Source: Ruficoccus sp. ZRK36
GTDB taxonomy: Bacteria; Verrucomicrobiota; Verrucomicrobiia; Opitutales; Cerasicoccaceae
Direction of reading: 5' to 3'
DNA: 64,000 nucleotides
Assembly (NCBI RefSeq): GCF_019603315.1
Contig: NZ_CP080649.1
Span: 3,110,176 to 3,174,175 of the forward strand
In this document: piece by piece, positions 1-64,000 of the stretch
Position numbering within the stretch: position 1 is the stretch's first letter
How the letters are laid out: every line of letters starts with the position of its first letter
Program-made: the position numbers and the translations under genes
The notes under the pieces: model-generated
What the model was told of the DNA's origin: nothing
The model's input: the letters and a program-made list of their open reading frames with translations, nothing else
Databases searched by the model: none

Positions 1-555
1 GCAGAGCCGCGCGCACAGTTCAAATACCTGCCCGCTGGTCGTGGGGAAACGGAACTGGCCGGTGTCGGTCGAGATGCCGACGTAAAGTGCCTGCGCGGTC
101 ACCGCATCCACGGGCAGGTCGTGGTCGAAAAATAACCCTGTCAGCACCTCGGCAGTAGCCGCCGTGGAGGGCTCCACAAAGTTGTGCCGGGCGTAGTTCG
201 GGTTAGAAACGTGATGGTCGATATTCGCGAAGGTTTCCGGGAATTTCTTCTCCAGCAGCATACCCACGCGGATCGGATCGGCGCAGTCCACATTGACCGA
301 CAGGTGCCCCTGCGGGTCGAAGTCCTTCGCCTGCGCCCAGGGCGTATCCGCGATAAACGCCTGCATCACGCGTGGTGCTTCATCGCGATTAACGGCGATC
401 GCATCCACACCCTGTGTCCGCAGCACACGCGTCAGCGCCACCTGTGAGCCGATGCAGTCCCCGTCCGGCCGCAGGTGCCCGAGTACGGCCACGGGCTTAC
501 CGCGCAGCTCGGACAGCAGTTGGAGGAAAGATTCGGACAGGTGCGGAAAATACAT
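1..555 (-). CDS. DHH-family phosphoesterase (NrnA-type oligoribonuclease/pAp phosphatase), partial
   Basis: The gene runs off the left edge, so only about 185 N-terminal codons are present. The translation shows the DHH motifs in order: HLRPDGDCIGS near residue 22, an NVDCADP aspartate motif, and the diagnostic IDHH, followed by GISTDTGQFRFP, which is typical of NrnA-like proteins. Such enzymes degrade nanoRNA and dephosphorylate 3'-phosphoadenosine 5'-phosphate in the cytoplasm. The chosen start is the ATG giving MYFPHLSE. In many bacteria this gene directly follows rbfA; here carbohydrate genes lie between them on both strands. The family assignment is firm; the substrate is inferred from family and context, and the C-terminal DHHA1 domain cannot be seen. 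Confidence 0.88.
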   Translation of the reverse strand, partial: MYFPHLSESFLQLLSELRGKPVAVLGHLRPDGDCIGSQVALTRVLRTQGVDAIAVNRDEAPRVMQAFIADTPWAQAKDFDPQGHLSVNVDCADPIRVGMLLEKKFPETFANIDHHVSNPNYARHNFVEPSTAATAEVLTGLFFDHDLPVDAVTAQALYVGISTDTGQFRFPTTSGQVFELCARLC

Positions 556-769
556 CGGAACTGTCTTTAGCGGTAAAACACCTGCAAAGACAGGAAAAAG
601 CGATAAGTGCCCCGAGGCGACGTGCTCTGAAAGCGGCCCTCAGCCCATTAACGACACGCGATAACAGCAACAGGGATTGCCACGACCGGCCCCACCGGAT
701 GCAGCAACCCCTGCCGGGATCCATGCCGATGCTCCCTCTCACAAGGAGCCGGCACTAGTAATGAATTGA

Positions 770-1600
770 TCAGGAACGGCGACCGAACAGCTTCATCCGG
801 CGACCGATAGCCAGGCACATGATACCAAGGCCAACCGCAAGCGCGCTCATCGTCGAGGGCTCAGGAATCGAAATATTCGAGTCTAGAGAGATGTCGTCCA
901 GATAGATGGTGCCCGGGCTGTTCACCTTTGAGGCGAAGTTGATATTCTGGACCGTCGTCCCCGTACCGATGTTACCCGTACTGGCCAGGTCATCACCGAT
1001 CAGTTCTCCGTTCAGATAGACGTCCATCATCTGTGAGGCCACTGACCCACCATCATAGTTAAGGGTGCTGTCAGAGTTGTTGAAAACGATGCTGATCGTA
1101 TAGGCGGTATCCTGCTGATAGGTCCCGATCTGAGCACCCGGGCTGACATACTGACCACTCCCGACATAGAGAGTGCCATTCTGCATAAACAGTCCCCACA
1201 GCGTATTCCCATTACCGCCCCACGCATTACCACTGATGCGCATGAGCCAGTCCGAGGTGTCGCTGGAGGGATCATAGAAAGAGAAATTCATCTGGCCGGT
1301 CGTAGTCCCGGAAAAGCCCGTGGCCGAGGCCAGTCCCTGGCCAGTGCCATCGACCTGACTGAGCACGGCGTATTTGTTGGACTCGCTGGAGAAGTAGTGC
1401 CCGGTGTCGTTCTCGGCATCGAAGACAACTTCTCCCACCACCTTGGCCTCGCGCCATATTTCTTCGGAGCCGAGCGGTATTGCTGCGCCCGCCGTGTACT
1501 CCTCGAAATCATCAGAGAAGAAAGTCGCCGCCGACGCGGTTGTAGCAATGGCACTCATACCAATGAGGCCGAGAGGGAGCAATTTGCTGAGATAGTTCAT
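770..1600 (-). CDS. PEP-CTERM anchored exported protein
   Basis: A 276-residue protein with a signal peptide (hydrophobic stretch, cleavage probably after TTASA near residue 24) and a typical PEP-CTERM sorting tail: IPEPST, a hydrophobic helix and a basic end (GRRMKLFGRR). The middle (FSDDFEEYTAG, LYLDDISL-like strands) resembles concanavalin/LamG-type beta-sandwich proteins of Verrucomicrobia. It is expected to be processed by an exosortase and displayed on the cell envelope or in exopolysaccharide; no exosortase lies in the window. The ATG start has a good ribosome site (AAAGGATCC). It lies 189 bases downstream of a LacI gene on the same strand, so it may be part of that regulon. The ligand is unknown. 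Confidence 0.9.
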   Translation of the reverse strand: MNYLSKLLPLGLIGMSAIATTASAATFFSDDFEEYTAGAAIPLGSEEIWREAKVVGEVVFDAENDTGHYFSSESNKYAVLSQVDGTGQGLASATGFSGTTTGQMNFSFYDPSSDTSDWLMRISGNAWGGNGNTLWGLFMQNGTLYVGSGQYVSPGAQIGTYQQDTAYTISIVFNNSDSTLNYDGGSVASQMMDVYLNGELIGDDLASTGNIGTGTTVQNINFASKVNSPGTIYLDDISLDSNISIPEPSTMSALAVGLGIMCLAIGRRMKLFGRRS

Positions 1601-1789
1601 CGTTGGATCCTTTTCTGGGGTTGGTGTGTATCGTTTGGGGTTACCAGTGCAGATCCTGCCTCAGGTTGCCTACACCCGGACCTATTAACCGGACGGAGGG
1701 CATCCCATCAAAGCTGGTCGATCTGCATGAATCCAACCATGCACCCAAACACACAAAAGATAAAGCTAGCGCCTACTCAAACAGATGAG

Positions 1790-2827
1790 TCAGCGCTTGG
1801 CAGTGACTTTGTCGGGCAGTGTTTTACCCTCGTTCCAGACGCCTTCGATGAGCGTACGCTGCACTTTGACGGGGATGCCCCGATCCCCGCGCATGACGAG
1901 GTTTGTCAGCTTGTCCACCGCGACTTCTCCGATATGGAAAGAGTCTTCGTACATCCCCGTCAGCTCGCTCTGCTCGCTATCGAGCACGGGGCAGGTGAGC
2001 GGAATATCTTCGGGGATGCGTATCCCCGCTTCGCGGGCGTATTTGAGAAAGGCGACGTCCCCGGTCATCACGACATCCGGTCGAGCCTTGCGCAGAAACG
2101 TTTTAAAGCCGCGCACAAAGCCCCACTTATAGTCAAAGATAAGGGGCTCAAGACCCATCTGATGCACGAAAGTCAGATACGCGCCACGAAAGCTGTGCCC
2201 CACGCGCTCATCATGTATGCTGGCAATACCGTACCCGATGCGCCGGTAGCCATAGTCATACATCTTCTCCAGCAGGCGGAGCGTGGAGCGAAACTGGGTG
2301 GCCGTCACCGTGTGGAACTCCGGCTTTTTGAGCGTATAGCCGAAGGTCACAACGGAGAAATCTTCCCAGGGGAAATCCAGCTCCATGTTTGGGTGCGGCA
2401 TCGGGCACAGCAGGATGCCGTTGATGTTCCTCGCCTTGAGGATGGCTCCCATGCGCTGGGCAGAGACCTTTCGGGTATTAAAATTGTAGACATCCAGCTT
2501 GTAGCCGTACTGGTCGGCCCGTCGACAGGCCCCCTCATAATACTGCCGGTATGTGCTGATCTCTTTCCAGTCCGGCTTTAAGTCGTCGTTCTGCAGGTAG
2601 AGCCAGGCCAGCGTGCCGCGAAATGGCTGCTCCTGATTATTACTCCGGTATAAGGCCAGTGCCGAGAGCATGGGGTCGGGACGGTAGCCCATTTCCTCGG
2701 CCACCTTCAGGACACGCTCACGTGTCTTGGCCGGGATGCTCGGATGGTGCTTAAAGGCCAGTGAAACCGTGGCCGCGTGCACGCCTAAGCGCTCGGCAAT
2801 GTCCTTCTGTGTAACCCGCTTGCTCAC
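1790..2827 (-). CDS. LacI-family transcriptional regulator
   Basis: A 345-residue regulator. The N-terminal helix-turn-helix is clear (VTQKDIAERLGVHAATVSLAF, residues about 5-25), followed by a periplasmic-binding-protein-like sensor domain. The region after the HTH reads GYRPDPMLSALALYRS, a motif shared with the two other LacI proteins in this window and unlike the usual LacI hinge (GYxPNxxARSL). The start is a GTG; no strong ribosome site precedes it. It is divergent from the DUF5054 gene (105-base gap) and upstream of the PEP-CTERM gene on the same strand, so it probably controls one or both in response to a sugar. The effector cannot be deduced. Confidence 0.93.
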   Translation of the reverse strand: MSKRVTQKDIAERLGVHAATVSLAFKHHPSIPAKTRERVLKVAEEMGYRPDPMLSALALYRSNNQEQPFRGTLAWLYLQNDDLKPDWKEISTYRQYYEGACRRADQYGYKLDVYNFNTRKVSAQRMGAILKARNINGILLCPMPHPNMELDFPWEDFSVVTFGYTLKKPEFHTVTATQFRSTLRLLEKMYDYGYRRIGYGIASIHDERVGHSFRGAYLTFVHQMGLEPLIFDYKWGFVRGFKTFLRKARPDVVMTGDVAFLKYAREAGIRIPEDIPLTCPVLDSEQSELTGMYEDSFHIGEVAVDKLTNLVMRGDRGIPVKVQRTLIEGVWNEGKTLPDKVTAKR

Positions 2828-2932
2828 TGACTAGTCTGTATAAGTAAACGATTGGTTGCGGGCACAGTCAAGTTCCCAAAGATCACCCATATATCACATA
2901 CGCAGTCTTTGATTTTTCTGCATTCACCGCCC

Positions 2933-4951
2933 ATGCCAGCCCCCCAGCCGACAGCCCTACGCCACATCCACGTCTTGTTCAAAACGCACCTGGACATCGG
3001 GTTTACCGACAGCGCCCGGAACGTGCTGCAGACGTATCTCGATGTATTCATCCCGGCCTCTCTCGATCTGGCCGCGCGTATGCACGATGCCGGTAATGAG
3101 CGGTTCCGCTGGACCACCGGCTCCTGGCTGATCGAGCAAGCGCTGGAAAAATACAGCCCCCGGAAACGCGCCCAGCTTGAGGCAGCTATCGAGCGCGATG
3201 ACATCTGCTGGCACGCCCTGCCCTTTACCACGCACACCGAGCTCATGGACGCCGCCTTGTTTCGGCACGGGCTGAGCATCAGCCAGAGGCTCGATCAGCG
3301 CTTTGGCAGAAAAACCATTGCCGGGAAAATGACAGATGTGCCCGGCCACACGATTGCCATGGTTCCCTACCTGGCCGAGGCCGGTGTCGAGCTTCTGCAT
3401 ATCGGCGTGAACCCAGGCTCACGCCCGCCCAAAGTCCCCAAGGCCTTTCGCTGGCGCTATGGCGACGACGAAGTCTGCATCGTCTATCAAACCAGTGACT
3501 ACGGGGGCTTCTGCCAACCGGAAGGCAGCAGCGAGGCCATCTACTTTGCGCACACCGGCGACAATCTCGGCCCCTGTACCCAGCAGGATGTGGAGCAGAC
3601 ATTTGCCCGCCTGCGCAAGAAGTACCCGGAGGCCACGCTGAGCGCTGCGAACCTGTCAGACTACGCCGAGGCCCTCCGGCCAGCCGTACCGGGCCTGCCT
3701 GTGATCACGCAGGAGATCGGTGACACATGGATCCATGGCGTGGCAACCGACCCGGCAAAGACCGGGCTTTACCGGGAGCTCATCAAGTGGCGCTCCACTC
3801 TGCCTAAGCCGAAAAACGCAACAGAGCGCCAGGCACGCAAGGGCCTGGAAGATGCGCTGCTGCTCGTCCCCGAGCATACGTGGGGGCTCGATGTCAAAGT
3901 CGCCCTCGGGCACGAAGACAACTATGACCGCACCTTTATCACGCGGGACTTTCTGCGCAAGCGCAGCATCCCGCCCTACCAGCGTCTGGAGAAATCCTGG
4001 CAGGAACAGCGCTCCTATCTGACGCGCGCCATCAGCGCACTCAAGGGAACACCCGAGCACAAGCAGGCGCTCGCCCTCAAAGCCTCGCTCAAACCCAAGC
4101 GCAGCCGCAGCGGCAAATCGATCGACCCTGCCACCTACATTGATACGCCGTTCTTCGAGCTCGGCATCGACCCGATGACCGGGGCGCTCCACCGCGTGCA
4201 TAGCCACAAAGATAATCGCACCTGGGCAGACAAGGAGCATCCCTGGTTTGAGCTCAGCTACGTCGTCTATGACCGTGAGGACTACGAAAACCGCTGGAAA
4301 CGCTACAACCGTAACCACCGGACGCACCGCAGCTGGGTCGTCCCCGACTTTCTCAAGCCCGGCGTGGAAACCGCCGTCAGCCATCACCAGTGCTGGCTGC
4401 CCCGCCTCAAGGAAGCCAGCCTGCTCCCCGCGACCAAAACAAGCAGCCCACGCCTCTGCCTGAAGTTGAGCTTCCCCACGGAGCCGTGCCGACAGTTTGG
4501 CTGCCCACGCGAGGCCGAGGTGCTCATCAGCTGGGATGAGAAACGCCCACGGCTCCACGCCGAGGTGAAGTGGTTCGACAAGCAGGCCTGCCGCGTACCA
4601 GAGGCCATCTGGATGGCGCTGCGCCCCATATCGACACCAGGCGCAACATGGAGACTCCACAAGCTCGGTCAGCCGATCGACCCTCGCGACGTGATCCTCG
4701 ATGGCGCACGGATGCTGCACGCCGCCGAGCTTTGCGAGTATCAAGACGAGCAGAGCAAGCTACGCATTGACCACCCGCACGCTCCGCTGGTTGCTCCCGG
4801 ACTACCGCAGCTCGTGCGTTTTTCCAACCACCTGCCCGGCCCACGGGAAGGCGTCCATTTTAACCTCCTCAATAATACCTGGGGGACAAATTTCCCGCTC
4901 TGGTACGAGGAAGACGCACGCTTTGCCTTCAGTGTGGACTGGGAGGCCTAG
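2933..4951 (+). CDS. DUF5054 / GH38-like glycosidase-type protein
   Basis: A 672-residue protein from the ATG giving MPAPQPTALRHIHV; an upstream GTG extension of 27 codons lacks family resemblance. Residues about 10-20 read HVLFKTHLDIGFTD, the His-x-Asp-x-Gly pattern of the GH38 alpha-mannosidase N-terminal domain, where these residues bind the catalytic metal. The rest matches what is known as DUF5054, a family common in Verrucomicrobia and Bacteroidetes. There is no signal peptide, so it should act on cytoplasmic oligosaccharides. It is divergent from a LacI regulator, consistent with substrate induction. Activity has not been shown for the family as far as I know; glycoside hydrolysis is an inference. 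Confidence 0.85.
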   Translation: MPAPQPTALRHIHVLFKTHLDIGFTDSARNVLQTYLDVFIPASLDLAARMHDAGNERFRWTTGSWLIEQALEKYSPRKRAQLEAAIERDDICWHALPFTTHTELMDAALFRHGLSISQRLDQRFGRKTIAGKMTDVPGHTIAMVPYLAEAGVELLHIGVNPGSRPPKVPKAFRWRYGDDEVCIVYQTSDYGGFCQPEGSSEAIYFAHTGDNLGPCTQQDVEQTFARLRKKYPEATLSAANLSDYAEALRPAVPGLPVITQEIGDTWIHGVATDPAKTGLYRELIKWRSTLPKPKNATERQARKGLEDALLLVPEHTWGLDVKVALGHEDNYDRTFITRDFLRKRSIPPYQRLEKSWQEQRSYLTRAISALKGTPEHKQALALKASLKPKRSRSGKSIDPATYIDTPFFELGIDPMTGALHRVHSHKDNRTWADKEHPWFELSYVVYDREDYENRWKRYNRNHRTHRSWVVPDFLKPGVETAVSHHQCWLPRLKEASLLPATKTSSPRLCLKLSFPTEPCRQFGCPREAEVLISWDEKRPRLHAEVKWFDKQACRVPEAIWMALRPISTPGATWRLHKLGQPIDPRDVILDGARMLHAAELCEYQDEQSKLRIDHPHAPLVAPGLPQLVRFSNHLPGPREGVHFNLLNNTWGTNFPLWYEEDARFAFSVDWEA

Positions 4952-4981
4952 CTCGTTACGGCTGAGCGCAGCAGCGCAGGC

Positions 4982-5332
4982 TCAGTCCTGATCTTCTTCG
5001 GCGTCGATCTCGTCGATGATCTTGAGCACCTCCGTACCCCGAGCGATTGAGTCATCCTCGATGAAACGCAGGCGCGGCAGGTATTTTAAGACGATGCGCT
5101 TGCTCATCTCCTGCCGGATCTCCCGATGGCGGGCGGCAAAGAACTTCTCCGCCAGGTACGATGTCCCCTCGTCCCCGAGGATCGAGTAGTAGACGCGCGC
5201 GCTGCGCAGGTCACTCGAGACGGCGACCTCCGTGATGGTGATATTCACCGCATCGCCCTGATAGCGGGTGTGCAGGATGTCGCTGATCTCGCGCTTGACC
5301 AGCTCGTTGACGCGTGTTCCCCGATTGGACAT
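4982..5332 (-). CDS. rbfA: 30S ribosome-binding factor A
   Basis: A 116-residue cold-adaptation and 16S rRNA maturation factor. The N-terminus (NRGTRVNELVKREISDIL) and the KH-like core (VNITITEVAVSSDLRSARVYYS) are typical of RbfA, and the length is normal. It follows infB with an 89-base gap, completing the usual nusA-infB-rbfA order. That gap contains a strong hairpin with a T tract on the coding strand, so rbfA expression may depend on read-through or on a separate promoter. The stop is 30 bases from the end of the convergent DUF5054 gene. Confidence 0.95.
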   Translation of the reverse strand: MSNRGTRVNELVKREISDILHTRYQGDAVNITITEVAVSSDLRSARVYYSILGDEGTSYLAEKFFAARHREIRQEMSKRIVLKYLPRLRFIEDDSIARGTEVLKIIDEIDAEEDQD

Positions 5333-5360
5333 GACTGATAACTAAGGGTGACTGGAGTGG

Positions 5361-5392
5361 AAAAACGGCGCGGCTCCGCTGGAACCGCGCCG
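5361..5392 (-). terminator. Rho-independent terminator between infB and rbfA
   Basis: On the minus strand the sequence forms an 8-bp stem (CGGCGCGG with CCGCGCCG), with a further TCC/GGA pairing inside the loop, followed directly by TTTTT. This is a textbook intrinsic terminator placed after the infB stop and before rbfA. The structure is seen directly; its efficiency is not known. Confidence 0.75.
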
Positions 5393-5421
5393 CCGGGAAA
5401 GGATACCCGTCGCAGAGTCTG

Positions 5422-7926
5422 CTAGCGCAGGCTCGGACGGAACTCGTGGATTTCGTAGCACTCGATGCGGTCGCCTTCCTTGTAGTCGTTGCAGCCGCTG
5501 ATCTGGATACCACACTCGTAGCCGGCGCGCACCTCGGTGGCGTCGTCCTTGAAGCGTTTGAGGGTACCGATACGGCCCTCGTGGACGACCTCCTCCTTGC
5601 GCAGCAGGCGGGCGTGAGCGTCGCGCTTGATCATGCCCTCCGTCACCATACAACCGGCGACCTGGCCCTTGGCCAGCGGGAAGGTGGCGCGAACCTCGGC
5701 CATGCCGAGTTTGACTTCGCGGAACTCCGGATCGAGCAGCTCGGCCATGGCTTCTTCGACCGAGGTGATGAGCTCGTAAATGATGTTGTGCTGGATGATG
5801 CGCACGCCGTGGTGCTTGGCCAGTGCGGTGACACCGTTCTCCTGCTTGACGTTAAAACCGATCACGGCGGCCTCCGAAGAGTCGGCCAGGGTGACGTCAT
5901 TCTTGGTGATCACACCAACACCGGTCTCGATGACCTCAAGCTTGACCTTGTCGCTTTCAATGGCGTTGAGGCAGTCAGCGAGAGCTTCGACACTGCCGTT
6001 CACGTCGCCCTTGATCACGACACGCAGCACCTTGGAGGACTGCTCGTCGATGGCGGCCAGGAGGCTGTCCAGATCGCTCGCACCCGAAGTAACAACCGGC
6101 GTGGCGTTGGCTTCGGCCTTGAGGGCCTGCTCGTTTTCTTCGGCCTCACGCTTGGCGGCCTTTTCGTTTTTGGCCACGGTGCAGACGGCTCCGGAAGTCG
6201 GCGTGCCCGACCAGCCCATGATGCGGACCGGAGTAGAGGGCGGCGCAGTCTTAATCGGCTTGCCGTGCTCGTTCATCATGGCGCGAACCTTACAGTAGTT
6301 CGGGCCAGAGACCAGAGCGTCGCCGACCTTGAGCGTGCCCTTCTGGATGATCACGGTAGCGGTCGGGCCTCTGCCCTGCTCTACCTGCGACTCCACGATG
6401 ACCCCTTCGGCGTTGGCCTTGGGGTTGGCGCGCAGTTCGCTGACTTCGGCCTGGAGCAGAACGAGCTCCAGCAGCTCTTCGATGTTTGTTCCCTCCAGTG
6501 CAGAGACCGGAGTGCAAAGAGTTTCACCGCCCCAGTCTTCGGGCATGAGGTCGCGCTCCTGCATCTGCTGCTTGACGCGGTCGATGTTGGCTCCCTTGGC
6601 GTCCATCTTGTTGATGGCGACGATGATCTCGACATTCGCGTTGCGGGCGAACTTAAGAGCCTCGTCAGTCTGCGGCATAAAGCCGTCATCGGCTGCCACG
6701 ACCAAAATAGCGATGTCGGTGACATTGGCACCACGCTCACGGATCTTGGAGAAGGCCGCGTGCCCCGGGGTGTCCAGGAAGGTGATCTTCTTCTCGTTGT
6801 GCGTGATCTGGTACGCACCGACGTGCTGGGTGATACCACCGGCCTCGCCAGAGACGACGTTGGCCTTGCGGATCTTGTCCAGCAGGCTGGTCTTACCGTG
6901 GTCAACGTGACCCAGTACACAGACAACCGCGGGGCGCTCCTCCATCAGGGCGGGATCGTCTTCGCGGGGCTTGTCCTTCTTTTTCTTGGGCTCGGGCTTG
7001 TCATCGCCGCGGTGGCGAATATCCAGCGTGAAGCCATGGCGCTCGGCAATTTGCTTGGCGTTGGCTTCCTCGATCGCCTGATTCATCGAGGCGAAAATAC
7101 CCATCTCCATCAGTTCGGAAATGAGCTGGAAAGGTTTCTTGCCCAGAAGTACGGCGAAATCGCGCACGACGATGGGGGGCTTGACCTGGATGATCTTCTC
7201 ACCCTCCTTCTCGATCACCTTACCGGCAGCAGGAGCCTGCTGGCCAGGCTGCTGAGGCTTGGGAACGGACGGCGGAATAATTGGGCTGTTCGTCGGGCGA
7301 ACCGGAGCCGGGATCTTAACCGGAGGGGGCGTCGTCGAAGGCGCGGCACCGGCAGCGCCGGGTGCGGGCGGAGTGGACGGCGCAGCAGGTGTACGCGGCG
7401 GCACCGGTGAGGGTGCGGCACGGCCGGGAGCCGTCACGGGCGGCGCAGGCATCGGGCGGCGCGCACTGGGCATTGGCGGAGGCGGCGGAGACTTACGCTC
7501 GGGCATCGGCGGAGTGGCCGGGCCAGCCTTCGGGCCGGGGGTAACCATAGCCTCGCGCTGAGCCTGGCGGACGGCCGCGCGCTCTTCTTCACGCTTGTGG
7601 CGGGCCTCCTCGGCAGCGGCTTCCTTCTCGCGCTTCTCCTGCTCGATCTGAGCGGGCGTCTTCACGATGGCGGACGGGGGCAGCTTCGGAACAGCAGGAC
7701 CAGGCGTGACTGCATCTGAGGCAGGAGCATCAGCGGGCTCGGAGGTCTTTTCGCTATCGGCGTCAGTGCCCTCCCCGCTAAATTCTTCGATGAGCGCCTG
7801 GGCGGAGATGTTATCAACCGTGCTCGAGGCGCTTTTCACCTCAAAACCACGATCGCGGAGGAGTTGCATAACCTCCTTGTTTTCCATGTTCAGCTCTTTG
7901 GAGAGCTCGTAAATGCGGACACTCAT
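5422..7926 (-). CDS. infB: Translation initiation factor IF-2
   Basis: An 834-residue GTPase that brings initiator tRNA to the 30S subunit. An IF2-N domain starts the protein ([20 protein letters not shown]). It is followed by a charged helix and a long Pro/Ala-rich linker (about residues 130-240). A second N-type domain lies at about 255-300. The G domain carries GHVDHGKT (339-346), DTPGH (385-389) and NKMD (439-442), and is followed by the beta-barrel and C-terminal domains. The length is in the normal range for the long form. It follows nusA with a 34-base gap. The ATG start is supported by the conserved N-terminus. Confidence 0.98.
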
Positions 7927-7960
7927 AAATTAGGTAGTCGTGTAATCAGTCGGGATTTTC

Positions 7961-9214
7961 TCAGGCCTGGGATTGGAGTTCGTTGACTTTGGCAATGATG
8001 CCAGCGGCTTGTTCCGGCGTAAAATCACCGGAATCGACAAGGTCGTCTGCGGTGACACCAGCGGCGATAACCTCGACCGAGTTGATGCCCATAGCGACGA
8101 GTTTTTCGGCCAGATCCTCGTCGATTCCCAGGGATTGGGCGAGGTTGGCACCGGCGCGTTCGGCGCGCTCTTCCAGCGTGGCGGCTTCGCGCTTTTCCTT
8201 ACCGATATCGAGGCGCCAGCCCATCAGGCGGGAGGTCAGCTTGGCGTTCTGCCCGCGGCGGCCGATGGCCACGGCGAGGTCGTCCTCGCTCACCTCGAAG
8301 TAAATACGCTTGGCGATGGGGTCGATCTGCAGGTTCTTCGGGATGGCCGGCTTGATGGCCTCCTCTAGCATCTGCTGCGGATCTTGGAAGTAGCGGATGA
8401 TGTCGATCTTTTCACCGCCGAGTTCACGCACGATGCTCTTGACGCGGGCGCCACGGGCACCGACGCAAGCGCCGACGGGGTCCACCTTCATGTCATTGCT
8501 GTGGACGCAGATCTTGGTACGGTAACCAGGCTCGCGGGCCATGCCCTCAAGCGTCACGGTACCATCGGCGATTTCCGTCACTTCGAGTTCGAAGAGACGG
8601 CGGACAAATTTAATGCTGGAGCGGCTGAGGATGAGCTCGGGGCCGCGGGGGGTGCTTTCGATCGCCAGCAGCAGGCAGCGGATGCGTTCGCCGGGGGCGT
8701 AGTCTTCACCGGGGACGCGCTCACGCGGCGGCAGGACAGCCTCGGCCTTACCGAGATCCACGATCAGGTCGCCCCGTTCACGGCGGCGGACCACACCGGT
8801 CACGATGTCACCAACCGAATCCTTGTAGTCGTCGTAAATGCGTTCTTTCTCGAACTGGCGCACGCGCTGCATGATAGCCTGGCGGGCGGTCTGGGCGGCA
8901 ATACGCCCGAGGAAAGCCGGATCGATATCCTTACGAATAACGTCCCCCACCTTAGCATTTTTATCGTACAGGTGGGCCTTATCGAGGGGTATTTCGGTAG
9001 AAGGATCGCTAAAGGAGTCAACCACGTTGAGCAATGTCCACGCTTTGAGAGCACCGGTGCGCGGATCGATCTGCACTTCGAGCTCGGCGCCGGCATTGAC
9101 GCCCTTCTGGGCGGCACCTTTGATGGCAGCCGCGATGGTGGCGATCATGTCCTCTCGGCTGATCCCCTTCTCCTTCTCCATGTATTCGAGAACAGACAGG
9201 ATTTCGTTACTCAT
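7961..9214 (-). CDS. nusA: Transcription termination/antitermination factor NusA
   Basis: A 417-residue RNA polymerase-binding factor. Domains in order are: NusA N-terminal domain ([20 protein letters not shown]), S1 (about residues 130-200, [20 protein letters not shown]), and two KH domains ([32 protein letters not shown]). A single C-terminal helix-hairpin-helix module follows ([18 protein letters not shown]) where some proteobacteria have two acidic repeats. It heads the nusA-infB-rbfA cluster. rimP, often located upstream of nusA, is absent here. No clear Shine-Dalgarno sequence is visible before the ATG. Confidence 0.97.
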
Positions 9215-9586
9215 CGATATGTTATTAGAAAAAAAATAGCGGGTACATGCGACCCACTATCCTGAGGTATAGGATGGTTGGAAAAGTGGGACCTTGCCAG
9301 CCCCCGCAACCTTTGTCAAGCGAACGAATAGAACAAGCCCACTGGGTTGCCCCCGGAAGCACGGATGGGGCTTCTGCCCGTGCGTGACCGCACTAGACGT
9401 TGAGGGCTTCGCCCTACGCTCACTGCGTTCGCTACCCACCCCGCATAAAATAAGACGTAAGCGGAGCGCGTTTGAGCGTACGTGAACCGCCGTGGCCCCT
9501 ACCACCGGGCGGCATCACAAAAAACATGGCCCCTAAAAAAGAGCCTGCGCTTGCCACGACGGGGTAAAGCAGGTGATGCTGGCCGG
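9215..9586. other. Intergenic region between nusA and the DinG-like gene
   Basis: A 372-base divergent spacer that must hold promoters for both neighbours. A TTGACA hexamer is present on the minus strand (9314-9319), but no convincing -10 box stands at the right distance. Small GC-rich hairpins occur at 9359-9383 (GCACGG/CCGTGC arms) and around 9400-9412 (GGGCTTCGCCC). No coding sequence with family resemblance is seen. Confidence 0.5.
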
Positions 9587-11644
9587 ATGATCGGATTTCG
9601 CGAAGGCGGGGGCAGCCCGCTGCCCCGTACTCCGCTGAGCGTTGAGCTGGCGGATCGGGTCTTCGCGCCCGATGGCTGGCTGGCTGAGCAGCTCGGTCTG
9701 GAGCACCGCCCCCAGCAGGAGGCCATGGCCCAGGCTGTCTCACGTTCCATGGCCACGGACAGCCCGCTAGTCTTCGAGGCAGGCACCGGCGTCGGCAAGA
9801 GCCTCGCCTACCTTGTACCGGGCATCCTGCAGGCCGTAGCCGACAAGCGCCCCCTGATCGTCTCCTCGCACACCATCGCCCTCCAGCAGCAGCTCAAGAA
9901 CCACGATATCCCGCTGGTGCGGCGGCTTTTCGACCAGGTGCCCCAGCTGGAGCCCTACCGGGGCTTCAAGGTCGCGCTCATGGTCGGGCGTGGCAACTAC
10001 CTGTGCGGCCACCGTCTGGCCCGCGCTATTCAGACCCGCGGAGATCTATTTAATAAAGCCGAAGCCGAGGAACTGGAACGCATCTGCGAGTGGTCCACCC
10101 AGACCAAGACCGGGCTGCGCGAGGAGTTGACGCCCGCGCCCTCCCCCGAAGTCTGGGAATGGGTCAATGCCGACGGCTCCTCCTGCAACTCTAAAAACTG
10201 CACGCCGGATACCTGTTTTTACCGTAAGGCCATCGCCGAGCGTGCTCAGGCGCAGGTCGTCATCGTCAACCACAGCCTGCTCTTCAGCCTGATCAGCGCA
10301 GGGCTCTCCCCTGCCGGTGGCGCGCGGGGCGTGCTCTTCCCGGAGGACTTCCTCGTGCTCGACGAGGCGCACACCATCCCGGAGATCGCCACCAACCACT
10401 GCGGGCTCAATATCAGCTCCTACGCCATCGAGCGCGCCCTGAAGCTTCTTTACAACCCGAAGACCAAGAAAGGGCTGCTGTCAAAAATCGCCAAGCGCCC
10501 CGATCAGGAGCAGGTCGTGCGCGCCATCAGCGCGAGTGAGTCGTTCTTTAACGGCATCCGTCGCCAGTACCTGGAAAAGCGCGATGTGATGCGCCTGATG
10601 AAGCCTGACTGGACCGACCCGATCCTGCACCGCCCTCTGGGCACCGTCTCCGGTATACTCAAGCGCCTGCGCCAGGACATCACCGACGAGGGCACCCAGC
10701 AGGAGCTGGCCGACCACGCCACCCGCCTCGACGCCTACCTCAAGGGCATCACGCACTGCCTCTCTCTAGAAGAAGAGAGCGAAGTCTACTGGATGGAAAA
10801 AACCGGGCGCCGCCGCCAGATCGTCACCCTGCGCACCGCCCCTATCGACGTGGCCGAGTTTTTACAGGAGACGCTTTTCGAAAAAGATACCTCCGTCACC
10901 CTGGCCAGCGCCACCCTGACCAGCGGTCGTTCCATGGCCCCCTTTCTGCGGCGGGCCGGAGCCGAAGGCGAAGAAACGGGCATCGAGGCCTCGCCCTTCG
11001 ACTACGAGAACAACGTCGAAATCTACATCGCCGAGGATGCGCCCGGCCCAGACCGCAGCTCCAACCGCCTCGATATCCACTACCTGGCCGACACCATCGG
11101 CTTTTGTACGCTCCAGAGCGAGGGCGGCACACTCGCACTCTTTACCAGCTACGCGGATCTTAACCGCGTGGCCCAGCAGCTCCAGCCCGTACTGGAAAAA
11201 GCCGGGCGTACCCTGCTCTCGCAGGGGATGGGCCTCTCTCGCTCCGAGCTGAAAAACCGCTTTATGGAAGCCGGGGACGCCCTCCTGCTCGGCACAGAGA
11301 GCTTCTGGACCGGGTTCGATGTGCCCGGCCCGGCGCTCTCGCAAGTGATCATCACACGCCTGCCCTTTGAGATACCGACTCACCCGGTGGCAGAGGCTCG
11401 CTCCGAGTGGATTCGCAAGCGCGGCGGCAACCCCTTCGCGGAGATGACCCTGCCCGACGCGGTGATCCAGTTCCGGCAGGGGATCGGGCGGCTCATCCGC
11501 AAGCAGGACGACACCGGCCGTATCGTCGTGCTGGACTCACGCATCCTTCACAAGGAGTACGGGCGGCACTTTATCGAAGTCCTCCCGAAGCGCCACTTCG
11601 CCCGATTCAACCAGCATGACCGCGAGGATGTATTTGTCATGTAA
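9587..11644 (+). CDS. dinG: DinG/XPD-type ATP-dependent DNA helicase
   Basis: A 685-residue superfamily 2 helicase from the ATG giving MIGFREGG; a longer GTG-initiated form has an unlikely basic leader. The Walker A motif is FEAGTGVGKS and the Walker B/DEAH box is VLDEAHTIPE. Four cysteines lie between them (NYLCGH and CNSKNCTPDTC), matching the [4Fe-4S] cluster insert of XPD/DinG proteins. C-terminal motif VI is QFRQGIGRLIRKQDD. It probably unwinds D-loops, R-loops or forked DNA in repair. DinG and YoaA are not easily separated by sequence, so the symbol is tentative. Confidence 0.88.
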   Translation: MIGFREGGGSPLPRTPLSVELADRVFAPDGWLAEQLGLEHRPQQEAMAQAVSRSMATDSPLVFEAGTGVGKSLAYLVPGILQAVADKRPLIVSSHTIALQQQLKNHDIPLVRRLFDQVPQLEPYRGFKVALMVGRGNYLCGHRLARAIQTRGDLFNKAEAEELERICEWSTQTKTGLREELTPAPSPEVWEWVNADGSSCNSKNCTPDTCFYRKAIAERAQAQVVIVNHSLLFSLISAGLSPAGGARGVLFPEDFLVLDEAHTIPEIATNHCGLNISSYAIERALKLLYNPKTKKGLLSKIAKRPDQEQVVRAISASESFFNGIRRQYLEKRDVMRLMKPDWTDPILHRPLGTVSGILKRLRQDITDEGTQQELADHATRLDAYLKGITHCLSLEEESEVYWMEKTGRRRQIVTLRTAPIDVAEFLQETLFEKDTSVTLASATLTSGRSMAPFLRRAGAEGEETGIEASPFDYENNVEIYIAEDAPGPDRSSNRLDIHYLADTIGFCTLQSEGGTLALFTSYADLNRVAQQLQPVLEKAGRTLLSQGMGLSRSELKNRFMEAGDALLLGTESFWTGFDVPGPALSQVIITRLPFEIPTHPVAEARSEWIRKRGGNPFAEMTLPDAVIQFRQGIGRLIRKQDDTGRIVVLDSRILHKEYGRHFIEVLPKRHFARFNQHDREDVFVM

Positions 11645-11697
11645 GCGTGGATACATATCTATTATTTGCACTCCCCTCACCTCTCTCTTCTCTCACC

Positions 11698-12564
11698 ATG
11701 AAACATCTTTGCATCCAGCACTCCACCCGCTACGACTTTTCCCAGCCGGTACGGCTCGGGCCGCACACGCTGCTTATCCGGCCTCGCGCCGGGCACGATG
11801 TGCGCATCGAGAGCAGCATGCTCACCATCGACCCGGTGCCCTCGCAGATACTCTGGCAGAGGGACCTTTATAATAACTCGGTCGCGCGGGTGCTGTTCGC
11901 CGAGTCGGATACCCTGAGCCTGTCCATCAGCAGCGAGGTGACGCTCCAGCAGTTTGATATCGAGGCCTCCCCCCTGCCCATCGCCTCCAATGCCGAGGAG
12001 TGGCCCTTTAACTACCACTCCATCGAGCGGCTGGACCTGGTGTCTTTCCAGACCCCGGCCTTTTTCGGAGATCAAGTCCAGGTCGGCCAATGGGTGGACG
12101 GCATCCTGGCCGAGCAAGCCGACTGGCGCACGGAGGACCTGTTGGCCCGCCTCGCCTCAGAGACTGCCAACAATTTCCAGTACGCCATGCGCGAGGAGGA
12201 AGGTGTACAGAAACCTGCCCAAACCCTGTCCAAACGCGGGGGCTCCTGCCGGGATTTCGCCACGCTCTTTATCGAAGCCTGCCGCTACCTCGGGCTGGCC
12301 GCGCGCTTCGTCAGTGGCTACCTGAACGCCCCTGGCATGGCATACGCCGAAGGCTCCACCCATGCCTGGTCCGAGGTCTACCTCCCCGGACAGGGCTGGC
12401 GGGGCTTTGACAATACGAGCGGCCGCCTCTGCGGCCCCGATCATATCGCTACCGCCATTGCGCGCCACCCGGAGATGGTTCCACCCATCTCGGGCAGCTA
12501 TACGGGACCCGGTGGCGTCAGCACGACCCTGTCCGTCAACGTCAACGTCAGCGAGCGCACCTGA
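11698..12564 (+). CDS. Transglutaminase-like cysteine protease family protein
   Basis: A 288-residue cytoplasmic protein with the bacterial transglutaminase-like N-terminal region (HSTRYDFSQPVRLGPHTLLIRPR), then a transglutaminase core. The triad is visible: Cys184 in GGSCRDFA, His222 in STHAWSEVY, Asp238 in GFDNTSG. Homologues are thought to act as peptidases or amidases; the substrate is unknown. The ATG start was chosen because the N-terminal motif begins there; 17 upstream codons in frame look unrelated. It is 53 bases after the helicase gene on the same strand and probably co-transcribed. Confidence 0.9.
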   Translation: MKHLCIQHSTRYDFSQPVRLGPHTLLIRPRAGHDVRIESSMLTIDPVPSQILWQRDLYNNSVARVLFAESDTLSLSISSEVTLQQFDIEASPLPIASNAEEWPFNYHSIERLDLVSFQTPAFFGDQVQVGQWVDGILAEQADWRTEDLLARLASETANNFQYAMREEEGVQKPAQTLSKRGGSCRDFATLFIEACRYLGLAARFVSGYLNAPGMAYAEGSTHAWSEVYLPGQGWRGFDNTSGRLCGPDHIATAIARHPEMVPPISGSYTGPGGVSTTLSVNVNVSERT

Positions 12565-12678
12565 CCCACGCCAGGGCTGAAATAACAGCTCAACTCGCCT
12601 CCCGCGTCCCTCTGGGCACAGCCTTGAGAATCAGGGATTAGCTTTACTTTTGGCGGGTACACGAATACTTTTAGACGA

Positions 12679-13452
12679 ATGTCCGGAAACTCCGACAACC
12701 CTCCATCCAAAGCCGCATCTGCGGTCGAATCCCCTGTCCTGATTTACGGTGCCACCGATCGCGGCCTCATGCGCAGCGAAAACGAAGATGCGCTGCTGGT
12801 CGATGCGAAGCGGGGATTTTTCGCCGTGGCCGACGGCTTGGGTGGCCTGCCCGAGGGGGCCATGGCCAGCGAGATTGCCATCGAGCTGCTCAGCAAGTGG
12901 GCCCAGCAGCACAAAGAGGGCGAGAGCGTGAGATTTCGTCCGGTTTTCGACCATATCAACGAAGCCGTTTACCAGCGTGGACGGGAGATCAGCGCGGACC
13001 TTGGCATAGGTACGACGTTGACCGCCGCCTATCTGCATGCCCGGCAGTTAACTATCGGCCATATCGGCGACACCGCGCTGGTGGTATTCAAAGCCGACGG
13101 TACGTGGGAGCAACTGACTCAGGACCATACCATGGCCCAGGAGATGCTCGACCAGCTCCAGCCCGGTGAGGATGCCTACATCCCCGACTACTTTAACCAT
13201 ACGCTGACACGCTGCCTCGGCCAGATGGGAGAGATCAAGACCGACATCATCGAGGCCATCCTTGAGCCCGGCGACCGCGTCCTGATCTTCAGTGATGGCG
13301 TGACCAAGACGCACAACATGGATGAAGTGCAGGAGCTTATCTTTTCGGTCTCACGGCCACAGACGTTTGTCAAAAGCCTGATCAAGACCGCTAACGAACG
13401 CGGCGGGCCGGATAACATCACCGCCATCGCCCTTTTTATTGAAAACACCTGA
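12679..13452 (+). CDS. PP2C-family serine/threonine protein phosphatase
   Basis: A 257-residue phosphatase of the bacterial Stp/PrpC group. The metal-binding motifs are present: ATDRGLMRSENEDALL near residue 25, ADGLGGLPEGA near 53, IGHIGDTALVVF near 120, FSDGVTKTH near 210, and GPDNITAIAL at the end. It dephosphorylates Ser/Thr-phosphorylated proteins in the cytoplasm. The partner kinase is not in the window. A TPR gene follows after 13 bases and is likely part of the same transcript. Confidence 0.93.
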   Translation: MSGNSDNPPSKAASAVESPVLIYGATDRGLMRSENEDALLVDAKRGFFAVADGLGGLPEGAMASEIAIELLSKWAQQHKEGESVRFRPVFDHINEAVYQRGREISADLGIGTTLTAAYLHARQLTIGHIGDTALVVFKADGTWEQLTQDHTMAQEMLDQLQPGEDAYIPDYFNHTLTRCLGQMGEIKTDIIEAILEPGDRVLIFSDGVTKTHNMDEVQELIFSVSRPQTFVKSLIKTANERGGPDNITAIALFIENT

Positions 13453-13465
13453 TCATCTCTCGTCC

Positions 13466-13783
13466 ATGAACATCGATCTGCTGCGTGAGCGCCTGGCCGC
13501 TGACCCTCACAATCCGCTTTTTCACTTCAGCCTCGGGCAGGCTCTTTCTCAGGATGCCCAGTGGTCCGAAGCCATCGAGCACCTGCAGTTCTGCAGCCAA
13601 AGCCGCGACGACTGGATGCTGCCTCGCATCATGCTGGGTAAGGCGCTGATCGAAACCGGTGAGCGTGAGGCCGCCGTCCCCTACCTGCAGGAAGGTCTGC
13701 GCCTGGCAGAGGTACAGCATCACGAAGACCCCGCCGATGAAGCCCGCAAACTGTTAGCGGAGCTTGGCGCAGAGGAAGCGTAA
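13466..13783 (+). CDS. Small TPR-repeat protein
   Basis: A 105-residue protein with two to three tetratricopeptide repeats (LAADPHNPLFHFSLGQALSQ; WSEAIEHLQFCSQSRDDW; AAVPYLQEGLRLAE). It should be a cytoplasmic scaffold for protein contacts. The ATG at 13466 is preferred over an upstream TTG that overlaps the phosphatase gene. Tight spacing to the PP2C gene suggests that the two work together. No enzymatic motif is present. Confidence 0.85.
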   Translation: MNIDLLRERLAADPHNPLFHFSLGQALSQDAQWSEAIEHLQFCSQSRDDWMLPRIMLGKALIETGEREAAVPYLQEGLRLAEVQHHEDPADEARKLLAELGAEEA

Positions 13784-13895
13784 AGCGAGCGCCCGTAAAA
13801 AGGAACTTGGGTCTATACCCGCCATTCGCACCGACAGGCTCAGTGGTCGGAGCCGTGTTTTCGCTGGTCGTGCGTGGACGCTTTTCAAAAAGAGA

Positions 13896-13923
13896 GGCTC
13901 GGCGGAACCCCAACCGCCGAGCC
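13896..13923 (-). terminator. Terminator-like hairpin, best read on the minus strand
   Basis: A perfect 10-bp stem (GGCTCGGCGG with CCGCCGAGCC) and 8-base loop. On the minus strand it is followed by TCTCTTTTTG, as in an intrinsic terminator; on the plus strand no T tract follows. No minus-strand gene is known just upstream of it, which leaves open a short unannotated minus transcript starting near 14,000. Confidence 0.5.
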
Positions 13924-13962
13924 ATCATCTAGCTATCCCATGAGCCCAACTTGTAACACTCA

Positions 13963-14024
13963 TTAAAATATGAGCACCATCCATGCCAGTGCTTGCCAAG
14001 TGCTGAAGAAAGCTCATATTTTAA
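13963..14024. repeat. 13-bp perfect inverted repeat upstream of the histidine kinase
   Basis: TTAAAATATGAGC (13963-13975) and its exact complement GCTCATATTTTAA (14012-14024) are separated by 36 bases. The spacer contains a short direct repeat (AGTGCT...AAGTGCT). The right arm ends 32 bases before the kinase start codon. It could be a regulator-binding site or an RNA stem in the leader; its AT-rich arms stand out from the GC-rich surroundings. Confidence 0.7.
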
Positions 14025-14056
14025 CGTCGCTCGCTCTTTAGGTATTTGCTCCTGCA

Positions 14057-16879
14057 ATGATGGCTAAATTATATACGGAAAACCTGCACCTGCTGACTGT
14101 CGGTCTCACTGCCAAAGAACAAAGTGCTATCGCCCAGAGTCTGGAAGATTTCTCCGTCAAGGCCACCTACACGCAAACAGGGAGCTGGAAAGAAGCCGAA
14201 AGCATACTCAGTGAGCACGGCGGCGAGTTGGATGTCGTCCTGGCAACGGCCTCCTCTATCCCCGACAAAGGGAACTGGGAAAGCTGGCGCGAAGGCCTCT
14301 GCGCGGATAAAACCATCCCCGCGATCCTGCTTGACCGCGAACCCAGTCGCGAGCGGACGCAGGCAGCCTTTCAGGCCGGCTTCCAGGACTACATCGAAAT
14401 CGACGCCGATGGCCGCTACCTGATCTACCTGCCCCATACGATTGTTCGCCTGATCGACCACTATCAGGCCAAGTGGGTTCGCAAATCTGCCGAGCGCGCA
14501 CTGGAGCGTATCGCCGTCTCTATCACCGCCGCCTCCGGGACTGCGTTCTTCCGGGAGCTTACCCGGTACATTACCGAGACCCTCAATCTCGACTACGCGC
14601 TGATCGGTGAGTTCACGGGTGCCGAAAAAGATCACGTACGCACCCTATCCTTTTCCCGCCGCCAAAACTATTCGCCGAACTTCGAGTATCCGATCAAAGG
14701 CACCCCCTGCCTGAATGTGCGTGCCGGCGAGCCACTCATCGTTCAGGAAAAGGTGCAGGAGAGCTTTCCTGAAGACGCTCAACTGACCCAGCTTCAGGCC
14801 GAATCCTACATCGGCCTGCCTCTTTTCAGGCACGACCAGGGCGTTGAGGGGCTGCTCTGTGTACTTCACCGTAAACGGATCGAGAACCTAGACTTCGTCC
14901 TGCTCGCCCTGCGTGTTTTCGCCACGCGTGCCGAGATGGAGATCGAGCGCGAACGCTCACAGGAGGCGCTCCAGCGCCAGGCGCGCATTTTAGAGCAACT
15001 CGGCGAGGCCATCATCGGTGTCGATATTGACGGGAACATCAAGTTCTGGAACCGGCAGGCAGAGTCGCTCTTTGGCTACAATGCCCAGGAGGCTGTCGGC
15101 AGTTCGCTGGAGAAACTCCTACCCAAGCCCGAGGCAGGATTCGTTAATCAGCACTTTCTGGAGCCCTTACTCATCCACGGCAACCACGTCGTGGAAACAC
15201 AGCTCAAGCACCGCGACGGGAACGTGTTCTATACTCACCTATCGCTCAGTCAGGAAAAGAACCAGCGCGGGGAAGTCGTCGGTGTCATTGCCTGCTGCCG
15301 CGACATCAGCGCGCGTATGCATGCCGAGCAGCAGCGCCAGGAAGCCCAGCAAAGACTGCAGTTCCACGTGCAGCGCACACCACTGGCCTTCATCGAGTGG
15401 GATCTGGACCGACGCATCACCTCCTGGAACCCCGCCGCCGAGCGCATCTTCGGCTACAGCGCCGATGAGATTGTCGGCCAGTCCTTCAGTTGGCTGGTAC
15501 ACGAGCACTTCCTCAGCTCTGGCAATGATATCTTTACCAAGCTGCTTTCCAACGCAGGCGGCTTCAGCAGCACAAACGAAAACGTAACCCGTGACGGACG
15601 TGTGATCACCTGCGAGTGGTACAACACACCCCTCATGAACGAACAGGGCAAAATCATCGGCATTGCCTCGCTCGTCAATGACATCACCGACCGCATCCGA
15701 TACGAGGAAGAACTCAAAAAATCAAAGGAGGCTGCCGACGCCGCCAACCACAGCAAAGACGAATTTCTCGCAGTCATGAGCCACGAGATCCGTACTCCGA
15801 TGAACTCCATCATCGGCTTTGCGGACCTGCTGCGCGAGCAGGCCATCGATGCCGACCAGCTCGAATCCATCGACATCATCAAGGCCAACGCCTACACCCT
15901 GCTTGAGCTGATCAACAACGTCCTCAACTACAGCCGCCTGGACTCCGGGCGCGTCGTCCTGGAGCACCGCGACACAGACATCCCGCTCCTGCTCAGCGAG
16001 GTCGAGGAAGCCATGGGAATCGAAGCCAGCCAGAAGGAACTTCAGCTCAGCTTTGAGATCGAGGAGCATACACCCTCTCTGGTCAAAACCGACTACCTGG
16101 AGCTGCGCCAGATCCTGCTCAACCTCATCGGCAATGCCATCAAGTTTACCGCACAGGGCTCGATCCGCGTCACCGTTTCGGCCAAGCCCTCCAATGAAAA
16201 ATCGGGCCACTGGACCTATATCTTTGCCGTACGCGATACCGGCGTAGGTATCCCCCGCGACAAGCTCAGCACCCTTTTCAAAAGCTTCAGCCAGGTCGAC
16301 TCCTCCTCCACCCGCAAGTACGGTGGCACCGGGCTGGGTCTGGCCATCTGCCGCAAGATCTGCCACCTGCTGGGCGGAGACATCTGGGCCGAGAGCCATG
16401 AGAATCGCGGCACGACATTCTACTTCACGATCGACGGTGAAGTCATCCAGCAGGATACCTCCCACCCGATGGCGACGGCGGACGATAATCCCACAAACCC
16501 GCTGCACATCCTGCTGGTCGAAGATGAAGTCCAGACCCGACAGCTGCTTCAGGAAATCCTGAAGCAGATGGGGCACCAGTGCGAGACGGCTTCCTCCGGC
16601 GAGGATGCTCTTGAGCTGCTCACCAACGACCGCTTCGACATTGTGTTTATGGATGTCGAGATGACAGGCATGGATGGTCTGGAGACCACCCGTACCATTC
16701 GTCGTGGCGATGCCGGTGAGGGAAATAAGGACACCTTTATCTGCGCCCTCACGGCCTACACCCACGGCGACGATAAGCAGGCCTGCCTCGACGCGGGTAT
16801 GAACGAGCACCTCGGCAAACCCATCCTCACGAAAAACCTAAAGGCGGTCCTGGCCAAAGCGGGCCAGCAAAAGGTCTAG
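14057..16879 (+). CDS. Hybrid sensor histidine kinase with degenerate N-terminal receiver, GAF, two PAS, kinase and receiver domains
   Basis: A 940-residue cytoplasmic kinase without membrane segments. Residues about 1-130 resemble a receiver fold but read DVVLATASS where the phospho-acceptor Asp is expected, so this is probably a pseudo-receiver. A GAF domain (about 150-300), two PAS domains (about 310-425 and 435-560), HisKA with MSHEIRTPMN (His576), HATPase_c (LNLIGNAIKF, DTGVGIP, GGTGLGLAI) and a C-terminal receiver (HILLVEDE, phospho-acceptor Asp866 in FMDVEM, KP near the end) follow. No response-regulator partner is adjacent. The signal sensed is unknown. It ends 9 bases from a convergent esterase gene. 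Confidence 0.93.
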   Translation: MMAKLYTENLHLLTVGLTAKEQSAIAQSLEDFSVKATYTQTGSWKEAESILSEHGGELDVVLATASSIPDKGNWESWREGLCADKTIPAILLDREPSRERTQAAFQAGFQDYIEIDADGRYLIYLPHTIVRLIDHYQAKWVRKSAERALERIAVSITAASGTAFFRELTRYITETLNLDYALIGEFTGAEKDHVRTLSFSRRQNYSPNFEYPIKGTPCLNVRAGEPLIVQEKVQESFPEDAQLTQLQAESYIGLPLFRHDQGVEGLLCVLHRKRIENLDFVLLALRVFATRAEMEIERERSQEALQRQARILEQLGEAIIGVDIDGNIKFWNRQAESLFGYNAQEAVGSSLEKLLPKPEAGFVNQHFLEPLLIHGNHVVETQLKHRDGNVFYTHLSLSQEKNQRGEVVGVIACCRDISARMHAEQQRQEAQQRLQFHVQRTPLAFIEWDLDRRITSWNPAAERIFGYSADEIVGQSFSWLVHEHFLSSGNDIFTKLLSNAGGFSSTNENVTRDGRVITCEWYNTPLMNEQGKIIGIASLVNDITDRIRYEEELKKSKEAADAANHSKDEFLAVMSHEIRTPMNSIIGFADLLREQAIDADQLESIDIIKANAYTLLELINNVLNYSRLDSGRVVLEHRDTDIPLLLSEVEEAMGIEASQKELQLSFEIEEHTPSLVKTDYLELRQILLNLIGNAIKFTAQGSIRVTVSAKPSNEKSGHWTYIFAVRDTGVGIPRDKLSTLFKSFSQVDSSSTRKYGGTGLGLAICRKICHLLGGDIWAESHENRGTTFYFTIDGEVIQQDTSHPMATADDNPTNPLHILLVEDEVQTRQLLQEILKQMGHQCETASSGEDALELLTNDRFDIVFMDVEMTGMDGLETTRTIRRGDAGEGNKDTFICALTAYTHGDDKQACLDAGMNEHLGKPILTKNLKAVLAKAGQQKV

Positions 16880-16888
16880 CTCACCGGC

Positions 16889-17812
16889 TTAGTGTGACCC
16901 GGATTCGCTAACGAGTGTCCGCTTAAAGAAGCTCACCATTTCCACAAGTGCGTCCTCGGTCTTGGTGGCCACATCGTGACCGCCATGTGAGTATATCTTG
17001 ATCTCGGCCTCGCCCCCGGCATCCACCATCGTCTCGTACATGTCGAGCGATTGATACCAGGGAACGACCTTGTCGTCCGAGGCACAGAGAAAAAGCGTGG
17101 GAGCATCATCTTTGTCCACGTAGTGAATAGCGGATACGTTTTTCCAGTCCTCGCTGCCTGCAGAAAAAGGAACCCCTACCCACTCGCCGTTGGTCTGGAC
17201 CTTAACGTCAACTCTCGGCTGCATGGCCACCTGACGCTCATCCTCGAAGCGCGCCACAAAATCAAATACACCTGCCCCACAGACGGCAGCCTGGATGCGA
17301 CTGGAGAATTCATGATGACCGCCCTGCCCCTCGTATTCCGGCATTCCACCGGTTACTGCCAGCAGGGCCGTCAAGGTGCCGCCAGCGGAGTTTCCCACCG
17401 CACCGATCTTGTCGGGATCGATGGAATACTGGTCACTTATGCTGCGGATATAGCGGACTGCAGCCTTAACATCCGAAATTGTGTCCGGATAAGTGTGGTC
17501 GGGACGACCACGGTAGCAGATCTGGGCAACGGCCAGCCCGTTCTCAGCCAGGCGCTGCGTGATGTGCGCGTACCGCATTCCCTGAGCAGCTCGAAATCCA
17601 CCACCCGGGATAACGACCACACAAGGCACCGGCTCATCCGTCTCCGCGGGCAGCGTCAGATAAATTTTTAGCTCTGGGTCTTCATCGGAAAAAGCAAGCG
17701 GCTCCAGGACGCGGACCTTGTCCGGCAACGGTGTTTCGGCATGGGCATCGACCAAGCTGGTAACCGCCAACAGCAAACATAAAAGTACGCATCGTCCCGG
17801 AATAAATTTCAT
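16889..17812 (-). CDS. Exported alpha/beta-hydrolase (carbohydrate-esterase-like)
   Basis: A 307-residue protein with a signal peptide (CVLLCLLLAVTSLVDAHA, cleavage near residue 25). Hydrolase features are the oxyanion-hole segment VVIPGGGF, nucleophile Ser142 in VGNSAGG, an acidic residue in CASDDKVVPW (Asp246/247) and His279 in HGGHD. This pattern is that of the BD-FAE/acetyl-xylan-esterase-like family common in Verrucomicrobia polysaccharide loci. It should act in the periplasm on acylated sugars, but the substrate is inferred only from family resemblance. It is transcribed alone and converges on the histidine kinase gene. Confidence 0.9.
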   Translation of the reverse strand: MKFIPGRCVLLCLLLAVTSLVDAHAETPLPDKVRVLEPLAFSDEDPELKIYLTLPAETDEPVPCVVVIPGGGFRAAQGMRYAHITQRLAENGLAVAQICYRGRPDHTYPDTISDVKAAVRYIRSISDQYSIDPDKIGAVGNSAGGTLTALLAVTGGMPEYEGQGGHHEFSSRIQAAVCGAGVFDFVARFEDERQVAMQPRVDVKVQTNGEWVGVPFSAGSEDWKNVSAIHYVDKDDAPTLFLCASDDKVVPWYQSLDMYETMVDAGGEAEIKIYSHGGHDVATKTEDALVEMVSFFKRTLVSESGSH

Positions 17813-18079
17813 AATATTATCCTGTCTACCTCGAATTCATGGCCAATACCACTGTCAGCTATGCCTGTTCACATGCCGCCTCCTGGCCCTCTTGCGTATC
17901 CACGCAGGAGACGCTGGAAGACAATCAAGTATCCACGGGCTCACAAATAGCTGTCAAGCCGGATACATGACCAACGCCACGGGCCCCATAAACGCGGCAA
18001 AGTGGACCCAAGCCCATGTACGCTTATTTAATCACCCCTCAGGTGACGAAAGCTGGCTCTCATCAAGGAGCAACAAAAG

Positions 18080-18165
<86 letters not shown>

Positions 18166-18590
18166 GGGGCGCGAAACGAAACGCACAGCACAGGGAATAA
18201 TCTGCCCGAAGGCAAGTGCGCAAAAGCTCCTCATCGGCTGAAACTTGTCCTAAGCACGATGGAGATAAAATGTCCCAAACTGAGTCACCACCATAGTGCA
18301 TGGAGAGAATAGAGATATTCTCGGCCCAAAAGTATGCTCGGGCAACATTTCAACATAACGAGTCACAATGGGATCGGCCATTAGTATGGTTAATGCATCG
18401 ACAACCACCACAAATACGACATCCACGAAACACCACAAAATGAAAATGTAACACAAATCACTGATTTAAGCTTCCACTAGGCCGCAGAGATTATAATAGT
18501 ATACTTTATATTAACAATCTAATCCCACATTTATATCCACACGAGGATATAATCCCTGAGTTTCAGCCCCCTCAACTATCAGTAGCTACC
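18166..18590. other. AT-rich intergenic region holding one copy of a 23-bp repeat
   Basis: A 425-base region 5' of tRNA-Leu and upstream of the BACON-repeat gene. The first 60 bases keep the GC content of the chromosome. After the 23-bp repeat at 18228-18250 the composition turns AT-rich and stays so through the next gene. A 68-codon minus-strand reading frame (18250-18456) has a hydrophobic start but no recognisable homology and is not called. AT-rich -10-like sequences (TATAAT, TATACT around 18490-18505) may form the promoter of the next gene. Confidence 0.5.
18228..18250. repeat. 23-bp direct repeat, left copy
   Basis: Begins TCCTCATCGG and ends AACTTGTCC. An identical 23-base copy lies at 20736-20758, on the other side of the AT-rich gene and next to the rrf2 stop codon. 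The sequence context changes on both sides of each copy, so the identity is confined to these 23 bases. Confidence 0.9.
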
Positions 18591-20681
18591 ATGAAAAGAT
18601 GCGCATGTTTTTTATTTATCTCATTCATTGCGCTAATCGCAAATGCATCTCAAATTATCTATACACACTTAGATAAAAGGCTAACACTGATGGAGATCGA
18701 TTACGTCGGAGTGAGCCCAGAATATGGGATGTGGGATATAGGAACCAGAGAAGTTAACGAACCATACTATCCTGAATACAATAAACTAGGAGTTGAAGAC
18801 GCTATCGCCGGCAATATAAAATACCGTCAAATATGGTGGTACAAACTAAATCAGGATATACCTGATAATGCCATCAACATCAGATTTTATTTTAACCGTT
18901 ATAGCGTCTCAGAAATAGAGCATGCAGAAACTTCGGGCACACGAGAGATAACTGCTTCATGCATAAACATAGGCCCAGTTGAGTTCAGCATAAAAAGCAA
19001 CAAGTCTAAATTTGAGCTCATTAAAGATGCATCTACCACCCTAATTGATTCAAGACCGCTATCCCCAGAGTATGCCGGAATAACACTCTGCTACAATACT
19101 GGTTTATTATACAATATTAGCATAGTAGAAAAGCAATGGATCGGTGTTGCATTTACTGTAGATGAAAGATTAACACCCGGCATTGATGACACCTGTAAGC
19201 TTGAGGTAAACTACTACAAATACCAAGGATCATCTTATCACCCCGTAATATACTATGACCTTCCAACAACAACAATTACGCCAACGAGCAAGCATATTGA
19301 TAGCCACTCCGGGAGTTACACAATCGACGTAACATCTAACACATCCTGGACAGTAAGTGATGTACCACACTGGGCAAGTGCAGCATCAACACCAGGGGGC
19401 GGAAATGGTTCAATTACGATCACATATCGTTCAAATGAATCCACAAGCAGTCGTAGTGCAGTCATTAAAATTGGCGATAAAACGCATACGATTACACAAG
19501 CTGGAAAGGCACCTAGCACAAGCATAAGCCCCACAAGCATGACTATAGCTGCTTCGGGTGATGGATACCATATCATTGTAACCTCAAATGTAGATTGGGC
19601 CGTCAGGGGTCTCCCAGACTGGGCATTCGCGCAATTAGCCTCAGGCAGCGGTAACGGGCAAGTCTGGATTTCAGCCTACCCCAACAACTCAACCGATAGC
19701 CGCAGCGCTACGTTCACGATCGGAGGAAAAAGCCATACAATAACGCAGTCCGGCACCACACCTTCAACCAACATCACTCCAACAACAAAGAGTGTAGGCA
19801 ACGGCGACGGCAGTTACACTCTCAGTGTAGCATCGAACACATCCTGGCAGGTAAGCGGATCGTACAATTGGGTTAGGGCAAACATAAACGCGGGAAGCGG
19901 AAACAGCAGCATTACAATCACTTACGACCCAAACAACTCAACCGATAGCCGCAGCGCTACGTTCACGATCGGAGGAAAAAGCCATACAATAACGCAGTCC
20001 GGAAAAGAAGAATCAAACCCCTTACTGTTCAAAGAAGACTTTAAAGACCTGAAATCGTGGACTACATGGGGGCATCCCTCACCTTATATAGATTACGAAA
20101 TCGGAAATCCTGCCCCTAGTTTCTGCAATAATGGTGACAGCAGCTGGGATAGCGGGATCACCTCAATTGCAATATTTGATTATTCAACCGGATTAACCAT
20201 AGAAGCGAATGCCTATCAAATTGAGTTTGATACTTGGGAAAGCTTTGTCTTTGGCCTATCAAGTGTGCCTTCTTACGGCAATAACGAAGGGGTAAAGCCA
20301 TCTGTTTGGATACGCTCGAAGCATGACAACGGAGATATAACCCAGTGCGGTCTCTATTACAGCGCATCCGATACAGAGGTCTTCGAGACCTATGATGCCG
20401 ATACGAGTTGGAGAATTTATCGCATCGTTATATTACCCGATAGAAGAGTTAAGTTTTATAAGGGTGATCAGATGATTTATTCCTCTACCCATACCCTTTC
20501 ACTTGGCTTCAACCATATGCCACTGGTGGTCGGTGGACGAGCATCCTCTACCGTTTTAGTTGACAACATAGAAGTGTACTCAGGTGAGCCAAAATCAATT
20601 ACGCCTACGCTAGGTATAGCGAATAAACGAACAAGCATCCCAATACCCATCCCACTGAAATGGTCAAAATTGTTTAAATGA
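18591..20681 (+). CDS. Exported BACON-repeat surface protein, AT-rich and probably acquired
   Basis: A 696-residue secreted protein. A signal peptide (CACFLFISFIALIANA) is followed by a region of about 200 residues that I do not recognise. Three tandem repeats of about 83 residues follow (about 225-475), each with an S(Y/H)xIxVxSNxxW start and an SAxxxIGxKxHTITQ(A/S)G end, typical of BACON domains. A C-terminal beta-sandwich of about 190 residues (KEDFKDLKSWTTWG...VDNIEVYSG) resembles carbohydrate-binding or concanavalin folds. There is no PEP-CTERM tail. Codon use is strongly AT-rich compared with every neighbour and a 23-bp direct repeat brackets the gene, both signs of transfer. A role in binding mucin- or glycan-like material is only suggested by the BACON family. 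Confidence 0.85.
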   Translation: MKRCACFLFISFIALIANASQIIYTHLDKRLTLMEIDYVGVSPEYGMWDIGTREVNEPYYPEYNKLGVEDAIAGNIKYRQIWWYKLNQDIPDNAINIRFYFNRYSVSEIEHAETSGTREITASCINIGPVEFSIKSNKSKFELIKDASTTLIDSRPLSPEYAGITLCYNTGLLYNISIVEKQWIGVAFTVDERLTPGIDDTCKLEVNYYKYQGSSYHPVIYYDLPTTTITPTSKHIDSHSGSYTIDVTSNTSWTVSDVPHWASAASTPGGGNGSITITYRSNESTSSRSAVIKIGDKTHTITQAGKAPSTSISPTSMTIAASGDGYHIIVTSNVDWAVRGLPDWAFAQLASGSGNGQVWISAYPNNSTDSRSATFTIGGKSHTITQSGTTPSTNITPTTKSVGNGDGSYTLSVASNTSWQVSGSYNWVRANINAGSGNSSITITYDPNNSTDSRSATFTIGGKSHTITQSGKEESNPLLFKEDFKDLKSWTTWGHPSPYIDYEIGNPAPSFCNNGDSSWDSGITSIAIFDYSTGLTIEANAYQIEFDTWESFVFGLSSVPSYGNNEGVKPSVWIRSKHDNGDITQCGLYYSASDTEVFETYDADTSWRIYRIVILPDRRVKFYKGDQMIYSSTHTLSLGFNHMPLVVGGRASSTVLVDNIEVYSGEPKSITPTLGIANKRTSIPIPIPLKWSKLFK
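19683..20002 (+). repeat. 71-bp exact intragenic direct repeat (two copies)
   Basis: Bases 19683-19753 and 19932-20002 are identical over 71 bases, 249 bases (83 codons) apart. They encode the same C-terminal part of BACON units 2 and 3 (NNSTDSRSATFTIGGKSH and following). The perfect DNA identity against diverged flanks points to recent duplication or gene conversion between the units. Confidence 0.92.
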
Positions 20682-20735
20682 GAATCGATAAGTAAGCAAA
20701 GCGCCTTCGGAGCTTACCGACAATTGCTGCCACAA

Positions 20736-20758
20736 TCCTCATCGGCTGAAACTTGTCC
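20736..20758. repeat. 23-bp direct repeat, right copy
   Basis: Identical to 18228-18250. It lies 15 bases beyond the stop codon of the Rrf2-family gene (minus strand). The 2.5 kb between the copies contains only the AT-rich BACON gene and its flanks. Confidence 0.9.
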
Positions 20759-20773
20759 AACGCCGAATGCTCT

Positions 20774-21184
20774 CTAGATATAGTACATGGGACCGGTTTC
20801 GGCGACCATGTCTGAGAGGGGGATGTTTTTCGTGCGCTCGGCGAAGGTGTCTCCGATCTCGGCCCAGATGCCCTGCACGGCCTGGCCGGACTGGCCGTTG
20901 GCGGAGACGGAGTTCTCCAGCATCTCGGCATCGACGATGCGGATGATGTCGTAGAGGGAAATCTCAGACGGTGCCTGCGCCAGCGCGTAGCCACCCTGCT
21001 TGCCACGGCGGCTGGTGATGAGCCCACCGTTACGCAGCTCGTTAAGGATCTGCACCAGATAGTTGGCCGGGATGTCCTCGGCCTGGGCCAGCTCCTCGAT
21101 ATGGGCGAGCTGCTGGTTACCATGAGAGCGGGCGAGCTGGGCCAGCACCCGGCAGGCGTATTCGACTTTGAGAGATATTTTCAC
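20774..21184 (-). CDS. Rrf2-family transcriptional regulator
   Basis: A 136-residue winged-helix protein. It starts with a GTG (MKISLKVEYACRVLAQLA), has the family's recognition region (IPANYLVQILNELRNGGLITSRRGKQGGYALA) and the usual length. The three clustered cysteines that bind [2Fe-2S] in IscR and NsrR are missing; only one Cys, near the N-terminus, is present. It may therefore sense something other than an Fe-S cluster, as CymR-type members do. It stands alone, 132 bases from the divergent mscS gene. Confidence 0.92.
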   Translation of the reverse strand: MKISLKVEYACRVLAQLARSHGNQQLAHIEELAQAEDIPANYLVQILNELRNGGLITSRRGKQGGYALAQAPSEISLYDIIRIVDAEMLENSVSANGQSGQAVQGIWAEIGDTFAERTKNIPLSDMVAETGPMYYI

Positions 21185-21316
21185 GACAGAAACGAATACT
21201 TGGGCTGCTTACCCAACAAAGGCAAGACAGGAAAGCCCAAGCGCGATTCTCCCTAGCTAAAGGCTTGGCAAACGAGCGCAGATCGGGCACAACTGGACAC
21301 GCTCTCACACGCAACT

Positions 21317-22147
21317 ATGGAAGAGGAAATCACCCAAATCCAGGCCCACACCCAGTACCTGGTGCAGTTCCTGGTCGAAAACGCCTCGAAAATCGTCAGC
21401 GCCCTGATCATCCTGCTGCTGGGCTGGATATTCTCCGGCTGGCTCAAGGGCTTCCTGCTCAGACGCTTCGAGAAGCGCAACCTCGACCCTACCCTTTCCC
21501 GGTTCTTCGCCGGCAGCGCCCGGATCATCATCCTGGCCATCGGGACGACCTTCGCCGTGGCGAAGTTCTATAACATCGCGCCGCTCATCGCCGGTCTGGG
21601 TGCGATCGCCTTTGGCGCCACCCTGGCCATTCAGGGGCCGATCGCGAACTACGGGGCCGGGCTGGCCATCATCCTGACGCGCCCCTTTGTAGTGCACGAC
21701 ACGATCTTTGTGCAGGGCCAGTACGGCGTCGTCCACGAGGTCACCCTCGGCTATACCCAGCTCATCACCGAGGACAGCGAGATCATCACGATCCCGAACA
21801 AGCTCATCATGGGCGAGATTTTCACTAACTCCCAAACCCGTCGCATCGTCGAGGCGACCCTGAGCATACCCGCCAGTGTGGACGCTCAACGGGCCTGCAC
21901 GGTGCTTAAAGAGGCGCTGCTCAGCGTCGAGGGCGTGACAAATGAGCCAGCGCCAATGGTGGGCATCGACGAGTTTCGCGAGGGCACGATCCGCCTCGGC
22001 TACCGGTACTGGCTACCGACCGAGCGGTACCACTCCCTGCGCTACACCGTGAATGGCGCGATTGATGCCGCATTCCGCGAATCGGCCATCCCCTTGGCAG
22101 TCACCCCCTACGAGGTGCACATGCGGGAGCCGGAGAAGCGCTCCTGA
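21317..22147 (+). CDS. mscS: MscS-family small-conductance mechanosensitive channel
   Basis: A 276-residue inner-membrane channel. Three transmembrane helices occur at about residues 22-45, 65-85 and 90-115. The pore helix is rich in Gly and Ala (IAGLGAIAFGATLAIQGPIANYGAG), followed by the cytoplasmic beta domain (FVVHDTIFVQGQYGVVHEV; IITIPNKLIMGEIFTN). The length is close to E. coli MscS (286). It releases osmolytes on hypo-osmotic shock, which fits an aquatic or marine organism. It is divergent from the Rrf2 gene. Confidence 0.93.
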   Translation: MEEEITQIQAHTQYLVQFLVENASKIVSALIILLLGWIFSGWLKGFLLRRFEKRNLDPTLSRFFAGSARIIILAIGTTFAVAKFYNIAPLIAGLGAIAFGATLAIQGPIANYGAGLAIILTRPFVVHDTIFVQGQYGVVHEVTLGYTQLITEDSEIITIPNKLIMGEIFTNSQTRRIVEATLSIPASVDAQRACTVLKEALLSVEGVTNEPAPMVGIDEFREGTIRLGYRYWLPTERYHSLRYTVNGAIDAAFRESAIPLAVTPYEVHMREPEKRS

Positions 22148-22247
22148 GCGCCTGTATCAGCCCGCCACGTCTTTTATACCGCTCCACTTCAGGGGTTCGC
22201 GAACCATTGAAAACTTTTTGTTCGCCTTGAGAGAGGCGTTCACCTAA

Positions 22248-24797
<2,550 letters not shown>

Positions 24798-24818
24798 GCA
24801 TCTACTGATTGTTTTTTA

Positions 24819-24911
24819 AACCGCAAAGGACGCGAAGAACGCAAAAAAAGACTTTTTCAAGAGCGTACCAACCTCCTGGAACTCTTCGTGTCCTTAGCGC
24901 TCTTTGCGGTT
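24819..24911. repeat. Interspersed-type inverted repeat between gyrB and gyrA
   Basis: AACCGCAAAG (24819-24828) faces its complement CTTTGCGGTT (24902-24911). Inside each arm, degenerate units of the form CGCRAAGRRCGC recur (left arm GGACGCGAAGAACGC; right arm read inward AGCGCTAAGGACACGAAG). The layout looks like a mobile palindromic repeat of REP type rather than a simple terminator, since the loop is about 70 bases and no T tract follows. Confidence 0.7.
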
Positions 24912-24937
24912 AATTAATTCCATTTTCTCTTTCCAAC

Positions 24938-27424
24938 ATGTACACCGAAAACGAACGCCTCGAGCCTCGCCCGATCACTCAGATCATGGAGACGGCCTAC
25001 ATCGACTACTCGATGTCGGTTATTGTTTCGCGCGCCCTGCCTGATGCCCGCGACGGCCTCAAGCCCGTCCAGCGCCGTATCCTCTACGCGATGCAGGACA
25101 TCGGGCTCTCCCACAACCGCCCCTTTAAGAAGTGCGCCGCTGTCGTCGGCGAAGTGCTGGGTAAGTACCACCCGCACGGTGACCAGTCCGTCTATGATGC
25201 GCTCGTGCGCATGGGACAGTTCTGGGTCATGCGTTACGGTCTGATCGACCCGCAGGGTAACTTCGGCTCCATCGACGGTGACCCGCCCGCTGCTTATCGT
25301 TACACCGAGTGTCGCCTCGCCAGTATGGCCGAGGACCTGATGCGCGACATCGACAAGGACACGGTCGACTTCGTCCCCAACTACAACGAAGAAACCGTCG
25401 AGCCCTCCGTCGTCCCCTCCGGCCTGCCGAATCTTTTGATGAACGGCTCCACCGGGATCGCCGTGGGTATGACCACAAACATCCCCCCGCACAATCTCGG
25501 GGAACTGGTCGAGGCCACCTGCGCCATCATCGACAACCCGAACATCACGATCGATGAGCTGATTTCGATCATCCCCGGCCCGGACTTCCCCACGGGCGGC
25601 ACCATCGCCGGTCGCGGCGGGATCGATAGCTACATGCGCACCGGTCGCGGCATCGTCCGCATCAAGGGCACCGCGCACGTCGAGGAGATCAAGAACGGTA
25701 AGGAACAGATCGTCATCACCGAGATCCCTTACAACGTCAACCGCGCGAACCTCGTCACCAAGATCGCTGACCTCGTTCACGACAAGGTGCTCAACGAAGT
25801 CTCCGACCTGCGCGACGAGTCCGACGAAAACACCCGCATCGTCATCGAACTCAAGCGCGACGAGTCCAGCCGCGTCGTCATCAACAAGATTTCCAAGCAC
25901 ACGCCTTTCGAGAGCTCCTTTGGCGTGATCCTGCTCGCTCTCGATAAGCGCCGCCCGAAGCAGATGAACATCAAGGAGATGATCACCTGCTACATCGAGC
26001 ACCGCCGCGAGGTCGTTTACCGCCGCACGCAGTACCTGCTCCGCAAGGCCGAAGACCGCGCCCACATCCTTGAGGGTTACAAGATCGCCCTCAACAACCT
26101 GGACGACTTCGTCAAGATCATCCGCGCCTCCAGCAACCGTGAAGAGGCCCGTGAGAAGTTGATGGACAAGTACGCCCTCTCCGAGCGTCAGGCCAACGCC
26201 ATCCTGGACATGCGCCTGTACCAGCTGACCGGCCTGGAGCGCGACAAGATCGAGGAGGAATACCGCCAGCTCATGATCACCATCGAGGAGTACCGCTCTA
26301 TCCTGGCCAGCGAGCAGAAGCTGCTGACCGTGATCAAGGAAGAGCTCAACGAGCTCAAGATCAAGTACGAGTCCCCGCGTAAGACCCAGATCCTCGGCGA
26401 GGAAGGCGAATTCCGGATGGAAGACGTTATCGCTAACGAGGGCTGCATCATCACCGTTTCCCACAAGGGCTTCATCAAGCGCACCCCGGTCAGCTCCTAC
26501 CGTTCGCAGCGTCGCGGCGGCAAGGGCGTTATCGGCTCCGGCCAGCATGAGGAAGACTTTACCGAGCACCTCTTCACCGCCTCCACCCATGACTACATCA
26601 TGTTCTTTATGAACAATGGTCGCGTCTACGTGGAGAAGGTTTACGAGATCCCCGAGGGCACCCGCACCTCCAAGGGCCGCTCCATCGTCAACGTGCTCCA
26701 AATGCAGAAGGGCGAATCCATCGCCGCCATGATCTGCGTCAAGGAGTTCGAAGGCGACGACAGCCTGATCATGTGCACCAAGAAGGGCACCGTGAAGCGC
26801 ACCATGCTCTCCGAGTACGCCAACTACCGCAAGGGTGGCATCATCGGCATCAAGATTGACGACGATGACGAGTTGATCGGCTGCAAGCTCGTTAAGGACG
26901 GCGACGACGTAGTGCTGGTTACCCACCACGCCATGAGCATCCGCTTTACCATCAACGAGAGCAACGTCCGCGCCATGGGCCGCGCCACTCGCGGGGTCAA
27001 GGGCATCACCCTGAAGAAGGCCGACGACTTCGTCGAAGCCATCGAGCTGGTCGACCCGAACGCCGCCCTCCTCATCGCAGGCGAGAACGGCATCGGCAAG
27101 CGCACCAGCTACGACGAGTATCGCGTGCAGAGCCGTGGTGGCTCGGGCATCATCGCCACCAAGACCCAGGGCAATGTCGCTGGCGCACTCAGTGTCCGCG
27201 AAGAGGACGAGATCATGATGTTCACGCTCGGCGGCCAGGCTGTCCGCAGCCCCGTCAAGGACATCCGCGTCATCGGTCGCGCCACTCAGGGCGTCCGCCT
27301 GATCAACCTCGCCGACGGCGATACCCTCGTGGGCATCTCCCGCATCGTTGAGGTCGAGGACGAAAAGCTCGAAGCTGAGGCCGAGGCCGCAGCTGAAGAA
27401 GCCACCGAATCCGACGAATCCTGA
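24938..27424 (+). CDS. gyrA: DNA gyrase subunit A
   Basis: An 828-residue catalytic subunit. The active-site tyrosine is Tyr122 in [10 protein letters not shown], at the same number as in E. coli. The GyrA-box QRRGGKG in the C-terminal beta-pinwheel marks it as gyrase rather than topoisomerase IV. The tail is acidic ([15 protein letters not shown]). Position 83, a serine in E. coli, is a glutamine here (HGDQSVYD), which bears on fluoroquinolone susceptibility. It follows gyrB and is closed by a strong terminator. Confidence 0.98.
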
Positions 27425-27446
27425 GTCAGTTCCTGAATGTTTTCCC

Positions 27447-27480
27447 AAGCCCCGCGCGCCGATGGCCGCGGGGCTTTTTC
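27447..27480 (+). terminator. Rho-independent terminator after gyrA
   Basis: A 10-bp stem (AAGCCCCGCG with CGCGGGGCTT) and 10-base loop, followed by TTTC, 23 bases after the gyrA stop codon. The stem and tail position are typical of intrinsic terminators. Confidence 0.9.
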
Positions 27481-27676
27481 ATATGTGAAACAAACTGGGC
27501 CCCGACGGGCTTGCTAATGCAATCACACCATCCCATTAGACAAATAATTGTTATGCTAACGCAAAAAAAGCTCACCTGATTTTTGCCGAATAATAATGAC
27601 GGGACCGTTACGTTAGGGCTCTAAAACCACGAAACTGGTTGCACCTTGGCGCGTGTCCTGCATCTTGTCTGCTTTG

Positions 27677-30600
27677 ATGGACTTGAAAAAAGCGATTGGA
27701 ATTGAAGCGGGTAAACGTGAGACGCCATTGCGCGATCCTTTTTTACTCGAATACGTCAACGTCAAGCTCGCCTCCCTGGGGCAACCCATTTACGGCAAGC
27801 CAACCGATTACCAGTTCATGCCGCTGGCCGGCGCCCTCCTCGGGGACTACCAGGAGAAGACTCGCCTGTTGAGCGGTCATCTCTGCCCGGTGGATATGCG
27901 CATCCAGTCCTTTATCGACGGCTATCTGTCCGATCTCGATGAAGTCGAGCCGCGCCCGCGCCTGCCCGAAAACACGCTCGTGCTCGACCGCCACGGTCTG
28001 GCCCGCATGCTGTCCATCCCGCCGGACAACGACCAGTTCAAGTCCGACATCGTCGACTCCTACCGCGTGCAGCAGGGTGTCCTGCACAACCCCAAGAGCG
28101 ACCGCCGCACGACCAAGGGTGTCTTCCACGTGACTGAGGGCGGTCTGCCCATCACCGCGGATAAACTTTCTGTGCCGAAGGTCACCTTCGCGCGTATGCT
28201 GAAGGCCGCGCTCAATCCGCCCAAGGAACTGATGCGCCTCCCCCTCACCTCCCGCCAGGAGGAGCAGGCCGAGGTATGGGTCTCGCTCATGCTGCGCCCG
28301 ACCGTCAGCCCCGACATTCCGGGTACCATTTCCAAGAAGCGCTACGAGTGCCGTTTCTTTGCACCGGGTAACCTCGTCAGCAACCTCGACTTCGTCGAGT
28401 CGATCTTCGGGAACGCTGGGGACCCCGTCCTGCCCGAGAACGACTCCGGCCTCGACGCCAAGGGCTGGACCGGCCACACCGGCTGCGTCATCCTCGCTCC
28501 GCACCTCATCGGCCTGACGAAGAAGGAGCTCGGCCTCCCCCACGTAGACGAGGCCAACGAGCGCCAGAAAAAGGAGGGCATGTGCTGGGAAAAAGAAGAC
28601 GAGCTCTACAATAGCGGAGGCGCCTTCAAGCTTACTTGCCGCGACAGCAACGGCGTGGTTGTCACCATCATCGCTGACAACTACTTCGGCTACTGCAAGA
28701 AGGAGGTCAAAACCCAGATCAGCTACTCCTCGAATCTTTACGGCCTGGCCGAAGAAGAGCACGCCGGTGGCGCCATTGCCTTCCCGAGCTATGACCTCGG
28801 TGAAGACTTCCGCCTGGCCACCGTGCAGCACGACCTCGACCACACCTACGAGGACGTCATCAAAAACTACGCCGAGCTGCTCGACCCTCAGCCCGAGGGC
28901 TACGCCATCGATAAGACTTACCCGGACATCTACTACATGCCCGAGGATGCGTTCTTCTCGCTGGCCGAGCAGTCCATCACCTGGAAAAAGGCTGACACCG
29001 AGCAGTCCATCCGCCTGAGCCCCGGCATCACCTACGTGCTGCCCAGCGGCTACCGCGTGGCCATGATCAAGCCGGTTGACGGCCGTCGCTGGCGCCTCGT
29101 CGGCACGACCGCCGAGGGCACCTACTGCCATAAGCCCTGCACCGTGTCCGGTGGCGGTAAATCCGAAATCTCCAAGTCCATCTCGGATGCCATCATTTAT
29201 GGCCCGGTCATCGTCGCCGACTTCCAGAGCGACTTCGATAAGGTCGAGGAAATCCTTAACAAGGAATACGGGATGCGCTTCAAGGACTCGACGCGCAACC
29301 GCGAGCACGGCCGCCCGATCCTCGGACCGAAGCGCTCCCTCGGGTCAGTGATTAAGCTGCTGACACCGTCCAGCGACTACACCGACGAGTATAACTCCTG
29401 GCTCAAGAGCATCCCCTACTACATCAAGGAGCTGATCTTCATCGTCAAGCGGCACTACAAGCCCGCATGGGGAGACAACTGGCGCGAGCGCTTCCACGTG
29501 GACATGGTCAACGGTGTCGGCGGGAACCAGCTGCGCTACCGCGAGAACCTGCTCGTCACGCAGTACCTGCGTGTTGGCTTCACCGAAGACGGCGCTTGGC
29601 GCACCTACGGCCTGCGCAAGGACTTTTACCCGTCCTTCAAGCTGCAGACCGAGGACGACATCTCCGCCGCCATCGTCATGCCGCGCGACCGCATCCCCGG
29701 CCTCCCCGCCGGTATGCCGAATGAGTCCCTCAAGTTTATCGAAAACTGCGAGTTCCGGCTTTTCCAGCGCCCCGACGAGGCCATCCACCGTGGCTACGAC
29801 AAACGCAGCGAGCTGGACATGTCCCAGCCGGGTAACTTCTTCAGTAACTACGAGCCGCTGGACCATGACGCCGTCACCGCCGTGCGTCAGGACAGCATCC
29901 GCTTCGATCAGTACACCCAGCCGGTCAAGAATCTCGTCAACGAGTTCCTCTCCACGGACGATCCTGACTACCTGGTCATCCCCTCGCACCCGCGCATCGT
30001 GGACGGCAAGCCGACCAAGAACCCGCGCTACCTGCAGGACCGCGATGATCTGGTCAACCCGCGTCGCTTCTACCTGGGCGAAATCGGTACCCGCCTCTAC
30101 CGCGAGATCGCTCTCGGTCAGGGCGTGCCGCGTCCGGTGAACGCCGTGCTGCCGGGCCGCCGGAACAACCCGCCCGAGCCGGGCATCCGCCCGCTGGCTG
30201 TGTTCAACCCGGTCCACTTCCTGCCGATGCCGGAGTTCTTCATGGAGGTCATCTCCAGCATGACCGGTAAGTCGCCCTCCACCACGGGTGCTGGCTCCGA
30301 AGGCGCTCTGACCAAGGGTCCCTTTAACTGCCTGCCACAGATCATCGACCTGAACAACGCCCTCGTCAGCTTCATCCTCACCGGCTACCAGCCCTTTATC
30401 ACGGCTGCCGGCTACGTGGGGCCGAAGTGCCGCGTCGATCACGACATCAGCCTGCTGGTGCCGGAGATCTGGTGCCGCCTCAAGCCCGAGGAGCGTTGCC
30501 CGCAGTTCATGATCGAAAACGGCTATCTGGAGAAGTGCCCGGACGTGGAATTCGAGGGGAAGACCATCCCCTCCTCCATTCTCGGCTACCGCATCTCGGA

Positions 30601-31138
30601 CCGTTTCGTGCGCACCTTCTTCGGCCGCGTCTTCGCCAACCCTGGCTCGGTCTTCACCGAGGAAATGCTCAAGCCTGAGCTCCAGGGGGTCGACCTGTTC
30701 GCCGACGGGATGGACAACATCATCGTCACCCACGAACGTGTCGCCAAGAGCTACTTCGAGGACGGCACGATCGAGGGCGCCTGCCCTCCGCTCCAGGCCC
30801 TGCTCAAGATCATGGCCGAGGGCGATTTCGCCGCACTGCAGGACGAAAGCTTCCGCAAGCAGTTCACCCGCGAGGGTCTGATCGCAAGCGACTGGTACCA
30901 GGCCCGACTCAAGGCCCGCCAGAACGTCGAGGTCAAGCTCTGGAAGAAGCACATCGAGTACCTCGAAGGCTTCCAGCACAAGGCTAGCTACCTGCGCGAG
31001 GCCGAGCGGCTCGGCATCAACGACAAACTCAGCGATGCGCGCCACACGCTGGAGGTTTACTCCTCCCCGGATCGCCTCAAGCAGCTGGTCGGTACACTCG
31101 GCACGGACCCATACGTTTACAATCCTACAAAAATGTAG
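27677..31138 (+). CDS. Large conserved protein, candidate PPi-type phosphoenolpyruvate carboxykinase
   Basis: A 1,153-residue soluble protein from the ATG giving MDLKKAIGIEAGKRE (a GTG eight codons upstream is also possible). No standard domain is obvious. A glycine-rich loop with lysine, TVSGGGKSEISKS (Lys495), is followed exactly 20 residues later by Asp515 in VIVADFQSD. GTP-dependent PEP carboxykinases have the same spacing between the kinase-1a lysine and the first kinase-2 aspartate. Length and this pattern suggest the PPi-PEPCK family (about 1,100-1,150 residues), which interconverts oxaloacetate and PEP with pyrophosphate. The assignment is an inference and could be wrong. It is monocistronic, between gyrA and the nif region, with a bidirectional terminator downstream. 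Confidence 0.72.
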   Translation: MDLKKAIGIEAGKRETPLRDPFLLEYVNVKLASLGQPIYGKPTDYQFMPLAGALLGDYQEKTRLLSGHLCPVDMRIQSFIDGYLSDLDEVEPRPRLPENTLVLDRHGLARMLSIPPDNDQFKSDIVDSYRVQQGVLHNPKSDRRTTKGVFHVTEGGLPITADKLSVPKVTFARMLKAALNPPKELMRLPLTSRQEEQAEVWVSLMLRPTVSPDIPGTISKKRYECRFFAPGNLVSNLDFVESIFGNAGDPVLPENDSGLDAKGWTGHTGCVILAPHLIGLTKKELGLPHVDEANERQKKEGMCWEKEDELYNSGGAFKLTCRDSNGVVVTIIADNYFGYCKKEVKTQISYSSNLYGLAEEEHAGGAIAFPSYDLGEDFRLATVQHDLDHTYEDVIKNYAELLDPQPEGYAIDKTYPDIYYMPEDAFFSLAEQSITWKKADTEQSIRLSPGITYVLPSGYRVAMIKPVDGRRWRLVGTTAEGTYCHKPCTVSGGGKSEISKSISDAIIYGPVIVADFQSDFDKVEEILNKEYGMRFKDSTRNREHGRPILGPKRSLGSVIKLLTPSSDYTDEYNSWLKSIPYYIKELIFIVKRHYKPAWGDNWRERFHVDMVNGVGGNQLRYRENLLVTQYLRVGFTEDGAWRTYGLRKDFYPSFKLQTEDDISAAIVMPRDRIPGLPAGMPNESLKFIENCEFRLFQRPDEAIHRGYDKRSELDMSQPGNFFSNYEPLDHDAVTAVRQDSIRFDQYTQPVKNLVNEFLSTDDPDYLVIPSHPRIVDGKPTKNPRYLQDRDDLVNPRRFYLGEIGTRLYREIALGQGVPRPVNAVLPGRRNNPPEPGIRPLAVFNPVHFLPMPEFFMEVISSMTGKSPSTTGAGSEGALTKGPFNCLPQIIDLNNALVSFILTGYQPFITAAGYVGPKCRVDHDISLLVPEIWCRLKPEERCPQFMIENGYLEKCPDVEFEGKTIPSSILGYRISDRFVRTFFGRVFANPGSVFTEEMLKPELQGVDLFADGMDNIIVTHERVAKSYFEDGTIEGACPPLQALLKIMAEGDFAALQDESFRKQFTREGLIASDWYQARLKARQNVEVKLWKKHIEYLEGFQHKASYLREAERLGINDKLSDARHTLEVYSSPDRLKQLVGTLGTDPYVYNPTKM

Positions 31139-31222
31139 GCAGGGCTCAGGACCGGGTAACACACCGAGGGCGAAAGCCCCCGACACCTTGCTCGGCCCGC
31201 CTGGAACAACATCCGTTTACAC

Positions 31223-31256
31223 AAAAAAGGAGAGGGAATATTCCCTCTCCTTTTTT
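31223..31256. terminator. Bidirectional terminator
   Basis: A perfect palindrome of 34 bases: six A, GGAGAGGGA, ATAT loop, TCCCTCTCC, six T. It works in both directions on paper, separating the large plus-strand gene from the convergent nifA gene. Confidence 0.92.
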
Positions 31257-31362
31257 ATTAGGGCGACACCCCACCCTGTGGTAAGTAACTTCGCTCGGCA
31301 TTCCGGGATAACGGCCCTTCTGGGGACACTTCTGCCCCTCATTGCCAGCGGGCGCAAGCCGC

Positions 31363-33000
31363 CTACCCCTGTTTGGCGAAACGTTTGAGGTCGATATCGT
31401 ACTTTTTGACGCGGAGCCCCATCTTGCGCTCGGTCAGGCCGAGTCGGCGTGCGGCTTCGGCCATGTTGCTGCCCGTTTCCTTGAGCGTATCCACGATCAA
31501 CTCGCGCTCCACCGCCTGCACAGCGTCCTCCAGCGTCGCGCTTTCAGACTCTTTGCGCTCGGCAGCGTTCTTTTTCTGAAGCGTAGGCGGCAGATGGTGA
31601 GCCTTGATCGACTGCCCCTTGGACAGCAAGACAGCCCGCTCGATGCAGTTTTCCAGCTCACGTACATTACCCGGCCAGTGATAGCTCATGAGCAGGTCGA
31701 TCGCTGCGGACGAGATGCGTACCGGCTTGCGGCCCGCACGCTCACTGTACTTTTCGATAAAATGGTCGGCCAGCATGAGGATGTCGCAGGTGCGCTCCCG
31801 CAGCGGCGGCATATAGATCGGGAAGACATTCAGGCGGTAATACAAGTCCTCCCGGAAGGTCCCCTCCTCCATCATCTTTTCCAGATCGCGGCTGGTCGCT
31901 GCGATGATGCGCACATCGACCTTGATCGTCTTCTGGCTGCCGACACGCTCAAACTCGCGCTCCTGCAGCACCCGCAGGAGCTTGATCTGGGTGGCGATCG
32001 AAATGTCGCCGATTTCGTCGAGGAAGATCGTTCCCTTGTCGGCCAACTCAAAGCGTCCCTTGCGCATGGCCAGCGCACCGGTAAAGGCGCCCTTTTCGTG
32101 ACCAAAGAGCTCGCTCTCGATAATCGAATCCGGCAGCGCAGCGCAGTTGAACTTCACAAAGGGCTGCTTCGTGCGAGATCCTTTTTCGTGCAGGGCCTTC
32201 GCGACCAGCTCCTTACCGGTTCCGCTTTCACCACGTACGAGGACTGTCGTCGAACTCGTCGCCACCTGCTCGATATGATAGTACACGGACTGCATCAAGC
32301 TAGAGTTGCCGATCATATTTCGCGGGCGAAAGCTGTGGGCGATCTCCTTCTGGAGGCGGTCGTTCTCCTCGCGCAGGCTCTGAATACGCTCGGCAGCCTG
32401 CTGGCGTACGCGAGCGGCCTGGGCAATGATCGAAGCGATCATCGTTAAAATCCGTAAGTCTGCCTCCCAGCCGACATCCGGGTCGTGCGGACGCTCAATG
32501 CTCAGGGTGCCGATGGCCTCGTTCTCAAATTTGAGGGGCACACTGACCAGCCCCGACCGGGCACCGATATTCAGTGTCTTCAGGACGTCGGCCTCGACGC
32601 CCTGCTCCTCCAGCCAGTTGGCAAAATTCGGGACGATCACGGGGTTGCTGCGGCGTACGGTCTCTTCCAGCTGCGGCTTGATCAACGCCAGATAGTCCCT
32701 GGAGCTCATGCTACGCGGCAGTCCAACGGCCTCCGAGACAAGAAACCTGCCCGTATCGCGGCTCACAATCGCAATCGTACCGCGTTCCAGGCCGATCATG
32801 TCCTGCAGGCGTCGCAGCACTGGCTTTACAATATCGGTCAGATCAAAGCTCTTTTCCAGGGTCTGGCTGATCGCAAACAGCAAGCTCAGCTCCTGCACGG
32901 ACCGACAACTGACCCCCATGGTACGGTTCAGCAAGTCCAGCGAAGGCCCCTCCCTCGCTAGCACGCATCCGATGTTCTTACAGGTATTCGGTTCAGTCAT
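31363..33000 (-). CDS. nifA: NifA-type sigma-54-dependent activator
   Basis: A 545-residue enhancer-binding protein. A GAF domain lies at about residues 35-200. The AAA+ domain carries Walker A GESGTGKE (257-264) and the sigma-54 contact loop GAFTGA (304-309). A Fis-type helix-turn-helix closes the protein (NMAEAARRLGLTERKMGLRVKKY). Divergence from nifH makes it the obvious activator of the nif operon. The linker between AAA+ and HTH lacks the cysteine pair of oxygen-sensing NifA proteins, but Cys7, Cys12 and Cys32 precede the GAF domain. nifL is absent. The ATG is preceded by AGGAG. Confidence 0.93.
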   Translation of the reverse strand: MTEPNTCKNIGCVLAREGPSLDLLNRTMGVSCRSVQELSLLFAISQTLEKSFDLTDIVKPVLRRLQDMIGLERGTIAIVSRDTGRFLVSEAVGLPRSMSSRDYLALIKPQLEETVRRSNPVIVPNFANWLEEQGVEADVLKTLNIGARSGLVSVPLKFENEAIGTLSIERPHDPDVGWEADLRILTMIASIIAQAARVRQQAAERIQSLREENDRLQKEIAHSFRPRNMIGNSSLMQSVYYHIEQVATSSTTVLVRGESGTGKELVAKALHEKGSRTKQPFVKFNCAALPDSIIESELFGHEKGAFTGALAMRKGRFELADKGTIFLDEIGDISIATQIKLLRVLQEREFERVGSQKTIKVDVRIIAATSRDLEKMMEEGTFREDLYYRLNVFPIYMPPLRERTCDILMLADHFIEKYSERAGRKPVRISSAAIDLLMSYHWPGNVRELENCIERAVLLSKGQSIKAHHLPPTLQKKNAAERKESESATLEDAVQAVERELIVDTLKETGSNMAEAARRLGLTERKMGLRVKKYDIDLKRFAKQG

Positions 33001-33218
33001 ATGTCGCTCCTATATATAGCTTAGCGAGTGCCGGATCATCAGATTCACAAAAAATCAGACCATTCTGGCCGGGTTATACGCAGTTATAAAAGACGCTCAG
33101 ATCAGCTTTATTTTCTCTGATAGGCCATAAACCCAAGAATAGCACGGTTAGCCTCCTTGGCATAAATGGAGCTATTTTCCAAATAAGAGATACTAATCAC
33201 CGCGCCATAGATCGAAAG

Positions 33219-33265
33219 CTACATTTATGTAGGATGGCACATTCACGGCGCACGGAAATGTAGGA
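33219..33265. promoter_or_regulatory. Candidate activator-binding sites upstream of nifH
   Basis: The palindrome CTACAT-TT-ATGTAG occupies 33219-33232, and the 8-mer ATGTAGGA occurs at 33227-33234 and again at 33258-33265, 31 bases (about three helical turns) later. They sit about 110-160 bases upstream of the -24/-12 promoter, where NifA enhancer sites usually lie. The classical TGT-N10-ACA site was not found; the closest is TGT-N8-ACA at 33228-33241. Function is inferred from position and symmetry. Confidence 0.45.
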
Positions 33266-33360
33266 AAACCGCCCCGAAACGCATCAATCACGGCCAGCCA
33301 CATATAATTTATATTTTTCTAAATGCTCACAGTCAATTACTTACAAACCACAAAACAACA

Positions 33361-33377
33361 TTGGCATGCAGGATGCA
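33361..33377 (+). promoter_or_regulatory. Sigma-54 (-24/-12) promoter of the nif operon
   Basis: TTGGCATGCAGGATGCA has GG (33363-33364) and GC (33375-33376) separated by exactly ten bases, matching the YTGGCAYG-N4-TTGC(A/T) consensus with a weakened -12 half. Transcription should begin near 33388, about 50 bases before the nifH ATG. With the divergent nifA gene this supports sigma-54/NifA control of nifHDK and the genes behind it. Confidence 0.78.
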
Positions 33378-33401
33378 CAATCCTTGGCAGCTAAAATCTA
33401 A

Positions 33402-34313
<912 letters not shown>

Positions 34314-34355
34314 GAACAGGCTTCCACACCCGAGGTGCGGACACAGCTCCCTTAT

Positions 34356-34381
34356 GAGGGATCCAGCGCGTACGCGCCCTC
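34356..34381 (+). other. Possible mRNA hairpin between nifH and nifD
   Basis: GAGGG (34356-34360) can pair with CCCTC (34377-34381) around the self-complementary GCGCGTACGCGC (34366-34377). The whole lies in the 100-base nifH-nifD spacer. Such structures can stabilise the nifH message or reduce read-through, which would help make more NifH than NifDK. No T tract follows, so it is not an ordinary terminator. Confidence 0.4.
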
Positions 34382-34413
34382 TTCATCGAAAACCATAAAC
34401 GACAAGTTTCATC

Positions 34414-36072
34414 ATGTCTGACGAAAACAGCACTGGCCCCATGGGGCCTCACGGTCCGGACGCTGCAACCGCACGCGAGGAAATGCTGAAGGTCTATCCT
34501 AAAAAGACCCAGCGCAAGCGTGGTAAGCAGATGCTGGTCAACGAAGAACCCGGTACGCCGGCGGAAATCGGGGCCAACAGCCGCACCGTTCCCGGTATCA
34601 TCACCCAGCGTGGGTGCTCCTACGCCGGTTGTAAAGGGGTCGTCATCGGCCCGATCTACGACATCCTCCACATCACCCACGGCCCCATCGGCTGTGGCTG
34701 GTACAGCTGGCTGTCTCGCCGCAACATCACCAAGATCCGCGGCGAAGGCGAAACCAACTACCTGCAGTACAGCATGTCCACCGACATGCAGGAAGACCAC
34801 ATCGTCTTCGGCGGGGAAAAGCAGCTCGCCGCTGCCATCCAGGAAGCCTACGACGAGTTCCATCCGAAGGCGATCAGCGTCTACGCCACCTGCCCGGTGG
34901 GCCTCATCGGTGACGACATCCACACGGTCTGCCGCACCATGAAGGAAAAGCTCGGGATCAACATCTTCGGCTTCTCCTGCGAAGGCTACAAGGGTGTCTC
35001 CCAGTCCGCCGGTCACCACATCGCCAACAACGGTGTGTTCAAGCACATGATCGGCCTGGACGACAGCCCGGTCGAAGCGAAGTACAAGATCAACATCCTC
35101 GGTGAATACAACATCGGCGGGGATGCCTGGGAAATCGACCGTATCCTGGACCTCTGCGGCATCCACATCATCGGTACCCTCTCCGGGGGTGTCAGCTATG
35201 GTGAGATCTGCAACTGTCACATGGCCGACCTCAACGTCGTCATGTGCCACCGCTCCATCAACTACATGGCTGAGATGATGGAAGAGAAGTTCGGGATCCC
35301 GTGGTTCAAGGTGAACTTCATCGGCATCGAAGGCACGAAGAAGTCCCTCCGCAAGATCGCCCAGTACTTCGGCGACAAGGAACTGATCGACCGCGTTGAA
35401 GAAGTCATCGCTGCCGAGATGTCCGAAGTGAAGCCGATCCTCGACGACATCACGACCCGCACCACCGGTAAGACCGCTGCCCTCTTCGTGGGTGGTAGCC
35501 GCGCTCACCACTATCAGGACCTGTTCACGGACATGGACATGAAGGTGATCGCCGCCGGTTACGAGTTCGCCCACCGCGACGACTACGAAGGCCGCGACGT
35601 GCTCCCGCACATCAAGGTCGACGCTGACAGCCGCAATATCGAAGAGCTCACCGTCACCGCCGACGAAACCCGCTTCGACGCCTCCAAGCCTGAGAAGAAG
35701 AAGTCCCTCGAAGAGAACGGCTTCACCTTCAGCGACTACGAAGGCATGATGCGCCAGATGGCCAAGGACACGCTGGTCATCGACGACATCTCCCACCACG
35801 AGATGGAAAAGCTGATCGAGATGTACCATCCCGACGTCATCGGCTCCGGTATTAAGGACAAGTACATCATCGAAAAGATGGGCGTCCCCTGTAAGCAGCT
35901 GCACTCCTACGACTACGGTGGCCCGTACGCCGGATTCAAGGGAGCGATCAACTTCTACAAGGAGATTGACCGGATGACCGGAAGCAAGGTCTGGAAGCTC
36001 GCTCGTGCCCCCTGGCACGAAGACGGTTCCGCGCCTGCCGCCGAAAAGGAAACCACCACGGCCAGCGCCTAA
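34414..36072 (+). CDS. nifD: Nitrogenase molybdenum-iron protein alpha chain
   Basis: A 552-residue subunit carrying FeMo-cofactor. P-cluster ligands are Cys68 (QRGCSYAGC), Cys94 (HGPIGCGW) and Cys160 (ATCPVGLIGDD). Cofactor ligands are Cys278 (VVMCHRSINY) and His497 (QLHSYDYGGPYAGF). A charged segment of about 50 residues at about 400-455 (rich in Lys, Glu and Asp) is extra compared with the Azotobacter type and is a mark of clostridial-type (group II) NifD. It is not a V or Fe-only enzyme: no anfG/vnfG lies nearby and homocitrate synthase and NifEN accompany it. Confidence 0.98.
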   Translation: MSDENSTGPMGPHGPDAATAREEMLKVYPKKTQRKRGKQMLVNEEPGTPAEIGANSRTVPGIITQRGCSYAGCKGVVIGPIYDILHITHGPIGCGWYSWLSRRNITKIRGEGETNYLQYSMSTDMQEDHIVFGGEKQLAAAIQEAYDEFHPKAISVYATCPVGLIGDDIHTVCRTMKEKLGINIFGFSCEGYKGVSQSAGHHIANNGVFKHMIGLDDSPVEAKYKINILGEYNIGGDAWEIDRILDLCGIHIIGTLSGGVSYGEICNCHMADLNVVMCHRSINYMAEMMEEKFGIPWFKVNFIGIEGTKKSLRKIAQYFGDKELIDRVEEVIAAEMSEVKPILDDITTRTTGKTAALFVGGSRAHHYQDLFTDMDMKVIAAGYEFAHRDDYEGRDVLPHIKVDADSRNIEELTVTADETRFDASKPEKKKSLEENGFTFSDYEGMMRQMAKDTLVIDDISHHEMEKLIEMYHPDVIGSGIKDKYIIEKMGVPCKQLHSYDYGGPYAGFKGAINFYKEIDRMTGSKVWKLARAPWHEDGSAPAAEKETTTASA

Positions 36073-36109
36073 TAGCCCCGCAACAACCAAGTAAAGGAGA
36101 CTATTAACC

Positions 36110-37483
36110 ATGTTAGAAGGAACCACCGCAGAAATCCGCGAGCGTAAAGCTCTGCGCATTAATCCTGCCAAGACCTGTCAGCCCATCGGCGCCATGTACG
36201 CCGCCCTGGGCATCCACAAGTGCATGCCGCACTCACACGGCTCTCAGGGCTGCTGCGCCTACCATCGCAGCCAGCTGACCCGCCACCACAAGGAGCCGGT
36301 CGCCGCTACGACCTCCTCCTTCACCGAAGGCGCTTCTGTCTTCGGCGGGATGGCTAACCTGAAAACCGCGCTGAACAATATCTTCACCATCTACGAACCT
36401 GATATTGTCGCGGTCCACACCACCTGTCTGTCCGAAGTTATCGGTGACGACATCCCGATGATCATCAAGAAGTCCGCCGAGGATGGTATCATCCCCGAGG
36501 GCAAGACGGTCATCCACACCAATACGCCGAGCTTCGCCGGCAGCCACATCACCGGCTTCTCCGGCCAGTGTGCGGCCTTCGTCAAGTACCTGGCTGAGTC
36601 CACGGGTGAAACCAAGAACGTCGTCAACATCTTCCCGGGTTGGGTTGAGCCGGCCGACATGCGCGAAATCAAGCGCCTGGCCGAGTTGGTTGGTGTCGAG
36701 TACATCCTTGCTCCCGACACCTCCGACGTCCTCGACTCCCCGCACGATGGTAAGTACCACATGTACCCGGATGGCGGCACCACGGTTGCCCAGCTCAAGG
36801 CCATGGGTGACAGCTTCCTGAGCATCGCGCTCGGGCCGCTCGCCAGCACCGCCGCTGCCACCGAGCTCGAAAAGAAGTGCAAGGTGCCGAACAAGGTTCT
36901 GGAACTGCCCATCGGCGTCAAGGCTACCGACGAATTCGTCAACGCCCTGCGCCTGGCCGGTGACACCGCTGTTCCCGCCTCGCTCGAAAAGGAACGTGGC
37001 CGCCTGATCGACATGATCAGCGACATGTCCCAGTACATGCACAACCTCAAGGTCGCGATCTTCGGAGACCCGGATCATCTGACCAGCATGGTCAGCTTCC
37101 TCGTGGAAATGGGTGCCAAGCCGATGATCGTTGTCACCGGTACTCCCGGCAAGAAGTGGGAAGGCAAGCTCAAGGAAATCTGCTCCGAAACCAATCCGGA
37201 AGCCGAAGTCCTCGCCTTCAGCGACATCCACTACATGCACCAGTGGATCAAGAATAACCCGGTCGACCTGATCATGGGTAACACCTACGGCAAGTACGTC
37301 GCGCGGACTGAAAAGCTCCCGTTCGTACGCTTCGGGTTCCCGATCCTCGACCGCGTTGGCCACCGCGCCTTCCCGATGCTCGGGTACAACGGCGGCATGC
37401 GCATCATCGAAAAGATCACCGACGCTCTCTTCGACCAGCGCGATCGCGAAGACCCCGACCACGAGGTCGAACTGGTCCTCTAA
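36110..37483 (+). CDS. nifK: Nitrogenase molybdenum-iron protein beta chain
   Basis: A 457-residue partner of NifD. P-cluster cysteines are Cys23 (KTCQPIGAMYA), Cys48 (GSQGCCAYHRS) and Cys106 (HTTCLSEVIGDDI); the segment TPSFAGSHITGFSGQ matches the P-cluster serine region. It lacks the roughly 50-residue N-terminal extension of Azotobacter NifK, as in Clostridium pasteurianum. Translation starts at an ATG with the strong site AAAGGAG, 37 bases after nifD. It forms the alpha2-beta2 MoFe protein with NifD. Confidence 0.98.
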   Translation: MLEGTTAEIRERKALRINPAKTCQPIGAMYAALGIHKCMPHSHGSQGCCAYHRSQLTRHHKEPVAATTSSFTEGASVFGGMANLKTALNNIFTIYEPDIVAVHTTCLSEVIGDDIPMIIKKSAEDGIIPEGKTVIHTNTPSFAGSHITGFSGQCAAFVKYLAESTGETKNVVNIFPGWVEPADMREIKRLAELVGVEYILAPDTSDVLDSPHDGKYHMYPDGGTTVAQLKAMGDSFLSIALGPLASTAAATELEKKCKVPNKVLELPIGVKATDEFVNALRLAGDTAVPASLEKERGRLIDMISDMSQYMHNLKVAIFGDPDHLTSMVSFLVEMGAKPMIVVTGTPGKKWEGKLKEICSETNPEAEVLAFSDIHYMHQWIKNNPVDLIMGNTYGKYVARTEKLPFVRFGFPILDRVGHRAFPMLGYNGGMRIIEKITDALFDQRDREDPDHEVELVL

Positions 37484-37560
37484 ATTACGTTTAGGCCAGA
37501 GAATACAATACACCGCAAAAGATACACTAATACTAAGCAATCAGCTCACCCTACGCCACG

Positions 37561-38052
37561 ATGGAACCGACAATTAGAACAGCCCTTAACGATCAGGCTA
37601 ATCACGAACTTCAGGCTGCCCACAGCTACGAAGGTATGGCATACTGGTGCGAGTCCAACGACTTCCCAGGCTTCGCCAAATTCTTCTTCGCCCAGGCCGC
37701 TGAGGAGCGCGAACATGGGGCCAAGTTCTTCAAACATCTGCTGGATCGCGGTGTCCAGCCGAAGGTCGATTCCATCGAGGCGCCCAGGGGTGAGTTTTCC
37801 TCGCTCAACGAGCTCGCGAGCTACGCTCAGAAGCTCGAAATGCAGAACAGCTCTAACATCCGCCAGTGCTACTCACTGGCACTGGATGTTAAAGATTTCG
37901 ACTGCCAGCCGATGCTGATGTGGTTCATCGAGGAGCAGGTCGAGGAAGAAGCCTGGGCCGCCAAGATGATCACACTGGTCGCCCGCGCCGAGTGCGCGGG
38001 GTCCATTTACGCTCTTGACCGTCATATCGTCAAAGAGCTGGGAGACGACTGA
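37561..38052 (+). CDS. Ferritin (FtnA-type) inside the nif operon
   Basis: A 163-residue four-helix ferritin. The ferroxidase residues line up with E. coli FtnA: Glu16 (ANHE), Glu49 and His52 (EEREH), Glu93 and Gln126, plus Glu125, Glu128 and Glu129 at the third-iron site (EEQVEEE). All ligands are present, so it should oxidise and store iron. It lies between nifK (77 bases) and nifE (115 bases) on the same strand. It could hold iron for the very iron-rich nitrogenase, or remove Fe(II) and oxygen species near it; the role is inferred from position. No haem-binding Met typical of bacterioferritin is evident. Confidence 0.92.
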   Translation: MEPTIRTALNDQANHELQAAHSYEGMAYWCESNDFPGFAKFFFAQAAEEREHGAKFFKHLLDRGVQPKVDSIEAPRGEFSSLNELASYAQKLEMQNSSNIRQCYSLALDVKDFDCQPMLMWFIEEQVEEEAWAAKMITLVARAECAGSIYALDRHIVKELGDD

Positions 38053-38167
38053 GTTTAGGCACCTTTGTTTGGGAAAATTTAGAAGTCTCCCAATAATTTA
38101 ATAATAAGCCAAAAAAAACGAAAAAACGAACCGAACGGCACGCTTAAAGCTAACCCAGTAAGTACTC

Positions 38168-39595
38168 ATGAACAGCGTAAATACACCCAGTTCTATTCGA
38201 GTGCTTGACGACCGGACCGCGCAGGTCTGGGAGAAGGGTTCGGGTAAGGAATTCGTCTGCGACAAAAAGAGCGCAGCCGGTTCCGTTACCCAGCGCGCCT
38301 GCGCTTTCTGTGGCTCCCGCGTCGTACTCTACCCGATCGCTGACGCGCTCCACATCGTACACGGCCCGATCGGATGCGCCGTGTACAACTGGGACATCCG
38401 CGGCTCACTCTCCTCGGGATCGCAGCTGAACCGCAACAGCTTCTCCACCGACCTGGCCGAAAAGGAAGTCATCTTCGGCGGTGAGAAAAAGCTCAAGGCT
38501 TCCCTCATCGAGCTGATCAACTTCTACAAGCCCAAAGCCGCCTTCGTCTACTCGACGTGCATCGTCGGTCTCATCGGTGACGATGTCGAGGCAGTCTGCA
38601 AGCAGGTCACGAAGGAAACGGGCATCCAGTGCATCCAGGTTGACTCGCCCGGCTTTAAGGGCACCAAAAAGAGCGGCTACCAGGCCGCCTGCGAAGCAGC
38701 CTACAAACTGGTCGGCACCGGCGACACCTCGAACATCTCCAAGTACAGCATCAACCTGCTCGGAGAGTTTAACATCGCGGGTGAAGCCTGGATGATCCGC
38801 CAGTACTTCGAAAAGATCGGCATCGAAGTCGTCTCCACCATCACCGGCGATGGCCGGGTGGATGACCTTCGCCGCTGTCACGGGGCCAAGCTAAACCTCG
38901 TGCAGTGCTCCGGGTCCATGACCCACCTTTCCAAACTGCTAAAGGATGACTACGACATCCCCATGGAGCGCGTCTCCTTCTTCGGATTCGAGGATACCGC
39001 CCGTGCTATCTACACCGCCGCCGAGCACTTCGGCGACCCTGAGCTGATGCGCCGCGCCGAGGAGCTTGTCCGCGAGGAAATCTCCAAGTACGCGCCTAAG
39101 CTCAAACAGTACAAAAAGCGCCTCAAAGGCAAAAAGGCTGCCCTCTATGTCGGCGGCGCTTTCAAGGCCTTCTCCCTCGTGCTTGCGCTACGGGCACTGG
39201 GGATGAAGACCGTACTGGCCGGCACCCAGACCGGCAGCGCCGAAGACTACGAGCAGCTCAAGGAAATCTGCGATCCGGGCACCGTGATCGTGGATGATTC
39301 CAACCCGCTCGAGCTGGCAAAGTTCGTCCTGGAAAAGGACGTCGACCTCTTCATCGGAGGCGTCAAAGAGCGCCCCATAGCCTTTAAGCTCGGGGTGGCC
39401 TTCTGCGACCACAACCACGAGCGTAAGATCCCGCTGGCCGGGTTCGAGGGCATGGTCCACTTCGCCGAGGAGGTCGCTAACAGCGCCTGCTCGCCGATCT
39501 GGCAGTTCGCCCCCCGCCGTCAGGCCAAGGCCCTGCGCCTGCCTGAAGCCGAAGCCACCACTCCCCTCGCCCGCGAGGAAGGAGGTGCGGCATGA
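38168..39595 (+). CDS. nifE: FeMo-cofactor assembly scaffold NifE
   Basis: A 475-residue paralogue of NifD. The cluster-ligand region QRACAFCGSRVVLYPIADALHIVHGPIGCAVYNWD, seen around residues 42-78, is typical of NifE, and STCIVGLIGDDVEAV follows. With NifN it forms the tetramer on which the NifB-made core is completed with Mo and homocitrate. The stop codon overlaps the nifN start (ATGA), which points to translational coupling and 1:1 synthesis. The 115-base leader after the ferritin gene is AT-rich; no sigma-54 motif was found in it. Confidence 0.97.
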   Translation: MNSVNTPSSIRVLDDRTAQVWEKGSGKEFVCDKKSAAGSVTQRACAFCGSRVVLYPIADALHIVHGPIGCAVYNWDIRGSLSSGSQLNRNSFSTDLAEKEVIFGGEKKLKASLIELINFYKPKAAFVYSTCIVGLIGDDVEAVCKQVTKETGIQCIQVDSPGFKGTKKSGYQAACEAAYKLVGTGDTSNISKYSINLLGEFNIAGEAWMIRQYFEKIGIEVVSTITGDGRVDDLRRCHGAKLNLVQCSGSMTHLSKLLKDDYDIPMERVSFFGFEDTARAIYTAAEHFGDPELMRRAEELVREEISKYAPKLKQYKKRLKGKKAALYVGGAFKAFSLVLALRALGMKTVLAGTQTGSAEDYEQLKEICDPGTVIVDDSNPLELAKFVLEKDVDLFIGGVKERPIAFKLGVAFCDHNHERKIPLAGFEGMVHFAEEVANSACSPIWQFAPRRQAKALRLPEAEATTPLAREEGGAA

Positions 39596-41001
39596 GCATG
39601 GCTAAAGGAAATCCCGACACGCTGACCGCCGACGGTTGCAAGACCGAGGGCGCGCTTCCAGCCTCCGCCACCCGCAATGCCTGCAAGCTGTGCACCCCGC
39701 TCGGGGCCGCCATGGTCTTTAAGGGTATCCGCGGCTGCCTGCCTTTCCTCCACGGCTCTCAGGGCTGCGCGACATATATCCGCCGCTACATGATCAGCCA
39801 CTTCCGCGAGCCGGTAGACATCGCCTCCTCCAGCTTCTCCGAGGACGATGCGATCTTCGGCGGCGCCCGTAACTTTGCCCAGGGCGTGGACAACGTCATC
39901 CGCCAGTATGAGCCCGAGCTCATCGGCGTGGCCACCACCTGCCTCTCCGAGACCATCGGCGATAACATGCTCGGCATGATCAAGGAGTACCAGGATAAGC
40001 ACAACGGTGACGGCCCGCCGCTGGTCCATGTATCCACTCCCGCCTACACCGGCACCCACAGCGACGGCTACTACTCAGCCATCCGCGAGCTGGTCAAAGC
40101 TTTCGTCAAGCCCACCCGCATCACCCAGCCGCGGATGGTTAACATCCTGCCGGCCATGATGTCCTGCGCCGACCTGCGCCACCTGCGCGAGATCTGCGCC
40201 ATGTACGAGATGGACGCCACGATCCTGCCCGACTACAGCTCCACGCTGGAGGGCAGCAGCTGGGACTGCTACCACAAGATTTCTCCCGGAGGCACTTCTA
40301 TCGAGGATGTCGCCGAGATGGGCAGCGCCGCCGCTTCGATCGAAATCGGCCACACACAGGCTGGTGATAAAAACAGCGCCGCCTCCTGGCTTGAGCGTGA
40401 GCACGGCGTGCGCCGCGATGCGCTGGGCTGGCCTCTGGGCATTCGCCTCAGCGACCAGTTCTTCGCAGCCATGGCTGCCATATCCGACCGCCCGATGCCC
40501 GAGCAGCTTGCTGACGAGCGCGGCCGTCTGGTAGACGCCTACGTGGACGCCCACAAATACGTCTCCGGAAAGCGTGCTGCGATCTTCGGTGAGCCGGATA
40601 TGGTCGTAGCGCTGGCCGCATTCATGAGTGAGATCGGGGTACGCCCCGTCATCTGCGCCACAGGCGCCAAGGTGAAAAAATGGAAAGAGCTGCTCGCCTC
40701 CGAGATCGAAGGCGGCACCGCAGACATCGAGATTCTTTCAGACTCCGACCACGCAAAACTCGCTGCCGCTGCCCGCGAGCTGAAGCCCGACATCATCCTC
40801 GGCTCCAGCAAGGGTTACCCGCTGGCACGCGAACTAAAAATTCCGCTCGTTCGTATCGGTTTTCCGATACATGACCGCATTGGGGCACAGCGTATGCTTA
40901 GTGTTGGATACCGGGGAACGATGGAGCTTTTTGACCGCGTGGCCAATGCCCTCCTCGAAGGCAAACAGGACTTTTCCGAAACCGGTTACAGTTACCTCTG
41001 A
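39592..41001 (+). CDS. nifN: FeMo-cofactor assembly scaffold NifN
   Basis: A 469-residue paralogue of NifK that pairs with NifE. Recognisable segments are NACKLCTPLGAAMVFKGIRG near residue 24, HGSQGCATYIRRY near 46, SSSFSEDDAIFGG near 77 and TTCLSETIGDNM near 111. The start overlaps the nifE stop by four bases. No NifB or NifX domain is fused to it, in contrast to the NifN-B fusions of some clostridia. Confidence 0.96.
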   Translation: MSMAKGNPDTLTADGCKTEGALPASATRNACKLCTPLGAAMVFKGIRGCLPFLHGSQGCATYIRRYMISHFREPVDIASSSFSEDDAIFGGARNFAQGVDNVIRQYEPELIGVATTCLSETIGDNMLGMIKEYQDKHNGDGPPLVHVSTPAYTGTHSDGYYSAIRELVKAFVKPTRITQPRMVNILPAMMSCADLRHLREICAMYEMDATILPDYSSTLEGSSWDCYHKISPGGTSIEDVAEMGSAAASIEIGHTQAGDKNSAASWLEREHGVRRDALGWPLGIRLSDQFFAAMAAISDRPMPEQLADERGRLVDAYVDAHKYVSGKRAAIFGEPDMVVALAAFMSEIGVRPVICATGAKVKKWKELLASEIEGGTADIEILSDSDHAKLAAAARELKPDIILGSSKGYPLARELKIPLVRIGFPIHDRIGAQRMLSVGYRGTMELFDRVANALLEGKQDFSETGYSYL

Positions 41002-41063
41002 CCCCACCCCCTAACGAACTCACTTATTACTTAAAAACCAGGCACTGAGAAAGAGGAACAACT

Positions 41064-42374
41064 ATGACGACTGCGATGAACATCGACCCTTCCGAGATCA
41101 ACCTCGACAACCACCCGTGCTTCAGTAAAGGCGCTTGCGCCACCTACGGGCGGATCCACCTACCCATCGCTCCCAAGTGCAACATCCAGTGCAACTACTG
41201 CAACCGAGACTTTGACTGCGTAAACGAAAGCCGTCCGGGCGTAACCTCCGCTGTCCTTTCCCCCGGTCAGGCCCTCACCTACCTGGACAAGGTAATGGAG
41301 ATGCGCGACGACATCGCCGTGGTCGGCATTGCCGGGCCCGGTGATCCCTTCGCCAACCCGAATGAGACGATGGAGACCTTCCGCCTCGTCCGCGCGAAGT
41401 ACCCGAAGATGATCCTCTGCCTCTCGACCAACGGCCTCGGCCTCACCGAGGAGTACGTCAAGGAGCTGGCCGAGCTGAAAGTTTCCCATGTCACCATCAC
41501 CATGAACGGGATCGACCCGGAAATCGCCGGTAAGGTCTACGCATGGGCGCGCCACAACAAGCGCATCTACCGCCACCGCCAGGCCGGCGAGATCATGATC
41601 GAGCGTCAGCTCAAAGCCATCAAGTGGATCAAGCAGTACGGCATGATCGCCAAGGTCAACTCGATCATCGTCCCCGGCGTCAACGACGAGCATTTACCTG
41701 AAATCGCCAAAAAGGTCGGAGATATGGGCGCCGACGTGATGAACTGCATCCCGCTCCTTCCCACTGCGGATACGGTTTTTGAAAACCTGCCTGAGCCGGA
41801 CGCCAAGATGCGCTTTGCGGTACGTTTCAAGTGTGGTGAGCACATGAACCAGATGACTCACTGCGCCCGCTGCCGCGCCGATGCGGTCGGCCGCCTCGGC
41901 CAGCAGAACACCGAGGAGATTCAGGAGCTGATCCGCGCATGCTCACAGCTGCCGATCAACCCGCAGGAGACCCGCGAGTATGTGGCCGTTGCCACCCGTG
42001 AAGGCATGCTGGTCAACCAGCACCTCGGCGAGGCCCGCGAGTTCACGATCTTTGGCGTAGATCCCGAGGACGAGGAAGAGTTCCTGGCCGTGGAAAAGCG
42101 TACCGCCCCTCCCACCGGATGTGGCGAAGATCGCTGGCTCGAAATGGCCAAGCTCCTGAAGGACTGCCGCGCCATTCTGGTCAACGCCGCAGGCTCCACG
42201 CCGAAGCAGGCCCTCACCGCAGCCGGGATCAAGGTCATCGAAATGGAGGGCATGATCGACGCCGGTCTGGCCTCGGTCTTCCACGGGGAAGCACTCCCCC
42301 CCAGCCTCGTACGCAGCTTCAAGGGATGTGGTGCAGGCTCCAGCTGCGGCGGTGACGGCACGGGCTGCGGTTGA
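41064..42374 (+). CDS. nifB: FeMo-cofactor biosynthesis radical SAM protein NifB
   Basis: A 436-residue enzyme that makes NifB-co, the carbide-containing 8Fe core. The radical SAM cluster motif is CNIQCNYCN (CxxxCxxC) with the following NRDFDCVNESRPGV. The additional cysteines of the NifB family (CGEHMNQMTHCARCRADAVG) are present. A NifX/NafY-like domain occupies about residues 315-415 (AVATREGMLVNQHLGEAREF, EDRWLEMAKLL), so this is the two-domain form. The tail is cysteine- and glycine-rich (GCGAGSSCGGDGTGCG). It follows nifN by 62 bases with AAGAGGA before the ATG. Confidence 0.98.
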   Translation: MTTAMNIDPSEINLDNHPCFSKGACATYGRIHLPIAPKCNIQCNYCNRDFDCVNESRPGVTSAVLSPGQALTYLDKVMEMRDDIAVVGIAGPGDPFANPNETMETFRLVRAKYPKMILCLSTNGLGLTEEYVKELAELKVSHVTITMNGIDPEIAGKVYAWARHNKRIYRHRQAGEIMIERQLKAIKWIKQYGMIAKVNSIIVPGVNDEHLPEIAKKVGDMGADVMNCIPLLPTADTVFENLPEPDAKMRFAVRFKCGEHMNQMTHCARCRADAVGRLGQQNTEEIQELIRACSQLPINPQETREYVAVATREGMLVNQHLGEAREFTIFGVDPEDEEEFLAVEKRTAPPTGCGEDRWLEMAKLLKDCRAILVNAAGSTPKQALTAAGIKVIEMEGMIDAGLASVFHGEALPPSLVRSFKGCGAGSSCGGDGTGCG

Positions 42375-42442
42375 TCGACTCCGCAGCGTGTATCCAACTT
42401 TCAGTACTCAACACACCATTAATAAGCAATCCACCAACCATC

Positions 42443-42754
42443 ATGAATAAGCCCGAACATCATCTGTTCATCTGCGGCAGTGCACGCGCCACCGGCGAGC
42501 TTAAGGGCGTCTGCTGCAATAAGGAGTCCATCAACCTGCTGTCCTACACTCAGGGCGAGGTCCAGGACCGCATGCTCAGCGGCGTCGAAGTCTCCATGAC
42601 CGGCTGCCTCAATATGTGCACCCGCGGTCCCGTCGTCATCGACTACCCGAGTGGCCGCTTTTACGAAAAAGCCAACGAAGAGCTGATCGATGAGATCCTC
42701 GACGCTATCGAAGATGGGGAAGTCTGCCAGACCAACCTCATCCCCGAGGACTAA
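42443..42754 (+). CDS. Thioredoxin-like [2Fe-2S] ferredoxin
   Basis: A 103-residue ferredoxin with the family's cysteine pattern: Cys11 (FICGSARATG), Cys24 or Cys25 (GVCCNK), Cys55 and Cys59 (TGCLNMCTRGP). Such ferredoxins occur in nif clusters, and the Clostridium pasteurianum member is known to interact with the MoFe protein. The ATG after CCATC is chosen because the ferredoxin fold begins there; a longer frame reaches back into the end of nifB and is unlikely. It probably serves electron supply or cofactor synthesis. Confidence 0.92.
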   Translation: MNKPEHHLFICGSARATGELKGVCCNKESINLLSYTQGEVQDRMLSGVEVSMTGCLNMCTRGPVVIDYPSGRFYEKANEELIDEILDAIEDGEVCQTNLIPED

Positions 42755-42779
42755 TCGAAGCATACCGGAATTTACTACC

Positions 42780-42992
42780 ATGAAAATATCTGCACGCAAT
42801 CAGCTGGCCGGTAAGGTCGTCTCCATCGAAAAAGGCTCGGTAAACTCCGAGGTCGAGATCGAACTGTCCGGTGGCCAGAAGATTGTCAGCATCATCACCA
42901 ACCACGCCGTGGAATCCCTCGGCCTGACCGTAGGCGGGTGCGCTGTAGCCATCATCAAGGCCAGCAGCGTCATGCTCGGTGTAGAGGAATAA
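42780..42992 (+). CDS. mop: Molbindin (Mop/TOBE single-domain molybdate-binding protein)
   Basis: A 70-residue protein: MKISARNQLAGKVVSIEKG, EVEIELSGGQKIVSIITN, and GLTVGGCAVAIIKASSVMLGV, the standard TOBE/Mop pattern. Molbindins assemble as hexamers and bind molybdate in the cytoplasm, here presumably buffering Mo for FeMo-co synthesis. It starts 25 bases after the ferredoxin stop and ends 5 bases before the GTG of nifV, so all three are clearly in one transcript. An upstream in-frame extension is rejected because it overlaps the ferredoxin gene. Confidence 0.92.
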   Translation: MKISARNQLAGKVVSIEKGSVNSEVEIELSGGQKIVSIITNHAVESLGLTVGGCAVAIIKASSVMLGVEE

Positions 42993-42997
42993 TTAAA

Positions 42998-44140
42998 GTG
43001 AAACACGCCCGCTACCTGATAGATACCACTCTGCGTGATGGAGAACAGGCAGCGGGCGTCGTCTTTACTTTAAACGAGAAGCTGGCCATCTCGCGCCAGT
43101 TAGCCGATACCGGTATCGCCGAGCTGGAGGTGGGCATCCCCGCCATGGGCGAAACCGAGATCGCCCACATCCAGGCAATTGTCGGCCAGCGTCTGCCCTG
43201 CCGCATCACGACCTGGGGCCGTGCCTCCCATGAGGACATGGAGGCCGCAGCCATGACCGGTGCAGACGGCTTTCACTTTTCGCTTCCCGCCAGCGAGCTG
43301 CACATGCGCATCTGGAAAAAAGATGCCGACTGGGCACTGAGCACGCTTACTGACCTCGCCAGCGAGGCCAAACGCACGTTCAAATATTTCAGCGTCGGGG
43401 CACAGGATGCCTCCCGCGCCGATCCGGCCTTCCTCGTTGATTTCGCACAGGCCGCTGAGGCCGTAGGCGCCAAGCGTATTCGCCTGGCCGATACAGTGGG
43501 CTGCCTGAACCCGCAGTCCACTATGGCTATGCTGCAGACCGTACGCGCTGCGACGAGAATCGAGATCGAATTTCACGGGCATAACGACCTGGGCATGGCC
43601 GTCGGTAATACCGTAGCTGCTTTTCTCGCCGGTGCTGATTGCGCCAGCGTCACTGTCAACGGACTGGGCGAGCGCGCTGGGAACGCCGCTCTGGAGGTCG
43701 TCGCAGCCGCTCTGCGCCACACGACTGACATCGAGCTGGACATGCACTTCGCGCAGTTTGCCAATCTCAGTGACCTTGTCTCTAAAGCCTCCGGACGCCG
43801 CCTCGCGTGGGACAAGCCCGTCACCGGCCAGGGCTGCTTTCAGCACGAGTCCGGCATCCACTGCCGCGGCCTGAGCGAAGACCGCGCCAGCTACGAGACG
43901 ATCAGCGCGGAGGATGTCGGCCGCACACGCAGCGCTTTTGTTATTGGCCGGCACAGCGGCTCAGCCGCCCTCGTTAATGCTGCCTCCGAGCTGGGCATAC
44001 CGCTCACTCGCAGCATGGCTCAGGAGCTTTTACCGCAGATTCGCCGCGAATCCGAGCGCCTCGGGCGCGGACTCTCAAGCGAGGAATTTCAGTCAACCCT
44101 GGAGGCCTATCTCCTCAACCACAACGAAGTCTGGTCATGA
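42998..44140 (+). CDS. nifV: Homocitrate synthase NifV
   Basis: A 380-residue enzyme of the isopropylmalate/homocitrate synthase family that condenses acetyl-CoA and 2-oxoglutarate to homocitrate, the organic ligand of FeMo-co. Motifs are IDTTLRDGEQAAGV at the start, FHGHNDLGMAVGN (metal-binding HxH), and GERAGNAALE. The start is a GTG (V)KHARYLIDTT with AGAGG nine bases upstream; earlier in-frame codons lie inside mop. The C-terminal regulatory domain of LeuA is absent, as usual for NifV. Confidence 0.96.
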   Translation: MKHARYLIDTTLRDGEQAAGVVFTLNEKLAISRQLADTGIAELEVGIPAMGETEIAHIQAIVGQRLPCRITTWGRASHEDMEAAAMTGADGFHFSLPASELHMRIWKKDADWALSTLTDLASEAKRTFKYFSVGAQDASRADPAFLVDFAQAAEAVGAKRIRLADTVGCLNPQSTMAMLQTVRAATRIEIEFHGHNDLGMAVGNTVAAFLAGADCASVTVNGLGERAGNAALEVVAAALRHTTDIELDMHFAQFANLSDLVSKASGRRLAWDKPVTGQGCFQHESGIHCRGLSEDRASYETISAEDVGRTRSAFVIGRHSGSAALVNAASELGIPLTRSMAQELLPQIRRESERLGRGLSSEEFQSTLEAYLLNHNEVWS

Positions 44141-44622
44141 GTTTCTGGCTGTATAAGTGCGACGGCAGCAACTACACCCAGCTCGCACCGGTCAAATTAA
44201 CTGGCCCCGAGGGTATCCTCGCCCGCTACCTCCAGAGTAAATCGGAGGAGAACACGCCTTTCACGTGGAGTCTTTTAAACAAAGATATCGTCGCGCTGAT
44301 CGACCCTGAGCTGGATGCCAGCACCCACCTGGTCGTGCTCGACATGCTGCCCGAGCATCTTGTCGAGGTCAGTCTGCACCGCGTCTACGCCATCCAGGGC
44401 AGTTCCGAGGAAGACACTTCGGACGTCGTCCTGGCCTGCAAAATTCTTTTTCAGGGCCTCGCGAACAAAACCAGCTCCACTTTCAAAGAAGCCTTTGAGT
44501 GCGACCCGCCCGCCGACAACCGCCAGATGCTCGAAGCTCTCGGGCTCTCCGGCGGTACTGCTGGCGGACGCTACCACTGGACCAAACCCAAAATGGACAT
44601 TGGTGCCACGGTCTGCACTTAA
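44137..44622 (+). CDS. Unrecognised nif-operon protein coupled to nifV
   Basis: A 161-residue soluble protein I do not recognise. It begins MSFWLYKCDGSNYTQL and ends GGRYHWTKPKMDIGATVCT; four cysteines are scattered and no metal-binding cluster is evident. No signal peptide or membrane helix is present. The centre is mixed alpha/beta with acidic character (EGSSEEDTSD-like, FECDPPADN). Its ATG overlaps the nifV stop (ATGA), so it is translated with nifV, and flavodoxin follows after 76 bases. The codon use is like its neighbours. It is very likely part of nitrogen fixation, perhaps in homocitrate or cofactor handling, but function is unknown. Confidence 0.85.
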   Translation: MSFWLYKCDGSNYTQLAPVKLTGPEGILARYLQSKSEENTPFTWSLLNKDIVALIDPELDASTHLVVLDMLPEHLVEVSLHRVYAIQGSSEEDTSDVVLACKILFQGLANKTSSTFKEAFECDPPADNRQMLEALGLSGGTAGGRYHWTKPKMDIGATVCT

Positions 44623-44698
44623 CGCACCTCCCGCCATCCAATCCTAGCCAACCACAACCCACTTCATACCAGAACAACCATATAACGCACTATCAGTC

Positions 44699-45169
44699 AT
44701 GTCAGATCTGAAGCTCACCGTCCTGTACGGAACCGAAACCGGCAACTGCGAAGGACTTGCCAAAAAAGTAGCAGCCAAGGGCGAGAAGAACGGCGTCGCC
44801 GTCGAACTCGTCAACCTCGCCGAGTACTCTGCCGACCAACTGGCCACCATTGAAAACCCGGCCCTCGTCATCATCTCCACCTGGGATGACGGCGCTCCGC
44901 CGCCCAAGTGCGTGAAATTCTGCAACGAACTTTTCGCCTCCAGCGCCGACCTCAGCAAGCTCGAGTACACCGTGCTCGCCCTCGGCGACACCGAGTACCC
45001 GCTGTTCTGCGAGTGCGGCAAGAAGATCGACGCCAAGCTCTCCGAACTGGGCGCCAAGTGCATCATGCCGCGCACCGACATGGGAGCCGAGTTCATGGTC
45101 AACTACATCGGTTGGTCCAAGAACTTCTGGAAGACCATGAAGGGTGTATTCGGCGTCGGCGCCGCTTGA
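44699..45169 (+). CDS. Flavodoxin
   Basis: A 156-residue FMN-binding electron carrier. The phosphate loop is YGTETGNCEGLA (residues 10-21), followed by STWDDGAPPPKC and ALGDTEYPLFCECGKK, the two FMN-flanking loops. The sequence is closer to the flavodoxin domains of sulfite and P450 reductases than to classical NifF, but position between nifV and nifJ argues for a role as electron donor to NifH. It has its own good ATG; no separate promoter is evident. Confidence 0.92.
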   Translation: MSDLKLTVLYGTETGNCEGLAKKVAAKGEKNGVAVELVNLAEYSADQLATIENPALVIISTWDDGAPPPKCVKFCNELFASSADLSKLEYTVLALGDTEYPLFCECGKKIDAKLSELGAKCIMPRTDMGAEFMVNYIGWSKNFWKTMKGVFGVGAA

Positions 45170-45221
45170 GGACTTACTTCAACCACACATTACCGATTCA
45201 ATTATCCGCCCGGGGTGAGCC

Positions 45222-45246
45222 GGGGGCAGGCGCAAGCCGTGCCCCC
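45222..45246 (+). other. Strong hairpin in the flavodoxin-nifJ spacer
   Basis: GGGGGCA-GGC, tetraloop GCAA, GCC, a bulged G, then TGCCCCC: ten base pairs with one bulge and a GNRA loop. It lies 35 bases before the nifJ start. No T tract follows, so it may act in mRNA processing or partial attenuation rather than full termination. Confidence 0.55.
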
Positions 45247-45280
45247 CACTCTCCCGCCCGGAGCAACTCTATAGACTGTC

Positions 45281-48200
45281 ATGGGAACAACCACTTCACT
45301 AAAAACAATCGATGGCAATGAGGCCGTAGCCGCCGTAGCCTATCGACTCAGCGAGATCATCTCGATCTATCCGATCACACCGTCCACCCCGATGGCCGAA
45401 CTCTGTGATGAGTGGAGTGCGGCGAACCAGCCGAACCTCTGGGGCGACACTCCGCAGGTTGTCCAGATGCAGAGTGAGGGCGGCGTAGCCGGTGCCTTTC
45501 ACGGCATCCTTATGGGCGGCAGCCTGAGCACGACCTTTACGGCGTCGCAGGGTCTGCTCCTGATGATCCCGAACATGTACAAGCTCGCCGGTGAGCTGAC
45601 CCCGGCGGTCATCCACGTCTCGGCCCGCGCCATCGCTACCAATGCGTTGTCGATCTTCGGCGACCACAGCGACGTCATGGCCTGCCGCCAGACGGGCTTT
45701 GCCATGCTCGCCTCGAATTCCGTCCAGGAGGCCGCCGACATGGCCGCCATTTCGCACGCCGCCACGCTGAAGACCCGCGTGCCCTTCCTGCACTTCTTCG
45801 ACGGCTTCCGCACCTCGCACGAGATCAACTCCATGACACCGATCTCCGACGACACGCTGATGAGCCTGCTCGACGAGGACGCACTCGTGTCGTTCTACCA
45901 GCGCGCGCTGACCCCGGACAGCCCGTCCGTCCGCGGTACCGCCCACAACCCGGACACTTACTTCCAGTCCCGCGAGGCCACCAACCCCTTCTACGCAGAC
46001 ACGCCCGGCACCGTTCAGGCGATCATGGATGTCTTTGCCGAGAAGACCGGCCGCGCCTACAAGCTTTACGACTACTACGGCGCCGAAGACGCCGAGCAGG
46101 TCATCGTCCTGATGGGCTCGGGTGCTGAAACCGCCTCCGAGACCGCCAAGTGGCTTAACGAACACACCGGCACCAAGTACGGGGTCCTCTCCGTACGTCT
46201 GTTCCGTCCCTTTGACGTCAAGGCCTTCTCCGACGCCCTGCCCGCCACGGTCAAGTCCGTCGCCGTGCTCGACCGCACGAAGGAGCCCGGCGCTCTCGGT
46301 GAACCGCTGCACCTCGATGTGGCTCTGGCCCTCCAGCAGGCTGCCCGCGAAGGTCTGCGCGACTCCGTCCCGTCCATCGTTGGTGGCCGCTACGGCATCG
46401 GCTCGAAGGAGTTCACGCCCGGCATGGTCAAGTCCGTCTTTGACAACCTCCTCACGGAGGCCCCGCGCGACCACTTCACGGTCGGTATCCGCGACGACCT
46501 GACCAACCTCTCCCTGGAGTGGGACGAAGCCTTCTCCGTCAAAACCGGCAAGACGCAGTCCGCTGTCTTCTTCGGTCTGGGCTCGGACGGTACCGTCGGC
46601 GCGAACAAGAACACCATCAAGATCATCGGCGAGTGCACAGACCTGTACACGCAGGCCTACTTCGTCTACGACTCCAAAAAGTCCGGCGGTCTGACCACCT
46701 CGCACCTGCGCTTTGGTCCGCTGCCGATCAAGGCTCCGTACCTCGTGGACGAGGCGCACTTCGTCGGCTGCCATCAGCCGCAGTTCCTCGGTAAGGTCGA
46801 TGTCCTCTCCACTCTTTCCGAAGGTGGCGTATTCCTGCTTAACTCGCCCTACCCGGCCAAGAAGGTCTGGCACCACCTGCCGCTCGAAGTCCAGGAAGCC
46901 CTCATTGAGAAAAAGGCCAGTTTCCACGTGATCGACGCCTACTCGGTCGCCCGCGAGGTCGGCATGGGTAACCGCATCAACACCATCATGCAGGTCTGCT
47001 TCTTCGCCCTCAGCGGCGTCCTGCCGACCGACGTGGCCATCGCCAACATCAAGACGCGCATCGAAAAGACCTACGGCCGCAAGGGCCCGAAGATCGTCGA
47101 GATGAACTGCGCCGCTGTTGACGCCGCTCTCTCGCACCTTGAGCAGGTCGAGATCCCGGCCGAGGCCACCGCCGCCTCGATGCCGATCAAGTGGGTGCCC
47201 GACGAGGCTCCGGACTTTGCCCAGCGCGTCACTGCCCAGCTGCTCGCCGGTAAGGGGGACCTGCTCCCGACCAGCGCCTTCCCGCCCGATGGCACCTGGC
47301 CGACCGGTACTTCGCAGTACGAAAAGCGCCGCATCGCCTCCCACATCCCGGTCTGGGATGCCGAGACCTGCACGCAGTGTAACAAGTGCTCGCTGTTCTG
47401 CCCGCACGCCGCCATCCGCCCGAAGTCCTACGACATCACCGAGCTGGCCAAGGCCCCCGAGGGCTTCCGCAGCGCCGAGCTGAAGGGACCGCGTGCCGAC
47501 GGCAAGGGCTTCACCATCCAGGTCTTCCCCGAGGACTGCACCGGCTGTATGGCCTGTGTCGAGCTTTGCCCGGCCAAGAACGAGGATGGTCGCCGCGCCA
47601 TCGAAATGGAGCCGGTTGAAAACTACATCGATCAGGAACTCGAAAGCCTGAAGTTCTTCCAGAGCCTGCCTCAGCCAGACCTCGACCCGTCCAAGGCCAC
47701 CGCCAAGACCATCACGCTGCGCCAGCCGCTGATCGAGTTCTCCGGGGCCTGCTCGGGCTGCACGCAGACGCCGTACGTCCGCATCCTTACGCAGCTCTTC
47801 GGTGATCGCCTGCTGATCGCCAACGCCACGGGCTGCTCCTCCATCTACGGTGGTAACCTGCCGACCACACCTTACTGCACCGATGCAGACGGACGCGGCC
47901 CGGCCTGGGCCAACTCCCTGTTCGAGGACAACGCCGAGTTCGGCCTCGGGCTGCACCTGGCCTCCAAGCACCGCCACGAAGCCGCCAAGCGCCTTCTGGA
48001 GCTAGCTGGTGAAGAGATCGGTAAGGACAAGGTCGAGTCGATCCTCAATGCCAAGCCCGCCCTGCAGCGTCAGCTCGCAGCCGAGCTGAAGGACAAGATC
48101 AATGGCGGCGGCAGCGCCACGGTGAAGCAGCTCAAGCGTCACCTGGACTACCTCGTCCCGAAGTCCACCTGGATCATCGGGGGTGACGGCTGGGCCTACG

Positions 48201-48838
48201 ACATCGGCTACGGCGGCCTCGACCACGTGCTCGCCTCCGGCCACAACGTCAACGTGCTCGTCCTCGACACCGAAGTTTACTCGAACACCGGCGGCCAGGC
48301 CTCCAAGGCCACTCCGATCGGCGCTCAGGCGAAGTTCGCAGCCGCTGGCAAGGCCATCGCCAAGAAGGACCTGGCCCAGATCGCGATCAGCTACGGTAAC
48401 ATCTACGTCGGCCAGATCGCACTGGGTGCCAACGAGCAGCAGACGATTGAGGTCCTCCGCGAAGCCGAGAGCTATCCCGGCCCCTCACTGGTCATCGCCT
48501 ACGGCCCCTGCCAGGCACACGGGATCAACCTGACGCTCGGCCCCGACCGGCAGAAGGCGGCGGTCAACAGCGGCTACTGGCCCCTGTTCCGCTACGACCC
48601 GCGGAATATCGGCAGCGAGCTTCCGGCCTTCCGTCTGGAGTCCTTCGAGCCGTCCATGCCGGTGGCTGACTTCATGACGAAGGAGAACCGCTTCAAGTCC
48701 CTCCAGCGTTCCGATCCGGACCGAGCTGGTCAGCTGCTCGAAATGGCACAGGCGCATGTTGATGCCCGCTGGGCCAAGCTCGAGAAGATGGCCGCAGCCG
48801 GACTCGAAGACGAGGACGACGACGACGATTGGGGTTGA
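45281..48838 (+). CDS. nifJ: Pyruvate:flavodoxin (ferredoxin) oxidoreductase NifJ
   Basis: A 1,185-residue single-chain enzyme that oxidises pyruvate to acetyl-CoA and CO2 and reduces flavodoxin or ferredoxin. Domains run from the N-terminal pyrimidine-binding part (DGNEAVAAVAYRLSEIISIYPITPSTPMAE) through the CoA-binding and gamma parts. The two [4Fe-4S] sites are CTQCNKCSLFCPHAA and CTGCMACVELCP. The TPP domain has the third-cluster start SGACSGCTQTPY and GGDGWAYDIGYGG. The tail is acidic (DEDDDDDWG). The length matches known NifJ proteins. With flavodoxin just upstream it forms an electron route to nitrogenase from pyruvate, which implies nitrogen fixation under low oxygen. Confidence 0.98.
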   Translation: MGTTTSLKTIDGNEAVAAVAYRLSEIISIYPITPSTPMAELCDEWSAANQPNLWGDTPQVVQMQSEGGVAGAFHGILMGGSLSTTFTASQGLLLMIPNMYKLAGELTPAVIHVSARAIATNALSIFGDHSDVMACRQTGFAMLASNSVQEAADMAAISHAATLKTRVPFLHFFDGFRTSHEINSMTPISDDTLMSLLDEDALVSFYQRALTPDSPSVRGTAHNPDTYFQSREATNPFYADTPGTVQAIMDVFAEKTGRAYKLYDYYGAEDAEQVIVLMGSGAETASETAKWLNEHTGTKYGVLSVRLFRPFDVKAFSDALPATVKSVAVLDRTKEPGALGEPLHLDVALALQQAAREGLRDSVPSIVGGRYGIGSKEFTPGMVKSVFDNLLTEAPRDHFTVGIRDDLTNLSLEWDEAFSVKTGKTQSAVFFGLGSDGTVGANKNTIKIIGECTDLYTQAYFVYDSKKSGGLTTSHLRFGPLPIKAPYLVDEAHFVGCHQPQFLGKVDVLSTLSEGGVFLLNSPYPAKKVWHHLPLEVQEALIEKKASFHVIDAYSVAREVGMGNRINTIMQVCFFALSGVLPTDVAIANIKTRIEKTYGRKGPKIVEMNCAAVDAALSHLEQVEIPAEATAASMPIKWVPDEAPDFAQRVTAQLLAGKGDLLPTSAFPPDGTWPTGTSQYEKRRIASHIPVWDAETCTQCNKCSLFCPHAAIRPKSYDITELAKAPEGFRSAELKGPRADGKGFTIQVFPEDCTGCMACVELCPAKNEDGRRAIEMEPVENYIDQELESLKFFQSLPQPDLDPSKATAKTITLRQPLIEFSGACSGCTQTPYVRILTQLFGDRLLIANATGCSSIYGGNLPTTPYCTDADGRGPAWANSLFEDNAEFGLGLHLASKHRHEAAKRLLELAGEEIGKDKVESILNAKPALQRQLAAELKDKINGGGSATVKQLKRHLDYLVPKSTWIIGGDGWAYDIGYGGLDHVLASGHNVNVLVLDTEVYSNTGGQASKATPIGAQAKFAAAGKAIAKKDLAQIAISYGNIYVGQIALGANEQQTIEVLREAESYPGPSLVIAYGPCQAHGINLTLGPDRQKAAVNSGYWPLFRYDPRNIGSELPAFRLESFEPSMPVADFMTKENRFKSLQRSDPDRAGQLLEMAQAHVDARWAKLEKMAAAGLEDEDDDDDWG

Positions 48839-48885
48839 TTTCCCCTCTCGCCGCCGGCACCCGCCGGATTTTGATTCACACCAGC

Positions 48886-48914
48886 GCGCGAGGGGATTTA
48901 TCATCCCCTCGCGC
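48886..48914 (+). terminator. Terminator after nifJ
   Basis: A perfect 12-bp stem (GCGCGAGGGGAT with ATCCCCTCGCGC), 5-base loop, then TTCCCGTTTT. It lies 47 bases after the nifJ stop and 56 bases before draT. It probably ends most nif transcripts, leaving draTG at a lower level or under separate control. Confidence 0.85.
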
Positions 48915-48970
48915 TTCCCGTTTTCACCCACCCATCCTCTTCACAGGCAGCATCGCCCTACCCCCACCGC

Positions 48971-49774
48971 ATGATCCAGAAAGAGCCGGGCCAGATCACG
49001 ATCAACCACTGCGACATCCCGCCATGGGTTATCGCCTCGGACGAGTTTAACACCTCACCGGTTGCGCTCAGCATCGCCGGTGTGCGTGAATCCAACGCCT
49101 ACCTGTTTAAGCGTCTGGAGCAGATCGAGGACCCGATGGAGCGCGGCCAGATCTTCCACGACTACGTGGATGTGAAGTTCGCCCTGCACCAGTGGGAAAA
49201 CTATCAGGGAAAGGCCCGCAGCAGCCTGCGCAACAGCTACATCCGCTTCCTGCGCGGCTGGGGCGTGGACAGCAACGGCATCGAGGGCGCCGTCCTCAAG
49301 AGCTGGGTGCAGAGCCGATTCGGGATCATGCCCACCTATCACCGGGGCGTCCTGCGTCCGCTCGAGGGCGAGGAGGATCATCGCTTCGCCGTGGACCGCA
49401 TGCGCGGCAGTGCCAAGACGAACTGCATTTTCTCCCAACTGGACCTGATGTACGAGTTTTGCCAATACGAGCTGCGCCGCCGCTGGCCAGAGCGGCAAGT
49501 GCTCACGCTGTACCGCGGCACGTGCGACCCGGAGGAGCACCCGGTCTTTGAAACGCGCGCCAAGCGCGAGTCCTGCGTACGCCTTAACAATCTCGTCTCC
49601 TTTACCTCGGACCGGGAGAAGGCCTGGGAGTTCGGATCGACCGTCTGGCAGACCCAAATCGCCGCCACCAAAGTCGTTTTCTTCAGTCAGCTATTACCTA
49701 GTCAACTACTCAAGGGCGAAGATGAATATCTGGTGGTCGGCGGTAACTACTGGGTCCGGGAACTGCTGTATTAA
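48971..49774 (+). CDS. draT: Dinitrogenase reductase ADP-ribosyltransferase DraT
   Basis: A 267-residue enzyme that transfers ADP-ribose from NAD to one arginine of NifH and so switches nitrogenase off when fixed nitrogen or darkness/energy stress appears. Recognisable family segments are ASDEFNTSPVALSIAGVRE, FHDYVDVKFALHQWE, LRGWGVDSNGIEGAVLKSWV and TLYRGTCDPEE, the last resembling the NAD-contact strand of ADP-ribosyltransferases. draG follows after 34 bases, the usual pair. The target arginine is present in the local NifH. Confidence 0.95.
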   Translation: MIQKEPGQITINHCDIPPWVIASDEFNTSPVALSIAGVRESNAYLFKRLEQIEDPMERGQIFHDYVDVKFALHQWENYQGKARSSLRNSYIRFLRGWGVDSNGIEGAVLKSWVQSRFGIMPTYHRGVLRPLEGEEDHRFAVDRMRGSAKTNCIFSQLDLMYEFCQYELRRRWPERQVLTLYRGTCDPEEHPVFETRAKRESCVRLNNLVSFTSDREKAWEFGSTVWQTQIAATKVVFFSQLLPSQLLKGEDEYLVVGGNYWVRELLY

Positions 49775-49808
49775 ACCAGTCTATTTTTTATACATAAAAA
49801 GGAAGACC

Positions 49809-50765
49809 ATGAACTGCCTAGTCAGCGCGAAAACACCCTCCCGGCTTGCCACACCGGAGCAGCTCGAAGCCGGACTGCTGGGGATGCTGATCGGTGACGC
49901 CGTCGGCGTGCCCTATGAGTTTCGCATGCCGCAGGAGCTGCCCCCCTTTGACCAGATCGACATGGAGCCCCCCAAGGGTTTTCTGCGCACCTACTCGCAT
50001 GTCCCCACCGGCACCTGGTCCGATGACGGTGCCCAGGCGCTGTGCCTGCTCGCCTCCCTGCAGGAGTGCGGCTACTACCACGCCTTTGACTTTTCCAAGC
50101 GCCTGATCAAGTGGCATGACTTCGGGTACATGGCGGTGGACAACTACGCCTTTGACATCGGCAACCAGACCAGCGTGGCGCTCGCCCGTCTGAAAAAAGG
50201 CGTCTCCACCAGCCACTCCGGGCTCACCGGCGTCCGCAATAACGGTAACGGCTCGCTCATGCGCTGCCTGCCGCTGGCGCTCCAGCACTTGGGTAACGAC
50301 CTCGCGCTGGTCCTCGATGCTCACCGCCAGTCACGGCTCACCCACCGGCATCCGCGTTCGCAGGTTTGCTGCGCCCTGTACTGCCTGTGGGCCCGCCGCG
50401 AGATGCAGCGCCACCCCGACCCGTGGGGCGACGCCGTGACCACGCTGCGCATGATTTACGCGGCAGACCCAGTCTCCTCCAAAGAACTCGAAGAGCAGAT
50501 CTGCCCGGACGAGCCACCCACCGGCACCGGTACCGGCTACGTCGTGGACTGCCTCAACTCTGCCCGCCTCGCCTGCGAAGAGGACAACTACGAGACCATC
50601 ATCAAGAAGGCCGTCTCCCTCGGTAACGACACCGACACCACGGCAGCCGTCGCCGGGGGCATTGCCGGAGTCCGCTACGGCGTTGAAGACATCCCTGAGC
50701 GCTGGATCAAGGGACTGCGCGGCAAGCACATCCTGGCCGAGCTCGGACTGGTGCTGGAAGACTGA
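49809..50765 (+). CDS. draG: Dinitrogenase reductase-activating glycohydrolase DraG
   Basis: A 318-residue ADP-ribosylglycohydrolase that removes the modification added by DraT. Metal ligands of the family are visible: GLLGMLIGDAVGVPYE near residue 24, TGTWSDDGAQALCLL near 67 and SLGNDTDTTAAVAGGIAGVRYG near 265. The chosen ATG is preceded by AAAAGGAAG; a longer frame from within draT is not credible. Together with draT it completes post-translational control of NifH. Confidence 0.96.
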   Translation: MNCLVSAKTPSRLATPEQLEAGLLGMLIGDAVGVPYEFRMPQELPPFDQIDMEPPKGFLRTYSHVPTGTWSDDGAQALCLLASLQECGYYHAFDFSKRLIKWHDFGYMAVDNYAFDIGNQTSVALARLKKGVSTSHSGLTGVRNNGNGSLMRCLPLALQHLGNDLALVLDAHRQSRLTHRHPRSQVCCALYCLWARREMQRHPDPWGDAVTTLRMIYAADPVSSKELEEQICPDEPPTGTGTGYVVDCLNSARLACEEDNYETIIKKAVSLGNDTDTTAAVAGGIAGVRYGVEDIPERWIKGLRGKHILAELGLVLED

Positions 50766-50789
50766 GTGCCTCCGTGCGCAACCCGGCCC

Positions 50790-50813
50790 ATGGCTCCGCC
50801 GTAGCGGAGCCAT
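50790..50813. terminator. Putative terminator between draG and the convergent glycosidase gene
   Basis: A perfect 10-bp stem (ATGGCTCCGC with GCGGAGCCAT) and 4-base loop in the 90-base gap between two convergent genes. No T tract follows on either strand, so it is a weaker call than the others. Confidence 0.6.
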
Positions 50814-50855
50814 CCAGATGTGAAGACCCAGGGTGCAGGGCTTGCCCTGCCGGAG

Positions 50856-52283
50856 CTAGAGGACGAAGTCGCCAAAGGTCAGCAGCAGCGGATAGTCCCG
50901 CAGCGGCAGCGAAATAAATCGCCGATGCCCCCGGCCGTTATCCTCGATCATCTCATCGGGGATCTCGTAGATCGAGCCATCCACGATATCGATCAGGCGC
51001 ACCTTTTCCGGCAGAGTCGCGCACTCAAAGGAAACAGTAGCCTCATAGGAGGTCGTCAGCAGTTCAGTCGGTTTCCAGTAGGCGAAGGCCGCCGATCCGT
51101 CAGGGCGCGTGAAGCCTGTCGTGATAAGTTCCTTACCGGGGTCTTCGCGGCGGAGGAGCCGGCGGCTCATGCGCCACTCGATATAGTCTTCCTGCAGAAA
51201 GTCTACCGGCAGGTCGGCTTTGGCGAAGTCCTCCCGGAAGATTGCAGAGAGCGTCTGAAGCGTGCGGTAAGAGGGCTTAGGCTTATACTCTCCGCTGGCC
51301 CGGCCCTGCTCGTCAAAGTCAGCAGCCAGCACGCCAAAGAAACCGTAGTCCTGATAGCTGCCGAGATCGCCGACCGTACCGTTGAGAGCTTCGATCATGT
51401 CCAGACACGAGAAGTACGATGCAAACATCACCTCGTCCATCAGGTCGCAGATGATATGACGGGCCATGAACTTCGCCTGCCGCTCCGGCGTCCAGGCACA
51501 GCCTGACATCGCCCCCTGCCCCTTCGAGCTGGTCTGGGCACCCGTCTCTCCCTGGATCAGGATCATGTCCGGGTTGTAGCTCTTACAGAGGCTGCGCAGC
51601 GCGCGTATGCGGTCGAAGCAGTTTTCCTCGTCGGGGATATAGTAGTGGTAGGTCAAGGCATCCATCACCTTTGCCGCCCCAGTTGAGAAAACATCGTTGA
51701 GCCAGTCCAGGCCACGTGCACAGGTCGAGCCACCAATGACTTTTGCGGTGGAATCACCCGCACGTATAGCTGCTGCCGTAGCCTTTACAAACTCACCGTA
51801 CTCACGCCCGTCCGGTCCATGCTTCCAGCACCACACACCGTCGGGTTCATTCCACACCTCGTACCATTCGATCTTGCCATGGTAACGAGCGGTCAGCGCC
51901 TCCACGTATTTGGCCCAGGCCTGCTTTTCTTCCTCTGAGTGGATCGGGGGCACGCCCACCGCGCCAAAGACCCCGGCAGCTTTTTCGTTGTAGATGCCGT
52001 TGCCATAGCAAAGGCACATCCACGGTGTCATGCCGCGTCGAATAAGATTATCAATAATGCCATCCAGCCAGGCGAAGTCGTAGACGCCTTTTTCCTTTTC
52101 CGTCTTGGCCCATCCGGACTGGATGCGTACCCACTTCACACCGATGTCGGCAACTTTATCATAAGCATTTTCCGGATCGAAGACATCACGATCCAGCTTC
52201 TCAAAGCCGATTCCAATAGGAGAATGGCCGACATTAACCGATTTAACGGGGCTAACAGTTCCAAGTTTTTTCAGGGGTTCCAT
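50856..52283 (-). CDS. Clan GH-A glycoside hydrolase (GH39/GH5-like)
   Basis: A 475-residue TIM-barrel enzyme from the ATG giving MEPLKKLGTV; a TTG ten codons upstream is possible. The acid/base glutamate is Glu146 in YEVWNEPDG and the nucleophile is probably Glu246 in ILIQGETGAQ, 100 residues apart, as expected after barrel strands 4 and 7. An aromatic-rich barrel start (GVKWVRIQSGW) fits the clan. There is no signal peptide, so it would act on imported oligosaccharides. It is divergent from an AraC regulator. The exact family and substrate are not determinable by eye. Confidence 0.87.
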   Translation of the reverse strand: MEPLKKLGTVSPVKSVNVGHSPIGIGFEKLDRDVFDPENAYDKVADIGVKWVRIQSGWAKTEKEKGVYDFAWLDGIIDNLIRRGMTPWMCLCYGNGIYNEKAAGVFGAVGVPPIHSEEEKQAWAKYVEALTARYHGKIEWYEVWNEPDGVWCWKHGPDGREYGEFVKATAAAIRAGDSTAKVIGGSTCARGLDWLNDVFSTGAAKVMDALTYHYYIPDEENCFDRIRALRSLCKSYNPDMILIQGETGAQTSSKGQGAMSGCAWTPERQAKFMARHIICDLMDEVMFASYFSCLDMIEALNGTVGDLGSYQDYGFFGVLAADFDEQGRASGEYKPKPSYRTLQTLSAIFREDFAKADLPVDFLQEDYIEWRMSRRLLRREDPGKELITTGFTRPDGSAAFAYWKPTELLTTSYEATVSFECATLPEKVRLIDIVDGSIYEIPDEMIEDNGRGHRRFISLPLRDYPLLLTFGDFVL

Positions 52284-52410
52284 TTCGATAGATGGGTTAG
52301 AGTTCGAAGCCAAACTTGAGCGCGCACCGCCTGATTTTCAAATAAAACATCGTGCCAATAAATGTTTACTTTGTGCCATCAACGGACCAGTCTTTTTAAA
52401 ACAGATCAGC

Positions 52411-53265
52411 ATGAAAGCCATCGAAAAGACGCAGTTCATCAGCCTGAATCAGCAGCGGGACATCCGCCTACCCTTCCAGCTATCGATCGTCGGCACCGTC
52501 AAAACGCCCAGTCTGGAGACGTACAAGATCTACGGACGCAGCGAGCTGGAGTTCTGTCTGCGCCTGAGGTCCGCAGAGGAGGAAGCCGTCGATTTAATCG
52601 ATGGGAAAACCTACCGTTACCGTTTTCCACACCTGATCATTAAGCGCCCGGATGTTTCACACGAATACACGGTCCGCAGTGCGCGCGAGGCTATCTTTCT
52701 GATCTACTCGCCAGCGCTGGAGGATGTATTCAACGCCAGCGGCATGTCCACGGATGAGCCGATCATAGAGTTCGAGATCACCCCTGACCTTGAGAACTTG
52801 CTGGCCCGATTTCACAGCCTGATCCCCCACTCACAGGAGCGCGGGATCGCAGAGCAGTTTGATCTGATCGGCTTTCAGATACTGGAGCATATCTATCTCC
52901 AGAGAGTACACCCGCAGACTGCCACCCGAGATACAGACACGATCATCCGGGAGATAGCCTCGCACCTGCAGCTGAACTTTAACACCGACATCAACCTCGA
53001 TGAGGTGTGCAGCACGTTCGGCATCTCGCGGCGCAGCTTCTTTCGCAACTGGTCAAAGCTCTTCCCGCACACGCCCCATCAATACATCACCAACCTGCGC
53101 ATTCGCGAGGCCGAACGCCTGCTGCTGATCCATGGTCTTGAGATCAAAGAAATCGCCGCACAGGTCGGCTTCGAGAACTACCCCTACTTCGTCCAGGCGT
53201 TTAAAAGGTGCCGCGGCGGACAGACACCTGGTGAATTCCGCAGGCAGGCCATGCGTGCCGGTTAG
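52411..53265 (+). CDS. AraC-family transcriptional regulator
   Basis: A 284-residue protein with an N-terminal cupin-like sensing region (about residues 10-150) and two C-terminal helix-turn-helix motifs: INLDEVCSTFGISRRSFFRNW and EIKEIAAQVGFENYPYFVQAFKR. It is divergent from the glycosidase gene with a 127-base gap and probably regulates it in response to a sugar. The ATG is clear. Confidence 0.93.
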   Translation: MKAIEKTQFISLNQQRDIRLPFQLSIVGTVKTPSLETYKIYGRSELEFCLRLRSAEEEAVDLIDGKTYRYRFPHLIIKRPDVSHEYTVRSAREAIFLIYSPALEDVFNASGMSTDEPIIEFEITPDLENLLARFHSLIPHSQERGIAEQFDLIGFQILEHIYLQRVHPQTATRDTDTIIREIASHLQLNFNTDINLDEVCSTFGISRRSFFRNWSKLFPHTPHQYITNLRIREAERLLLIHGLEIKEIAAQVGFENYPYFVQAFKRCRGGQTPGEFRRQAMRAG

Positions 53266-53298
53266 AAGCGTTCGCGAACTAGCCTGAGTCAGCCGGGC

Positions 53299-54303
53299 TT
53301 ACTCCGTAGAGGTTGTGCTATCGTCATCCCACGGGATCCACGTCCCCGGTATCTCCAGCATCTTGGGCTTGTCAGGCAGCCCATACTGCTGACGTAGCAG
53401 AAACGGATGCAGGAAGCGCAACCCCTCTGCCCCGATCTGCTGAGGGTCGAGAAACAAACGCGAGATACCGCGATGTGCCGTGAGGTGCGTGTCATTGAGC
53501 AAGACAAAGGACTCGCGCGCGCCCGGCCATGCGGTAGCGAGCTCACCGTGCAGCGTCACGACTCCATCGAGTTTTTTACCCAAACACCATTGCGCGAAAT
53601 CCCTCGGCTTCAGGCTCCCCTCGTAGACCTGTAAACGGCGGGCACCCAGCGCGGCCGCATAGCCGCCCAGCCAACGATGGCCCGTGCGAGCCTCCAGACG
53701 CGGATCCACCGCAAACCCGATCCGGCGGCAGCCGTTCTGAAGCAGCCGGCGGCAGGCACCGTAGACCCCGTCGAAGTAGTTCAGGCAGACGCTGTGCATG
53801 ACCGGCCGGTGGATGAGCGCACCCAGCGAAACCATGGCAAAGGCATCCCAGTTCCAGTCCGGAAATGTCCACTCCTCCTGCGTCGGGCCAAAGAGCAGGC
53901 CGCGCACCCCGCGGTTATAAAGCATGCGCGACAACTGTAGTTGCTTACGCGCATCATGCGGGAGCGTATGTCTTTGCACCGCATACCCCATCGCGGTGGC
54001 CTCCGCCCGCAGCCCGTCAAAAACCCAGGCACTGTAGGGTGTCCCATCCCGATCGAGAAAGGCGAGATTGGCGCTGGCCTCCGATCGATTACTGCGTGTG
54101 CGGTAGGCTGCTAGAGCGGACATCACCGGGTCCGGACGATAACCGGTCTTCTTGACCGCTTCATGCACGCGACGGGCCGTATCCGGGCTCACCCGCTTTG
54201 CACCATTGAGCACCCGCGAGACCGTCATGTGGCTGACACCAGCGGCTCTGGCTACATCGACGATCGTCGGGCGGCGTCCTTGATTAGCGTCATCCACGGC
54301 CAT
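53299..54303 (-). CDS. LacI-family transcriptional regulator
   Basis: A 334-residue regulator. The HTH is TIVDVARAAGVSHMTVSRVLNGAKRVS (two conserved halves around residues 13-40), followed by KKTGYRPDPVMSALAAYRTR in place of the canonical hinge, and a sugar-binding-type sensor domain. It is divergent from the 461-residue gene (64-base gap), which is therefore its probable target. An ATGTT-N6-AACAT dyad lies directly upstream of its start. Confidence 0.93.
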   Translation of the reverse strand: MAVDDANQGRRPTIVDVARAAGVSHMTVSRVLNGAKRVSPDTARRVHEAVKKTGYRPDPVMSALAAYRTRSNRSEASANLAFLDRDGTPYSAWVFDGLRAEATAMGYAVQRHTLPHDARKQLQLSRMLYNRGVRGLLFGPTQEEWTFPDWNWDAFAMVSLGALIHRPVMHSVCLNYFDGVYGACRRLLQNGCRRIGFAVDPRLEARTGHRWLGGYAAALGARRLQVYEGSLKPRDFAQWCLGKKLDGVVTLHGELATAWPGARESFVLLNDTHLTAHRGISRLFLDPQQIGAEGLRFLHPFLLRQQYGLPDKPKMLEIPGTWIPWDDDSTTSTE

Positions 54304-54306
54304 AAA

Positions 54307-54322
54307 ATGTTAATGTGAACAT
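54307..54322. promoter_or_regulatory. Candidate operator in the lacI / 461-residue gene spacer
   Basis: ATGTT-AATGTG-AACAT: 5-bp arms around a 6-base centre, four bases upstream of the LacI start codon and 45 bases upstream of the divergent gene. Position is right for control of both promoters; the arms are short and assignment is tentative. Confidence 0.35.
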
Positions 54323-54367
54323 ACCCGCGCCGTTGGCAAGCCCGCATGCAGCATCAAGATCGAAACC

Positions 54368-55753
54368 ATGCAACAACCTCCCGTACTCAGTATTTCCGGC
54401 GTCGTCCCCTCCCTCGCCCAGGTCGCAGACTTCGGCCCCCCGCGCAGCGAGATCGGCATCGGCTGTCTCATGCCCTGGCAGGGTAAACTCTACGTGCTCA
54501 ACTACACCTCGCACCGCCGCAAGACCGGCACGGGTACTGGCCTGCGTGTGATTGACGAGAACTTCCAGATGAGCCACCACCCCGCTGCGGTTGACGGCAC
54601 CTACGCGAACCGCTTCGTCCACGAGGAGTCGAGCCAGCTCATCATCGGGCCGCATCTGGTGGATACACAGCACAACGTGCGAACCGTCGATGCGCTGGTA
54701 GACATCCGCCTCTGCGGCACTGCCAAGCACCTGAGCCAGCCCAAGGACCTCGTCTACATGCTGGGGATGGAGGGCGAACTATTCGAGCTCAACGTGCACA
54801 CGCTGGAAACGAAGCTGATCTTTGACCTGACGAAAGCGCTGAGCACTCCCGGTGAAGGCTCCTGCCACTACAAGGACTGCTACACCGCCTACGGACGGCT
54901 TATCATCACAAACAACGACTACTGCGAAGAAGACTTCCTCGGTAACCGTAAGGAAGGCACGCTCGCTGAGTTCGATGGCGAGAAGTGGACCGTCATCGAG
55001 CGCAAGCCCTTCGTCTCCGTGAATGGGCTGGAGGGCTTCGGCGGAACGATCTTCGCCAACGGCTGGGACCGCGCCTCCGCCCTGCTGAAGGTTTACACCG
55101 AGGGCGACAACGCCTGGACGACCTACCGCCTCCCCAAGGCCTCCCACTGCTGGGAGCACAAGTGGCAGACCGAGTGGCCGCGCATCCGCTCGACCGAGCA
55201 TGAGCGCCTGATGATGGACCACCACGGCATGTGGTACGAGATTTCCCCCTGGGCCTACGGTAACCGCGTCTGGGGCGTGCGCCCGATCTCCACGCACTTG
55301 TGGGTACACGGCGATTTCTGCTCCTGGAAGGGGCTATTCATCGTCGGCGCGGACAACACCAGCCATGAGTTCGGCGGTAACTACCAGTGCGCCGAGCCTC
55401 AGTCGGGCCTGTGGATGGGTAAGACAGACGACTTGTGGAACTTCGGAAAGACCTCCGGCTGGGGTGGCCCGTGGTGGAAGGACCAGGTCTCGGCCGGTGT
55501 CCCCTCAGACCCGTACCTGATGACCGGTTTTGATAAAAAGGTGCTGCACCTGAGCCACGAGGCGGACCGCAGCGTATCGTTTGATGTCGAGGTGGACTTC
55601 ATGGGCTGCGGTGAGTGGCGCAAGTATAAGTCGGTCTCTGTCGGCGCAAAGGGGTACGAGCCGCTGGTGTTCCCGGACGGGTTCAGCGCACACTGGGTAC
55701 GCCTCGTCAGCGATAGCGACTGCGAGGCCACCGCTCAGCTCTTCTACACCTGA
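54368..55753 (+). CDS. Conserved hypothetical protein of a sugar locus
   Basis: A 461-residue protein I cannot place in a named family. It has no signal peptide. Many Trp/Tyr/Gly strands (LYVLNYTSHRR, RLIITNNDYCEED, GLFIVGADNTSHEFGG) suggest a beta-propeller or other all-beta fold, and a C-terminal part of about 90 residues (VSFDVEVDFMGCGEWRKYKSV) looks like a separate sandwich domain. Position between a LacI regulator and a heparinase-like gene points to carbohydrate metabolism. Function is not established. Confidence 0.8.
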   Translation: MQQPPVLSISGVVPSLAQVADFGPPRSEIGIGCLMPWQGKLYVLNYTSHRRKTGTGTGLRVIDENFQMSHHPAAVDGTYANRFVHEESSQLIIGPHLVDTQHNVRTVDALVDIRLCGTAKHLSQPKDLVYMLGMEGELFELNVHTLETKLIFDLTKALSTPGEGSCHYKDCYTAYGRLIITNNDYCEEDFLGNRKEGTLAEFDGEKWTVIERKPFVSVNGLEGFGGTIFANGWDRASALLKVYTEGDNAWTTYRLPKASHCWEHKWQTEWPRIRSTEHERLMMDHHGMWYEISPWAYGNRVWGVRPISTHLWVHGDFCSWKGLFIVGADNTSHEFGGNYQCAEPQSGLWMGKTDDLWNFGKTSGWGGPWWKDQVSAGVPSDPYLMTGFDKKVLHLSHEADRSVSFDVEVDFMGCGEWRKYKSVSVGAKGYEPLVFPDGFSAHWVRLVSDSDCEATAQLFYT

Positions 55754-55809
55754 GCGAGGTGTAGGATCGGAACCGAGTTGATGACTTGGGCGGTGTGAAC
55801 GCCGCACAA

Positions 55810-55843
55810 GCCATCCCGGTGGCCTCTCGTTCAGCGGGATGGC
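55810..55843. terminator. Putative bidirectional terminator
   Basis: A 9-bp stem (GCCATCCCG with CGGGATGGC) and 16-base loop in the 164-base gap between two convergent genes. No T tract on either side; called on position and stem. Confidence 0.5.
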
Positions 55844-55917
55844 GTCCATGGAACCATTGGTAATGTGTCGGGAGCAACCACGATCTCGCAGGTCCGCCAT
55901 CCGACCGGCAGAAAGGC

Positions 55918-58900
55918 TCAAGGCGCTGCCGGTGCACGGGGGACACCGATATCCACCTGCTCCCAGACAATGTCGCTGGACCAGGTCCGCAAGCCGAACA
56001 GCCCGCCCGGCAGAGGATCGGGGTCAGTCCAGTCATGCACGATTTTACCATCGCGGTAAACCTGCACCTGGCCACCACGCAGGACGTAGAGAATCTCGTA
56101 GGTTTTACCCTGCTCGGTGCGCAGGGGGTCGTCGTGGATCAGATTAAATCCCGGATCACGGCGCAGACGGCTCCAGCCCTCCATGCTCCCGCCTGTAAAG
56201 GTGACCAGATAGTTATTCATCTGGTGATAGTCGGTGTAGACACCGGGTCGGTTGAAGCGAACCGGCGAGCCGTCAGCCTCGGTGGCACTGATAAAGGCAT
56301 TGAGGTTGCAGGCATTAAAATCATCGGTCTCAAGCGTACGTGCGCGCAAACGGATCACGACATCCGCAGGCAGAGGCGCCCGCAGCCAAGCCGTTGTCCC
56401 CTGGCCTCGCGCGCCCTCGGGCTGTGTGACTTCAAGACCATCATCGGTAGCACGCACCAGTGCGTTTTGGTTTTCGACGAACCAGCGGTTCTGCCAATCG
56501 GCCCCATCGAAGTTCTCGTGACGCAGCCACTCGACCTGAAGCGGCTCACCACCGACGTCCAGTTGGTCCAGCTCACCGAACAACGGCAGCCGGTAGGGCT
56601 CGCTCTGCTCAGCGTAGGCGGCGATGGCAGGTACATCCATCTGTACGTCCCCCTTAATGGCTGGCGTAAAGGACACAGTCTGCTTTTCGTCAGAGCCACG
56701 GATCACCACTGCCGGACCATCGAGAAACTCAACCGCACGCTCGGGTGCTCCCTCACGGCGGGCCAGCAGCACCGTCAGGAAATGCGCCTTGCGGACAGGC
56801 TCGGTCGTCACGGTCAGGCGGTCCGTAGCCCAGACTTCCCAGGTGCGCTCGCGTTCACGACGCTTGTAGGCCTTGAGAATGCCGGGCAGGTAGTCCGTAC
56901 CGGTGATCGGATTGATCAGCGTCTCTTTGCCCTCGGCCAGTTCGGCTTCGACAGGGACATCGGCATGCTGCCACAGAGCGGCGTCCACATCATCCACACG
57001 GTAATTCAGGCGCGTCAGCCCCTTGTCTTCGCTCAGGGCAGGCGAGCTGTTCGGCGGGAAGTGGTACAGCCAGGTAAAGATACTCGGGTCAGCTTCAGGC
57101 TTGAGCTCCAGCTCGTCGTAAATGACCAGTGTGTCCGTACCCACCATGGCAAAGTGACGGCGCCAGGTCTGCAGCTCGGGAGCGCCCCACTCCGGCGGGA
57201 GCTTGCGGGTCATCCCATGCTGAACGGGAGACTCAGGGTCAGCCTGATAGCTACCTGTCAGGTCCACGGACCAGAGCGTAAGCTCGGGCTTGGTTTCCCA
57301 ATACAAGGGACGCGCGGCATAAGGAAACGGGCTCTTAAAGTCCCGAAACTCCGCGCCATGGCCATTCACGAGAATACCGTTATGGCTGAGCGTGTGTCTG
57401 GCGTACATATCGGCGTACACGGTGGAGCCGCCACCCGCTGACAAGGTCTTACCGTACACCTGCCAGACGAAGGCGCCATCGTGCGCGTAGGAGTGGCTGT
57501 AGCCGCCATTCGGGCGGGCCATGACGGTCACGCGCGCGCCATCCGCCGCGGTCTCGCGTTGGCTCGGGTCAAAGGTCCCGGCAAAGATCCAGCCCGCCGT
57601 GGGATAAAGAGTAGAGGCGGGGTGATCCCCTCCGGCCTCAGGCACGCCGAGGCGCTCTGCGGCGGCGATGAAAAGGCTTATATCCAGTCCGCGCGGCCGG
57701 GCACCTTCGCGCTGCATCTGCTCCCAGACATGGCTAAACTTACCGTCCTGCGTCGCCACGGATGCCAGCATGATGGACTTCATCAAATCGCTCTGGCGCA
57801 TGGCTGTACCCGTATCCTCGGTGTAATCACCATAGCCCTGGCGACCAGCTCCCGGAGGCGTCAGATCGAGCAGAAAATCCGCCAGATGCGGAAACCAGGG
57901 CGATTGCTTTAAATCAATATCCGGGCAGGTCATCTCCGCGACGAGATAAGCATAGAAGGCCGGAGCACTTTTAAAGTAAGCGTATCCGCCGGCCTCGTTC
58001 CAGGCTTCGTCCGGGCCGTGCCCGGCACCGACACCCGTAAAGTAGTTCATGAGGAGCGGCAGCCACTCGTCGGCTGTTTCATCATCGCCCGCCAGGAGCA
58101 GGGCCGTCTGCGTCGCACTCATGATATTTTCATACGGATGGCTCTGCTGGAAAACGGCCGAGCCGGATGCATGAATGCCTTTGTTCCCCTTCCAGGAGAG
58201 GGCTACCCCCATGATGGCCTGCAGGCGCCAGGCAGCCGCCTCGCGCAGCGCGTCGGCCTGCTCAGCAGGGAGGTCGGCCTCAAACCAGTCGTAGAAGCGG
58301 GCCAGATAGTAGCTCCACCGCGTCCCCCACTTATCAGAGCAGCCGTTGTACTCGGGAGAGGTCTCTCCGCCTTTTGGGAAACTCGCCACGGTCAGCGCAT
58401 GGTCGATAGCCGGTCGGAAACGCTCGTCACCGCTCACCCGGTAAATGAATCCTGCGACCAGCAGGTCATCACCGATATTTTTCAGCTTTCGACTGAGCGC
58501 CTTACCCGCTTTTTTATCAGAGTTTTCTGGGCGGTCGGTGCTGGGGAAATCGCTCCACCAGTCCTGCTTCAAAATTGACTCCCCCTTCCGCTGAGCCTCT
58601 GCCCAGAGAGGAGCCAGGACGGGGTCGGTCTTCAGTCGCTGCGCAAAGGACTCCCAGTCCCCATCCTCCGGGCCGACTCGCGGGTGTGGCCACAAGTCCT
58701 GACCAAGCGCACTGCGGTCCCACTGCGGCGTTTTCTCCTCAACGGTAAATTCACGGATCGCACTCCACTGCTCCGGGCGATCGGGGACATCATAACGCAC
58801 ACGCCAGAACCAGTGGCCGGGCTTGAGCGGGGGCAGGTCGTTGATAAAGTTCCACGTCGCCGCACGCTCGATCTCCGGCGATGCAAAATCGGGGCGGGAG

Positions 58901-59169
58901 GAAATTTGCAGCGTGAACGTTGTCTCCGGCACAGCATCCCTGCTCTCGATGATCGTTCCCGGAATATAGGGCCACGAGAATCGAGGTGGGTTCACATCTG
59001 CGACCGACTCATTGGCCGGGCGAAATCCAAGGTAGTGCGAGTGATCCCAGCGAGAGTCAAAGGGCTGCAAGCCTTCACCGGCATGCGCAAAAGAGGCGCA
59101 CAGGCAAACAGCCAGCAGCTGGAATGACTTCACGATACAGGAAGCGTAATGCGGGATAGAATATTTCAT
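55918..59169 (-). CDS. Exported heparinase II/III- and DUF4962-type polysaccharide-degrading protein
   Basis: A 1,083-residue exported protein from the ATG giving MKYSIPHY; a longer GTG form adds 24 residues before the signal peptide (FQLLAVCLCASFAHA). Residues about 30-160 match the DUF4962 start (FDSRWDHSHYLGFRPAN, PPRFSWPYIPG). An all-alpha toroid of about 400 residues and a beta-sandwich of heparinase II/III type (YADMYARHTLSHNGILVNG) follow. A C-terminal concanavalin-like domain (about the last 190 residues; GVYTDYHQMNNYLVTFTGG) ends it. It probably cleaves acidic or sulfated polysaccharide in the periplasm; the substrate is inferred from architecture only. Confidence 0.87.
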   Translation of the reverse strand: MKYSIPHYASCIVKSFQLLAVCLCASFAHAGEGLQPFDSRWDHSHYLGFRPANESVADVNPPRFSWPYIPGTIIESRDAVPETTFTLQISSRPDFASPEIERAATWNFINDLPPLKPGHWFWRVRYDVPDRPEQWSAIREFTVEEKTPQWDRSALGQDLWPHPRVGPEDGDWESFAQRLKTDPVLAPLWAEAQRKGESILKQDWWSDFPSTDRPENSDKKAGKALSRKLKNIGDDLLVAGFIYRVSGDERFRPAIDHALTVASFPKGGETSPEYNGCSDKWGTRWSYYLARFYDWFEADLPAEQADALREAAAWRLQAIMGVALSWKGNKGIHASGSAVFQQSHPYENIMSATQTALLLAGDDETADEWLPLLMNYFTGVGAGHGPDEAWNEAGGYAYFKSAPAFYAYLVAEMTCPDIDLKQSPWFPHLADFLLDLTPPGAGRQGYGDYTEDTGTAMRQSDLMKSIMLASVATQDGKFSHVWEQMQREGARPRGLDISLFIAAAERLGVPEAGGDHPASTLYPTAGWIFAGTFDPSQRETAADGARVTVMARPNGGYSHSYAHDGAFVWQVYGKTLSAGGGSTVYADMYARHTLSHNGILVNGHGAEFRDFKSPFPYAARPLYWETKPELTLWSVDLTGSYQADPESPVQHGMTRKLPPEWGAPELQTWRRHFAMVGTDTLVIYDELELKPEADPSIFTWLYHFPPNSSPALSEDKGLTRLNYRVDDVDAALWQHADVPVEAELAEGKETLINPITGTDYLPGILKAYKRRERERTWEVWATDRLTVTTEPVRKAHFLTVLLARREGAPERAVEFLDGPAVVIRGSDEKQTVSFTPAIKGDVQMDVPAIAAYAEQSEPYRLPLFGELDQLDVGGEPLQVEWLRHENFDGADWQNRWFVENQNALVRATDDGLEVTQPEGARGQGTTAWLRAPLPADVVIRLRARTLETDDFNACNLNAFISATEADGSPVRFNRPGVYTDYHQMNNYLVTFTGGSMEGWSRLRRDPGFNLIHDDPLRTEQGKTYEILYVLRGGQVQVYRDGKIVHDWTDPDPLPGGLFGLRTWSSDIVWEQVDIGVPRAPAAP

Positions 59170-59254
59170 GAGGGAACTTTCAACGAGCGATGAAATACGA
59201 ATCTTATAGAGCTGCGCCCCGATGAGCGAGAACAACTGCACGCGACAGAATCAA

Positions 59255-59281
59255 CCGCACCGGCTCCGGGAACCGGTGCGG
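59255..59281 (-). terminator. Putative terminator downstream of the PEP-CTERM gene
   Basis: A 9-bp stem (CCGCACCGG with CCGGTGCGG) and 9-base loop in the 305-base gap between the PEP-CTERM gene and the heparinase-like gene, both on the minus strand. Only a weak T run (TTGATTCT) follows on that strand. Otherwise the gap holds no recognisable element. Confidence 0.55.
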
Positions 59282-59474
59282 CTCGTCTGTATGTAATACC
59301 CAATACGTCGACGATTCCTACTGGCCGACATTACGCGTGTATGTCTGGAACAACAGTCTGGCATCCCATCGGGCGCCAAAATCTCCCGTCCATGCCTGTA
59401 CGCATGTCAGTCAGTATGAATGGTAATGGAAAAATGTGTCTCCCCTCGACACGGAGGTGTGTAAAGCGAACTTT

Positions 59475-60287
59475 CTAGCGGCGACGACGCATCCAGAGAA
59501 AGAGCAAGGCGCTCAGGCCCAGGAGCAGTGCGCTGGTCTCAGCCTCGGGGATATTCTCTGCCGTGATGCTCTCGACCTCGAGCTGAGCATAGCGGGTGTC
59601 AGAGGTTGTGGTCTGCAGGACCTGCAAGGCGGTGTAAAAATCTTCGCCCCAGTTCTGAGAGCTCCAGGTGATGCCGTCCGTGTAGCTGCCCGAGCCCGAG
59701 AAGTCCTGCCCGTCACTGGTTTGCCCGGTGATCGCCCATGCCGAATCACTCAGTGTCATGGTCACGCTGCTGAGGCTGTAAGCAGAGGCCGAAGGCGAAA
59801 ACGACCAGGTTTCGAGCGTAGACAGCGTGTCGTTATACTTCATGCGCAGCTGAAGTTCTGCCGAGAACCGGTTAAAGGTCAAAAACACGGTGTTATCCGG
59901 GCCGGAGTTCTGCTGCAGACCACCACTGTTACTGTTGCTGACCCCGAAGTTCGCAGCATAGGTGGCACCGGTGCTGGTGTAGGTCAGGTTGATGTTGTTG
60001 AAGGTGAAGTTCTTGGCACTGGAGATAAAGTCCATGTCCGAAGACAGGCCCGCAGTCGTATAAAGAGTCAGCTGAGAAACCTGGCCTGCTGGATCTGTCG
60101 CGTACATACGAAGCCGATCAGGATCGGTTTGCAGGGTGGCGACGCTCTCGGGATTACTGGTCACAGAGCTCCACTGCTGATTGAAAACCGTCTGGTTATC
60201 GAAGGTCAGGGTGACGGCTGAGGCTGAGGTCGTGAAAGCCAGCGCCAGGCCGGCCAGGAGGATTGACGGGGTTTTGATCATATTCAT
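59475..60287 (-). CDS. PEP-CTERM anchored exported protein
   Basis: A 270-residue protein from the ATG giving MNMIKTPS; a signal peptide follows (ILLAGLALAFTTSASA). The C-terminus is a PEP-CTERM variant, IPEAETSALLLGLSALLFLW and MRRRR, with Glu-Ala after Pro where Glu-Pro is more usual. The body (VTLTFDNQTVFNQQWSSV, TDGITWSSQNWGEDFYTALQ) is a beta-rich sandwich. It is divergent from a LacI regulator and probably controlled by it. A surface or matrix role is inferred from the sorting tail. Confidence 0.87.
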   Translation of the reverse strand: MNMIKTPSILLAGLALAFTTSASAVTLTFDNQTVFNQQWSSVTSNPESVATLQTDPDRLRMYATDPAGQVSQLTLYTTAGLSSDMDFISSAKNFTFNNINLTYTSTGATYAANFGVSNSNSGGLQQNSGPDNTVFLTFNRFSAELQLRMKYNDTLSTLETWSFSPSASAYSLSSVTMTLSDSAWAITGQTSDGQDFSGSGSYTDGITWSSQNWGEDFYTALQVLQTTTSDTRYAQLEVESITAENIPEAETSALLLGLSALLFLWMRRRR

Positions 60288-60370
60288 TGGGTATTGGGTA
60301 TTAACGCTAGAGAATTGTAATGTGTGGTTAGAATATCCGATAGGTATTTCAGGGGTCAATTCCACCGCAA

Positions 60371-60384
60371 TTTTACTTGTAAAA
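60371..60384. promoter_or_regulatory. Candidate LacI operator
   Basis: TTTTAC-TT-GTAAAA is a perfect dyad with 6-bp arms in the 191-base spacer between the PEP-CTERM and LacI genes. The half-site GTAAAAC recurs about 35 bases later (near 60415). A centrally symmetric AT/GC pattern of this size is typical for LacI-family operators. Confidence 0.5.
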
Positions 60385-60478
60385 CTGAGTATTTAAAGGG
60401 ATCATAGACCTCCTGTAAAACGAGGGTCTCCAATCTCAATCCCTTGAACTAAACAACGACTCCCCCTGATCCGACCCC

Positions 60479-61522
60479 ATGCCCCAACGTATCTCGATGC
60501 GCGAACTGGCCGCCGAGGCAGGCGTCAGCGTCATGACGGTTTCTCTGGCCCTGCGGAACTCCCCCAAGCTCTCAGAGGCCACCCGTACCCGTATTCAGGA
60601 GCTGGCCCAGCAGCGCGGCTACCGCCCCGACCCAGCGCTACGAGCACTGGCAGACTACCGGCTGGGTAAGCGCCAGCGTTCGTACTCAGGCACCATTGCC
60701 TATCTGCGCAACACGCCCCCGGACGCCATCACTCAGAACACCAGCCTGCATCATCACATCTATAAAGGTGCCAAGCGACGGGGTGAAAAACTTGGTCTCA
60801 AGGTCGAGGACTTCGCGATCGCAGACTACGTTAAAGACTCCGACCGTCTCTCGAAAATCCTCCTCGCCCGCGGCATCCAGGGGCTGCTGGTGGGCCCGCA
60901 ACCTCGATCCCATACGCATCTGGAGCTCGATTGGGAAAAGTTCAGTGCCGTTGCGCTGGGCTACTCGCTGGAAAGCCCCAGCCTGAATGTCGTCATCGAC
61001 AACCAGTTTAACGCCTCTCTGATCTGTATGCGCGAGCTGTGCAAACTCGGCTACCAGCGCGTAGGATTCGTCATCCTGACAGATCAGGACGAGCGCAGCA
61101 TTCACCGCTATGTGGGCGCCTATCACTCGGCACAGGAAAACCTGCCCCCCGACTACCCTCGCCTGCCGATCCTCCGAGGGCCGGAAATCACGGAGGAGGC
61201 GTTTAATCGCTGGTTTGACGATAATCGCCCCGACGCCCTGCTGAGCCTGCACGACACGGTCATCGGGTACATGGAAAAGCGCGGCATCAGGATACCGGAG
61301 GATATCGGCTATGCCGTCCCTTTCTCCGTGGAAACGCTTGATCACATGGCCCATGCCGATGGCAGACCGGAGGAGGTCGGTGTCGCCGCCGTCGAGATGC
61401 TCAGCGGTATGATCGACCGCAATGACAAAGGAATCCCCCCCATCCCCCGCAACTTGATCATCGATCCGCTCTGGGTTCCGTCTCAATCGGTCCGTCAGGT
61501 AGGTCCTCCCATACACGTTTAG
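60479..61522 (+). CDS. LacI-family transcriptional regulator
   Basis: A 347-residue regulator. HTH ISMRELAAEAGVSVMTVSLAL at residues 4-24, then QRGYRPDPALRALADYRLG, the same non-canonical hinge-region pattern as the other two LacI proteins here. A sensor domain follows, ending in VEMLSGMIDRNDKGIPPIP. It is divergent from the second PEP-CTERM gene. The effector is unknown. Confidence 0.93.
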   Translation: MPQRISMRELAAEAGVSVMTVSLALRNSPKLSEATRTRIQELAQQRGYRPDPALRALADYRLGKRQRSYSGTIAYLRNTPPDAITQNTSLHHHIYKGAKRRGEKLGLKVEDFAIADYVKDSDRLSKILLARGIQGLLVGPQPRSHTHLELDWEKFSAVALGYSLESPSLNVVIDNQFNASLICMRELCKLGYQRVGFVILTDQDERSIHRYVGAYHSAQENLPPDYPRLPILRGPEITEEAFNRWFDDNRPDALLSLHDTVIGYMEKRGIRIPEDIGYAVPFSVETLDHMAHADGRPEEVGVAAVEMLSGMIDRNDKGIPPIPRNLIIDPLWVPSQSVRQVGPPIHV

Positions 61523-61669
61523 AGACGGCATAAAACCATACCCAAACACGCCAATGCCCCATGGTTACTTGGGCACAGGCTGGATCGCAAGTGCTTCCAC
61601 CCTAATGTTTATCGACTTCTTTTCAGGCATGCTTGCTAACCCCTGACACGTGTGTTCATATCCGCCTCG

Positions 61670-64000
61670 ATGAACCTGAAAACAGCCCGCAAAACCCTAC
61701 TGCGGACAGCACTGGCCGTAGGACTGGTGGTGCTGCTTCTGGCCGGGACCTCCCCTTGGTGGCTGGGCTGGGCCATCGGGCTGGCTGTGAAGGGGTCGGG
61801 CGTCAGTATCGACCAGTATGAGCTACAGGGCTACGGGTCCTTCCGCTTGCAGGAGATTCATTATGCGGATGCTCAGAGTGGACTGGAGGCACAGATCGAC
61901 TTTTTGCAAACAGCTACCCCACCCGCCATTCTTTGGAAAAAACTCACCGGACAGCCGCTTGATCTGTCCATCGGCACGATCACGGTCGAGCAGGGCAAAC
62001 CTGCAGCGAGCCCGCAAAAGCCATCCAATACGAAAGCCACCCCACCGAGCGAGCCAAGCAGCCCCGCGGCATTGGCAGCGCAGGGCTTTAAGGCGCTCGA
62101 TCTGCTTGAGAGCTGGCCGGTAGAGGTCCATGTAGAGAAAATCGTCTACACCGCAGATCCACACACGATCACGGTCGAGCAGCCCTGCTACGAGGCGGGC
62201 GTTTTCACGACGACAGTGAACACCTCCCTCACTGAGCAATCCCTCGCTATACGTGTCGATCGCCCCTCCCCGTCCGAACTGCGCGTCACGGCAACACTTT
62301 CCCCCGAGCCCGTTCATCTGAAAACTGTGCTGGCGCTCACCACCGCGACTGAGCTTGATCTAAACGGCGAAATCAACTGGCGCGACCAGCCCGCGACCTT
62401 CAGCACCCAGTGGCAGGGACAGGGGCTACTGCCAGACCGTGCCGCACTCAAAGCCGAAGACTGGGCTCTGCCGGAGGACCTTCTCACCAAAGACCAGCGC
62501 CCCGGTTACGGTGCCCCCCATGCCTCATTGGCAGCCAACTGGGATGGCCAGCAATACACGCTCTCGCTCGATGCCTCAGCCGCTCCAGAGGACGAGACAC
62601 TCCCGGCCCTGACAGCCCGCATCGCAGCCGAGGGCGATACCGAGGCGCTGAAGCTTGACCAATTCTCCATCGAGGGAGGCTGGATCACCGCGAATCTGAG
62701 CGAGCCCGTCAACATCCCGCTCAACGACCTGAAAGACCTGCCTGCGGCGCGTTTCAATCTGGAGGCTGATCTCTCCGGGCAAAGTCTGCTGCCAGCCCGT
62801 GGGCAGATCACGGCCTCGCTGGTCGCTGACGATCGCCCGGACAATGCCTATCCGCTCGTCACCGCAAAGCTGGAGGCCCGAGGGCTTGCTTACGAGGCGT
62901 ACACCGCCGACTCTGCCGACGTTGAAGCCGAACTGGACTGGCCCCAACTCACCCTCAGCCGTGGCACGGTTACCCTTCCGCAGGACTCATCGCTGGCGTT
63001 CAGTGGCAGTTACGACATTGAGAAAGAAACGCTCAGTGCGATCGTGGCAGACATCGCCCTGTCCGGTCAACTCGTACAGCAGTACACGCCGCAAGCTCCT
63101 GACTTTGAGCGCCTGCGTGTGCAGGTCACCGTTGAAGGCCCCACCAGCCGCCCTCGGCACACCGGTGACATCACGATCACACAGTTGGCATGGGCAGACG
63201 ACCACATTGACACCGATCTGCACTGGAGCGGCGAGCACGGTGCCCTCAAAGTCCTCTCGGGTAAAGGCGGCAACGATGCGCTGGACTTCACGTGGGAAGG
63301 CAGCGCCGACATCGGCCCCGACCGGCAAAGCGTCACCCTCAGCCAGGCCCGTCTTGAACCACGCGACTACGCAAACGTCGAGCTCCAGAAGCCCTTTACG
63401 CTTTCTCGCGGAGAAGACGGGGTCATCACTCTGACCGAGGTCTCGATCCTCGGCAGCGAAGGTGGCAGCGTTCACGCACAGGCCCGGGTCGATTGGCCCC
63501 GGAGCGGGACCGTTTCGCTCTCCGCCAACGAAATCAGCCCGGTCTGGCTCAAAGCGGTCACAGACGCAAAGCTCCCCTTCCCCACGCATCTGGACAGCCT
63601 TAACGTCGATGCGCAGTGGGACAACGGCCCCATCGTCTACACCGTCAAAGGCGAGGCCATCGGAGAGCCCGAAGACCAGCCCACGCTGAGCCTTTCCCTC
63701 GACATTGCCGGGGACGCCGAGGGGCTGCGCCTCAACAGCCTCTCCGCGCAGCAGGGCCAGACTCAGCTCGCCAATGCCCACGGTCAGGTACCGGTCACCC
63801 TTGATCCCACTCAATCTGAAATGCTGCGCATCGAGACCGAGGCTCCGGCTGACTTCTACCTGGTGGCTAACCCCGGATCGACCAGTCTCTGGCGCTGGCT
63901 GCAGGAGCAGTACCACCTCGTGCTTGAGCAGCCGAGCCTGGAGCTCGCGATCAAAGGCAGCCTGGCCGCGCCCACCGGTAAGCTCAGCGCCAGCCTGGCC
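61670..64000 (+). CDS. TamB/AsmA-like envelope biogenesis protein, partial
   Basis: An open frame of 777 codons runs off the right edge. It starts MNLKTARKTLLRTALAVG, with one N-terminal membrane anchor (LAVGLVVLLLAGTSPWWLGWAIGLAV), followed by repetitive beta-strand-rich sequence (DLNGEINWRDQPATFSTQW, and similar) of the kind in AsmA/TamB-type proteins that bridge inner and outer membranes and move lipids or aid outer-membrane protein assembly. A Pro/Ser/Ala-rich patch lies near residues 110-130. The C-terminal TamB domain, if any, is outside the window, so AsmA-like is the safe level of call. Confidence 0.8.
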   Translation, partial: MNLKTARKTLLRTALAVGLVVLLLAGTSPWWLGWAIGLAVKGSGVSIDQYELQGYGSFRLQEIHYADAQSGLEAQIDFLQTATPPAILWKKLTGQPLDLSIGTITVEQGKPAASPQKPSNTKATPPSEPSSPAALAAQGFKALDLLESWPVEVHVEKIVYTADPHTITVEQPCYEAGVFTTTVNTSLTEQSLAIRVDRPSPSELRVTATLSPEPVHLKTVLALTTATELDLNGEINWRDQPATFSTQWQGQGLLPDRAALKAEDWALPEDLLTKDQRPGYGAPHASLAANWDGQQYTLSLDASAAPEDETLPALTARIAAEGDTEALKLDQFSIEGGWITANLSEPVNIPLNDLKDLPAARFNLEADLSGQSLLPARGQITASLVADDRPDNAYPLVTAKLEARGLAYEAYTADSADVEAELDWPQLTLSRGTVTLPQDSSLAFSGSYDIEKETLSAIVADIALSGQLVQQYTPQAPDFERLRVQVTVEGPTSRPRHTGDITITQLAWADDHIDTDLHWSGEHGALKVLSGKGGNDALDFTWEGSADIGPDRQSVTLSQARLEPRDYANVELQKPFTLSRGEDGVITLTEVSILGSEGGSVHAQARVDWPRSGTVSLSANEISPVWLKAVTDAKLPFPTHLDSLNVDAQWDNGPIVYTVKGEAIGEPEDQPTLSLSLDIAGDAEGLRLNSLSAQQGQTQLANAHGQVPVTLDPTQSEMLRIETEAPADFYLVANPGSTSLWRWLQEQYHLVLEQPSLELAIKGSLAAPTGKLSASLA

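Follow-up and report, generated by a model that had tools for sequence, protein, structure and literature searches.

How did a single AT-rich gene come to lie between tRNA-Leu and an rrf2-type regulator gene in the otherwise GC-rich chromosome of Ruficoccus sp. ZRK36, held between two perfect copies of a 23-bp sequence? We analysed the window around it, which is the whole stretch of 64,000 nucleotides and the frame for all positions given below unless another locus is named. We consider it about an even bet (probability roughly 0.5) that the segment is a one-gene islet of foreign origin, with ends resembling attL and attR and a recombinase that has been lost or acted in trans; that it was inserted in one piece, that site-specific recombination did so and where the enzyme came from are what we infer from the observations that follow. 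The features of the locus are these:

18080 to 18165, minus strand: tRNA-Leu (TAA), intact neighbour (ARAGORN; Rfam)
18166 to 18227, minus strand: presumed promoter region of tRNA-Leu, similar in part in two of the three congeners (aligned to the upstream regions of G001 and G002, not G003)
18228 to 18250, plus strand: direct repeat copy 1 (tRNA side), candidate att-like core, exact 23-mer TCCTCATCGGCTGAAACTTGTCC
18251 to 18590, no strand assigned: AT-rich 5' part of the insert, apparently non-coding (GC 0.41; short stop-free runs; no Rfam match)
18591 to 20681, plus strand: passenger gene with signal-peptide-like start, orphan N-terminal region, BACON domains and C-terminal module (ORF, Pfam, GC3)
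20736 to 20758, plus strand: direct repeat copy 2 (rrf2 side), candidate att-like core, exact 23-mer TCCTCATCGGCTGAAACTTGTCC
20774 to 21184, minus strand: rrf2-type regulator gene, intact neighbour (Pfam Rrf2)

A unique 23-bp direct repeat

The preliminary description of this DNA had reported an exact 23-bp direct repeat, and we confirmed it: the 23-mer falls exactly on the two intervals listed, and none of 100 dinucleotide shuffles of the window contained a match at up to three mismatches. It is the longest exact direct repeat of the window, barring a 71-bp one between the BACON repeats of the same gene, and the next longest measure 19 and 18 bp. The 23-mer might have been a common dispersed repeat, as the same description had considered, but the 3.76-Mb genome holds two copies at up to three mismatches, both flanking the BACON gene, and the suggested search for other segments with the same 23-mer returned none at that threshold. 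It is absent at up to three mismatches from all 53 other relatives, in a 54-genome search where a reversed control pattern also yielded one match, and at up to two mismatches from all 371 other genomes of the order, a set that overlaps the 54 relatives. Exact copies are likewise absent from viral_contigs and from genome_contigs, the latter a collection from which records near the window's own may be omitted.

Both copies are intergenic and in the same orientation. Copy 1 sits on the 5' side of tRNA-Leu, 63 to 85 bp upstream; the tRNA itself, described beforehand as lying beside the segment, was placed there by ARAGORN on the minus strand and is not overlapped by the repeat. Copy 2 starts 15 bp past the rrf2 stop codon. 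This arrangement, with each copy adjoining a minus-strand gene, would also suit a regulatory or binding site common to tRNA-Leu and rrf2 and unrelated to any insertion. We hold that explanation to be improbable, since a third genomic copy was not found, the congeners contain none at up to three mismatches, and copy 2 lies downstream rather than upstream of rrf2.

A probable foreign insert with one gene

Between the repeats lies what is most likely a foreign-looking, AT-rich insert of ~2.5 kb with one gene, the AT-rich gene in GC-rich surroundings that had been noted from the first. The BACON gene has a GC content of 0.437 and a GC3 of 0.423, whereas the window as a whole has a GC content of 0.59, and both values are the lowest among 43 window ORFs (at least 100 aa, chosen greedily, some of them wrong-strand or spurious). 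The second-lowest GC3 in the window is 0.442, in a short and probably spurious ORF, and the third is 0.543. Of the GC-skew and codon analysis proposed for this segment, the codon part thus sets the gene apart, and the skew part showed no clear change across the insert borders. The foreign composition is compatible with routes of entry other than site-specific recombination.

The 340 bp ahead of the gene (18251-18590) contain stop-free runs of at most 71 residues, the gene's own frame excepted, and gave no Rfam match at E up to 1. Promoter-like sites numbered 9 against 5.8 in shuffles and terminator-like sites 4 against 3.9, which is not clearly above the shuffled level. At E 0.001 the only Pfam assignment for the gene content of the insert is BACON, and no integration or transfer genes were found. 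No recombinase gene was found inside it among ORFs and Pfam matches, the first 340 bp being judged by their stop-free runs rather than by profiles, and none of the genome's 14 integrase-family matches falls within it. The earlier suggestion of a small integrated unit lacking a recombinase therefore stands as regards its non-dispersed repeat, its foreign composition and the recombinase gene not found in it, and the integration itself is part of what we propose rather than observe.

A short unit with a passenger gene and a flanking direct repeat also recalls a transposon or MITE-like element with a 23-bp target duplication. We regard this as the most improbable of the explanations weighed here. 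The best inverted match between the two 150-bp insert ends was equalled by 42% of 500 shuffles, leaving no terminal inverted repeats beyond chance; the BACON gene matched no transposase family in Pfam; and a 23-bp duplication is longer than usual. The preferred reading of an islet with att-like ends also has a point against it here, since by eye the 23-mer shows no inverted arms of the sort used by tyrosine recombinases. GTTRRRY is the core looked for in an integron gene cassette, and by eye the 23-mer is without it.

Two other features of the window lie outside this locus. Positions 31363-48838 hold a nitrogen-fixation region in which nifH and nifB scored over the NCBIfam cut-offs and a nifA-like activator just below its cut-off, with a pyruvate:ferredoxin (flavodoxin) oxidoreductase also present and, judged by eye, further nif genes likely in between. 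A perfect 34-bp palindrome with A and T runs at 31223-31256 resembles a bidirectional terminator.

The passenger protein

The passenger gene encodes a protein of 696 aa with two BACON-type Pfam families, BACON and BACON_2, in its middle. It had been described as a secreted BACON protein; the Pfam families bear out the domain assignment, and secretion is indicated by first residues that resemble a signal peptide by eye. We consider the product a probable surface or secreted protein, with a binding role suggested by its domains. Residues 1-223 and the last 217 residues gave no Pfam match at E up to 1, and single-sequence structure prediction reached a mean pLDDT of 35. The PDB returned two weak matches, one of the BACON region to a GH5 cellulase (E 0.061) and one to an antibody chain (E 0.086).

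The full gene is absent from the sampled relatives. Searches with the full protein found matches in 4 of the 53 other relatives, all within or near the BACON region, and none in three congeners; the same gene at this place in distant relatives with normal GC, which would have spoken for a resident gene, did not appear in the genomes sampled. The two ends of the protein differ in their reach: the first 223 residues match none of the 343 other genomes of the order (own genome only, of 344), and the last 217 residues match three genomes besides their own among 387 of the phylum. The best of these C-terminal matches (54% identity over 188 residues) lies inside an ORF of ~4000 residues in G561, from another family of the phylum, and a weaker C-terminal relative in G675 adjoins BACON-like sequence, suggesting that the passenger protein is built from modules also used by large proteins of this phylum. 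No relatives of the protein were found in PHROGs, viral_contigs, phages, plasmids or PADLOC, nor in genome_contigs, where the search reached close relatives only.

The site in related genomes

An empty site with one repeat copy between tRNA-Leu and rrf2 would bear directly on insertion, and we compared both loci in three congeners and in G004. For the rrf2 gene itself, each of the 10 genomes searched, own included, holds a single match with E at most 1e-20. In the three congeners tRNA-Leu and rrf2 lie on different contigs and are not neighbours, and therefore no empty site can be read; the rrf2 stretches of these genomes and of G004 contain no tRNA. Since no empty site was seen, the insertion and its ends are putative.

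The order rrf2-mscS-gyrB is conserved in the three congeners, and their likeness to the window stops at the rrf2 stop codon, beyond which the sequence is different in each. The 120 bp past rrf2 bear no significant likeness to the window, the alignment score being equalled by 78% (G001), 13% (G002) and 85% (G003) of shuffles. The surroundings of tRNA-Leu differ in the same way, and a search of the three congeners at E 1e-20, run without a positive control, did not find the esterase gene that lies beyond the tRNA. From these differing surroundings, and from the esterase gene not found, we conclude that the region is variable.

Such variability would be expected had a chromosomal rearrangement, rather than an insertion, brought tRNA-Leu and rrf2 to either side of the AT-rich gene. 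None of the three congeners showed tRNA-Leu, the gene and rrf2 in this order, and the esterase gene beyond the tRNA was not found there either. A rearrangement alone does not yield a perfect 23-bp direct repeat placed exactly round the AT-rich stretch, and we judge this explanation unlikely.

For the islet that we favour, the tRNA side offers a hint as to which repeat copy is the older. The alignment of the window with the DNA upstream of tRNA-Leu in G001 extends into copy 1 and takes in 18 of its 23 bp. None of 1,000 shuffles reached the anchored score and 2.8% reached the unanchored one. A control on real sequence that carries these anchor letters gave scores as high at 10 of 689 positions, counting the observed one, and at 39 of 1,616, and the likeness was absent from the blastn results. 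The alignment with G002 covers only the presumed promoter and four bases beyond it, and the upstream regions of tRNA-Leu in G003 and G004 did not align. The G001 likeness is suggestive of copy 1 as the older site, an indication that the real-sequence control and blastn weaken.

Resident recombinases and repeat pairs elsewhere in the genome

The genome contains 14 tyrosine-recombinase domain matches, 13 of them over the cut-off. We searched for the 23-bp core, ungapped, in 13 stretches of 20 kb (260 kb) that cover all 14, and the nearest likeness had 6 mismatches in 23 positions; it occurred twice, against 0.6 occurrences that we estimate for chance, and in L062 such a stretch is found ~0.3 kb away from an integrase domain. 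Resident tyrosine recombinases could act in trans on the insert, and none is tied to the 23-bp core.

Tyrosine-integrase islands of this genome lie at tRNA-Tyr (L064), tRNA-Asn (L066, two chained islands) and tRNA-Glu (L067). They measure 5-7 kb and have repeats of 31-38 bp that take in the 3' end of the tRNA, with an integrase close to the repeat. The chained pair (L066 5568-18076, in G000:C1:3024001-3044000) has three tRNA-Asn 3'-end copies in common, alike over 38 bp in the first two and over 31 bp in all three.

As a control for how often long repeats enclose AT-rich DNA, we took 464 kb of the genome, consisting of the window and 20 stretches placed away from recombinases, and counted exact direct repeats of at least 23 bp with copies 0.5-8 kb apart, an AT-rich kilobase being one with GC <0.47. 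Only one of the 14 qualifying pairs encloses an AT-rich kilobase, and it is the pair around the BACON gene. The other 13 lie in two stretches (L088 and L092) with common spacings, as expected of duplicated sequence, and enclose DNA of GC 0.52-0.59. In the 260 kb surrounding recombinases, by contrast, five of seven pairs enclose an AT-rich kilobase, all in the three stretches with tRNA islands (L064, L066 and L067), a tally that leaves out one empty interval in L063. Given five of seven pairs there and one of 14 in the control, AT-rich DNA between long repeats is otherwise the DNA of integrase islands in the stretches sampled. L063 also holds an exact tandem duplication of 655 bp (4322-5631, in G000:C1:2886501-2906500).

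Another small repeat-bounded segment was seen in L074 (12030-13272, that is G000:C1:1012030-1013272), where a 35-bp exact direct repeat surrounds a 1.2-kb gene pair that fits two candidate defence models of PADLOC, PDC-M05A and PDC-M05B; no ORF between the repeats has the size of a recombinase gene. The repeat corresponds to the C-terminal tail (GIELPKNGHWQRER) of a truncated ORF and resembles an integrase tail in L072, and a further tyrosine recombinase lies ~1 kb off.

A broader proposal, which we find doubtful, is that the resident tyrosine recombinases act in trans to carry small cassettes of cargo that lack an integrase; the BACON segment would be one such cassette and G000:C1 1012030-1013272 another.

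Proposed origin of the segment

In the preferred reading, circular or island-borne foreign DNA carrying the 23-bp core would have met a like site next to the promoter of tRNA-Leu, and recombination at the core would have left one copy on each side of the ~2.5-kb segment. The insertion point would have this promoter on one side and the rrf2 3' end on the other, leaving both neighbours intact. The recombinase would either have disappeared along with the remainder of a larger island or have been supplied in trans.

The same outcome could in principle be reached without a site-specific recombinase, if one crossover, of RecA type or independent of RecA, took place where incoming circular DNA happened to match over 23 bp, or if a staggered break was filled in as foreign DNA was ligated in; the repeat would then be a scar. 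The lower limit usually quoted for RecA exchange is near 23 bp, which places this repeat at the edge of what RecA would use, and 23 nt would be unusually long for the fill-in of a staggered break. On the other side, the repeat has two copies only and no related att core was found, and a report on E. coli describes RecA-independent recombination between short direct repeats (PMC5426353). We consider such recombinase-free entry a possible if unlikely origin, and retain the att-bounded islet as our working interpretation.

The two sources of a recombinase would carry different meanings. If the segment is a trans-mobilised single-gene unit, surface-protein genes would be movable singly between short attachment cores, without an integrase, and, because islands are normally detected by their integrase, units of this kind, should they be real, would be missed by integrase-based surveys. 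As what remains of an old island, it would instead be one of the ordinary marks left by horizontal gene transfer.

Comparison with known systems

The nearest familiar elements are the tyrosine-integrase islands at tRNA 3' ends, which the BACON insert resembles in being partly AT-rich, beside a tRNA and bounded by direct repeats. Unlike them, it has a repeat that excludes the tRNA 3' end, lying on the 5' side 63-85 bp upstream, and no integrase was found. tRNA-Leu is at most a candidate for its target, and the locus lacks the classical marks of a tRNA 3'-end island.

The segment had been put forward as a possibly previously undescribed passenger element, a claim that we do not uphold: att-repeat segments without recombination genes are a kind of element already known, as the published accounts of cis-mobilizable elements (CIMEs; PMC5704250) and of the H47 genomic island of E. 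coli (PMC3191183) make clear. CIMEs have lost their integration and transfer genes and retained attL and attR (PMC5704250). The BACON insert is like a CIME in that direct repeats bound its cargo and no recombination gene was found among that cargo. It is unlike one in that searches for the core in the genome, the relatives, the order and genome_contigs turned up no ICE, IME or other element sharing it, in that its repeat does not lie in the 3' end of a gene, and in that a single gene is left.

The H47 island lacks its own recombinase, and its excision and integration have both been demonstrated; it measures 12.6 kb and is bounded by long imperfect repeats (PMC3191183). For its excision, none of the host functions tested, including the 16 site-specific recombinases of E. 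coli K12, was involved, according to a later study (PMC5426353). The BACON insert shares with H47 the cargo between direct repeats and the lack of its own recombinase, and its mobility would likewise need host functions, whereas it is 2.5 kb long, has a short perfect repeat and is described here from its sequence. If it is mobile at all, the BACON locus would work in the manner of CIMEs and the H47 island.
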